Made by a program: the position numbers and the translations under genes. Positions 1 through 48,629 of a stretch of 48,629 bases of DNA are shown here, in pieces (within the stretch, counting starts at the first letter, position 1; each line of letters starts with the position of its first letter). Source of the DNA: Candidatus Paenibacillus intestinavium (GTDB taxonomy: Bacteria; Bacillota; Bacilli; Paenibacillales; Paenibacillaceae). The notes under the pieces are model-generated. The model was not told where the DNA came from. It worked only from the letters and a program-made list of their open reading frames with translations, and made no database searches. The DNA lies in contig DXHF01000386.1 of the NCBI GenBank assembly GCA_019113605.1, positions 1 to 48,629 on the forward strand, given 5' to 3'.

Positions 1-10
1 GACTTTATGT

Positions 11-646
11 ATGGAGCTCGGTTGGCGTGGAGCAGGAACTGCTTATGATGTGTTACCACTCGTTATACAGATCAATAATGAGCCACCATGTTATCGTAAT
101 ATTCCAGAGCAGATCATTAAAGAAGTACAAATAGAGCATCCAAGTTATTCAGCGTTTCGTGAATTGCAATTACAATGGTATGCTGTTCCAATCGTATCGG
201 ATATGGAATTAGAAATAGGAGGTATTCGCTATACCGCAGCACCTTTTAATGGCTGGTATATGGGGACTGAGATTGCTACTCGTAATTTTGGCGATGAGCA
301 TCGTTATAATATGTTACCTGCTGTTGCCAAGAGTATGGGGTTAGATATAAGCAGTAATGTGACGATGTGGAAAGATCGAGCATTAGTAGAATTGAATGAA
401 GCGGTAATCTACTCCTATAAGAAAAACAAAGTCAGTATCGTTGATCATCATACAGCGTCAGAACAATTTAGACTATTTTGCGAGCAAGAAAATCAGCAAC
501 AACGAGAGGTTAATGCTCGTTGGTCTTGGCTTATTCCTCCGATGTCTCCCACAACCTCTGTAATATGGCATACAAAATATAATGAAACGGATATTAACCC
601 CAATTATTATCGTGGGGCACAATGTCCTTTTCACAAAATAGAGTAA
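11..646 (+). CDS. nos: Nitric oxide synthase oxygenase (bacterial NOS), C-terminal part; the gene continues upstream of the window
   Basis: Translation contains NOS-like segments (GWRGAGTAYDVLPLVIQ, FNGWYMGTEIATRNF, DHHTASEQF, WSWLIPPMSPTTSVIWH); no complete N-terminus in window. Confidence 0.93.
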   Translation: MELGWRGAGTAYDVLPLVIQINNEPPCYRNIPEQIIKEVQIEHPSYSAFRELQLQWYAVPIVSDMELEIGGIRYTAAPFNGWYMGTEIATRNFGDEHRYNMLPAVAKSMGLDISSNVTMWKDRALVELNEAVIYSYKKNKVSIVDHHTASEQFRLFCEQENQQQREVNARWSWLIPPMSPTTSVIWHTKYNETDINPNYYRGAQCPFHKIE

Positions 647-666
647 TCACGTTCAAATGTACAATG

Positions 667-738
667 AGTAGATCAAGGTTATCGATAGGACGGTTATGCA
701 ACTTAACTGATCCCAAGATATCGTTGATCTACTTTTTT
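667..738 (+). terminator. Rho-independent terminator-like hairpin
   Basis: agtagatcaa (667-676) pairs with ttgatctact (724-733), followed by a T-run. Confidence 0.6.
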
Positions 739-852
739 GGATGCGTAGTAAAATAAAGCGATGGATGAATAGTGTTAAAGATTATATTTATTGTAGTATG
801 ATAGGTATTGATCTCGATCATAGTATGATTTAATAAGGAGGCGAATTAGCAT

Positions 853-1179
853 ATGTTGTTCGGATTAATACTTTTCGTAGTTGCAGGAGTTGCTGAAATT
901 GGGGGAGGTTACTTGATTTGGCTATGGCTAAGAGAAAGTCGTCCTGCTTACTATGGTGTAATAGGCGGAATTTCGTTGGCGTTATACGGGATCATTGCAA
1001 CATTTCAAAGCTTCCCGACATTTGGACGAGTATATGCTGCTTATGGTGGTATTTTTATTGTATTGTCTGTTCTATGGGGATGGGGTATCGACAAGAAAGT
1101 GCCAGATTTATATGACTGGTTAGGTGCAGCGATATGTGTCGTAGGTGTTAGCGTTATGCTATTTACGCCAAGAGGATAA
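853..1179 (+). CDS. ynfA: YnfA/UPF0060 family small integral membrane protein
   Basis: 108 aa, hydrophobic; [18 protein letters not shown] and [21 protein letters not shown] motifs; aaggaggcg RBS upstream. Confidence 0.9.
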
Positions 1180-1283
1180 AGTATAATATTTACTATATAA
1201 AGTATTAGCAATATGCTTTCGAAGTTACTTTTTATTACAGCCAGTATCTCAAAAAATTCATAAAAAGTTCTAGGAGGTTGCAT

Positions 1284-2864
1284 ATGTACAAAGTATTGTT
1301 GGTTGATGATGAGATTTTCGTTCGAAAAGGAATTATAGGGTTAATGAATTGGAATGAGCTGCAATATGAGATTTGTGGCGAAGCAGAGAACGGTCTACAA
1401 GCTATCGAAATGATCGAACAGCTGAAGCCAGATCTTGTTATTGCTGATATTCGTATGCCGATATTAGATGGACTAGCCTTAATTAAGGAAGTGAATGAAA
1501 GAGGGAAGCATCGGCCATTATTTATTATTGTAAGTGGATATCATGATTTTTCATATGCGCAGCAAGCATTACGCTATCATGTATCAGATTATATATTGAA
1601 GCCCGTTGATGAGAAGGAGCTAGAAGCGACACTACGTCGTGTAGCTAGTGCATTATCGAAAAAAAGATTAACGACATTAACAGGTGAAAAACCGTTAAAT
1701 GAATCGGTTATTGAAACATTGCTGAATACGGAGTGTAGCGAGGAAGATGAAAAACAGTTAGCGGAAGCACTTCATATTCCTGTTAGCGGAAACTATTGCT
1801 ATGTCATCGTGGAGGTTCATGATGGTCAGTTGCGTAATGGTGATTATAACCATGAACTATTTAGTCAATTGGATCATCTATTGCGCAATATTACAGAAAC
1901 GGCAGCCTATCATATTCCTATTCATGCGCTAGCAAAAAATCAATTTGGTTTGATCATACAAATGGATCTATTAAAGCAAGCGTTGCTAACATTTACTTTA
2001 GAAGAAGCACTTCGCTTATTACGCTTAGCACTAGTTAAAGGTGTAGAAGCACCAATTACGCTCTATATCGGGGCAGAGGTTGATCGACTAAAAGCAATCG
2101 CAAGTTCCGCGAGTTCCGCGAAAGAAGTAATCAATTACAAATTTGCTGAAGATGGTAAATATGTTATTTTTGCTAGAGAAGTTAGTGGAACTCCACTGTA
2201 TTACTTTGATATTGAAACAGCTATTTATAACAATTTACTTGAGCAAATCGAAGAGAATAACCATGACGCCTATGAACAAACGATTGAACAAATGTTTCAG
2301 CAATTCAGATCAATGCGTTTTGCCCCGAGTGCAGTTGCGAATGCATTGACGCGTTGTACAATAGGCATTATTAATATTGTGCGTCAGATGGAGGGTCAGG
2401 AAGAGGAACTGACCTTACTACCTGAAATATTAGGCTGGCAGAAAAAGTATAGTAGATTGTCTGAACTACAGAATGTCTTCCTTAGATTTGTACAGGAGGC
2501 TTCGCAATATATATTGGAGCGACGCGGGGAACAAGGGAAAGGTAGCATCGAGAAAATTAAGAAATACATCGATAATCATTATACTGAGAATATTAATTTA
2601 AAAGGAATTGCCGCTAAATTCTATATGAACTCCGTCTATCTAGGTCAACTTTTTCGTAAATCATACGGCTCGTATTTCAACGAATATTTATTGGGTATTC
2701 GCGTTGAAGAAGCAAAGAAATTATTAAGACAGACCGACCTACGTATGTATGAAGTAGCAGGGAAAGTAGGATTCCAAAATGCAGATTACTTTGTGACGCA
2801 ATTTGAAAAGCTAGAAAAAATGACACCAACTGATTATCGCAACAAAGTATTAGGCAAAAAATAA
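1284..2864 (+). CDS. Response regulator, REC + AraC-type HTH (YesN-like)
   Basis: MYKVLLVDDEIFVRKG receiver start, PDLVIADIRMP phospho-Asp region, C-terminal AraC HTH (IKKYIDNHYTENINLKGIA... YRNKV); aggagg RBS. Confidence 0.93.
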   Translation: MYKVLLVDDEIFVRKGIIGLMNWNELQYEICGEAENGLQAIEMIEQLKPDLVIADIRMPILDGLALIKEVNERGKHRPLFIIVSGYHDFSYAQQALRYHVSDYILKPVDEKELEATLRRVASALSKKRLTTLTGEKPLNESVIETLLNTECSEEDEKQLAEALHIPVSGNYCYVIVEVHDGQLRNGDYNHELFSQLDHLLRNITETAAYHIPIHALAKNQFGLIIQMDLLKQALLTFTLEEALRLLRLALVKGVEAPITLYIGAEVDRLKAIASSASSAKEVINYKFAEDGKYVIFAREVSGTPLYYFDIETAIYNNLLEQIEENNHDAYEQTIEQMFQQFRSMRFAPSAVANALTRCTIGIINIVRQMEGQEEELTLLPEILGWQKKYSRLSELQNVFLRFVQEASQYILERRGEQGKGSIEKIKKYIDNHYTENINLKGIAAKFYMNSVYLGQLFRKSYGSYFNEYLLGIRVEEAKKLLRQTDLRMYEVAGKVGFQNADYFVTQFEKLEKMTPTDYRNKVLGKK

Positions 2865-2881
2865 ATAGGTGGAGATGACAA

Positions 2882-4612
2882 GTGCGAAGATTTCATATTA
2901 ATAATCTCAAGCTTAGAAACAAGCTTGTAGTCATTTATTTTTTATGTGTATTTATCCCGATTTTATTAACTAATGTTGTGTTTTACAATGTGACGACGAA
3001 CAATATTAGAAATCAAAAAGCAGCGGATGCAGAACTGTCTCTAGAACAATTGCAAAATGAATTACGTGTTGTTATTGAAGATGCGGCGGGTAGTGCTTAT
3101 CTGTATTATATAGATCCAGTGCTCAATAGCCATTTGAATCAACATTATGAAACCAATGATCAGTATATTGCTTCATTGGCTGCTATAAGAAGTATATTTA
3201 ATCGCTCTGAAAAAGAATATAAGACGATAAGTTCTACACTTATTATGACGGATAATCCAACCATATTAACTTCAGGCAACATCATATCACTGAATGAAGA
3301 AGTATTAAGCTTGCCGTGGTATGAGGAGTTTTCTGCTAATAACAATTCCTATCCATATCTATATGTTACTGAAAAAAGTATAAGTATTATTCAAGCGTTA
3401 GACACTGAACAGACGAGTAAGTACGAGCATCTAATTAAAATTGATCTAAACATGGATTATGTGAAGCAATTGATGGAGCTTTCTAGCTTCCAAGGTAATG
3501 TTTACTTTATGAATGATAAAAACAGCGTACATTATAGTAATGACGCGGAATTATCATTAGTGGCAGGTCCGATTAGTTTTTCCGAGATTAAGCAACCACA
3601 GAAGGCATTAACCTTTTCCAAAACATATTATAATAATCGATATCTCGGCGGTTGGTCATTATATGGTGTTGTAGATGAAGAGCAAATTCTGTCTGAAGTA
3701 AGTCAAACAGCACAGTTTATTGTTCTATTAGCGATCATTAATTTTGTCGTACCAACGATGATTATTACGATGATTTCCAGCTCAATTCACGTTCGCGTGA
3801 AAAAAATATTGAGCCATATGAAGAAAGTAAAAGGAAAAAACTTTGAACAAATTCCTTATGATCGTGCAAGAGATGAAATCGGCGAACTATCGGTAGAGTT
3901 TAATCGGATGATTGAGCGTATTGATAACTTAATTAACGATGTGTATGTCGCTGATATACAGAAGAAGGATCTTGAGATTAGGCAGCGTCAAGCACAGCTT
4001 CATGCACTTCATAGTCAAATTAATCCCCACTTTTTATTCAATGCGCTAGAGACAATTCGTATGCGAAGTCTTATGAAGGGGGAGTCGGAAACGGCTCGAA
4101 CGATTCAAAACATGGGGAAAATATTCCGTAAATCGATTTCATGGAAAAAAAGCTTTGTGACCATTCGTGAAGAAATCGAACTTATTGAAAGCTTCCTAGA
4201 AATTCAGAAGTATCGCTTTGGTGATAAGCTCCAGTTTCAAATTACGGTAGAGGATGCACTGAATGAACAGCTCATTCCGAAAATGACCTTTTTGCCGTTT
4301 GTTGAAAATGCGAGTATCCATGGCATAGAAAGTAATCCCGGTATTGGCTTAATTACGATTCAGATTGCACATGAGGCTCAATCTATTGTTTTCGTTATTT
4401 CTGACAATGGAATGGGGATGAGTGAACATAAGTTAGGTGAATTACAAGCCTATTTCAGTGATGATCAGCAGATGGGTGATAATGTTGGAATGAAAAATGT
4501 ATTTACTCGTCTACGGATCGTTTATGGAGACGAATTTACTTATAAAATGGAAAGTGAAGTAGGAGCGGGTACACGTATCATGCTGCGACTTCCCATGAAA
4601 GAACTGGAATAA
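2882..4612 (+). CDS. Sensor histidine kinase, YesM-like (dCache/HAMP/His_kinase/HATPase)
   Basis: QINPHFLFNALETIRM H-box, HATPase motifs (FLPFVENASIHGI, SDNGMGM); GTG start; follows RR. Confidence 0.93.
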   Translation: MRRFHINNLKLRNKLVVIYFLCVFIPILLTNVVFYNVTTNNIRNQKAADAELSLEQLQNELRVVIEDAAGSAYLYYIDPVLNSHLNQHYETNDQYIASLAAIRSIFNRSEKEYKTISSTLIMTDNPTILTSGNIISLNEEVLSLPWYEEFSANNNSYPYLYVTEKSISIIQALDTEQTSKYEHLIKIDLNMDYVKQLMELSSFQGNVYFMNDKNSVHYSNDAELSLVAGPISFSEIKQPQKALTFSKTYYNNRYLGGWSLYGVVDEEQILSEVSQTAQFIVLLAIINFVVPTMIITMISSSIHVRVKKILSHMKKVKGKNFEQIPYDRARDEIGELSVEFNRMIERIDNLINDVYVADIQKKDLEIRQRQAQLHALHSQINPHFLFNALETIRMRSLMKGESETARTIQNMGKIFRKSISWKKSFVTIREEIELIESFLEIQKYRFGDKLQFQITVEDALNEQLIPKMTFLPFVENASIHGIESNPGIGLITIQIAHEAQSIVFVISDNGMGMSEHKLGELQAYFSDDQQMGDNVGMKNVFTRLRIVYGDEFTYKMESEVGAGTRIMLRLPMKELE

Positions 4613-4763
4613 GTAGTTGAATATTGCTGGTAATTGTCGTTTTTTGTAATTTAACTTAGAAAAATACGAAAAAACAATAGAAATTTAAGCGATTTCATAA
4701 ATATCTATGCTTTTCAAAGGACAATGTATAGTTTACTGGGTAACGAGTCCATCGTATTAGAAT

Positions 4764-4782
4764 TATACTGAAAGTGCTTACA
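4764..4782 (+). promoter_or_regulatory. Putative -10 box (TATACT) overlapping a cre-like site (TGAAAGTGCTTACA)
   Basis: TATACT 4764-4769; 4769-4782 matches the CcpA cre consensus TGWNANCGNTNWCA at all but one position. Confidence 0.45.
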
Positions 4783-4813
4783 AAATAACATTACTAAAAG
4801 GGGGCACAAAGTT

Positions 4814-6490
4814 ATGACTCAAAGAAAGTGGTTAAAGACAAGTCTTGCAGTAGTAATGGCATCGGTATTGCTTATTGCAGGTTGTGGAAGTAATAATGCG
4901 AACAACAAAGGAGCGAACTCCGGAGAAACTGGAGATGAGACAGCGCCAGTTACGTATACGTACTTCAGCTTTGGTAGCAACAAAGATATTACTGCAAGTG
5001 ATACAGATATCGGTAAGAAGTTACAAGAACAAACAGGTGTTGACTGGAAAATGGAATTTGCAGTCGGAGATGTAAGCACAAAATCAGGAGTTATGATTAC
5101 AGGTGGAGATTATCCTGACGTTATCGTTCCTGAAGGTGAAATTGATAAATTGATCGATGCGGAAGCGTTCACACCATTGAATGATTTGATCGAAAAGCAT
5201 GCTCCTAACATTAAGCGTGTATACGGAGATTATATGGACAAGTTTACAGCTGAAGATGGAAATATCTACGTTCTACCATTCTCTGCTGACCAAGGTTACA
5301 TTAGTGATCCTAACATCGGTCAAGGTGCTTTCTGGATTCAACGTGGTGTATTGAAGGAATTCGGATACCCAGAAATTAAAACTTTAGATCAATATTTTGA
5401 TCTTCTTGCTCAATATAAAGCAAAATATCCTACTGTAGATGGTAAAGATACTATCGGATTTATCACTTTTGCCGGTGTAAAGGATAACTTCTTTACAATT
5501 ACGAACGCTCCAATGCACTTGGCTGGTTTCCCTAATGACGGTGGTGTAACCGTTGACATGGAAACTCATGAAGCAAAAGTATACGCTGCAAGTGATATTG
5601 AAAAACCTTGGTTGCAAAAGCTTAATGAAATCAATGCTGCTGGATTATTCGATCCAGAAACATTTACAGCGAACAAAGACCAATATCTTGCGAAATTAAC
5701 TTCTGGTCGTGTTCTAGGTTACTTTAACTACGGTTGGCAGGTTGGCGATGCAACAAACAACTTGAAAACTGCCGGTAATGATGATCTTCGTTATGTAGCA
5801 CTACCAATCGTATATGATGAGTCCATTACTGATCAATACATCGATCCACCAGCGTTCGTTAACAACCGTGGTATTGGTATCTCAGTAAGTGCAAAAGATC
5901 CAGTTCGTATTATTAAATACTTCGATAATCTTCTAACAGAAGAGAATCAAAAGCTAGTTCAATGGGGTGAAGAAGGCGTTACTTACTCCGTAAATGAAGA
6001 AGGCCGTTATGTTATGGACGATGAGCAAATTGCGAAACGTAATGACAATGAATTCAAACGCAGCTATGGTTGGTCATACTTCGAGTACAGCTGGCCTCGT
6101 TATGGTAATAGTTCAGTATTCGCGGATGGTAACTCTTATGCCGTAGGTAACCAACCTGAAGTAGCCTTTGCAGGATACACAGAAGGTGACCGGACTATTC
6201 TTGAAGCTTATAACATTCAAACATTTGCAGAGCCATTCGCTGCACCACAAGATCGTCCATGGTTCCCAGCATGGAGTGTTAACAAGGAACAAGGTTCTGC
6301 TGAACAAATCTACGAGCAAAAATCAGGAGATGTTCAACAAAAATACTTCCCTAAATTAGTATTTGCAAAACCTGCTGAATTCGAATCTGTATGGAACGAA
6401 TATGTTGCAGAATTTGGTAAACTTGATGTAGCTGGCTATGAAGCGTTCATGACAAAAAATGTAAAAGAGCGTGTAGCTGGTAACTGGTAA
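4814..6490 (+). CDS. ABC transporter extracellular solute-binding lipoprotein (LplA-like, aldouronate module)
   Basis: Lipoprotein signal LLIAGCGSNN; SBP composition; precedes two permeases. Confidence 0.92.
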   Translation: MTQRKWLKTSLAVVMASVLLIAGCGSNNANNKGANSGETGDETAPVTYTYFSFGSNKDITASDTDIGKKLQEQTGVDWKMEFAVGDVSTKSGVMITGGDYPDVIVPEGEIDKLIDAEAFTPLNDLIEKHAPNIKRVYGDYMDKFTAEDGNIYVLPFSADQGYISDPNIGQGAFWIQRGVLKEFGYPEIKTLDQYFDLLAQYKAKYPTVDGKDTIGFITFAGVKDNFFTITNAPMHLAGFPNDGGVTVDMETHEAKVYAASDIEKPWLQKLNEINAAGLFDPETFTANKDQYLAKLTSGRVLGYFNYGWQVGDATNNLKTAGNDDLRYVALPIVYDESITDQYIDPPAFVNNRGIGISVSAKDPVRIIKYFDNLLTEENQKLVQWGEEGVTYSVNEEGRYVMDDEQIAKRNDNEFKRSYGWSYFEYSWPRYGNSSVFADGNSYAVGNQPEVAFAGYTEGDRTILEAYNIQTFAEPFAAPQDRPWFPAWSVNKEQGSAEQIYEQKSGDVQQKYFPKLVFAKPAEFESVWNEYVAEFGKLDVAGYEAFMTKNVKERVAGNW

Positions 6491-6599
6491 GAAGATACAA
6501 ATAAATGGAAAAGCGGAGTTCGTTCTTCGCTTTTCCCTTCTCATAACAGTAACTCATTAACTCACGCAACTTTGTTTTGTCGGAAGGGAGACTAATCAG

Positions 6600-7556
6600 G
6601 TGGAGAAACATACTGAACTAACTGTAACAGCTGCTGGTACCTCACGTTTTCAAAAATATATGACAGCATTATCCAAGCAAAAAATGCTAATGCTAATGTC
6701 TCTTCCTTTTCTTATTTGGGTATTTATATTCAAGTACGTTCCGCTTTGGGGATGGACAATATCGTTCCAAAAATTTAGACCATCAAGAGGTTTGTTCGAG
6801 CAAGAATGGATTGGTTTAGCTAACTTTAAGTTTCTATTCCAAGAAGAAGCGTTCTATCGTGTATTGCGAAATACAATAGTAATGAGTTCAATTAACTTAG
6901 TTTTAGGATTCATAACAGCAATTGTTCTAGCTATTTTATTGAATGAGCTTAGAAGTATTATGTTCAAACGTACGGTACAAACGATTAGTTATTTACCTCA
7001 CTTTATTTCTTGGGTCGTTGCGGCCAATATTGTTCAATCAGCATTTGCACCAGAAGGTATTATTAATATTTTAATGTTAAAAATGAATCTGATTGATCAA
7101 CCTGTTCTGTGGTTAGGTAAGGGTGAATACTTCTGGAGTATTCTAGGAGCTACAGAGGTTTGGAAAAATGTCGGCTGGAATACAATTATCTATCTAGCAG
7201 CAATTACTACGATAGATCCTTCGCAATATGAAGCAGCTGAAATTGATGGTGCAAGTCGTCTCCAACGTATTTTGCACATTACACTTCCAGGCATGAAATC
7301 GGTTATTGTAATCTTGTTGATCATGAATCTTGGGCATATTCTGGAATCTGGATTTGAGCCACAGTATCTACTAGGTAATGGTATGAACGTGGATTACTCC
7401 GAAAACCTTGATATATTCGTTTTGAAATACGGGATGAACATGGGTAATTACGGTTTAGCGACAGCCGCCGGCATGTTTAAAACCGTTGTCAGCTTTATCT
7501 TCCTCATGGCAGCTAACTCCGTAGCGAAAAAGCTAGGCGAGAGTAGACTGTACTAA
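6600..7556 (+). CDS. ABC transporter permease (LplB/YtcB-like)
   Basis: FKYVPLWGWTISFQKF, YEAAEIDGASRLQRILHITLPGM (EAA loop); GTG start. Confidence 0.93.
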   Translation: MEKHTELTVTAAGTSRFQKYMTALSKQKMLMLMSLPFLIWVFIFKYVPLWGWTISFQKFRPSRGLFEQEWIGLANFKFLFQEEAFYRVLRNTIVMSSINLVLGFITAIVLAILLNELRSIMFKRTVQTISYLPHFISWVVAANIVQSAFAPEGIINILMLKMNLIDQPVLWLGKGEYFWSILGATEVWKNVGWNTIIYLAAITTIDPSQYEAAEIDGASRLQRILHITLPGMKSVIVILLIMNLGHILESGFEPQYLLGNGMNVDYSENLDIFVLKYGMNMGNYGLATAAGMFKTVVSFIFLMAANSVAKKLGESRLY

Positions 7557-7580
7557 TCATCACGTAAGGAGGCTATAACG

Positions 7581-8501
7581 ATGGGTCAAGCCAAATCATC
7601 ACGTAAAGTGTACTCAACAGTACCTGATAAAATTTTTGATACATTTAATATTGTCTTTATGATAGGTTTAATGGTTGTTACGCTCTACCCATTTTTGAAT
7701 ATGTTTGCACTATCCTTTAATGAAGCAAACGATTCTATTCGTGGGGAACTCTACATTTGGCCTCGACAATGGACTTGGGCTAACTACGAATATGTGTTCA
7801 ATGAATCATCAATTTTTTGGGCAACATTTATCTCTGCTGCTCGTACAATTATCGGTACAATCACATCAGTATTTGCAACGGCGATGTTAGCCTATACGAT
7901 TAGTAGACCTGAATATTTACTACGTAAATTTGTAACGATAGCTTTTATTTTCACAATGTACTTCAGTGGTGGACTAATTCCTAACTATCTATTAACGAAA
8001 GAGTTAGGACTGCTAGATTCTTTCTGGGTATATATCATTCCAGGTCTTGTCGGAGTATTTAATATGATCGTTATTCGATCATTCATCGAAGGACTGCCAG
8101 ATGGTATTATGGAATCTGCGAGAATCGATGGTGCTGGTGAATTTACAACATTTATGAAAATTGTATTGCCGCTTACGGTTCCGGCATTAGCAACAGTATC
8201 CTTATTCGTAGCGGTATATCAATGGAACTCATGGTTCGACGTATTCCTATATAACTCATCTAATCTCAAGCTAAGTACATTACAATATGAGTTAATGAAA
8301 ATACTGTCCACATCAACGACATCAACAGGCACAACTGCGGGAGATGCCTTTGCTAATGCACAAGGTAGTGCTACGGCTGTAACTCCAACTTCAATTCGTG
8401 CAACGATGACGATTGTGGCAAGCTTACCGATTATTGCCGTGTATCCGTTCTTACAGAAATATTTTGTGACGGGGATGACAGTAGGTGGAGTTAAGGGTTA
8501 A
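7581..8501 (+). CDS. ABC transporter permease (LplC/YtcC-like)
   Basis: EAA-type loop MESARIDGAGEFTTFMKIVLPLTVPALAT; typical ending KYFVTGMTVGGVKG. Confidence 0.93.
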   Translation: MGQAKSSRKVYSTVPDKIFDTFNIVFMIGLMVVTLYPFLNMFALSFNEANDSIRGELYIWPRQWTWANYEYVFNESSIFWATFISAARTIIGTITSVFATAMLAYTISRPEYLLRKFVTIAFIFTMYFSGGLIPNYLLTKELGLLDSFWVYIIPGLVGVFNMIVIRSFIEGLPDGIMESARIDGAGEFTTFMKIVLPLTVPALATVSLFVAVYQWNSWFDVFLYNSSNLKLSTLQYELMKILSTSTTSTGTTAGDAFANAQGSATAVTPTSIRATMTIVASLPIIAVYPFLQKYFVTGMTVGGVKG

Positions 8502-8506
8502 ACAAG

Positions 8507-8662
8507 TGCGGACTTTGATAACGATGGTTATGCTGAAGTAGCGTAATCGACATCGAAGATGGAGCGAACTTGGTAAGTACGGTTCGCATGTACCAATAAC
8601 GTACATTTGCGCTTCCGCCTTTCTCAAGTAGCGCTCCATCTTCTCGGTTCTGAAAGCCCGCA
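8507..8662. repeat. Intergenic hairpin element, copy 1 (nested inverted repeats)
   Basis: gaagatggagcg (8555-8566) pairs perfectly with cgctccatcttc (8632-8643); inner atgtac caataac gtacat; related to copy 2 at 21757-21925. Confidence 0.75.
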
Positions 8663-8710
8663 ATCCGAAGATGCAATTTAAGAGATTTTAAACAAATAGA
8701 TAGAAAATAT

Positions 8711-8760
8711 TAGGGCTGTGTCCGTTCGATAAGTTTATTCGGACTTAAGACACAGCTTTT
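8711..8760 (+). terminator. Terminator/attenuator-like hairpin between permease and aguA
   Basis: GCTGTGTC (8715-8722) / GACACAGC (8749-8756) followed by tttta. Confidence 0.55.
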
Positions 8761-8782
8761 AGTCAACGAGAGGGACAAACGG

Positions 8783-10852
8783 ATGAATAACAATGGTTAT
8801 GAGGCTTGGTTAAGATATGATGCAATTGAGGACAAGCAACTAGTGCATTCATATTGTAAATATATTAAAGAAATTATTGTGGCACCGGAGCTTGGTGCAG
8901 GTCCTATCCAATCAGCTATAGAAGAGCTTCAATTAGCGATTCCAAGGCTAGTAGGGATTACACCGACAATTAATGAAGCTAAAGCAGTTAATGATACTTT
9001 TCTAGTTGTTGGTACAAAAGACAGTGTTTCGTATATATCGGATGCGATTGTTGGTCCAATTGCGGCATTAAGTAACGATGAAGGCTATCTTGTGCAAACA
9101 ATTACAGTAGGGCAGTCTTCCTACATTATCGTCGCTGGTGTCACAGAAAAAGCAACATTATATGGTGTGTTTCATTTGTTACGTCTCATACAGCAGGGCG
9201 AAAGCCTAGAAGCATTGAACATTCAAGAAACGCCAAAGTATAAACTGCGAATGATTAATCATTGGGACAATATGGATGGCAGCATCGAGCGTGGTTATTC
9301 AGGTCAGTCTATTTTCTATCATAACAATGAGCTATTAGTAGATTCACCGCGTGTACGAGATTATGCAAGATTAATGGCTTCAATCGGAATTAATAATATA
9401 GCAATTAACAACGTTAACGTTCATCATCATGAAACATTTCTAATTACACAAAAACTACTACCAAAGGTTGCACAATTTGCAGCAATTTTCAGGGCGTATG
9501 GCATTACATTATTCCTTAGTGTGAACTATGCAGCTACAATAGAGCTTGGAGAAGTAGATTCTGCTGATCCATTAGATGAACGTGTGCAAGAGTGGTGGAA
9601 ACGTAAAGCTGCAGAAGTATATGAGGCTATTCCTGATTTTGGCGGCTTCCTTGTGAAAGCTGACTCGGAAAATCGTCCTGGTCCATTTACTTACGGTAGA
9701 GATCATGCAGATGGAGCTAATATGTTAGCAGTAGCATTACAACCATTCGGTGGTTTAGTGCTATGGAGATGCTTCGTCTATGATTGTCATCAGGATTGGA
9801 GAGATCGTTCTACTGATCGTGCGCGAGCAGCATATGATCATTTCAAACCATTAGATGGCCGCTTCTTAGATAATGTTATATTGCAAATTAAAAATGGTCC
9901 GATGGATTTCCAAGTTCGTGAGCCAGTTTCACCATTATTCGGTGCAATGGAACAAACAAACCAAGTGATGGAATTCCAGATCACTCAAGAATATACAGGT
10001 CAACAACATCATGTATGCTACCTAATCCCGCAGTGGAAAGAGGTACTTCAGTTTGATACACATCATAAAGGCGAAGGCAGTACCGTTCAAGAAATCGCAG
10101 CGGGTAATGTCCATCCTTACTCACATAGCGGTATCGCTGCTGTAACAAGTATTGGTGATGATGACAACTGGACAGGGCATCATCTATCACAGGCGAATTT
10201 ATATGGCTATGGTCGTCTATTATGGAATCCCGAGCAAACTAGTGAACAAATTGCTTGTGAATGGACAGCGTTGACATTCGGTACGAATCGTCAAGTACAA
10301 CAAATGATCAATACTTTCCTAATGGAATCTTGGTCGATCTATGAAAGCTATACTTCTCCGCTAGGAGTAGGCTGGATGGTCACACCTCATTATCACTATG
10401 GTCCAGATATTGATGGTTATGAATATTCCAAATGGGGTACGTATCACTTTGCCGATCATAAAGGAATTGGTGTAAATCGTACCGTTGCTGATGGAACAGG
10501 TTATATTGGGCAATACGAACAAGCGAATGCACAGCTTTATGAAAATGTGAATACTTGTCCAGATGAGTTGCTATTGTTCTTCCATCATGTACCTTATACA
10601 CATATGCTACATTTAGGGAAAACAGTTATTCAGCACATTTATGATACGCATTTCACTGGAGTAGAACGTGTCCGGTACTGGATTAGTCAGTGGAATGAGC
10701 TTAATGAAGTTGTGGATACTGAGCGTCATGCTCATATATTAGGTAGACTTGAAGTGCAGCTAGAAAATGCTGAGCAATGGCGTGATACTGTCAATACGTA
10801 TTTCTATCGCAAATCAGGCATTGAAGATGCAGCGGGCAGAACGATTTACTAA
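8783..10852 (+). CDS. aguA: Alpha-glucuronidase, GH67
   Basis: GH67 motifs: [61 protein letters not shown]; no signal peptide visible. Confidence 0.95.
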
Positions 10853-10899
10853 TATAACAATGCCCTAGTAATTGAAGCGATCAAGAACGGTGCACATTC

Positions 10900-10937
10900 C
10901 TCTTCGTACTATTCAACCTTATGAAAAGTACGAAGAG
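10900..10937. other. Intercistronic hairpin without T-tail
   Basis: ctcttcgtact (10900-10910) perfectly complementary to agtacgaagag (10927-10937). Confidence 0.6.
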
Positions 10938-10964
10938 ACATGAATAGTTGGAGGGGGAAATTGG

Positions 10965-13508
10965 ATGAGCGTTATTCCAAAATTATGGGAAGTGTATAAG
11001 TCCTATTTTGATATTGGTGCAGCAGTAAACCTTGAGACTATTAAAGGTTCAGAAAAACTACTAGCTACACATTTTAATAGCATTACAGCAGAGAATGATA
11101 TGAAATTTGTTAGTGTTCATCCTGAAGAAAATAGTTATACATTTGAAGCGGGAGACGAATTACTAGCTTTTGCGAAGCAGCATGGTATGAAGATGAGAGG
11201 CCACACTTTAGTATGGCATAATCAGATGACGGATTGGATTTTTGAGGGTGAAAATGGTGAACCAGCATCTCGTGAATTATTGCTATCCCGTATGAAAGCT
11301 CATATCGATACCGTTGTTGGTAGATATAAAGGAAGCATCTATGCTTGGGATGTTGTGAACGAGGTCATTGAGGATAAGAGTGACATATGGCTGCGTGATT
11401 CGCGTTGGCTACAAATTATCGGTGAAGATTTTATCGAGCATGCCTTCCGTTATGCACATGAGGCTGATCCGGATGCGCTGTTATTCTACAATGACTACAA
11501 TGAATGCAACCCAGAGAAGCGGGACAAAATTATTAAGCTTGTGAAGTCACTACAAGATCGTGGCGTACCTATTCATGGTATTGGATTGCAAGGGCATTGG
11601 AATCTTTCAGGGCCAAGTATTGCAGACATTCGCGAAGCGATTGAGAAGTATGCAGCTCTAGGGCTACAACTACAATTTACTGAGCTTGATATATCTGTCT
11701 TCGATTATGAAGATCGTCGGACAGATCTTACTTCGCCAACAGCAGAAATGCTAGCGAAGCAAGCAGAACGCTATAAAGAAATTTTTGATTTATTCCGTGA
11801 ATATAAAGATGTTATTACAGCTGTAACATTCTGGGGTGCAGCCGAGGATTACACTTGGCTTGATGACTTTCCCGTCAAAGGTCGTAAAAACTGGCCATTT
11901 GTATTTGATGAAAAGCATGAGCCAAAAGATTCTTTCTGGCGCTTAGTCGATCATGAGCTGACTAGATCAATACAATATACGAATCCAGTACTTCCAGGAT
12001 TTTATCCCGATCCAAGTGCGATTCGCGTTGGCGAGGATTATTATATGGTAACCAGTACATTCGAATATTTCCCTGGAGTGCCGATTTTCCATAGTAAAGA
12101 TCTTGTCAACTGGAAGCAAATCGGCCATGTATTGACGAGGGAGAGCCAAGTCAATCTACTTGCACGTAATAGCTCGGAAGGAATATATGCTCCTGTACTT
12201 CGATATGATAACGGCTTGTTCTATATGATTACAACGGATGTATACGGCATCGGTAATTTCTATGTTACAGCGGCTGATCCAGCAGGACCATGGAGTGACC
12301 CGATAAAAATTCCTTACGGAAATATTGATCCATCGTTGTTCTTCGACGATGATGGAAAAGTATATGTATCTGTGCAAGCGGGCTTCGGAGAAACCTCTCA
12401 TATTATACAGTATGAGATTGATCGTACAACAGGTGAGGCATTATCGGAGCCAGTTGTTGTATTTGAAGGCGATGAAGGTCCTTGGGTTGAAGGCCCACAT
12501 TTATACAAAATTAATGGCATGTACTATATGATGACGGCATCCGGCGGTACCGGCCCAATGCATCGTGAAATTATTGGACGGAGCAATCATCCGTACGGTC
12601 CATTTGAAATGCTAGAGCATCCGATACTTACACATAATGCAATCAAAGAACATCCTATCCAGTATACAGGTCATGTAGAGTTACTTGATGATATTGACGG
12701 CAACTGGTGGGCGTTATTTCTAGCGGTTCGTTTGCGTAATGATCGTGGTAGTGTGTTAGGTCGTGAAACATATCTTGCGCCTGTGACATGGGTAGATGGC
12801 TGGCCGATGATCGATAATAATGAAGGTCATGTAGGACTTGATATGTCGGTGATAGTTCCGACACTTCAGCCTCGTGAGGATGTAGTCATGCAAGTCGCGC
12901 CAGAAAAAATTGTAACGACATTTTCGGCACAGCAGCCGTTAAATATGGATTGGATTTATACGAGAGTATTGCCTGTTGAAGCTTCAGTTTCATTGTCTAG
13001 CAACGATGGATACTTAACATTAGTAGGTAATGAGTATAGCTTGAAGGATGGCCAAAATAATTTATTCGTATGCCGTCGTCAGCTTCATCATGCGATGCGT
13101 ATTGAAACGTATATGGAGTTTGCCCCTATAGTTGATGGGGAACATGCAGGTATTGCTGCACGACTAAGTGACAATACGTTTTATGCTATCGGCGTAAGTC
13201 AGCAGGAGGGACAATTCGGAATTGCTGCAATTACGATGAAGAATAAGCAGGAGGAAGCTAGCTTCCTGGCTGTTACGAAGCAAACAGGTGTATGGTTAGC
13301 CATTACCTCTACAGAACAGCAATATGAGCTACAATATTCACTCGATCGTGAGCAATGGCATTCGATTACTAGTGAGGATGCTAGTCATATTTCACCAGAT
13401 TCAGACGGTTCATTTACTGGTGTATGTATAGGGATGTTTGCTAACGGAACAAAGCAGGCTACAGCAGCCCCAGCGAAGTTCGAATATTTCCAATATGAAA
13501 CACGATAA
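10965..13508 (+). CDS. Bifunctional intracellular GH10 endo-xylanase / GH43 beta-xylosidase fusion
   Basis: N-terminal GH10 (WDVVNEVI acid/base, LQFTELDIS nucleophile) followed after ~10 residues by GH43 (NPVLPGFYPDPS, IDPSLFFDDDGK, WVEGPHLY) and a C-terminal beta-sandwich-like region; no signal peptide. Confidence 0.92.
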   Translation: MSVIPKLWEVYKSYFDIGAAVNLETIKGSEKLLATHFNSITAENDMKFVSVHPEENSYTFEAGDELLAFAKQHGMKMRGHTLVWHNQMTDWIFEGENGEPASRELLLSRMKAHIDTVVGRYKGSIYAWDVVNEVIEDKSDIWLRDSRWLQIIGEDFIEHAFRYAHEADPDALLFYNDYNECNPEKRDKIIKLVKSLQDRGVPIHGIGLQGHWNLSGPSIADIREAIEKYAALGLQLQFTELDISVFDYEDRRTDLTSPTAEMLAKQAERYKEIFDLFREYKDVITAVTFWGAAEDYTWLDDFPVKGRKNWPFVFDEKHEPKDSFWRLVDHELTRSIQYTNPVLPGFYPDPSAIRVGEDYYMVTSTFEYFPGVPIFHSKDLVNWKQIGHVLTRESQVNLLARNSSEGIYAPVLRYDNGLFYMITTDVYGIGNFYVTAADPAGPWSDPIKIPYGNIDPSLFFDDDGKVYVSVQAGFGETSHIIQYEIDRTTGEALSEPVVVFEGDEGPWVEGPHLYKINGMYYMMTASGGTGPMHREIIGRSNHPYGPFEMLEHPILTHNAIKEHPIQYTGHVELLDDIDGNWWALFLAVRLRNDRGSVLGRETYLAPVTWVDGWPMIDNNEGHVGLDMSVIVPTLQPREDVVMQVAPEKIVTTFSAQQPLNMDWIYTRVLPVEASVSLSSNDGYLTLVGNEYSLKDGQNNLFVCRRQLHHAMRIETYMEFAPIVDGEHAGIAARLSDNTFYAIGVSQQEGQFGIAAITMKNKQEEASFLAVTKQTGVWLAITSTEQQYELQYSLDREQWHSITSEDASHISPDSDGSFTGVCIGMFANGTKQATAAPAKFEYFQYETR

Positions 13509-13565
13509 CTCAATCGAAGCTGAGCAAGCTCCATGACCTTTTCTGACAATGGCTATATTAAAATT

Positions 13566-13620
13566 AATAAGCGTGATATATTCTGTTCATACAATGGAAT
13601 ATATTACGCTTATTTTTTTG
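13566..13620 (+). terminator. Rho-independent terminator
   Basis: aataagcgtgatatattc (13566-13583) / gaatatattacgcttatt (13597-13614) then T-run. Confidence 0.85.
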
Positions 13621-13673
13621 TTGTAAAATTTAACGGTTAAAGTTGGAAAAACAGATAATTTCACAGCACTTTT

Positions 13674-15476
13674 ATGGAGAAGGTGATAGTCAATATGAAC
13701 ATTGGAAAATATATGAACACAACAATTAACTTTATATTACAGCCGATTCGCAAAAGTATTCGGACTCGCCTTATTGTCACGATGGTATTTATAGCGATTA
13801 TACCGACGCTTGCAGTGACGCTATTAGCGATGGATAATTCACGTCGTTCCATGGAAACGGAAGTTGTTAATACAAACCTATCCAATCTAAAGTGGACAGG
13901 GATTTATTTGGATCAACAATTTGAGCAATTAAGTAATCTCATGTATTCGGTGCTCATTAACCCTGATATGATGGATTATCTTGGGGATCAAGAACAGAAA
14001 AGTGTGGCAGAACAGTATACTGAGCAAAAAAATATTGATAATCTATTAACCAGTTCCTATTACTCGGCGAAAAACCATATGGTCGGTGTTGAAGTATATG
14101 TGCAATCAAAGCAACGGATTTTCACAATTAATTCTTCTGGTAGTCATATGGCAATCACCCCCGATAAGCCCTATTACTTTAATATGCTTGCTAATATGAA
14201 TAAGGATCTAATATTAAGTAATGACCTGAGTGATCCTGATAAATTCCGCATGACGCGGAGTATTAATCGGTTTGAAGATCGGGAAAGGTTAGGCTATATC
14301 TCGTTCGATATTCGTTGGAGTATGTTCGATCAAACATTAGATCTTATGAATAAAGGAGCACAACATACGATCGTATTGATTGATGGGGAAGGCAATAAGC
14401 TATATCAGCCAGCAGGTCTAGAAATGTCAGAGGCAACATGGGCGAATGTTAAAGATCTGAGGGGTGGCCCAGCAGTTATTCGTACGGACAATGAATTTAT
14501 TTTTTATAATACGAATGAATTAATTGACTTGACGTTAATTAAAGTGATTCCGAAGCATGTAGTTAATCAAAGTGCTACGAAGACGATGCAATATGGTATT
14601 ATCATTGGATTATTATCGGTTATTTCTACGATAATTGCTGCTGTTTTTTTAGGTTGGAAAATTTCATATCCGATTGTACATTTAGCTAGATCAATTCGCG
14701 GGTTGAATTTTATGCGGAAAATGGAAGCACCTGATCGCAGACGAATTGATGAAATAGGTATGTTGGAAAATAAACTATATAATTTGCAAAGTAGAATTCA
14801 AGAGCATATTAAAACAGAATTCAGTATGAATTTGGATAAAAAGTCAGCTGAACTTAAAGCGCTTCAAGCTCAAATTAATCCGCATTTTCTACAAAATACG
14901 CTGCAAATGATTGGCAGCATGATCTACACAAGTACACCGCAAGAAAGCTATGCTGTTATACGCTCATTAAGTGAAATGTTCCGCTATGTAATTCGAGAGC
15001 CTGACATGTTAGCGACTCTATCTGCTGAAATGGCGCATTTGAATCATTATATGCATATTCAACAGCAACGTTTCAAAGAAAAATTACAGTATACAGTTGA
15101 AATAGATAACGCGCTGGAGCATGTGCTTATTCCGAAATTAACGTTACAACCGATTGTAGAAAATGCATTTTTCCATGGCTTAGAAAATAAGACAGGAGCG
15201 TGGTCGGTTCATATTCGTATGGAAGCGCATGGGGACGAAGTGTGGATTATAGTAAAGGATAATGGTGTGGGCATAAAGGCGGAAACATTACAATTGCTAG
15301 AGCAAAGGCTACAATCTGAGCGAGATCTTTGGTCAATTGGAAACCGGATAGGCTTATCTAATATTGTTTCCAGAATAAAAATGCGATTTGGTGACTCCTA
15401 TGGCATAGACATTGCTAGTGATGAGTTTATCGGAACTAGTGTTACAGTTAGAATTCCAATAGAGAATGGAGATTGA
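13674..15476 (+). CDS. Sensor histidine kinase, YesM-like
   Basis: QAQINPHFLQNTLQMIG H-box; PIVENAFFHGLE, VKDNGVGI HATPase; alternative start at 13695. Confidence 0.92.
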   Translation: MEKVIVNMNIGKYMNTTINFILQPIRKSIRTRLIVTMVFIAIIPTLAVTLLAMDNSRRSMETEVVNTNLSNLKWTGIYLDQQFEQLSNLMYSVLINPDMMDYLGDQEQKSVAEQYTEQKNIDNLLTSSYYSAKNHMVGVEVYVQSKQRIFTINSSGSHMAITPDKPYYFNMLANMNKDLILSNDLSDPDKFRMTRSINRFEDRERLGYISFDIRWSMFDQTLDLMNKGAQHTIVLIDGEGNKLYQPAGLEMSEATWANVKDLRGGPAVIRTDNEFIFYNTNELIDLTLIKVIPKHVVNQSATKTMQYGIIIGLLSVISTIIAAVFLGWKISYPIVHLARSIRGLNFMRKMEAPDRRRIDEIGMLENKLYNLQSRIQEHIKTEFSMNLDKKSAELKALQAQINPHFLQNTLQMIGSMIYTSTPQESYAVIRSLSEMFRYVIREPDMLATLSAEMAHLNHYMHIQQQRFKEKLQYTVEIDNALEHVLIPKLTLQPIVENAFFHGLENKTGAWSVHIRMEAHGDEVWIIVKDNGVGIKAETLQLLEQRLQSERDLWSIGNRIGLSNIVSRIKMRFGDSYGIDIASDEFIGTSVTVRIPIENGD

Positions 15477-15482
15477 TTGATA

Positions 15483-16532
15483 ATGATTAAAGTTATTATT
15501 GTTGACGATGAGCGATGGAATCGTGATCTTATTCGCGCCTTCGGTCAATGGGAGCAACTGGGACTGGAAATTGTAGGTGAAGCGAACAATGGCGAGGAAG
15601 CGATTAATCTTATGGAGCAATTCGAGCCGCATATTGTTATTACCGATATGAAGATGCCAGGGGTAACGGGTACTCAGCTTATGCAATATATTTCAGCGCA
15701 TTATCCCAATGTGTTGACGATTGTTATTAGTGGATATGATGATTTTGAATACGCTAGACAGGCTATTAAATATAGTGCGGTTGAATATTTATTGAAGCCG
15801 ATTGATGCTATGGAGCTCAACGATGTACTAGAGCGCTGTAAGGAAAATATTGTAGAACTTAGCATGATCAACTTAAATCCGATCCTTGATATTGAATTAT
15901 CCTATACCTTTCATTCGTACGAAAAGCAGATCACTACTATTTTTGAACAATTAGATCAAGGACAATTGGACAAGCTATTTCAGCAAGTAGCCGTAGATTT
16001 TGAACAAATTAATAATGAAAATGTGTATGACAAATTATTAGAGCAATGGATTGTCATATTACATCAATTGATCAATGATTTCTCTATCCAATTAGAACTA
16101 GTCAACGCTCAGGTTATTCCTGCAACGATGAATGAACTATTGCACGATGTGCACCAACAATATACAACTGCTTTGCAAGCGTTAATTATACAAAGAAAAT
16201 ATAAAAACAAGCTACCGATCCAAGAAGTGAAAAAGTATATTACGACACATGCCAATAATAATATTACACTCGAAGAGATTGCTAGCAGGTTTTATGTAAG
16301 TAAGGAATATTTGAGCAAAATATTTAAACAAGAGTATGGTGTTAACATTACTGATTATATTGTTCAGCTGCGGATGGAGTTGGCGCATTACCATCTAACT
16401 GAAAGCGCTCAGTCGATTAAAGAGATCGCGGAATTAGTAGGCTACGAGGATGTATCTTATTTCTATCGTGTTTTTCGTAAACATTTTGGAATTGCACCAG
16501 GGGAGATGAGAAAGTCCACTGGTTTAAAATAG
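15483..16532 (+). CDS. Response regulator, REC + AraC HTH (YesN-like)
   Basis: MIKVIIVDDERWNRD, PHIVITDMKMPG, C-terminal AraC HTH. Confidence 0.92.
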   Translation: MIKVIIVDDERWNRDLIRAFGQWEQLGLEIVGEANNGEEAINLMEQFEPHIVITDMKMPGVTGTQLMQYISAHYPNVLTIVISGYDDFEYARQAIKYSAVEYLLKPIDAMELNDVLERCKENIVELSMINLNPILDIELSYTFHSYEKQITTIFEQLDQGQLDKLFQQVAVDFEQINNENVYDKLLEQWIVILHQLINDFSIQLELVNAQVIPATMNELLHDVHQQYTTALQALIIQRKYKNKLPIQEVKKYITTHANNNITLEEIASRFYVSKEYLSKIFKQEYGVNITDYIVQLRMELAHYHLTESAQSIKEIAELVGYEDVSYFYRVFRKHFGIAPGEMRKSTGLK

Positions 16533-16561
16533 TCCAATAGTTTTGTACCGTGTAGTCCAAT
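16530..16561. promoter_or_regulatory. Direct repeat tagtccaat x2 (candidate operator)
   Basis: tagtccaat at 16530-16538 and 16553-16561, just upstream of a TATAAT box. Confidence 0.35.
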
Positions 16562-16582
16562 TTCAAAGAGAGAGGACTACAA

Positions 16583-16601
16583 TATAATGAAAGCGTAATC
16601 A
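16583..16601 (+). promoter_or_regulatory. Putative -10 box (TATAAT) overlapping a cre-like site (TGAAAGCGTAATCA)
   Basis: TATAAT 16583-16588; 16588-16601 matches cre consensus TGWNANCGNTNWCA at all but one position. Confidence 0.5.
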
Positions 16602-16624
16602 CAAAACATTGGGAGGTCAAATCA

Positions 16625-17929
16625 ATGAGAAAAATATTTAGCAGTTTAATGGTTGTTATTTTACTGACTACAGTATTAGCGGCATGCGGAGGCAATAGTG
16701 CAGGGACGAATACAGAAAATACTCCAGGCACAGGCAACGGTAATAAGCTGGAAGGCAAAAGTGTTACATTGAAAGTATTTATTGCACAGCCACGCTTTAA
16801 GGAACAATATGATAAATTAGCGGAGGCCTTTACTGAGAAGGTGAAAGTTGAAAAAAATATTGATCTTACTATACAACTAGAGTTACCGAATTCAGATAGT
16901 GCACCACAAATTTTGAAAACACGTCTAGCATCCAATGATGCACCTGATGTATTTTCACTACATGCAATTAATGAAATTCCATCGTTCTATAAAGCAGGCT
17001 ACTTGGAGGATTTATCAGATCAACCATTTGTAGCAACGTTAATGGACAATATTAAATCAGCAGTTACTTCTGATGATGGGAAAGTCGTTGCTCTACCTCT
17101 AGAAACATTATCATGGGGATATTTATACAATAAAGATATTTTCGCAGAGCATAACTTAGAAGTCCCAACAACGTTAACAGAAATGAAAGCGGTTGTAGAT
17201 ACGTTGAATGCTGCTAATGTTAAACCATTTCTACTATCTTACAAAGAAGCTTGGATTCCTCAGCTATTACTTCCATTGTCTGTTGGTGCATTAATTGAAG
17301 CAGGTAATAGTGATTTTATTGCACGAATGAATAATAATGAAGGTTCATTCTCGGAAATGTCCGAAATGTTCAATATCTTTGATCTTATTAATGCGAACGG
17401 TACGGATCGTGCATTAGAGATTGGTGGCGATGATGGTGCGGCTAAGTTTGGTAACGGTGAGGCAGCAATGTGGCTACAAGGACCTTGGTTTGCAGAAACG
17501 ATCTTGAAGTCCAATGAGAATATGAACTTTGGTGTTGCTCCACTTCCAATCAATGATGATCCTAATACAACATTAATTAATCTTAGTGCTTCAACATCAT
17601 TAGCAGTTTCAAAAAGCAGTAAAAACAAAGAAGTAGCGATCGACTTTATTAATTTCATTATGAGTGAAGAGTACTCTAACGAGCTGTTCCAATCCTTAAT
17701 GTTCAACCCAACTTCGACGGTTCATACGTTTGAAAGCTTCCCTTGGGTAGATGATGCTACAGTATTTGTCAAAGAGGGTAAAGCTTATCAGGATCCTGCT
17801 ATCCCACAAGTTGTGAAGGATGAAGTAGGTAAAGGATTACAATCTTACTTTGCAGGTCAGCTTACAAAAGAGCAAGTCATAGATGCACTAGATAAAGCGT
17901 GGCAATCATTCAATAAAGTGAATAACTAA
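16625..17929 (+). CDS. ABC transporter sugar-binding lipoprotein (MalE/UgpB-type)
   Basis: Lipobox TTVLAACGGNS; SBP_bac_1-like sequence; ggaggtc RBS. Confidence 0.92.
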   Translation: MRKIFSSLMVVILLTTVLAACGGNSAGTNTENTPGTGNGNKLEGKSVTLKVFIAQPRFKEQYDKLAEAFTEKVKVEKNIDLTIQLELPNSDSAPQILKTRLASNDAPDVFSLHAINEIPSFYKAGYLEDLSDQPFVATLMDNIKSAVTSDDGKVVALPLETLSWGYLYNKDIFAEHNLEVPTTLTEMKAVVDTLNAANVKPFLLSYKEAWIPQLLLPLSVGALIEAGNSDFIARMNNNEGSFSEMSEMFNIFDLINANGTDRALEIGGDDGAAKFGNGEAAMWLQGPWFAETILKSNENMNFGVAPLPINDDPNTTLINLSASTSLAVSKSSKNKEVAIDFINFIMSEEYSNELFQSLMFNPTSTVHTFESFPWVDDATVFVKEGKAYQDPAIPQVVKDEVGKGLQSYFAGQLTKEQVIDALDKAWQSFNKVNN

Positions 17930-18013
17930 TGGGGTCGGGATGATAGTAGGGACATAATGCTGCCTATTATCATCCTTCCATTACACCAGATGGCAGGAGA
18001 AAGGAGCAGGCTA

Positions 18014-18898
18014 ATGCTACAGAAAAGCTCTAAGAAATATATTTCTTTATTGGCGTTTATAGCACCGGCTTTTATATTATATTTATGTTTCTTGCTCATT
18101 CCAACGATTAGTGGCTTATATTACAGCTTTACAAATTGGAATGGTCTGAATCCGACGTACAAATTTATCGGGCTAGAAAACTTTATTGAAATATTCAAAG
18201 AAGATCCTTACTTCATGGACTCCGTATGGTTTACATTGAAATATGTTGTGTGCATGGTAGTCTTTCAAAATGTTATTGCGTTATTGCTTGCTGTATTTAT
18301 TGAATCAAGAACAAGAAGTAAAGGCTTCTTCCGTACTATATTTTTCATGCCTAATATGATTAGTATTATTATAAGTGCATTCATGTGGACATTTATTTTT
18401 ACGCAAGTATTTCCGCAATTAGCTGAAAAAACGATATTAACTTTTTTAGGACAATCATGGATTGGCGATCCCAAATATTCCTTTATCGCTATTTTAATCG
18501 TTTCATTGTGGAACGGTGTTGGTTATATGATGATTATATATTTGGCTGGATTACAAGGTGTGCCTCAGCATTTGAAAGAGGCAGCTGTTATCGATGGAGC
18601 TAATGCTTTCCAGCAATTTAGAAACGTTACATTACCTATGATTACTCATGCCATTACCATTTGTTTATTTTTAACATTAAATAATGCATTTAAAGTATAT
18701 GAGGTTGTCTTCGGTTTAACTGGTGGCGGACCCGGTAGAAGTACTCAAGTGATTACGATGAACATATTTGAAGAGGCATTTTCCAACAACTTCAGATATG
18801 GTTATGCCAGCGCAAAGTCGGTTATTCTATTTATCCTTGTCTTAATATTCACTCTAATTCAGATTAGAATGACGAAGAAAAAGGAGGTAGAAGCATGA
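18014..18898 (+). CDS. ABC sugar transporter permease (MsmF/UgpA-type)
   Basis: EAAVIDGANAFQQFRNVTLPMI loop, GLTGGGPGRSTQVITM; the ORF opens at 17957 but 18014 has a better RBS (gagaaaggagc). Confidence 0.9.
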   Translation: MLQKSSKKYISLLAFIAPAFILYLCFLLIPTISGLYYSFTNWNGLNPTYKFIGLENFIEIFKEDPYFMDSVWFTLKYVVCMVVFQNVIALLLAVFIESRTRSKGFFRTIFFMPNMISIIISAFMWTFIFTQVFPQLAEKTILTFLGQSWIGDPKYSFIAILIVSLWNGVGYMMIIYLAGLQGVPQHLKEAAVIDGANAFQQFRNVTLPMITHAITICLFLTLNNAFKVYEVVFGLTGGGPGRSTQVITMNIFEEAFSNNFRYGYASAKSVILFILVLIFTLIQIRMTKKKEVEA

Positions 18899-19722
18899 GA
18901 ATAAAACAAATTAATTCATGGACCGTTAATATATTTTTATCATTAAGTGCAATTATTGCTATTTTTCCAATCTATATGGCTGTAATTAACTCGTTCAAAA
19001 CAGATGGAGAAATGTTCAAATCATTTATTTCGTTGCCAACAACATTACGGTTTTCCAATTATGTGGAAGCATTTGATCGTATTAATATGGTACAAAGCTC
19101 AATTAATTCTGCGATCGTTGCAGGTATAGGAATTATGGGCATCGTATTCTGTGCATCATTAGCAGGCTATAAATTATCTCGTACGAATAACAAATTAAGC
19201 AACTTTATCTTTATGTTGTTCATCGCTTCTATGCTTGTTCCTTTTCATTCGATTATGATTCCTTTAACAAGAATGGCGAAAGCATTACATGTGCAGGGCA
19301 GCATTTATGGTTTAGCAATTATTTATATTGGCTTAGGAGTTAATATGGCAGTATTCCTTTACCATGGCTTTGTAAAATCAATTCCACGGGAGCTAGAGGA
19401 AGCAGCAGAAATTGATGGTTGTAATGAGTTTCAAACGTTTTTCAAAATCATTTACCCATTATTGATTCCGATTACCGTTACAATTGGAATTTTAGACTTC
19501 CTCTGGATTTGGAATGATTTTTTACTTACATTAATTATGATTACAAATGCAGATCACAACACATTAATTCTTTCTACGAATGTACTATTTGGTGAATATA
19601 ACAAGGATTGGGCATTAATTCTTGCATCGCTAGTGTTAACGGCAGTGCCTGTTGTTGTGATGTATACATTCTTCCAACGTTATATTATGGAGGGCATTAC
19701 GGAAGGTGCAGTAAAAGGATAG
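18895..19722 (+). CDS. ABC sugar transporter permease (MsmG/UgpE-type)
   Basis: EEAAEIDGCNEFQTFFKIIYPLLIP loop; 4-bp overlap with previous gene. Confidence 0.92.
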   Translation: MRIKQINSWTVNIFLSLSAIIAIFPIYMAVINSFKTDGEMFKSFISLPTTLRFSNYVEAFDRINMVQSSINSAIVAGIGIMGIVFCASLAGYKLSRTNNKLSNFIFMLFIASMLVPFHSIMIPLTRMAKALHVQGSIYGLAIIYIGLGVNMAVFLYHGFVKSIPRELEEAAEIDGCNEFQTFFKIIYPLLIPITVTIGILDFLWIWNDFLLTLIMITNADHNTLILSTNVLFGEYNKDWALILASLVLTAVPVVVMYTFFQRYIMEGITEGAVKG

Positions 19723-19759
19723 CTTCTACTAATATGATCTTACAAAAGGGGATACAACG

Positions 19760-21751
19760 ATGAATAAGTTGCTTTATGGTGTAGCTTATTATGATGAATA
19801 TATGCCAACAGATCGTCTTGCAGAGGATATTCAGATGATGCAGGATGCAGGAATTAATGTCGTTCGTATTGCTGAATCAACATGGAGTACACATGAGCCA
19901 CAAAATGGGATTTTCGATTTTTCATCGGTTGATCGTGTACTAGATGCGATGCATGAAGCAGGTATCCATGTCATCGTGGGAACGCCAACGTATGCGATTC
20001 CGACATGGATGGTGAAGGAACATCCTGATGTATTAGCAGTGACGAAGGATGGAGCAGGGCGTTATGGCGCTCGGCAAATTATGGACATTACGCATCCTGT
20101 CTATTTGTTCTATGCAGAGCGTATTATTCGTAAATTAATGAGTAGAGTGAGTCGCCATCCAGCAGTTATCGGTTATCAGACGGACAACGAAACGAAGCAT
20201 TATGGAACTGCTGGACCAAATGTACAGTTAAAATTCGTGAAATATATGCGAGAGAAATATGAAAGCATTGATCATCTGAATGCTGAACTAGGCTTAGATT
20301 ATTGGAGCAATCGGATTAATTCATGGGAGGATTTCCCTGCGGTAGTTGGTACAATTAATGGGAGTCTTGGAGCCGAATTTGATCGTTTTCAAAGACAGCT
20401 AGTTAATGAGTTTTTGGCATGGCAAGTAAGCATCGTTAATGAATATAAGACAGAGCATCAGTTTGTGACGCAAAACTTCGACTTTGATTGGCGCGGGTAT
20501 TCATATGGTGTGCAATCGTCTGTTGATCATTATGCTGCGGCAGAACCGTTCGATATTGTTGGGGTAGATATATATCATCCATCACAGGATGAATTAACGG
20601 GAATTGAAATATCCTTCGGTGGAGATATGGCAAGGTCATTGAAGCAGAAAAACTATTATGTGATCGAGACTCAGGCCCAAGCATTTTCTCATTGGACGCC
20701 ATATCCTGGTCAATTACGTTTGCAAGCGTATAGCCATCTAGCATCGGGTGCGGAGATGGTTGCTTATTGGCACTGGCATTCGATTCATAATTCATTCGAG
20801 ACATACTGGAAAGGGTTATTGAGTCATGATTTTTTGCCTAATCCCGTTTATAATGAAGCGAAAACGATTGGTGCCGACTTTGCGCGCTTATCGGATCAAT
20901 TAATGGGATTAAGTAAGCAAAATAAAATTGCAATACTCGTAAGTAATGAAGCTTTAAGTGCAATGGAATGGTTCAAGCTACCTGATGGACGTAATTATAA
21001 TGATATTGTTCGTTGGCTATATGATGAATGCTATCGTTTGAATATGGAGTGCGACTTTATATTCCCTACAACTAGCAATATCGAGCAATATAAACTAATT
21101 ATTGTGCCTGCACTATATGCTGCACCGGATGAATTACTTCATCGCCTTAATCAATTTGTAGAGCAAGGTGGACATATTGTCTATTCCTTCAAGAGCGGTT
21201 TCGCTAATGATCAAGTAAAGGTACGGACAACAGTGCAGCCTGCGATCATCGAGCAAGCATGTGGTGTAAATTATAATATTTTCGTTAGTCCGAACAAGGT
21301 TGGACTACGTGGTACTATAAATAGTGAGTCAGGTTCAGTCGAGAGTTGGATGGAGCTATTAACGCCAACAACGGCAGAAGTATTAGCTTATTATGATCAT
21401 CCACAGTGGGGTGAATATGCCGCGATTACGAGAAATCAGTACGGCAATGGTGAAGCTACCTATATCGGTTGTATGGCTCCAGGAGAAGTGGTTCATCATG
21501 TACTGAGGGCTGCGCTTGAAAGAGCAGAATTATATGGGGCTAATCAGCAGCTACCTCCTGAAGTTACAGTGAAAACATCACTGGATTCAGATGGGAAAGA
21601 AGTGCGTTTTTATTTGAACTATTCGGCTGCTCTGGTGCAGTATTCTTATACGTATACAAGCGGTAAAGAGTTGATTAGTGGCATAACGATAGAGTCGAAT
21701 TCGCTTCAGAAGCTAGAACCATGGGGCGTGCATATTGTGCAAGCGCAGTAG
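19760..21751 (+). CDS. Beta-galactosidase, GH42
   Basis: GH42 features: GVAYYDEYMP, RIAESTWSTHEP, GYQTDNETKHYG acid/base, VIETQAQAFSHW; aaggggata RBS. Confidence 0.92.
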   Translation: MNKLLYGVAYYDEYMPTDRLAEDIQMMQDAGINVVRIAESTWSTHEPQNGIFDFSSVDRVLDAMHEAGIHVIVGTPTYAIPTWMVKEHPDVLAVTKDGAGRYGARQIMDITHPVYLFYAERIIRKLMSRVSRHPAVIGYQTDNETKHYGTAGPNVQLKFVKYMREKYESIDHLNAELGLDYWSNRINSWEDFPAVVGTINGSLGAEFDRFQRQLVNEFLAWQVSIVNEYKTEHQFVTQNFDFDWRGYSYGVQSSVDHYAAAEPFDIVGVDIYHPSQDELTGIEISFGGDMARSLKQKNYYVIETQAQAFSHWTPYPGQLRLQAYSHLASGAEMVAYWHWHSIHNSFETYWKGLLSHDFLPNPVYNEAKTIGADFARLSDQLMGLSKQNKIAILVSNEALSAMEWFKLPDGRNYNDIVRWLYDECYRLNMECDFIFPTTSNIEQYKLIIVPALYAAPDELLHRLNQFVEQGGHIVYSFKSGFANDQVKVRTTVQPAIIEQACGVNYNIFVSPNKVGLRGTINSESGSVESWMELLTPTTAEVLAYYDHPQWGEYAAITRNQYGNGEATYIGCMAPGEVVHHVLRAALERAELYGANQQLPPEVTVKTSLDSDGKEVRFYLNYSAALVQYSYTYTSGKELISGITIESNSLQKLEPWGVHIVQAQ

Positions 21752-21756
21752 GGGAA

Positions 21757-21925
21757 GTTCAAAAAGCTGACTTTGATAACGAAGTAATCCAAGGCGTTTA
21801 ATCGGCATCGAATATGAAACGAACTTGGAAAGTACGGTTCGCGTGTACCAATAACGTACACTTGCGCTTCCGCCTTTCTCAAGTAGCGTTTCATCTTCTC
21901 GGTTCTGAAAGCCTGCTTTTTGAAC
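21757..21925. repeat. Intergenic hairpin element, copy 2
   Basis: Outer arms gttcaaaaagc (21757-21767)/gctttttgaac (21915-21925); inner atgaaacg (21814-21821)/cgtttcat (21887-21894); gtgtac caataac gtacac. Confidence 0.78.
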
Positions 21926-21933
21926 CTGTATCT

Positions 21934-21999
21934 TAGGGGAAGTTCAAAAAGCTGACTTTGATAACAAAGTAATCCAAGGCGTTTAATCGGCATCGAATA
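21934..21999. repeat. 66-bp direct repeat of 21749-21814 (5' half of the hairpin element)
   Basis: Identical to 21749-21814 except one G/A difference, by direct comparison. Confidence 0.85.
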
Positions 22000-22028
22000 A
22001 AAAGCGACTTCTTGGAGTCGCTTTTTTT
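21999..22028 (+). terminator. Rho-independent terminator
   Basis: aaaaagcgact (21999-22009) tcttgg agtcgcttttt + T-run. Confidence 0.88.
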
Positions 22029-22338
22029 GTATTGAATATACTGTATGAAGATATACTGAAATATGATCTATAAGCTATATTCAGCAACGATTAAGCTACT
22101 ATACTACTTCCCCAAACCTGTGAGAAATATTTCAAAGGGTTTGGGGCTATTTGTTATATTCAATTATGTATATGAACACGAGAGTAAGACATTATTTTCG
22201 GAGAATATAGGTTTGCAATATTATCAATTTACACGAATCTCCATTGCAGAGTATCATTTTTTGTTGATTAGGCAAATAGTATGAGATTCATATCTGTCTT
22301 ACAATGATGATATCAACACAGTAGCAAGGAGGATACAA

Positions 22339-23313
22339 ATGTCACAGACAACAACTAAGCAGCAACATGCAGTATTACTTCAACAAAGAAAGCGTAAACC
22401 GAATCTAGTCATGCGTTTTCTCAAGCAATGGGATATTCAACTTATGGTATGGCCAGGAATATTGTTGATTTTTATATTTGCATATATGCCTATGTACGGG
22501 GTTCTAATAGCTTTTATGGATTACAATATTTTTACTAAAGGCGATATTTGGGCTAATCCATGGGTTGGCTGGAAGCATTTTGAGATGTTTTTCAATGCTC
22601 CAGAGTTTTACACGGTAATGAGAAATACAATTATTATTAGTTTTCTAAAGTTTTTCATTGGCTTTCCGGCTCCAATAATATTAGCTCTTATGCTTAATGA
22701 GATTCGCCATATGATCTTCAAAAGAGTGGTACAGACGATTACGTACTTGCCTCACTTCTTATCTTGGGTTATTGTGGCAGGACTTACTTCGTCGTTGCTA
22801 GCTACGGAGAACGGCAGTATTAATATGTTATTAAGTTCGGTGGGGGCAATTAGTGAGCCGATTAATTTTCTCTCAATACCAAAGTACTTCTGGTCGATCT
22901 TAATAACTGCTAATGTATGGAAGGAAATTGGTTTTGGTTCTATCGTATATTTGGCAGCAATTGCTGGTGTTGATCAGCATATGTACGAGGCAGCTGATAT
23001 AGATGGAGCAACCAAGTTCAAACAAATCTATTTAATTACTTTACCAACAATAATGCCAGTGGTCGTCATCTTCATGATTCTTCAGATCGGAAGTCTACTT
23101 AGTGCAGGCTTTGAGGATATTTTACTATTAGCAGCTAATCCAGTGTTGAGGCCGGTATCTGATGTTATTGATACGTATGTCTATCGAGTTGGGGTATCGA
23201 ATTATCGCTACTCCTATGCAACAGCGGTTGGATTATTCAAGGCTATCATCAGTATCGGATTGTTAACGATAGCTAATTATATCGCCCGCAGATCTGGGAA
23301 CAGCTTGTGGTAA
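22339..23313 (+). CDS. ABC transporter permease (LplB-like)
   Basis: FAYMPMYGVLIAFMDYNIF, YEAADIDGATKFKQIYLITLPTI; aaggagg RBS. Confidence 0.92.
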   Translation: MSQTTTKQQHAVLLQQRKRKPNLVMRFLKQWDIQLMVWPGILLIFIFAYMPMYGVLIAFMDYNIFTKGDIWANPWVGWKHFEMFFNAPEFYTVMRNTIIISFLKFFIGFPAPIILALMLNEIRHMIFKRVVQTITYLPHFLSWVIVAGLTSSLLATENGSINMLLSSVGAISEPINFLSIPKYFWSILITANVWKEIGFGSIVYLAAIAGVDQHMYEAADIDGATKFKQIYLITLPTIMPVVVIFMILQIGSLLSAGFEDILLLAANPVLRPVSDVIDTYVYRVGVSNYRYSYATAVGLFKAIISIGLLTIANYIARRSGNSLW

Positions 23314-23347
23314 AATGCAAAATTAAAGAACAGGGAGGCGAACCGCA

Positions 23348-24244
23348 TTGGTGCGATTAGGCTTTAGTGACAAACTTATGATGATCTTTATCTATACATT
23401 TCTAACATTATTGTCTTTCAGTGCACTATACCCGTTCTGGAACGCATTGGTCGTTTCATTCAATGAGGGGGTTGATACCTTGATGGGAGGAGTCACTTTC
23501 TGGCCGAGAGTATTTACGCTGGAAAACTACGAGGTTGTATTTAACGATAGTCGACTTCTTAACGGTTTTTTTATTTCGATCTCAAGAACGGTCATAGGTA
23601 CGGCTGCAGCCATACTTATGACGGCGATCCTTGCTTACGGTATGACGAAGAAAGATTTGATAGGCCGCAATCAGTATATGGTATTTTTCATTATTACAAT
23701 GTATTTCGGCGGTGGACTGATTCCTACTTTTCTATTAGTACGGTCTCTTGGCCTTATGAATAGCTTCTGGGTCTTTATTATCCCAGGTTTAGTTAGCGTA
23801 TGGAATATGATTATATTCCGAACATTCTTTAAAAGTTTACCGAATGGGCTTGAGGAATCTGCACAGATCGATGGCTGCACCAACTGGGGAATATTTTTCC
23901 GGATCGTGTTCCCATTGTCAGGACCGGTTATTGCAACACTTGCTTTGTTCACAGCTGTTAGTCATTGGAATGACTGGTTTTTACCGAGTATTTATATTAC
24001 GAATGAAAAGCTTCTACCGATTCAGACGATGCTGCGACAAATATTGAATGCAAACATTGTAACTGACCAGGTAGCACAGTTGGATTCAGCATCTCAAGCA
24101 CGTATGGAGAGCATGCAAAACATTACTTCTAAATCGTTGACGATGGCAACGATGATGGTTGTCACCATGCCTATCATTATGGTATATCCATTCGTGCAAA
24201 AGTACTTCGTGAAAGGCGTGCTCATTGGCTCGCTAAAAGAGTAG
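23348..24244 (+). CDS. ABC transporter permease (LplC-like)
   Basis: LEESAQIDGCTNWGIFFRIVFPLSGPVIATLALF; ends KYFVKGVLIGSLKE; TTG or GTG start. Confidence 0.92.
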   Translation: MVRLGFSDKLMMIFIYTFLTLLSFSALYPFWNALVVSFNEGVDTLMGGVTFWPRVFTLENYEVVFNDSRLLNGFFISISRTVIGTAAAILMTAILAYGMTKKDLIGRNQYMVFFIITMYFGGGLIPTFLLVRSLGLMNSFWVFIIPGLVSVWNMIIFRTFFKSLPNGLEESAQIDGCTNWGIFFRIVFPLSGPVIATLALFTAVSHWNDWFLPSIYITNEKLLPIQTMLRQILNANIVTDQVAQLDSASQARMESMQNITSKSLTMATMMVVTMPIIMVYPFVQKYFVKGVLIGSLKE

Positions 24245-24314
24245 TTCTTCCGATCGGTTTAAGGCGATTTCTGCTTTGGACATATAAAAAAGATGATGAG
24301 AGGGGTAGTACAGA

Positions 24315-25997
24315 ATGAAGAAAGTTAGAAAACCGATGTTGCTAGTCGTGTCAGCTATACTTGTTCTAGCTACAGTGTTAGCTGGTTGTGGTAGTAACTC
24401 AACTGGGAAAAATGAACCGAAACCTACATCTACGAGCAATAACATAGTGGAGGGCAATACAGAAGAGGCACCACCAGCATCAGATGTGTGGGAGTTTGGT
24501 TCTGAGCCATTGGAATTCAGCATGTATGGTCACTATAGCTGGTATGATGTTCCTGCATGGGACAGCACAGTAGCAGGTAAGTGGTTGATAGAAAATAAAA
24601 AACTCAATATTATTCCAATCTCAGCGGGTGGTAATCACGATACGAAGCTAAGTACAATGATCGCTTCCGACGAATTACCTGATGTCATCTGGGGTGATCG
24701 CGGTGTCGATGTTACTAGACTATATGAAGCGGGACAACTTGTTGCATTCGATGACTATCTTGATAAGTATCCAAATTTGAAAAACTGGATGGGACCCGAT
24801 TTGAACTTGCTTCGTCATCCTGATGGAAAGCTTTATCAGTTCCCGAACTGGTACACAGGTCGCCCAGCAGGTAATGCAGGTTATGTAATTAACAAGAAAA
24901 TTTATGAAGAGTTAGGTTCTCCTAAGCTTGAAACGACAGATGATCTATATAGCTACTTAACGGAAGTTAAAGCAAAGTATGGTAACGAAATTATTCCGTT
25001 TGAACCACATCGTGCAATTGACATGCAAGGTTTTGGCGTATTGTACACGGCATTTGGTGAAGATGTTTCTTACAGTTATTTGAATGCAAATATGCGTGGA
25101 GTACCGGAAGGCGATAAATTAACTTCAGTATTCACTAACGATATATTCCGTGAAGCACAGAAGTATATCTCTAAATTGTACAGAGAACGTCTAGTATCTC
25201 AAGATGCATTTACACAAACGATTGACCAAGTAGAAGAAAAGGTTATGCAAGGACGTGTAGCGGTATTTGCGTCATCTAGCCCTACTACGATTGCTTCAAA
25301 AGCCCATAACGAAATGGTTAAAACTGATCCAGATTCTGGTTACTTTATGATCTGGCCTATCCATAAAGAAGGCTTGGATAAAAATAAAATTTACCCAGGT
25401 TCTTATACTAGCTTAGGCTGGAATGTAAGTGTTATTACAAAGGCAGCAAAAGATCCAGAAAAAATCTTTGCATTTTTAGATTGGTACACTGGACCGGAAG
25501 GTCAATCACTATTGTTCTTCGGACCAGAAGGTAAAAACTGGAATGGATTCGATGAGGATGGCGACCCGATCTTTACTGGAAACTATGATCCGATTGAAGT
25601 AGCACAACTGCAAAAAGATCATGATCCAATTATGTGGAATGGTAACACAGGCTTTATAGACCCTGCGAAAATGAAATATGAGGCAACTCTTCCTCCTGCA
25701 GAGCAAGATTGGAATGCACGTTACCAAAGTGAAATTACTTGGAAAACGTCATCTAATGCAACAGAATTCATCAATATGGATCCACAGCCGGATAGCGAGA
25801 TAGGAATTATTAAGCAAGGTGTTGATGATTTATTCCTTGAAGCTTATGCAAAATCTATTATGGCAGCTAGCGATGCAGAGGTAGATGCTATTCTTGACAA
25901 GGCTGAAGCTGATGCACAAAAATTAGGTTACAATAAACTGCTTGAGTTCCGTACTGAGATATGGCAAGCAAACAAGAAATTACTTGAAAAAAAGTAA
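24315..25997 (+). CDS. ABC transporter extracellular solute-binding lipoprotein (LplA-like)
   Basis: Lipobox TVLAGCGSN; SBP sequence; follows permeases. Confidence 0.92.
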   Translation: MKKVRKPMLLVVSAILVLATVLAGCGSNSTGKNEPKPTSTSNNIVEGNTEEAPPASDVWEFGSEPLEFSMYGHYSWYDVPAWDSTVAGKWLIENKKLNIIPISAGGNHDTKLSTMIASDELPDVIWGDRGVDVTRLYEAGQLVAFDDYLDKYPNLKNWMGPDLNLLRHPDGKLYQFPNWYTGRPAGNAGYVINKKIYEELGSPKLETTDDLYSYLTEVKAKYGNEIIPFEPHRAIDMQGFGVLYTAFGEDVSYSYLNANMRGVPEGDKLTSVFTNDIFREAQKYISKLYRERLVSQDAFTQTIDQVEEKVMQGRVAVFASSSPTTIASKAHNEMVKTDPDSGYFMIWPIHKEGLDKNKIYPGSYTSLGWNVSVITKAAKDPEKIFAFLDWYTGPEGQSLLFFGPEGKNWNGFDEDGDPIFTGNYDPIEVAQLQKDHDPIMWNGNTGFIDPAKMKYEATLPPAEQDWNARYQSEITWKTSSNATEFINMDPQPDSEIGIIKQGVDDLFLEAYAKSIMAASDAEVDAILDKAEADAQKLGYNKLLEFRTEIWQANKKLLEKK

Positions 25998-26020
25998 AAT
26001 AATCCTGTTATTTGTGTGAT

Positions 26021-26057
26021 AAAATAGTATACTATTTATAGTATACTATTTTATTTT
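26021..26057 (+). terminator. Rho-independent terminator (near-palindromic)
   Basis: aaaatagtatacta (26021-26034) / tagtatactatttt (26039-26052) then T-rich tail. Confidence 0.7.
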
Positions 26058-26113
26058 TATTATTTAAAAGTATAACTGCTTACTAGCATTATAGAATCTA
26101 GGAGATGAAGCGG

Positions 26114-27682
26114 ATGTACAAAGTATTGCTTGTTGATGATGAGATTCTTGATCTAAAAGGCATGCAAACATTCATTCCTTGGGCAGAACTCGGTATGGAA
26201 ATCGCAGCGACGGCTACTAGTGGATTTGCTGCAAGTGAAGTAATAGCGAGAGAGAAAGTTGATATTTTAGTGACGGATGTACGGATGCCCAATATGTCAG
26301 GGTTGGAACTAGCAAGGAAAGCGCTCGATAAGTATGAGAAGTTGAGAATCATATTTGTAAGCGGATACCAGGATTTTAACTACATTAAGCAAGCGCTTTC
26401 ACTTAATGCCTGCAGCTACGTGCTGAAGCCGATGGATGATAATGAGCTCATTGAATCGTTGAAGAAGCTACGTCTAGAATTGGACGAGGAGAAGAAGCTT
26501 GTTGAGGCAGAGCAACTGTACAAAAGTATGATACCCATTGTGAAAAATGAATCTTTATTCCAATTGCTTGAGGGCTCTTTGGATGCGAGAACATTGGGAG
26601 TATTGATTCAAGAATATAAATTAAATGCGCTGAATTGGCCTGTTCAAGTCGTTATTGTTGAGCGAGATGATTGGATCGTGAAGAGATCACAGGAAATAGC
26701 CATTGACGAGTCGGAGCTATCTAAGATTTTTTGGGACATTTTGTTTGCGATGTGCGCTGAGAATCAGATTGAACATATGTGTAAAGTTACAGATAAGCGG
26801 TTAGCTCTTTTAATTGATAGTACGATGGATTTGAATAACATACATAATGTATTTGAACGAGATAAGTTAAAGCTGCCACTTACTGTTACCATTGGTATTG
26901 GGGATATTGTTGCAAATGCTTATGAGTTAAAGGACTCCTACCAACAGGCGAAAGCTGCACTGGATTACAAAATGTTTTATGGAAAAGGTAGAGTCATTCA
27001 TTATAACGAAATTCAATCTAATTCAATGATGAACGGTCAAAATCTTGATATACAGTTGGACGCACTATTTGAAGCAATGACGAATTATGATCTAGTTAAC
27101 GTTCATGATGAGCTTAATGAGCTGTATTGTTTAGCTACGCAGTTAAGATCAAAATTAACGATTCAAAACTTTACTGTTTTTTTGGTAATGAAGCTGGATT
27201 CTTATTTACAACAAATAAATGAGGATTTATTTCAAATGCTAAATTTAGATATTCAAGGGTTAGATGTTATTATGAAGTACGAAACGATAGATGAGATTCA
27301 TTCTTGGCTTCGTTATATGGTATATGAACTATCTGAACTACTCCAAATGAAGAAGCATAAGAAGAATTGGAAGCTTGTGCAGACGATTATTGATGATGTA
27401 AAGCTGCGACTACATGAAAATTTTACACTGAAGGATGTAGCGGAGAAGTATTCTTTTACACCTAACTATTTAGGGCAAATTTTCAAAGAAGAAACGTCTA
27501 CAAACTTTACTGATTATGTCGTGATGCTGCGAATGGAGAAGGCTAGTGAACTGTTGTTACATACCAAACTCAAAGTATATGAGATAGCTAATTTGACGGG
27601 GCATCGCTATCTTCCGTATTTCAGCAGGCAATTCAAAGATCATTACGGTAAAACACCTTTAGAATATCGTAGAAGGCTATAG
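26114..27682 (+). CDS. Response regulator, REC + AraC HTH (YesN-like)
   Basis: MYKVLLVDDEILDLKG, VDILVTDVRMPN, C-terminal AraC HTH ending KTPLEYRRRL. Confidence 0.93.
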   Translation: MYKVLLVDDEILDLKGMQTFIPWAELGMEIAATATSGFAASEVIAREKVDILVTDVRMPNMSGLELARKALDKYEKLRIIFVSGYQDFNYIKQALSLNACSYVLKPMDDNELIESLKKLRLELDEEKKLVEAEQLYKSMIPIVKNESLFQLLEGSLDARTLGVLIQEYKLNALNWPVQVVIVERDDWIVKRSQEIAIDESELSKIFWDILFAMCAENQIEHMCKVTDKRLALLIDSTMDLNNIHNVFERDKLKLPLTVTIGIGDIVANAYELKDSYQQAKAALDYKMFYGKGRVIHYNEIQSNSMMNGQNLDIQLDALFEAMTNYDLVNVHDELNELYCLATQLRSKLTIQNFTVFLVMKLDSYLQQINEDLFQMLNLDIQGLDVIMKYETIDEIHSWLRYMVYELSELLQMKKHKKNWKLVQTIIDDVKLRLHENFTLKDVAEKYSFTPNYLGQIFKEETSTNFTDYVVMLRMEKASELLLHTKLKVYEIANLTGHRYLPYFSRQFKDHYGKTPLEYRRRL

Positions 27683-27684
27683 CT

Positions 27685-29445
27685 ATGAGAAAGTATAGAT
27701 ATATGCCATATGGATATAAGCTAATGCTATCCTACTGCTTTTTTATCGTTATTCCAGTGTTATTAATTGGTTATTTCGCTAATTCTCTATATGTGCAATC
27801 GATTAGGGAGCATACTGAGAGCAACGTTAATGGTACATTATCACAGATGAGTGACAATATATCCTACAAGATGGAAGATATAATACGGATTTCAGATCTG
27901 TTTTATTTCGATCATTCACTTGTTAGACATCTTAAAAATTACGAGGAAGGCTGGGTAAGCTACGAAGCGACAACCAAATATTTACTTCCAAAGTTTCAAA
28001 CATTTATCGAAGCTACGAATCAACAAATATGGCTATCAATTTATTTGCAAAATGAAACTATTCCAGAGATATATCGGGATTATAAGGGCGAGGATCCGTT
28101 AATAGTAAGTGAAAGATTGTATGATTTATATCATCTATCAAGAATTATCGATAAGCCGTGGTATGTACAATTTCCGGAGGAGGAGTACGGAATTACAATG
28201 CAATGGCAGCAAATTGAGAGTGATGCGGAGTATGGATACTTGTCCCTTCTTCGCAGAATGGTTGATGTACAGTCTGGAACCAAGCCTCGAGAGATTGGTT
28301 TTTTGAGGCTTAGCGTTTATTTAACTGAATTATTCGAGAGTGTAGATTATGATAAGATTGGCAATGGAGCTACAATTTTCATTACCGACGCAGATGATAA
28401 CATAATGATGGCCTCTGGTGAATCAGAGTATCAATCCGGCGGACAGTGGGATGAAACGTTATTTACGGATTATTTGATTATAGAGCAGTTGATTCCAGGA
28501 CTGGAATGGAATATAACAGCGGTCATACCGAATCAGATATTTAAAGAGAAAATTAGTGAAGTTCGTCTATTAACCTTTGTAATTATATTAATTTTCATTG
28601 TGTTTTATTTTGTGTCGGGAGCCCTTCTTTCGCGATATTTTTCGCGGAAAGTTGGGAAGATTGTGTCCGTACTTGATTCATTTCAAGAGGGGAATTTCCA
28701 TAAACGTATTCATTTCAAAGGATATGATGAATTTAGTCGAATTTCAATTGCTTTGAACGAGATGGGGCAAAATATCGGTGAATTGATCCATAAAGTATAT
28801 GTTGCGGAACTGGATAAGAAGGAATCTGAACTTGATATGCTGCAGGCTCAGATTAATCCCCATTTTCTATATAACACGCTGTCGTCGATTAATCGCTTGG
28901 CGAAATTTGGGGAGCTAGATAAGCTCCAACTTATGGTTATGGATTTGGCAAAGTTCTATCGTTTGTCCTTGAATGAGGGGCGTATTTTCCTCTCAATCAG
29001 TGAAGAGCTGGAACAGGCAAATGCGTATATTAATATTCAGAAAATTAAGTATGAGGATCGTATGGGTACCAGCTTCGATATTGATCCGGAAATTATGAAA
29101 TATCGTACGATTAAACTAATACTGCAGCCCTTTATTGAAAATATATTGGAGCATGCGTGGTGTGCGGACCGAATTCATATTCGAATAGTTGGGATCCGAG
29201 AAGGGGATACCATTCTATTCAAAATTATCGATGATGGCGTCGGTATAAGTACAGAATTGCTTGAGCAGCTTGGGGATATTGATGAAAGCGCAAATGTTGG
29301 CTATGGCATACGCAATGTTAATCAACGGATTAAGCTTTTTTACGGGTCTTCATATGGCGTTACTATTTTTAGTAAAGTAGGCATTGGAACGACAGTCTGT
29401 ATAAGATTCCCAATCGCAGCCCCCAAAGACTCAAAGGGTAAATGA
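27685..29445 (+). CDS. Sensor histidine kinase, YesM-like
   Basis: QAQINPHFLYNTLSSINRL; LQPFIENILEHAW; IDDGVGI. Confidence 0.93.
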   Translation: MRKYRYMPYGYKLMLSYCFFIVIPVLLIGYFANSLYVQSIREHTESNVNGTLSQMSDNISYKMEDIIRISDLFYFDHSLVRHLKNYEEGWVSYEATTKYLLPKFQTFIEATNQQIWLSIYLQNETIPEIYRDYKGEDPLIVSERLYDLYHLSRIIDKPWYVQFPEEEYGITMQWQQIESDAEYGYLSLLRRMVDVQSGTKPREIGFLRLSVYLTELFESVDYDKIGNGATIFITDADDNIMMASGESEYQSGGQWDETLFTDYLIIEQLIPGLEWNITAVIPNQIFKEKISEVRLLTFVIILIFIVFYFVSGALLSRYFSRKVGKIVSVLDSFQEGNFHKRIHFKGYDEFSRISIALNEMGQNIGELIHKVYVAELDKKESELDMLQAQINPHFLYNTLSSINRLAKFGELDKLQLMVMDLAKFYRLSLNEGRIFLSISEELEQANAYINIQKIKYEDRMGTSFDIDPEIMKYRTIKLILQPFIENILEHAWCADRIHIRIVGIREGDTILFKIIDDGVGISTELLEQLGDIDESANVGYGIRNVNQRIKLFYGSSYGVTIFSKVGIGTTVCIRFPIAAPKDSKGK

Positions 29446-29485
29446 TGAAACACTCTAATTTGTACATGTCGATATAACGCCACAG

Positions 29486-29530
29486 CAAGGAGTCTACAAC
29501 CTTATCCTAGGGTGGTAGGCTCCTTGTTTA
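29486..29530. terminator. Terminator-like hairpin between convergent genes
   Basis: caaggagtctacaacc / ggtggtaggctccttg. Confidence 0.55.
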
Positions 29531-29569
29531 TGATGATGCGCAAGCAGTATTCATGCACATATCTAGAGG

Positions 29570-30301
29570 CTACAAATGCTGTTTAATATATTGAAAGCTT
29601 GTGACAAGATCATCATGGATAACTATATCGAACAGGTAATCTAGCTCAGTAGCTTCGTAGTTAATAATAGCTAGCTTAGGTAGGCTAGCGCGACTAGCGT
29701 AGAACGGCAATTCCTTTACAGGAAATACTTGCAGTGACGAGCCAAGCGTAAGAAATAGATCGCATTGCTCACTTGCCTCATAAGCTTCAGGAAGATGACG
29801 CACGATACCGCCAAATAGGACAACATCAGGCTTTAATATGAAATTATCATGCTCACAACGTGGAATTTGTTCATCCATAACATAACTTAGCTCATAGCTT
29901 CGTTTACATTTTGGACAATGAGCATGATCGATGGAGCCATGAGCTTCGAGAATATGACGGCTGCCAGCTTTACGATGTAATCCATCTACATTTTGCGTAA
30001 CAATCGTAACCTTTTTCCCGAGAGCTTCGAGTTCCGCTAGCATCGTATGCGCGATATTAGGCTCATATTGCTGCATCCGCTCCATTAGAAAAATACTTTT
30101 AAAGTTTATCCAAAAGTCTTTGGGGTGAGTTGCGTAATATCCTTCGGATAGTAAATATTCAACATTATTAACTTGTGAATAGATGCCATTCGGTGAACGA
30201 AAGTCTGGAATTCCACTCGCAGTACTAATGCCAGCACCCGATAGTACAGTAATATAGTTAGCTTTTCTTATTTGTTCAACTAATTGATTAAGCATCGACA
30301 T
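29570..30301 (-). CDS. Sir2-family NAD-dependent protein deacylase
   Basis: VLSGAGISTASGIPDFRSPNGIY, TQNVDGLHRKAGS, HGS, CPKC; ggagatgagg RBS before ATG at 30301. Confidence 0.93.
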   Translation of the reverse strand: MSMLNQLVEQIRKANYITVLSGAGISTASGIPDFRSPNGIYSQVNNVEYLLSEGYYATHPKDFWINFKSIFLMERMQQYEPNIAHTMLAELEALGKKVTIVTQNVDGLHRKAGSRHILEAHGSIDHAHCPKCKRSYELSYVMDEQIPRCEHDNFILKPDVVLFGGIVRHLPEAYEASEQCDLFLTLGSSLQVFPVKELPFYASRASLPKLAIINYEATELDYLFDIVIHDDLVTSFQYIKQHL

Positions 30302-30403
30302 ATCCTCATCTCCATTAAATGAATTATTGACGGAATTGTAGAGCCGCAAACTCGTGACTTTAGTCATGAGAGGTTCAATAACAACTACTTAGATATTGCT
30401 CAA

Positions 30404-31573
30404 TTACTGCTCATTACGTTGTTTAGATTTTCGTTCACGCAATGCTACACTTAATACGGTACCTACAATTAATGACCACAATGCAGCAGAAATACCAAAG
30501 AAAGATATGTTAGCTGCAGAAATAATAAAGGCAAATACGACGGGAAAGCTATTTTTTGTATCTGCAAATGATGAACTCATACTATTAAGAAAGACACCTA
30601 ACAATGAAAAACCAATAATAGTTGCAATAAAGTATTGCGGAAGTGATGTAATATACGGAACTAGTTTCCAAGCGAAAACACCGAAAATAATGCAAAGCAC
30701 ACTGGAAACAACACCTGCACGATAACGCTGCTTATGTTCGCCGCTTTCCTCGCTACTACAAACGGTGGTCATCATTCCACCTGTATTAATGGAATGACTG
30801 ATGAAAAAGCTGCCTAATGCAGAAGCGATGCCTGAATAAGAAATTATTCGATTAATTGGTGGCTGATAACCTTGCTTAGTTAATGAGGCTAATGATACTG
30901 CTAGATCATTGCTTAATATGAGCACTGCAATTGGAATAGCTATTGAAATTAATCCCTGCCATGTAAATTCAGGTGTTACCCAAAGAGGGAATTCGTATGC
31001 AATTGGTGTTACTTGTGGAAATGTATAAGTAAATAACAATCCGATTAGACCAAATACAATAACACCAATAATAGGTGGAACAGCTTTGAAAATTCTAGGT
31101 GCTACAAAATATCCGATCAGGGCAAGTAAACCGACAAGTGGGTTTGCTTTGAATGAAGGGATAAGTTCTAATATATATTGCATAATGATACCTGCAAGCA
31201 TAGCATCAATAATTGATCGTGGAATATGTTTGAATAGAACATTGAATATACCTGTGAATCCAAGCACTGCAATAATGAGTCCCGACATTAAGAAGCTTGC
31301 CGTAAGCTGGGGTAATGTTAATTGTATAGAGACGGTACTTAAAAATGCGACAGTGGTAATGGAATGTGCTCCAGCAATCGGTAGTTTGTATCGCAAAGCA
31401 AGAATTAAGTTGAATAATCCTGCTACTGCATACGCCACAAATAACCAAGAAAGTAACTCCTGTCCATTGAAACTGAGATGATTAGCGCTGTGAATCGTTA
31501 ATATTGCTCCGCCTGTACACGCCATTAATGCGGAACTCATGCCTGTTGCTACTTGTTGTTGATTTACGATCAT
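30404..31573 (-). CDS. BenE/YdcO-like benzoate/H+ symporter family membrane protein
   Basis: ACTGGAILTIHSA, PIAGAHSITTVAFLST, multi-TM, BenE-like length and order of motifs. Confidence 0.75.
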   Translation of the reverse strand: MIVNQQQVATGMSSALMACTGGAILTIHSANHLSFNGQELLSWLFVAYAVAGLFNLILALRYKLPIAGAHSITTVAFLSTVSIQLTLPQLTASFLMSGLIIAVLGFTGIFNVLFKHIPRSIIDAMLAGIIMQYILELIPSFKANPLVGLLALIGYFVAPRIFKAVPPIIGVIVFGLIGLLFTYTFPQVTPIAYEFPLWVTPEFTWQGLISIAIPIAVLILSNDLAVSLASLTKQGYQPPINRIISYSGIASALGSFFISHSINTGGMMTTVCSSEESGEHKQRYRAGVVSSVLCIIFGVFAWKLVPYITSLPQYFIATIIGFSLLGVFLNSMSSSFADTKNSFPVVFAFIISAANISFFGISAALWSLIVGTVLSVALRERKSKQRNEQ

Positions 31574-32003
31574 GCTTGCTCGAACTCCTTAATATTGTAT
31601 TACGTAATTGCTACTTATACAGTATAGCAAAATATTCAGTATGAATTTGTGAATAAGATGAGAAGTATACTCTTTTAGCTTAGACATCATAAGGTTATAT
31701 CGAATTAATTCTATTTAACGCTAATTAATTATCTTTAACTCAGTGTAATTTTGTGTAATTATTTCCCTACAATAAGCTCTAGATGATTTCCGTTTTTTGT
31801 TTATTTGGTCACTTCAATTTCAAAACTGTTATGTAGTTATTTCTGTTTTATTGCTTAATGTAATTGCATCTTGAGTAATATGAATGTTTATTCTAAAATA
31901 TAAATAAATACATAAATTTCAATCGAATTGCGACAAAGCATGTCCCATTTTCCTAATATCAGGGGAATGGGCCTTTTTATTTTAATTTAAGGGAGATGAA
32001 GGT

Positions 32004-32684
32004 ATGGGTTTTGCTGAAGTGCATGAGGAGTGGTTGAAGGTTCATCTGAAGCAACGAACAGGAGAACGAAAGGATCGTTTGCAACGAGGTCATAGCTATG
32101 GAGAAATATTATTTCTTGAAAAAGTGTGGTGGCCGCTAGTAGGCAACTTCAAGGATCTGCATCCTGAATATGAAATTGCAGACTGGAGAGGAATGAAGTT
32201 TTTTGTGGATTTGATGTTATGCGTGGGAGATGCTCGTATTGCATTTGAAATTAAAGGGTATGGTCCACATGTTGAACAAGCAGATCGTACAAAGTATAGA
32301 AGGGAGTTAAATCGCGAATTGTTTCTACAGGCGGTAGGCGTGAAAGTGATATCGATAGCAGTGGACGAGCTTGAAAGTAATGCTGAATTAGTTAAAAGCT
32401 TTGTGAAGATGATCGTGTTTCCATATTTGGGGAAGAGGGAACTTGGACTTGGTGTGGGAGTTAATAGGGTGGAGAATGAAATAATACGACTCGCATTAGT
32501 AAATGGAAAGGTAATAAGACCAGTGGATGTAGTTAAGCATTTGGAGATCAATGAAAAGACAGCTATTAAGTACTTAAGTCAACTAAGTGAAAAGGGACAT
32601 TTCCATGCCGTTGTATCAGGCAGAACGAAAAGAATAAATAAATACGAGTATGTAGGCTCAATGTTCGACACTCAAATGAGATGA
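32004..32684 (+). CDS. Putative PD-(D/E)xK nuclease-like (DUF559/Vsr-like fold) protein with C-terminal winged-helix domain
   Basis: FFVDLMLCVGDARIAFEIKGYGPH (D...ExK pattern) then VIRPVDVVKHLEINEKTAIKYLSQLSEKG winged-helix-like segment; aagggagatga RBS. Confidence 0.6.
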   Translation: MGFAEVHEEWLKVHLKQRTGERKDRLQRGHSYGEILFLEKVWWPLVGNFKDLHPEYEIADWRGMKFFVDLMLCVGDARIAFEIKGYGPHVEQADRTKYRRELNRELFLQAVGVKVISIAVDELESNAELVKSFVKMIVFPYLGKRELGLGVGVNRVENEIIRLALVNGKVIRPVDVVKHLEINEKTAIKYLSQLSEKGHFHAVVSGRTKRINKYEYVGSMFDTQMR

Positions 32685-32690
32685 GGGGCC

Positions 32691-32945
32691 AAAAAGCACC
32701 CAAACCGCACCATAGACAGTAAAAATGGAGTCTATGCGGCGAAAAAGCACCCAAAGCGCACCATAGACAGTAAAAATGGAGTCCATGCGGCGAAAAAGCA
32801 CCCAAACCTCTCGATAGACAGTAAAAATGGAGTCCATGTGACGAAAAAGCACCCAAAGCGCACCATAGACAGTAAAAACGGAGTCCATGCGACGAAAAAG
32901 CACCTAAACCTCTCGATAGACAGTAAAAATGGAGTTCATGCGACG
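32691..32945. repeat. Tandem array: five 51-bp units plus truncated sixth
   Basis: Unit aaaaagcacccaaa(s)cgcaccatagacagtaaaaatggagtccatgcgacg at 32691, 32742, 32793, 32844, 32895; two variants (gcgcacc / cctctcg). Confidence 0.95.
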
Positions 32946-32961
32946 AAAAAGTCCATAAAAT

Positions 32962-33003
32962 AAAGGCGAATTCTCAATCACCATAGACTGAGAATTCGCC
33001 TTT
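32962..33003. terminator. Bidirectional terminator-like hairpin, perfect 15-bp stem
   Basis: aaaggcgaattctca (32962-32976) / tgagaattcgccttt (32989-33003). Confidence 0.8.
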
Positions 33004-33097
33004 ATCTGTTTAACTGTATTTCACAAATTGAAGCTCACGGTGTTTAATGTAATGGCTTCATGATGATTAAGACAGTCTCCATTGCATTATATAACTA

Positions 33098-34288
33098 CTA
33101 CAGCTTAGTATGAACTGCTGTACGTAGAGAATGAATGTGAGACAGGTAACGAATGTTACTTGCTTCTTTCATCAATGTTGCAGAAATACCTTTAAGTGCA
33201 GTGTTACTAGCTCCTACAGTTGCAACCGCGTCTTTACGACCAAGAGAAGCAAGTGTACCAGAGTTAACTGGGTGGAATTCATCCATAGCTTTACCATTGA
33301 AGTAAGCATAAAGATTGAAGCCTACCAACTCACCCATTTGCCATGCGTTTTGTGCAGTTGGAGCATGAGGGCGTCCGCCGTCAGCAGGGAAAGCAAGTGC
33401 AGAGTCACCAACTACGAATACATCAGCATGTGATTTGGATTGTAGGAACTCATTAACAGCAGCTTTACCGCGATCACATTCAAGACCAGAATCAGCAACT
33501 ACTGGAAGAGCAGCTACGCCACCAGTCCATACAAATGTGTTAGCTTCAATTGTATCGCCAGTTTTAAGCTCAATTTTGTTACCAACAACGCCAGTAACAG
33601 GAACGCCAGTGATGAACTCTACACCACGAGCAGCTAAGCTTTCTGTCGCGCGCTCAATCAAATGATCTGGAAGAACAGGAAGAATCTTCGGTCCAGCTTC
33701 AATCAACTTAATTTTTAGATCTTTAGCGCTTAAGCCGTAATGTTTCGCGATTTTAGGGAAGTTATCCGCAATTTCACCAACAAGCTCAACACCTGTAAGA
33801 CCGCCGCCACCAATAACGATTGTAGCATCAGCTTCGTTTTTAGTTTTAGCATAAGCTTTAATACGGTCTTCGATATGTTTGTAAATTTGGTTAGCATCAT
33901 TAACTGATTTCAGAACCATACTGTTTTCTTCAAGACCAGGAATTCCGAAGTAACCAGTTTGGCTACCAAGACTTACAACTAGAGCATCGTAAGAAAGAGT
34001 AGTACCGTCCGCAAGTTTAATTTCTTTGTTTTCAACAGAGAAAGATTCAACTTTAGAGATTTTTAGATTAATATCAAGACCTTCAAAAATTTTCTTTAAA
34101 GGAATGGCAATAGCCTCTTCATTTAAAGTACCGCCAGCTAGGCGATGTAGTTCCGTAATAATTTGATGTGTTGCGAATTGGTTGATTACTGTTACTTTTG
34201 CTTGACTTTTGTCCATGTATTTACGAACAGTTTGAGCAGTAAGTACGCCACCGTAACCTGCACCCAAAATGACAATGTGTTTAGACAT
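33098..34288 (-). CDS. ndh: Type II NADH dehydrogenase / FAD-dependent pyridine nucleotide-disulfide oxidoreductase
   Basis: MSKHIVILGAGYGGVLTAQTV, IVIGGGGLTGVELVGEIAD, VFVVGDSAL. Confidence 0.93.
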   Translation of the reverse strand: MSKHIVILGAGYGGVLTAQTVRKYMDKSQAKVTVINQFATHQIITELHRLAGGTLNEEAIAIPLKKIFEGLDINLKISKVESFSVENKEIKLADGTTLSYDALVVSLGSQTGYFGIPGLEENSMVLKSVNDANQIYKHIEDRIKAYAKTKNEADATIVIGGGGLTGVELVGEIADNFPKIAKHYGLSAKDLKIKLIEAGPKILPVLPDHLIERATESLAARGVEFITGVPVTGVVGNKIELKTGDTIEANTFVWTGGVAALPVVADSGLECDRGKAAVNEFLQSKSHADVFVVGDSALAFPADGGRPHAPTAQNAWQMGELVGFNLYAYFNGKAMDEFHPVNSGTLASLGRKDAVATVGASNTALKGISATLMKEASNIRYLSHIHSLRTAVHTKL

Positions 34289-34330
34289 AGCTAGTCCTCC
34301 GTCCATTACTTTAGATTGATTCGATTATTT

Positions 34331-34756
34331 TTATTTGGAACGTTCGTTGCTCACTTCAAGGTATGCATTAATAAAACGGAACATTTTTTGTGCTTGAGGG
34401 TCTTTAAGCATTTTCATAAGTCCGAAAATACCGATAACTTCTTGACTTGTTGCAGCACGATCTTTAGCTTCAATTGCATTGATTGCCATTGATCTTGCAC
34501 CTTCAATAACTGGACCAACAATTTCTGTAGTCGCGCTTATGATGTCATTTTTGAAAACTTCATCAGTAGCTAAAGTTTTCGTAACATCGTAAGACTTTGT
34601 TAAGCAACTTACTAATTCGGTTAACTTTGGCAATTGTTCTACTAAAGTAGAAAGTGATGCTTGTACTTCCGGCTGCAACAATTGCTCAAGTAGAGCTTGC
34701 TGCTGTTGACTCGGAGTTACCGCTTCAGATTGCGCTTGTGTGTTTGATTCTGACAT
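34331..34756 (-). CDS. DUF1641 family protein
   Basis: LVEQLPKLTELVSCLTKSYDVTKTLATDEVFKND, IGIFGLMKMLKDPQAQKMFRFI; adjacent to ndh. Confidence 0.82.
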   Translation of the reverse strand: MSESNTQAQSEAVTPSQQQQALLEQLLQPEVQASLSTLVEQLPKLTELVSCLTKSYDVTKTLATDEVFKNDIISATTEIVGPVIEGARSMAINAIEAKDRAATSQEVIGIFGLMKMLKDPQAQKMFRFINAYLEVSNERSK

Positions 34757-35496
34757 ATCCAGGTCTCCTTTGAATAGAACTACTTTTGACCGATTAATGA
34801 TCGGCATGAAGCGATTCCAGATTTCTTGTTTTAATTATACTACGTGCTTGGATGAAAATATTGTGATAAATTTCACCTAACTCGAAAGTACGTGACATGA
34901 CTGCTATTTATAAGCAATCTAACAGATTCTAACTTTGCTCACACGAAATTAGCAAATGCTAAATTGCAATTGCCTATGACGAAAAATGAGTGAAAATAGA
35001 ATCGAAATCCAAAAGGGCTTAAGTTGTTATTTATATTATAGCCTAATATTATGAAATCGTCTCTATACTTACACAATATTTCTCGTTATTACTTGTAATT
35101 CAAAGAACTGTTCCAAAATCATCAACAATTGAATAATCACTTCTTAATTAGGAAAGGAGATGACTTTTGGCACATCCTATGTGATAAGAAGGTCATTATT
35201 GAAATGAAAGTGTCCTGAAGTCCACGATAGTATATGCAAAATCATTACAAATTATTAACAATAAGAGTGTAAAAAGTCGCAGTTAATCAATAAATGACTA
35301 TCTATATTAATAAATTATGTGGTAAAATGTAGCAAATGAGGCTGAAAAATTAAATTCCCTTCGTTATACGTTTGTCCATTTTCATACAATGTTCATAATG
35401 ATAAACTTAGAATATGGTATGAAAACTCTTGTAGACAATGGCTGTAGCGATTGTTGTACGGGGCAAAATTTAATACGGAGGGGGCTGTTCTTTACT

Positions 35497-38148
35497 ATGA
35501 ATACACAGGAAAAGCATGTGAGGATCATAAAAAGAGTGAAATTCAGTTTTCTTTCATTTCTAAGTGTTATGATTTTATTTACGTACCTACCAATAGGCGC
35601 TAGTTCAACGGATCATTTCCCTGGTAAAGTATTTTATGTCTCAACAAGCGGTTCCGATAATAATGATGGGTCTGTCGACGCACCTTGGCGTACCATTCAA
35701 TATGCAGCAGATACGATGAAAGCAGGGGAAACTGTACTAGTACGTGAAGGCATATATGAAGAAGCTATAACAATTACGAATTCTGGTTCAGCAAGTGCAG
35801 GACATATTACGTTCCAGGCTTATCCTGGGGAACTACCGATTATTGATGTATCTAACGTACCAGATACTTCATATATTGTTCAGTTCATCAATTCACATTA
35901 TGTTGTGTTCGATGGTTTTGAGCTAACTGGACTTGTATCCGATAGTTCTTCAAAGTATTTGGCTGGTATAAAAGTAACAAAGAGTGGATCCAATCTGTAT
36001 ATTATGAATAACCATTTGCACGATATTGCAAATACTAATGTAAAAGGCAATGCAAACGGTATTATCGTATATGGTAATGGAGCTCAAGCGATAAAGGACA
36101 TTACAATTTCAGGTAATCAAATTCATGATTTAATACTCGGATCAAGTGAAACAGTAACTGTTGTTGGTAATGTAGATGGATTTACGATTTCGAACAATCT
36201 TATATACAACGTGAACAATATTGGAATTGATGTAGCGGGTCATTATGGTACTTGTTCAAGTCCATGTATTGACCAAGCAAGAAATGGGGTAGTAAGCGAC
36301 AATATCGTGCATAGTGTCGATACAATTGCTAACCCAGCCTATCGAGGGGTCCGCGCTGCAGCAGCAATTTATGTTGATGGCGGGACAAATACAATAATCG
36401 AACGTAACGAAGTATACAATAATAATTATGGTATAGAGATTGCGAGCGAGAAATTTAATAAAACGACAAATAATATCGTCGTAAGAAATAATTACATTTA
36501 TAATAATCATCAATCAGGACTTATTATGGGCGGATCGTCTACAAAGAACGGCTCTGCATCTAATAATATTATTATGAATAATACATTCTATTTCAATAAC
36601 ACACTTAAAACTGGTGATGGAGAAATTACATTCCAAAACCAAGTGACAAATAATTCCTATTACAACAACATATTTTATGCAGATTCCATGACACCATTTT
36701 TCTATGATAATCGAACAGGAAATAACGGGAATTTTGTAGATTATAATATGTATTATGTATCGGGAGCTATTTCTAATCATTGGAGAGTGTATGGGACCAA
36801 ATATAACTCATTCGAAAAGTATGTAACTGCGACAAAAAGAGATGTGCATTCCATATTTGCAGATCCATTATTCACAGATGCCCAATCAGGTGAGCTTTCA
36901 TTACAAGAAGACTCTCCAGCAATTGATGCGGGTACTATAATATACGGTTCAGGTGGTACTCTCGATATTAGATCGCAACAGCGAGTATTCGGAGTAAATA
37001 TTGATTTAGGTGCATTCGAACAGAATGAACTATTAGCGCAGAATCCATCCGAAGTACCGGAGTTAACACCAACACCATCTGCTCCCGATGAAACTGGAAA
37101 AAGTATTACAATTGATGGTCTAACTAATGACTGGACTCCTTACTCAGAATTAGCAACTAGTGCATCAAATGTGAAAACATTGCAAGGGATTATTGAAGAT
37201 GACACATTATATGTATTAGTAACAGGAAACTTATTAACTGAGAAAGGTCAATTGTATATTGATACGGGCTTGGGTGAATCTACTTCATTTGCATCTACTC
37301 AATGGTCTAATCAGTTTGCATCGTATTTGCTAGAGAATGGAGCGTTATATCAATATACCGGTACAGGTAAAGACTGGAATTGGAGTAGAATTACGGACTA
37401 CAAGAAAACGAATGTAGCGATTTACTCATCAGTCGTTGAATTAGCGATTCCTTTAGAAGTCATTAATGCAAAAGGTAGTAGCAGTATTGAAGTAGGTTAT
37501 ATTTGGAAGGATTCTACTAGTAATCAACTGCCATCAGGCGGGTCAATGGCTATCGTAACTACTGTGGCAGAAATGCCAACACCAACTCCGGAGCCAACAC
37601 CGACACCATCGCTGGTACCAACACCAATACCAACACCAGAGCCGACACCAGTACCAACACCGACACCAACAGTAGATAAAATAGCTGTGGATGGTAAAGT
37701 TAAAGATTGGTCAGATATCGAAACGATTGCTACAAGCAGTAATAATATAAAGAGCTTGAAAGTAACTAATGATGATGCTAATTTATATATCTTGTTGGAG
37801 GGAAGTAAGTTAGGTGGTAAGGATCAAATTTACTTTAATTCTGATAATGATAGCAACACGGGGTATAAAATTTCAAAATGGAGCTCATCTGGAATAGATT
37901 ACTTGCTTGAAGATGGTAGATTGTATAGTTATAGCGGGGATGGGAAGTCCTGGTCGTTTACAATAAGTGAAAATTTGATAACGAGTAATAGGTATTATAC
38001 TTCCGCAAAAATCATTGAAATCGCTATTCCGTTAGACATGCTCAACCTAAGTAGATCAGATACAGTTCATTTTGGAGCTATGCTTGATGATAAAAATTCG
38101 CAAAAACTTCCTTCAAGCGGAGACATGATTAGCTATACTTTGCAATAG
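35497..38148 (+). CDS. Secreted right-handed parallel beta-helix (DUF1565/pectate-lyase-like fold) protein with two C-terminal IDG-DW domains joined by a Pro/Thr linker
   Basis: Signal-peptide-like N-terminus; FYVSTSGSDNNDGSVDAPWRTIQYAADTMKAGETVLVREGIY; Asn-rich beta-helix repeats; PTPEPTPTP linker; ggaggggg RBS before 35497. Confidence 0.85.
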   Translation: MNTQEKHVRIIKRVKFSFLSFLSVMILFTYLPIGASSTDHFPGKVFYVSTSGSDNNDGSVDAPWRTIQYAADTMKAGETVLVREGIYEEAITITNSGSASAGHITFQAYPGELPIIDVSNVPDTSYIVQFINSHYVVFDGFELTGLVSDSSSKYLAGIKVTKSGSNLYIMNNHLHDIANTNVKGNANGIIVYGNGAQAIKDITISGNQIHDLILGSSETVTVVGNVDGFTISNNLIYNVNNIGIDVAGHYGTCSSPCIDQARNGVVSDNIVHSVDTIANPAYRGVRAAAAIYVDGGTNTIIERNEVYNNNYGIEIASEKFNKTTNNIVVRNNYIYNNHQSGLIMGGSSTKNGSASNNIIMNNTFYFNNTLKTGDGEITFQNQVTNNSYYNNIFYADSMTPFFYDNRTGNNGNFVDYNMYYVSGAISNHWRVYGTKYNSFEKYVTATKRDVHSIFADPLFTDAQSGELSLQEDSPAIDAGTIIYGSGGTLDIRSQQRVFGVNIDLGAFEQNELLAQNPSEVPELTPTPSAPDETGKSITIDGLTNDWTPYSELATSASNVKTLQGIIEDDTLYVLVTGNLLTEKGQLYIDTGLGESTSFASTQWSNQFASYLLENGALYQYTGTGKDWNWSRITDYKKTNVAIYSSVVELAIPLEVINAKGSSSIEVGYIWKDSTSNQLPSGGSMAIVTTVAEMPTPTPEPTPTPSLVPTPIPTPEPTPVPTPTPTVDKIAVDGKVKDWSDIETIATSSNNIKSLKVTNDDANLYILLEGSKLGGKDQIYFNSDNDSNTGYKISKWSSSGIDYLLEDGRLYSYSGDGKSWSFTISENLITSNRYYTSAKIIEIAIPLDMLNLSRSDTVHFGAMLDDKNSQKLPSSGDMISYTLQ
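37576..37674 (+). repeat. Pro/Thr linker encoded by degenerate ccaacacc repeats
   Basis: Encodes PTPTPEPTPTPSLVPTPIPTPEPTPVPTPTPT. Confidence 0.85.
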
Positions 38149-38162
38149 AATAAATAAACACT

Positions 38163-38215
38163 CCCTAGAGCAAGTTCAGCCGAGATGAGTCGGTATCTGG
38201 CTCTAGGGGTTTTTT
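38163..38215 (+). terminator. Rho-independent terminator
   Basis: ccctagagc (38163-38171) / gctctaggg (38200-38208) + T-run. Confidence 0.85.
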
Positions 38216-38336
38216 AGGAGTTGATTATTAAAAATATCCATAATATGAATATATTATAAAATTATAGTTCGGATTATTTGCATGTGGTTAAGAAGTTGTT
38301 GTTATTAATGGGATTAAACTGTATATTTTTGGGAAA

Positions 38337-40529
38337 GTGGTGATTTGTGTGAAGGTGTTAATTACAGGGGGCTACGGCTTCATTGGTTCTCATGCTGCCG
38401 ATCGTTTCTTTAAGGAAGGTTACGAAGTTTTTATTATCGATAATCTAGTGTCAGGAAGCAAAGAAAATGTTCAATTCAAGCATAAAGGTTACATACTGTC
38501 GGTTGATGATGCAAAGTGCGAGGAAGTTTTTAAAGCTAATCGTTTTGATGTTGTCGTTCATTTGGCAGCACAAGTAAGTGTTAAGAAATCATTAGTTAAT
38601 CCTAAGCTAGATACAGAAACCAATGTACTTGGGTTTGTGAATATGTTAGATCTATCTAGCAAATATAATGTTAAATCATTCATTTATGCTTCTTCTGCGG
38701 CTGTTTATGGACCACAGGATCAATTGCCTTTATCTGAAGATTCTATCTGCAGTCCAATATCACCATATGGAATTAGTAAACTTACAAATGAGATGTACAG
38801 TAATAAATGGAATGAATTATACGGATTATCTACCATTGGATTTAGATTTTCAAATGTATATGGTCCAAGGCAGAATAGTGAGGGTGAAGGAGGAGTTATA
38901 TCGATATTTATGGATCGACTTACGCAAGATAAATCCATTATTGTACATGGTGATGGAACGCAGACGAGAGATTTCATTTATGTCGAGGACGTAGTTGATG
39001 CGATATATCGTAGTGTAAACAGCTCAGCTAAAGGGGTATACAATCTATCAACGAATATACAAACTTCTCTAAACGACATTATTGAATCTCTTACCACGAT
39101 CAAGCCAATTGAGAAGATTGAATATGTTAATAAGCGAGAGGGTGACATTGATCATTCGGTTCTAGATAATACTAGAATTATGAAAGATCTAGATTGGTCG
39201 CCACTATATTCGCTACAAGAAGGTCTTGAACGAACAGCAATTTTCTTTTTGAAAAAGCACTCAGAGGAACAAGTAGCAGCAGCAGTAGTTGAAAAAACAC
39301 CTCCAAGAATAGACTTGAGCTCATTCAAGAAAACAATACTCCCGTATGCAGAAAATCTTCTAGCGTTTGCCCTTACAGCTTGGATTACTCTTAATTATGT
39401 ACATAGTGCCTATGGTGTAGTTGATGTAAGTATTTTTTACATAACTATAATAGGTATTCTCTATGGTAATAGACAGGCTGTATTATCCGTCGTACTATCC
39501 ATTGGATTATTTACATATGAGAAATTAAATGATGGTAGAGATATGATATCACTTACATACGATACAGACTTTTTCTTCCAAATAGCTATTTATATATTTA
39601 TTGGATTAGTAGTAGGCTATTCCATTGAAAGAAAAAATGCGCGCATTTCGCAGCAAGAACAAAAAATATTAGAAGTTAATGAACGATATGAATTTCTCGA
39701 GCATGTATATACTGAAGTCCGTGAAGTAAAGGATGAGTTGCAACTGCGAATTTTGAACTCTGGCGATAGCTATGGGAAGATTTATAATGCAACTAAAGAA
39801 CTTGAAAGTTTAGAGCCTGAATTAGTGTTTAATGCAGCTGTTAACGTAGTGAAATCGATTATGAAAGTAAATAAAGTTAACATCTATACGGTCAATAAAC
39901 ATCAAAGCTATTTACGCTTGCTGGCGAATTCAGGTTATAACAATAAGGAAGTATCGAAGTCATTAAGAGTACAAGATTATCCGCATTTATCTGATCTATT
40001 ATCTAATGGACAAATGTACATTAATAAACACTTAACCGAGGGCGCACCCCTTATGATGGCTCCAATTTTCCATAAAGATCGCATTTCGGCAATTATTACG
40101 ATTGATGATATGTCTTTCGAGAGTTTCTCACTATACCATCAGAACTTATTCCAAATTACGGTAAATTTAATTTCTTCTGCATTAAGTAAAGCTTTTACTT
40201 TCATCGATGCAACCGAAGGCACACGTTACATTTCTGGTACAAATATTCTTCAAAGTGATGTATTTGGAGAGATTTTGGAATCGAAATCTTTGTCAAAACA
40301 ACAGAATCACGTACCTTATTTATTGCTAAGAAGTCAACTACAAGGATTATCGATTGAAGAGGCTTCTCATCATATAACTCCTTTATTACGTGAAACTGAT
40401 TATATTGGCATTAATGAGCAACAACAATTAATGGTGTTATTATCGAATACGAGTGAACTTGATGCAGAAATTGTTCTTCAACGTTTATCTCATTCATCGA
40501 TTACGTTCGCAGCAGTCAGTGAGGAGTGA
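38337..40529 (+). CDS. pelD: Fusion: NAD-dependent sugar epimerase (GalE/PelX-like) + PelD-like (4 TM, GAF, degenerate GGDEF)
   Basis: GGYGFIGSH Rossmann motif and SPYGISK (YxxxK); then four TM segments, GAF-like region and RETDYIGIN degenerate GGDEF with RxxD. Confidence 0.85.
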   Translation: MVICVKVLITGGYGFIGSHAADRFFKEGYEVFIIDNLVSGSKENVQFKHKGYILSVDDAKCEEVFKANRFDVVVHLAAQVSVKKSLVNPKLDTETNVLGFVNMLDLSSKYNVKSFIYASSAAVYGPQDQLPLSEDSICSPISPYGISKLTNEMYSNKWNELYGLSTIGFRFSNVYGPRQNSEGEGGVISIFMDRLTQDKSIIVHGDGTQTRDFIYVEDVVDAIYRSVNSSAKGVYNLSTNIQTSLNDIIESLTTIKPIEKIEYVNKREGDIDHSVLDNTRIMKDLDWSPLYSLQEGLERTAIFFLKKHSEEQVAAAVVEKTPPRIDLSSFKKTILPYAENLLAFALTAWITLNYVHSAYGVVDVSIFYITIIGILYGNRQAVLSVVLSIGLFTYEKLNDGRDMISLTYDTDFFFQIAIYIFIGLVVGYSIERKNARISQQEQKILEVNERYEFLEHVYTEVREVKDELQLRILNSGDSYGKIYNATKELESLEPELVFNAAVNVVKSIMKVNKVNIYTVNKHQSYLRLLANSGYNNKEVSKSLRVQDYPHLSDLLSNGQMYINKHLTEGAPLMMAPIFHKDRISAIITIDDMSFESFSLYHQNLFQITVNLISSALSKAFTFIDATEGTRYISGTNILQSDVFGEILESKSLSKQQNHVPYLLLRSQLQGLSIEEASHHITPLLRETDYIGINEQQQLMVLLSNTSELDAEIVLQRLSHSSITFAAVSEE

Positions 40530-41428
40530 ACATAATGTACTTGCAATGGTATGGGATGTATCTAATTGTATCTTGGATCGTAATTATTATTTTAAACTGG
40601 AAAAACAAACGTAATATCGCAATGAAAATCATTATAGTGACCTTTTTACCGGTAGTTGGATGGATTTTGCCGATGGTGTGGTCGCGCATTCGATTGGAAG
40701 ATTCAAGTAAAGAATTTACTGAATATATCGAACGTCAACAAGAAGAGCATAAAGTTAGAAGAATAGGCATATATAACGAAATTGAAAAGAACAAAGAACT
40801 TAATGTTATTCCAATTGAGGATGCACTCGTTGTAAGTGAACATCAAGAACGAAGACAAGTTATGATTGATGTTTTGAAGCAAGATACAATTAATTATATT
40901 GAAATCTTGCAAAGAGCTGTAAGTAATGAAGATACGGAAACATCGCATTATGCAGTTAGTGCAATTATGGAGTTAAAGCGTAAACTACAAATATCTATGC
41001 AAGAGCTAACGGTTAAATATGAGAACGAACAATCCAATTTACATGTTGTCATTGCGTATGCTGAAGTATTACGTGAGTTTATGAATAGTGGCTTCTTAGA
41101 TCATAGAACACTTCGGAAATACCAATTTACGTACTTATCTGTTTTGAATCGTTTGATTGTTCTAGCTGAAGAAACAGAGTGGGCTTACATCGCCAAAGTT
41201 AATATGGAAATTAAGTTAGAACTATATGGTGATGCTGAAAAATCCGCACAACTATTCATCGAAAATTCCCCTCACAATGAAGATGCGTATTTGGCATTAC
41301 TGAAAGTGTACTTTGTTACAAGATCCAAACAAAAGCTACATTTTACGTTAGATAAGTTGAAAAATTCACCAGTGAGGTTGTCGAATCAAGCATTAACAAC
41401 GGTAAGGTTCTGGTCTGAAGGGGCATAA
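40526..41428 (+). CDS. pelE: PelE-like membrane/TPR protein
   Basis: Two N-terminal TM segments followed by a helical region with TPR-like C-terminus; overlaps the pelD stop; position in locus. Confidence 0.7.
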   Translation: MNIMYLQWYGMYLIVSWIVIIILNWKNKRNIAMKIIIVTFLPVVGWILPMVWSRIRLEDSSKEFTEYIERQQEEHKVRRIGIYNEIEKNKELNVIPIEDALVVSEHQERRQVMIDVLKQDTINYIEILQRAVSNEDTETSHYAVSAIMELKRKLQISMQELTVKYENEQSNLHVVIAYAEVLREFMNSGFLDHRTLRKYQFTYLSVLNRLIVLAEETEWAYIAKVNMEIKLELYGDAEKSAQLFIENSPHNEDAYLALLKVYFVTRSKQKLHFTLDKLKNSPVRLSNQALTTVRFWSEGA

Positions 41429-41429
41429 T

Positions 41430-43265
41430 ATGGATAAGTCTATTAAGTTTCGGCGTAACGTCTACATTATTCTAATTTGTATTCTATTATTTGCAATAGT
41501 GTCGCAGATTGCTCGATCAAGTTTGATTCTAAAATTTACAACAAATAATAAATTTGTTGAAAGAACGGAATGGATTGAGATGATGAACCAAGCTCAAAGT
41601 ACTAAGACGGTTTCATCATCATCAGACAATCATTGCATAGTTACTGATTCAGAAGATTCATTGAGTAATGAAATGGAAGATAACTTTGCAGAAGTATACC
41701 GTTATATTAAACAACCATATACGATTCAAGATGTGGGCAAAGAAACGATCACAATGTCTTCATGTTCAGCAGTTATAATGATCTCTTCATTGGAGAAGAT
41801 GGGAGATTACATTGAAGATATTGAACATTATGTTGATAACGGTGGACATTTTTTCCTTGCAAGAATGGATCATCCTGGTAATGTACTAACACAAATATAT
41901 CGTAAGCTTGGTATTAATAATTATTGGTTCGTTATTGGAAATACTGATGTTCGATTTACGTCGAATCTATTAATTGGACAGAAGGATGTAGTATTTGAAG
42001 ATGACTATTTTTACAATGATTCCTTATCTTTGGAATTAGATTCTGCTAGTAAGTTATTAGCTACAGGAAAAGATCAGACGCCTTTAATATGGGAAGTGGA
42101 CTATGGTGAAGGATCATTCATGGTCTATAACGGAAATAATTTGGGGATGAAAGCTAATCGTGGATTAGTTGTTGGTTGTATTAGCTTAATGATCCCGAAT
42201 TATATTTATCCTGTGTTTAATTCGAAAATATTTTATATCGATGATTATCCTGCGCCTATGAGTCAAGAGATAAACGTACAACTATACAATGAATATCGTA
42301 AAAACATCGCTGCTTTCTTTAAGGATATTTGGTGGCCAGATATGATAAAAGCTGCGAGAAAGTATGATCTCAAATATACTGCTGTAGCCATTCAAGATTA
42401 CAATGATGACGTTACGTATCCATTCGGCTCTATGCATAAAGATGATTTTACTAATCTTATTGTTTATGGTAGGGAAGTATTGAAGAGTGGTGGGGAAATT
42501 GGGATACATGGTTATAATCATCAGCCATTACAATTTCGTAAAGATATAGCGGATTTTTATGAGTATAAAAAATGGGAATCGATCGATGATATTGAAGCTT
42601 CCATTGAAGAAGTAGTGGAGTATATGGCGCAAGCATTTCCAAACTACTCACCGGTTAGTTATGTACCGCCTTCTAATATCATTAGTGAAGAAGGTAGGAA
42701 GGCATTAGTTGAAAAGTGGCCAGATTTCCGAGTCATTTCCAGTCTATATGAAGAAGACCCATTAGATTATGCTTATGTGCAAGAATATGAAATTGCTAGT
42801 GATGGGATTATAGAAATGCCTCGGGTTACATCTGGTTATGCTGATGCGGCAGACACCAAATGGTTAGAAGCAAATGTAATGACATCTTTAGGAATCATTT
42901 CTCACTTCATTCATCCGGATGATATTTTTGATACTCATCGTAGCGGTGATAAAAATTGGAGTCAACTATATGAAGGCTTCGAATCGATGTTACACAGAAT
43001 GGAAGTAACGTATCCATGGTTACGTGCTCAGACTTCTAGTGAAGCAGCATTAAGTATGGGATATGTATTAAGTAGTCAAATTACGAGAAACACTTCTGAC
43101 AATCAAGTTGAAGTTAGCATTACAAATCAAGCCGTTACGCAATATTTCATTCTAAGAACGGAAAAAAAGATTGGAAAACTTGTAGACTGTAATGTCAATA
43201 AAATTGATGAAAATACGTATCTAGTTACGGCTGATTCAGAGCATTTCACAATTGAATTGAAGTAG
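41430..43265 (+). CDS. pelA: PelA deacetylase-like (DUF2194) protein
   Basis: N-terminal TM anchor; FYIDDYPAPM and EIGIHGYNHQ (D...HxxxH CE4-like metal motif); position between pelE and pelF. Confidence 0.78.
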   Translation: MDKSIKFRRNVYIILICILLFAIVSQIARSSLILKFTTNNKFVERTEWIEMMNQAQSTKTVSSSSDNHCIVTDSEDSLSNEMEDNFAEVYRYIKQPYTIQDVGKETITMSSCSAVIMISSLEKMGDYIEDIEHYVDNGGHFFLARMDHPGNVLTQIYRKLGINNYWFVIGNTDVRFTSNLLIGQKDVVFEDDYFYNDSLSLELDSASKLLATGKDQTPLIWEVDYGEGSFMVYNGNNLGMKANRGLVVGCISLMIPNYIYPVFNSKIFYIDDYPAPMSQEINVQLYNEYRKNIAAFFKDIWWPDMIKAARKYDLKYTAVAIQDYNDDVTYPFGSMHKDDFTNLIVYGREVLKSGGEIGIHGYNHQPLQFRKDIADFYEYKKWESIDDIEASIEEVVEYMAQAFPNYSPVSYVPPSNIISEEGRKALVEKWPDFRVISSLYEEDPLDYAYVQEYEIASDGIIEMPRVTSGYADAADTKWLEANVMTSLGIISHFIHPDDIFDTHRSGDKNWSQLYEGFESMLHRMEVTYPWLRAQTSSEAALSMGYVLSSQITRNTSDNQVEVSITNQAVTQYFILRTEKKIGKLVDCNVNKIDENTYLVTADSEHFTIELK

Positions 43266-43273
43266 GTGTATTT

Positions 43274-44728
43274 ATGAGGATTTGTATAATTGCAGAAGGC
43301 TCATATCCTTATGTAACGGGCGGAGTATCAAGCTGGATTCATGAAATTATAACGCAGATGTCAGAACACGAATTTGTTATTTATTCGATTGCAGCTCAAA
43401 CGAGTCAAAAAGGGATATTCAAATACAAACTCCCAGAAAACGTTGTAGAGATAAAAGAAACATTTCTCGATACTTACTTAACGGAAAAGGGAAATTGGGG
43501 AAAAAGATTCAAATTAACGGATCAGCAAAGACAAAATTTCATGAAACTACTCGGTGATCATGGTGATATTGAGTGGGATAATTTATTTACCTTATTAAGA
43601 AATCGGCAATTCAATCAAGTATCAGATTTTTTGGCTAGTAAAGATTTTTTTGATATATTAGAAAAATTATGTCATGAAAGATATCCATTAGTACCGTTTA
43701 CAGAAATGTTTTGGACGGTTCGTTCGATGATCTTACCGTTATTTTTGACCATTCGAGATGAACTGCCCGAAGCAGATTTATATCATAGTGTATCCACAGG
43801 GTATGCTGGAATTGTCGGAGCAGTTGCCAAACATATTAATAATAAGCCATTCCTCTTAACCGAACATGGAATCTATTCGCGTGAGCGTGAAGAGGAAATT
43901 ATTAAAGCGGACTGGGTTAAAGGGTATTTTAAAGATATGTGGATTCAATATTTCTATCGTCTTTCTACATGTGCCTATGAGAATGCAAATTGGGTAACTA
44001 CTTTATTTGGACGCAATAAAGAGATCGAGATTGAACTTGGCTGCGATGAAAATAAGATAGAAATTATCCCGAATGGTGTAGATGTTAAAAATTATGTGGG
44101 ACTAAATCAGACTAAGCCGAGCAATCAAGTATACATTGGAGCAATTATACGCGTTGTACCGATTAAAGATATTAAGACAATGATACAAAGTTTTGCATTA
44201 ATTAAGGAAGAAGTACCAAATGCGGTATTTTTCATCATGGGTTCCTATGAAGAGGATGAAGAATACTACGGGGAATGTCTCCAATTAGTTAAAGTACTAA
44301 AAGTTAAGGATGTAAAATTTACAGGAGCAGTTAACGTTAAGGAATATATCGGAAAAATGGATGTTCTTATGCTGACTAGTATTAGTGAGGGACAGCCGCT
44401 AGCTATATTGGAAGGGATGGCTGCTGGAAAACCTTATGTAGCAACTAATGTTGGTAGTTGCAAAGAGCTACTAGAAGGTCTGGATGATGGAATTGGTCCC
44501 GCGGGCTTTGTTACCCCAGTTATGCATTATGAATTACTTGCTCAGGCAGCAATTAAATTGTGTATGAATGTGAAATTAAGATCTGAGATGGGACAAAATG
44601 CACTCAAACGTGTTCAATTGCATTATAGACAAGAAGAGGTAATCTTAAATTATCGTAGATTATACTTCGATTTGGGGGGGGATTTGAATGGCAGGGATCG
44701 GGTTCGAGCTGCGCAAACTCTTTCATAA
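43274..44728 (+). CDS. pelF: PelF glycosyltransferase (GT4)
   Basis: MRICIIAEGSYPYVTGGVSSWIHEII; IPNGVDV; EGQPLAILEGMAAGKPYVATNVGSCKELL. Confidence 0.93.
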   Translation: MRICIIAEGSYPYVTGGVSSWIHEIITQMSEHEFVIYSIAAQTSQKGIFKYKLPENVVEIKETFLDTYLTEKGNWGKRFKLTDQQRQNFMKLLGDHGDIEWDNLFTLLRNRQFNQVSDFLASKDFFDILEKLCHERYPLVPFTEMFWTVRSMILPLFLTIRDELPEADLYHSVSTGYAGIVGAVAKHINNKPFLLTEHGIYSREREEEIIKADWVKGYFKDMWIQYFYRLSTCAYENANWVTTLFGRNKEIEIELGCDENKIEIIPNGVDVKNYVGLNQTKPSNQVYIGAIIRVVPIKDIKTMIQSFALIKEEVPNAVFFIMGSYEEDEEYYGECLQLVKVLKVKDVKFTGAVNVKEYIGKMDVLMLTSISEGQPLAILEGMAAGKPYVATNVGSCKELLEGLDDGIGPAGFVTPVMHYELLAQAAIKLCMNVKLRSEMGQNALKRVQLHYRQEEVILNYRRLYFDLGGDLNGRDRVRAAQTLS

Positions 44729-47700
44729 AGAAGGGTTAATAAACAATGTTAAGGCGTACGCATATTCCTCACTCTCGACAGTAGGTCCAATGATATTATG
44801 TATGTTACTCATTATTGGTCTACAAAGAGTGATGTCCTATAACGGGAGTAGTTATTTGGAATGGGAGTTATATATTGCAACCGTTTCTTATTGCTTTATA
44901 TTTTCCATCGTAGTTACTTCAGGGATATCAATGGTGTTAACTAGATATATTGCAGATATGTTATACCAACGCCAATATTCAAAATTAATGTCATCCTATT
45001 ATGGTTCATTAATGATTATGATCCCAGTATGTTCCGTAGTAGCAGCTACATTTTTAAGTGGTGTAAGTGCTGAGTTTTCGTATAAAGTAGCTGCATATTT
45101 CTTCTTTATGTTGTTAGTTATTATATGGATTCAAGGTGTCTATTTGTCAGCATTAAAAGATTATATTCGTATTGCACGAGGATTTATTATTGGTGCGGTA
45201 CTTGCGTTAATTGTCGGATGGTTAGTGATGTACTTCTTTAATGTATCTACAGTAGTAGGCGCATTAATTGGGCTAGATGTAGGTTTCTTAGTTATTGCAA
45301 TATTATCGGGCCTTCACTTCCAACAAAAATTTCCCAGAGCAGATATAAAATCTTACTTTGAATTTTTAACTTATCTCAAAAAACATCCGACACTATTTTT
45401 CGCAGGGCTTTTCGTATATTCGGGAGTATATTTGCATAACTTTGTATATTGGCTAAGTGATCATGGTGCAGTAATCGGAGAACAATTTAGAGTATATATG
45501 TTCTATGATGTCCCGGTCTTCTATGCATTTTTGTCTGTTATGCCAACTCTAGTAACTTTTGTTGTATCCGTTGAGACTTCTTTCTATGAGAAGTTTAAAG
45601 TCTATTATCTAAATGTACTATCTGGAGGAACTATTCAAGATATTGCAGCAGCAAAAAAACAAATGCAAAAAACATTAACGAGAGAGATTAGTTTTCTAAT
45701 GGAAATTCAATTGTTGTTCACTGTAGTGTCCATTGGTTTAGGTATTAAATTTTTGCCGGCTATTGGATTTACAATGGAGCAATTAGATCTATTTATTATT
45801 TTAGCGCTAGCATATTTCTTATTTATTATGTTATTCGTATTTATTCATGTACTTATGTACTTCGATGATCAGAAGGGCGTGTTTTGGACGGGACTTATAT
45901 TCTTTACTCTAAATATTGTTTGTACGTATGTCATGATGAGCGTAGGATATGACGGCCTTGGAATCTTCATTGCTTCCTTTATTTCCATCATCATTGTCAT
46001 TTCTAGATTGTTACATGTTTTGCGAAATGTTGATTACTTTACATTTTGTTCGCAGCCTATAAACACTGTTGAAACCAAACCAAGAAATTCCGTTAAGCAT
46101 AAGTCAGGGATTCTATTCTCTAGTCTTATGATTTTCATTGTAGTATTAACGGGATGTACCACTTTGGAGGTTGATGAGCAGGATACACCTTTACAAAGTA
46201 CAGCTAACTTAGCGACGATACCTCAAGACATCGATACCAGTTTAGTTGAAGACAAACGAATCTATGAACGTGATGACGATGGATCGCTAAAGACGTTATA
46301 TATTACGGTATTGCCTTACAGAGAGCGTGATGGAGAGTTTGATTGGTATGCCCTTAACCGACAACAAGATAAAACAACGGGTAGAGAGCTAGATGTTATT
46401 GTTCAAGAAGGATTAAGTGACGGTCTAGGTCCTAAAGCTGGTATGTTTGGCTACGGTGCTTCTGTAGCAAACGCATCGATTGGTGTAAGAGGAAACTCCG
46501 CATGGGATCGAGTTCAAAAATCATATAAAGTTGAATTGTTTGCTGAAGCAGGTCAGTATATGGACCAAGAGCGACTTAATCTTAATAAACATATCGATGA
46601 TCTATCCAGATTGCGGAATAAGCTAGCATTTGACTTGATGGAAAAAATACCGAATATGACGAGTTTAAGAACGCAATTCGTACAAGTGTATGTTAAAGAC
46701 TTGTCCAATGGGCAAACAAATGCAACGTATGAAGATTACGGTTTGTATACCAATGTTGAACAGCCCAACAAGCAATTTTTGAAGTCTCATCTATTGGACC
46801 CTAATGGTAACTTGTATAAAGTTAAGTTTTTCGAGTTCAATCGTTATGAGGATCAAATTAAAGAAGTATCGGATGCAAACTACAGTGTAGCTAAATTTGA
46901 AGAGATCTTTGAGATTAAAGGTAGAGAAGACCATTCTAGATTAATTGAAATGTTGGAAGCAGTAAATAATTATAGTATTCCAATTGAGGAAACGATAGAT
47001 AAATATTTTGATTTGGATAATTTCCTAACTTGGACCGCTATGAATATTATGATGGACAATATGGATACGGATGCTAATAACTTCTTCTTGTATTCTCCAT
47101 TAAACATTGATAAATGGTACTTCTTACCGTGGGACTATGATGGAGGCTGGGAGTTACAGCGTAATCTTAATTTCATTAGACCATACCAATCAGGTATTAG
47201 TAATTATTGGGGTGTAATTCTTCATAATCGCTACTTCAGAGATGAAGCTAATATTGAGTTATTGAGAAATAAAATGGATGAATTATCACAATATATTAAT
47301 AGAGATACGATTCAGACTCAGCTTGATAAATATCGAGATGTTGTAGAGCCATTCTTATATCGTATGCCTGATATGAAATACCTACCGGAGCAAAATTCTA
47401 ATTTTGAAAATGAACTAGCTACCATTCTTGCTACTCCTGAAAGAGGAATGGAGAGGTTCTTAGCTGATCTAGAAAAGCCCAAGCCGTTTTATATGAATGA
47501 TGTTATTCAGGATGGACAAACATTACACTTCGATTGGGGTGTATCATTTGATCTCCAGGATGATAAATTACTTTATACACTGACTATAGCGACAGATAAA
47601 TTTATGGAAAATATAGTGCATGAGAAGACGGATATTAAAGAAATTCAATACGAATTGAATGGCTTAGCGAAAGGTACTTATTTCTGGAGTGTTGTCGTTG

Positions 47701-47795
47701 AAGATGAACATGGAAACAAACAAGATTCATTTGAAATCTATATTGACTCACAGGAAGAACTCTTCTACGGTATAAGAGCATTTGAGGTGAATTAG
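44688..47795 (+). CDS. pelG: Fusion: PelG-like multi-TM exporter/synthase + internal lipobox + CotH-kinase domain
   Basis: MAGIGFELRKLF PelG N-terminus and ~12 TM; lipobox VVLTGC (Cys490); CotH motifs GVRGNSAW, YGLYTNVEQPNKQF, MDTDANNFFLY, FLPWDYDGGW. Confidence 0.88.
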   Translation: MAGIGFELRKLFHKEGLINNVKAYAYSSLSTVGPMILCMLLIIGLQRVMSYNGSSYLEWELYIATVSYCFIFSIVVTSGISMVLTRYIADMLYQRQYSKLMSSYYGSLMIMIPVCSVVAATFLSGVSAEFSYKVAAYFFFMLLVIIWIQGVYLSALKDYIRIARGFIIGAVLALIVGWLVMYFFNVSTVVGALIGLDVGFLVIAILSGLHFQQKFPRADIKSYFEFLTYLKKHPTLFFAGLFVYSGVYLHNFVYWLSDHGAVIGEQFRVYMFYDVPVFYAFLSVMPTLVTFVVSVETSFYEKFKVYYLNVLSGGTIQDIAAAKKQMQKTLTREISFLMEIQLLFTVVSIGLGIKFLPAIGFTMEQLDLFIILALAYFLFIMLFVFIHVLMYFDDQKGVFWTGLIFFTLNIVCTYVMMSVGYDGLGIFIASFISIIIVISRLLHVLRNVDYFTFCSQPINTVETKPRNSVKHKSGILFSSLMIFIVVLTGCTTLEVDEQDTPLQSTANLATIPQDIDTSLVEDKRIYERDDDGSLKTLYITVLPYRERDGEFDWYALNRQQDKTTGRELDVIVQEGLSDGLGPKAGMFGYGASVANASIGVRGNSAWDRVQKSYKVELFAEAGQYMDQERLNLNKHIDDLSRLRNKLAFDLMEKIPNMTSLRTQFVQVYVKDLSNGQTNATYEDYGLYTNVEQPNKQFLKSHLLDPNGNLYKVKFFEFNRYEDQIKEVSDANYSVAKFEEIFEIKGREDHSRLIEMLEAVNNYSIPIEETIDKYFDLDNFLTWTAMNIMMDNMDTDANNFFLYSPLNIDKWYFLPWDYDGGWELQRNLNFIRPYQSGISNYWGVILHNRYFRDEANIELLRNKMDELSQYINRDTIQTQLDKYRDVVEPFLYRMPDMKYLPEQNSNFENELATILATPERGMERFLADLEKPKPFYMNDVIQDGQTLHFDWGVSFDLQDDKLLYTLTIATDKFMENIVHEKTDIKEIQYELNGLAKGTYFWSVVVEDEHGNKQDSFEIYIDSQEELFYGIRAFEVN

Positions 47796-48506
47796 TTGTT
47801 ATTTAGAGGGAAAAGGTTACGCACAGAGCAGAAATATTATTTACATTTGCATGATTATATCTCGCTAAGGAGTAAGCTAGCAACGACGCTTTCACTAGAT
47901 TCACACTCAATTGACCACGATGGTTATAATATTCGAAGCTTATATTATGATGACCCGAAAAATACGTCATTAGAACGCAAAAATGATGGGATATTTAAGC
48001 GGGAAAAGTTTCGGATACGTATTTATAACGATTCGGATCAATTTATCGCTTTAGAGCGAAAAACGAAATTAGGGGAATATGTTTGCAAAGAATCCAAACA
48101 AATTAGTAGAGCAGAATATGATCAAATGATGCGCGGGGAATATGAGTTTCTTAAGCAATCCAATGAACCACTTATGATGGACTTTTACGTTGCAATAAAC
48201 ACGTATGGTTATAAACCAATGTCGATCGTAGATTATTGGCGGGAAGCTTATATTTATGAATATGGTAATGTAAGGATTACTTTTGATAAAAGATTAGCTG
48301 CAGGTGTGAACACGATTGACTTATTTGATCCGCAGTTAGCTTTAGACGAAGTGGTTACTACTTCATCTACGATAATGGAAGTTAAGTATGATGAAATACT
48401 TCCTGAGCGTGTGAAACAAATCATTGCTCCAGCAAGTCATGTTCGTTCTAGTATTTCAAAATATGTTCTTTGTAGAGAAAAAATATTGCAGCACTATACG
48501 CAATAA
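47796..48506 (+). CDS. VTC-domain polyphosphate polymerase-like protein
   Basis: RTEQKYYL, RSLYYDDP, KREKFRIRIY, FIALERKTK, YWREAYIYEY, IMEVKYDEILPE, SISKYVLCRE. Confidence 0.88.
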   Translation: MLFRGKRLRTEQKYYLHLHDYISLRSKLATTLSLDSHSIDHDGYNIRSLYYDDPKNTSLERKNDGIFKREKFRIRIYNDSDQFIALERKTKLGEYVCKESKQISRAEYDQMMRGEYEFLKQSNEPLMMDFYVAINTYGYKPMSIVDYWREAYIYEYGNVRITFDKRLAAGVNTIDLFDPQLALDEVVTTSSTIMEVKYDEILPERVKQIIAPASHVRSSISKYVLCREKILQHYTQ

Positions 48507-48542
48507 GTATATTCCATTACGCATAAGAGTCGGAGGAAAAAA

Positions 48543-48629
48543 ATGAATTTCAATGATATTATTAAACAAAGTGTAATTACACTAGAGAACTTCCGTTCAG
48601 TATCCTATTTCGATATGGTATTAGGATTA
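48543..48629 (+). CDS. Start of a DUF4956-like membrane protein gene (truncated by window end)
   Basis: ggaggaaaaaATG; MNFNDIIKQSVITLENFRSVSYFDMVLGL; family suggested by sequence and neighbourhood only. Confidence 0.5.
   Translation, partial: MNFNDIIKQSVITLENFRSVSYFDMVLGL

Follow-up and report, generated by a model that had tools for sequence, protein, structure and literature searches.

Gene order and the Pel core

The window analysed here, the whole stretch of 48629 bases, is an entire contig (C254), and the operon that it carries is therefore cut at the contig end. Positions 38337–48629 hold, in order, SDR-PelD, PelE, a PelA deacetylase (DUF2194), PelF, a PelG-CotH fusion, VTC and the start of DUF4956; these features, like all others whose coordinates are given below, are on the + strand. 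The six complete ORFs are separated by intergenic gaps of -4, +1, +8, -41 and 0 bases. The single-operon reading of a preliminary description of this DNA holds. That description had also placed the ORFs correctly, and the gene identities it proposed agree with Pfam and NCBIfam matches to Epimerase, DUF2194, PelF, PelG, CotH and VTC. Counts of internal promoters and terminators in the operon were not above those in shuffled sequences and are uninformative, and Rfam searches found no c-di-GMP riboswitch in the window or near pel in six relatives.

Only the first 29 codons of DUF4956 (48543–48629) are present before the contig end, and their translation agrees at 28 of 29 residues with the beginning of a complete DUF4956 protein from a genome of the same genus (L063). 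Judged by this match, the seventh start (48543) that the preliminary description had noticed is real. Directly upstream of pel lies a gene for a secreted right-handed beta-helix protein of 919 aa (35389–38148; Pfam Beta_helix, 3e-8, and DUF1565), and this upstream placement is kept in one sub-clade. A homologue adjoins pel in L044, L049, L050, L052–L054, L057, L058 and L061–L063, and also in L119, L121, L123, L131–L134 and L187; in L122 it lies downstream of pel.

SDR-PelD (38337–40529) begins with a UDP-sugar 4-epimerase-like domain (Pfam Epimerase, 1e-58) whose best PDB match is the UDP-glucose 4-epimerase 4zrm (5e-68), and a motif survey found Y144, K148 and GGYGFIGS intact. This domain is followed by a transmembrane region, a GAF domain (GAF_3, a weak match below the Pfam cut-off) and a degenerate GGDEF domain with the I-site RETD (R685–D688) and R716; in an alignment of relatives, the R and D of the I-site and the downstream R716 are invariant. 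Gram-positive PelD loci have been described as divergent (PMC7112194), and a PelD profile retrieved no PDB chain at an E value of 0.01 among solved structures, the PelD of P. aeruginosa included; sequence kinship with that structure is not required of the Gram-positive type. The genome carries 14 matches to GGDEF and 3 to LspA.

The PelE-like membrane protein (300 aa; 40526–41428) has no Pfam or NCBIfam match. It is assigned from its position and from the conserved homologues found between pelD and pelA_DA in mapped relatives. The PelA deacetylase (611 aa; 41430–43265) matches DUF2194 (Pfam, 4e-151) and PDB 9zau (3.6e-80), with yIDDyP, HGYNH, VPPSN, PRxTSGY and HPDD aligned (DD/HxxxH/P/R/HPDD), in agreement with the residues given for B. 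cereus PelA_DA (PMC13254593). As read from these motifs, the epimerase domain and c-di-GMP I-site of PelD are intact and the PelA_DA deacetylase residues are kept. PelF, a GT4 glycosyltransferase (43274–44728), matches NCBIfam NF038011 (2e-110; 370 bits against a cut-off of 100), and PelG is a MOP-superfamily exporter domain (44688–46046; PF16933, 9e-123, 411 bits against a cut-off of 29) whose AF2 model resembles MATE and MurJ transporters. By their profile matches, PelF is the synthase and PelG the exporter. With them, the gene set for Pel production appears complete.

A PelG-CotH polyprotein with an internal lipobox

PelG is joined to CotH (PF08757, 203 bits, 1e-59) in one frame of 1035 aa (44688–47795). 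Between the PelG domain and a CotH kinase-like domain with a C-terminal beta domain (46245–47795; Pfam match 46482–47426) lies a predicted type-II (lipoprotein) signal sequence (46059–46157). It has an n-region at residues 458–472, an h-region at 473–489 (46104–46154) and the lipobox LTG|C, ending in Cys490 (codon 46155–46157). The signal lies some 470 residues from the start of the chain, behind PelG, and not at the N-terminus. The fusion was found in 37 distinct sequences, 36 from one Bacilli clade and 1 from Lachnospiraceae (L142). A PelG tree gives two fusion origins, the 36-row clade (support 99) and L142. The polyprotein is what appears to be new in this operon.

The internal signal is conserved throughout the fusions. 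The window sequence, VKHK-SGILFSSLMIFIVVLTGC, matches the lipobox pattern [LVI][ASTVI][GAS]C, and a relaxed form is present in all 37 fusions, each of which has a linker with a positive stretch, a hydrophobic stretch of 13–22 residues (typically 17) and a lipobox ending in Cys. Position -3 is Leu in 32 of 37 and position -1 is Ala, Gly or Ser in every one; net charge averages +4.9 before and -2.5 after. Between Y450 and Y538, Cys490 is the sole residue invariant in the 37 sequences, and parsimony on the 36-sequence clade gave 0 changes at the Cys, where linker columns average 17.9. A later scan found the lipobox Cys in 18/18 further fusions, at least 3 of which repeat earlier sequences. The AF2 model places a 16-residue helix at 473–488, ending just before Cys490, with low-confidence linkers on both sides. 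The conservation of this internal lipobox therefore leads us to predict that Lgt and LspA act internally, freeing CotH as a surface lipoprotein.

CotH proteins at the five unfused loci from related Paenibacillales of our first map have ordinary N-terminal lipoprotein signals. Many clostridial CotH proteins have a plain transmembrane anchor, so lipidation is not universal. That CotH might be translated separately, from a start of its own within the fusion, was also considered and rejected; in 36/37 fusions no start codon that is in frame and has a Shine-Dalgarno motif lies ahead of the hydrophobic stretch, and the single candidate is in L142.

Two other accounts of the polyprotein were weighed. 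An origin of the fusion in misassembly or a frameshift would fit the state of the source assembly, which is fragmented and of metagenome type (G000; 577 contigs, 84% completeness), but the same single frame recurs in dozens of genomes, single-contig ones included, and PelG is 96% identical to its counterpart in G002; this recurrence refutes such an origin, to which we attach a negligible probability. It is also conceivable, but unlikely, that the fusion stays uncut, its hydrophobic stretch acting as a 13th transmembrane helix that tethers an external CotH to the PelG exporter, with the Cys at most lipidated or serving in a disulfide or in metal binding. A predicted helix and a positive-inside pattern would suit such a membrane span, and the need to anchor CotH at the exporter would simply explain why the two proteins are fused. 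However, 13–22 residues is short for a transmembrane helix, and a mere tether should let the Cys, the Leu at -3 and the small residue at -1 drift like the rest of the linker, whereas these are precisely the lipobox positions and the Cys is unchanging. Cys490 could matter for a reason other than lipidation or cleavage.

Titles and abstracts yielded no obvious precedent for internal lipoboxes or polytopic lipoprotein fusions, which does not prove that none exists. The polyprotein suggests that lipoprotein signal sequences may work in the middle of a multi-spanning protein, and it offers a direct, simple test of how a surface kinase gets to the surface.

The CotH, VTC and DUF4956 module

CotH has catalytic-type residues D793 and D816/D818, and it matches B. 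cereus CotH (5jd9) both in sequence (9e-13, with NxD and PWDYD aligned) and in fold (3e-11, TM 0.79 on target). The VTC polyphosphate-polymerase-like protein (236 aa; 47796–48506; Pfam 3e-37), which is without transmembrane segments and without SPX, resembles yeast Vtc4 in sequence (profile match to 3g3q, 2.9e-12), in catalytic residues and in fold; its AF2 model (pLDDT 92) matches 3g3r in Foldseek (2e-13) and is a tunnel fold with the Vtc4 substrate residues kept. Triphosphatases and class IV cyclases are further matches by fold. On these alignments, CotH and VTC keep kinase-type and polyphosphate-polymerase-type residues.

We mapped the neighbourhoods of 110 sampled PelG loci and found CotH, VTC and DUF4956 together in 94, none of them in 12 and only DUF4956 undetected in 4, a sample in which CotH-bearing pel is over-represented because one query (A1) included CotH. 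The four comprise this contig and L160, which end before or within DUF4956, together with L172 and L182. A fairer, PelG-only search of relatives gave maps of 31 loci with all three genes and 4 with none. The adjacency to pel is not chance, nor is it limited to this genome, a point for which the preliminary description had proposed such a survey. Block order is kept in Bacilli, Clostridia, Erysipelotrichaceae, Coriobacteriia and one Sphaerochaetaceae MAG. An epimerase on PelD is not always paired with the module, a rule rejected in one direction by SDR-type PelD without CotH in the Selenomonadales-type loci L192, L195 and L197.

A second VTC-DUF4956-CotH copy lies away from pel in the same genome (C541, L068). 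The preliminary description mentions neither this copy nor the internal lipobox nor the intact epimerase residues. The module is not exclusive to Pel, since it occurs outside pel here and in many relatives.

Experimental data on these genes come from Streptococcus intermedius, where each gene of the pel cluster segment SIR_1591-1594 was deleted (PMC12345266). None of the four accessory genes was needed for Pel production; loss of cotH or DUF4956 reduced aggregation and changed the Pel level, and deletion of the VTC-type gene had no reported effect (PMC12345266). Polyphosphate may therefore be irrelevant to Pel.

These results bear on two further alternatives. CotH-VTC-DUF4956 could be a passenger cassette that has a surface role of its own, co-transcribed with pel since both are wanted in biofilms, as its occurrence away from pel in this genome and in many relatives would allow. 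We think this quite unlikely: beside pel the module is all-or-none and of fixed order over distant taxa, two lineages have independently fused it to pelG, and the S. intermedius deletions alter Pel level or aggregation. It is less likely than not, but by no means remote, that CotH, VTC or both do not act on phosphate as assumed. CotH might serve in binding, as a scaffold, or as a kinase of the glycan or of a secreted protein, and VTC might be a triphosphate-tunnel sensor that binds or hydrolyses polyphosphates or nucleotides. The VTC fold would permit this, the S. intermedius VTC-type mutant lacks a reported phenotype, and the cited literature gives no in vitro activity for any CotH or VTC of a Pel locus; set against this, the top fold and profile matches are to the polyphosphate polymerase Vtc4 with its tunnel residues, and CotH aligns with its B. 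cereus namesake at both conserved motifs.

Proposed function and comparison with known systems

We consider it probable, as a full proposal that includes its mechanistic steps, that the locus is a Gram-positive Pel exopolysaccharide operon gated by c-di-GMP, the Bacilli form of the known cotH/polyphosphate-polymerase/DUF4956 sub-type. PelD would make or channel UDP-GalNAc and turn the synthase on via c-di-GMP. PelG-CotH would be inserted as 12 helices plus the internal signal sequence; Lgt would lipidate Cys490 and LspA would cut ahead of it, so that PelG stays in the membrane and CotH becomes an outer-face lipoprotein, one-to-one, beside the polymer exit. By analogy with yeast Vtc4/Vtc1, VTC and DUF4956 may form a membrane-bound polyphosphate synthase/translocator. 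Together with CotH, they may tune the matrix in adhesiveness and amount and not be required for making Pel. A polyphosphate-containing or phosphorylated matrix, as proposed in the preliminary description, is possible. An extracellular kinase has no obvious ATP supply, and this counts against our preferred explanation.

A broader speculation, which we hold as improbable, is that VTC-DUF4956 serves bacteria generally as a machine for surface polyphosphate, making it from cytosolic ATP and sending it outward to a partner. The partner would be, at pel and elsewhere, a CotH lipoprotein kinase taking phosphate from polyphosphate and not from ATP; alternatively, it would be a polysaccharide-binding beta-helix protein of the Cthe_2159 type. 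At pel loci, this anionic polymer, or else phosphorylation, would serve to cross-link the cationic Pel matrix; PelG-CotH, which carries an internal LspA site, would bring the kinase to the place of export. The broad reuse of VTC-DUF4956 with surface partners makes bacterial surface polyphosphate a testable idea. The operon type itself is already known.

The preliminary description knew of no account of this arrangement, and here it was wrong: the arrangement was published in 2020 (PMC7112168) and its genes were tested in 2025 (PMC12345266). According to the main text of Whitfield et al. 2020, cotH, a poly-phosphate polymerase and DUF4956 directly adjoin pelDEADAFG in streptococci, clostridia and bifidobacteria, and PelD is fused to an SDR domain in Brevibacillus, streptococci, clostridia and actinobacteria (PMC7112168). 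Our operon shares with that system, as the main text presents it, the genes and their order, the SDR extension of PelD and the contiguous cotH-PPP-DUF4956 block. It differs in that PelG and CotH form one protein with an internal lipobox, in that the epimerase residues are intact, whereas they are stated to be altered in all extended PelDs outside Brevibacillus (PMC7112168), and in that we noticed no DUF4832 gene downstream of DUF4956 in the mapped Bacilli loci. That main text makes no mention of Paenibacillus, and its CotH passages describe no PelG-CotH fusion.

S. intermedius SIR_1591-1594 has CotH-type, polyphosphate-polymerase-type and DUF4956-like genes in common with our operon and supplies the sole experimental data on them, but its CotH is unfused and streptococci do not use c-di-GMP (PMC12345266). 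The same study reports three-gene synteny at Pel loci only, whereas we also find it outside classical Pel loci. The pelDEADAFG operon of Bacillus cereus ATCC 10987 shares the core genes, the c-di-GMP I-site and the PelA_DA catalytic residues, but, as described, is without cotH, VTC and DUF4956 and without an SDR domain on PelD, its galE being separate. With the yeast VTC complex, the catalytic tunnel domain is held in common by profile, fold and residues; the VTC chain here is without SPX or transmembrane parts, and the membrane partner, by analogy with Vtc1, would be DUF4956. Cytochrome b/c1 of Bradyrhizobium (FbcH) is likewise a fusion of a polytopic membrane protein with an exported protein, cut at an internal signal. 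FbcH thus resembles PelG-CotH in the placement of its signal, but is of the signal peptidase I type, whereas the PelG-CotH motif is one for lipoprotein signal peptidase II.

Gene content of the pel operon

The six ORFs that the preliminary description had placed at 38337-48629 of the window were found there, on one strand and overlapping or at most 8 bases apart. Pfam and NCBIfam backed its assignments for PelD (an epimerase match plus weak GAF), the PelA deacetylase (DUF2194), PelF (equivalog NF038011), PelG and CotH (both within a single 1035-aa frame) and VTC. The PelE-like ORF had no curated family match in either collection; its identity is based on gene position and on conserved homologues in relatives. 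A seventh ORF comprises the first 29 codons of a DUF4956 gene; 28 of the 29 encoded residues agree with those of an intact copy from a genome of the same genus. Because the window is a complete contig ending inside this gene, the operon was cut by assembly, not by nature. We regard these gene identities as practically certain.

PelD retains the RxxD motif and downstream Arg that B. cereus is reported to require for binding c-di-GMP; 14 GGDEF matches were counted in the genome. With few exceptions such as L066, its SDR (epimerase) domain is intact in Bacilli loci at the glycine motif and at the Ser, Tyr and Lys positions (Y144 and K148 in the window), and it is degenerate in most Lachnospiraceae, Coriobacteriia and Selenomonadales versions.

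Upstream of pel lies a gene for a large secreted beta-helix protein (35389-38148), which travels with the operon within one sub-clade of the PelG-CotH fusions described below and is found downstream of pel in the Rummeliibacillus locus L122. As a PelA hydrolase gene was not noticed in the vicinity, this protein is a candidate Pel-acting hydrolase or matrix protein. A xylan/glucuronoxylan utilisation cluster (GH67, a GH10-GH43 fusion, GH42, ABC sugar transport and sensor kinases) also lies upstream, at 8783-21751.

A PelG-CotH polyprotein with an internal lipobox

PelG and CotH are fused as one protein in 37 distinct sequences. In a PelG tree, 36 of these form one clade within Bacilli (SH-aLRT 99), and the Lachnospiraceae locus L142 represents an independent fusion. 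The inter-domain linker is the least conserved region, with a mean majority fraction of 0.35 versus 0.69 for PelG and 0.70 for CotH. Cys490 (window numbering) is nevertheless invariant in all 37 fusions, and is the sole invariant residue between Y450 and Y538. It ends a hydrophobic stretch of 13-22 residues. The sequence ahead of this stretch is rich in K/R (mean net charge +4.9), while that after the Cys is acidic and rich in Ser/Pro (mean net charge -2.5). The positions before it fit a lipobox, with Leu at -3 in 32/37 and Ala, Gly or Ser at -1 in every fusion. Parsimony counts for 36 sequences, on a tree built without the linker, gave a mean of 17.9 changes per linker column (median 19), as against none at the Cys, 5 at -3 and 7 at -1. 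The Cys lipobox was also kept in 18/18 fusions fetched later in a wider scan of the order, at least three of which duplicate earlier sequences.

L142 is the only one of the 37 fusions in which a start that is in frame and has a Shine-Dalgarno motif precedes the hydrophobic stretch, so CotH of the Bacilli clade is apparently made only within the fusion. Unfused CotH proteins of related Paenibacillales carry ordinary N-terminal lipoprotein signals; many clostridial CotH proteins have a plain TM anchor instead. In an AF2 model of PelG-CotH (mean pLDDT 79), one half of which matches MATE/MurJ transporters and the other the CotH kinase of B. cereus, a 16-residue helix (473-488) ends just before Cys490 and is flanked on both sides by low-confidence linkers.

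The simplest reading of these sequences is that a lipoprotein gene became fused to pelG, its signal sequence then being kept by selection as an internal Lgt/LspA site. Internal processing of PelG-CotH is a prediction, and one we consider likely. The window's genome encodes three homologues of LspA (signal peptidase II), on contigs C195, C64 and C458; these paralogues could bear on processing at the internal lipobox. A polyprotein with such a conserved site is worth experimental study.

CotH, VTC and DUF4956 within and outside pel loci

We surveyed order-level relatives and scanned one genome per species. The operon's gene block recurs with its order unchanged in Paenibacillus, Brevibacillus, Cohnella, Lysinibacillus, Cytobacillus, Psychrobacillus, Solibacillus and Rummeliibacillus, and likewise in many Lachnospiraceae, Streptococcus ferus, Erysipelotrichaceae, Coriobacteriia and one Sphaerochaetaceae MAG. 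It is thus not confined to the window's genome. The three accessory genes (CotH, VTC and DUF4956) are all-or-none at PelG loci: all are present in 94 and none in 12, and a further 4 lack only a detected DUF4956, among them the window and L160, which end at or before that gene. In an unbiased, PelG-only set of relatives, the trio was complete in 31 loci and absent from 4. Loci L055, L149 and L163 carry cotH twice in tandem between pelG and VTC. No CotH, VTC or DUF4956 lies in the fetched flanks of the pel loci from Selenomonadales and from a few Clostridia/Tissierella (L188, L189, L191-L193, L195-L197); most of these loci have an extended PelD, and most of the lineages possess an outer membrane.

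VTC aligned by profile with yeast Vtc4 (2.9e-12), and Vtc4 structures were the best matches to its model. K13, R73, R75, E87, K89, K98, R149, R160, E195, K197, S221 and K222 are invariant in 51 VTC proteins, and the Lys, Arg, Glu and Ser-Lys positions aligned to what we take to be the Vtc4 substrate-binding residues are retained. On balance, we favour polyphosphate synthesis as the function of VTC.

Several distinct contexts lack a recognised pel cluster, and DUF4956 adjoined VTC in 20/20 further VTC genes fetched from such loci in relatives. One context is VTC-DUF4956-CotH, which in two checked loci (L099, L105) lies beside an opposite-strand gene for a calcineurin/purple-acid-type phosphatase. 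The window's genome has a second such set (contig C541, 330-3409), reversed in order relative to pel, with a lipoprotein CotH and an adjoining opposite-strand gene for a metallophosphatase-like secreted protein. L111 lacks CotH; there, VTC-DUF4956 adjoins genes for a two-component system and for a beta-helix carbohydrate-binding protein of the Cthe_2159 kind. L111, L113 and similar loci carry a third VTC class (E about 1e-50), paired with DUF4956. Finally, CotH-VTC-DUF4956 heads a divergent Pel-like cluster in L110, L158 and L171, which further encodes a PelF-like GT4 of about 590 aa, an unknown protein of 415 aa, a membrane protein (in L110, with weak PelG likeness below cut-off) and an unknown protein of 600 aa, with an HD-domain protein also in L171. 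This cluster is possibly an undescribed exopolysaccharide system.

Most likely, c-di-GMP bound to PelD would switch on PelF/PelG and PelA_DA would deacetylate the polymer; PelG-CotH would mature into an exporter and a surface lipoprotein kinase, VTC-DUF4956 would make and perhaps export polyphosphate, and CotH, VTC and DUF4956 would adjust matrix properties. Action of polyphosphate or phosphorylation on the matrix is a tentative proposal, and we rate it as rather doubtful.

Relation to described systems

The preliminary description knew of no earlier account of the exact arrangement. That arrangement was published in 2020, and its genes were deleted in a 2025 study. Whitfield et al. 2020 (PMC7112168) report that genes for CotH, a poly-phosphate polymerase, DUF4956 and DUF4832 directly adjoin pelDEADAFG; they also describe an epimerase extension at the N-terminus of PelD and propose that phosphorylation may serve as a control. 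In single-gene deletions of S. intermedius (PMC12345266), core pel genes were essential; the cotH-like mutant had reduced Pel and aggregation, the DUF4956-like mutant had increased Pel yet reduced aggregation, and deletion of the polyphosphate-polymerase-like gene had no reported effect. By these two studies, the arrangement itself was already known, and its three accessory genes act as modifiers rather than as parts of the synthase.

PMC7112168 gives intact epimerase residues for Brevibacillus only, whereas we found them in most Bacilli loci. The S. intermedius paper reported that synteny of the trio was not found outside Pel loci (PMC12345266); its occurrence beyond them here contrasts with that statement and agrees with an older report on C. 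perfringens NELoc-2 (PMC2879425). The arrangement itself is known; its PelG-CotH form, a polyprotein that keeps a lipobox between the two domains, appears to be a new variant.
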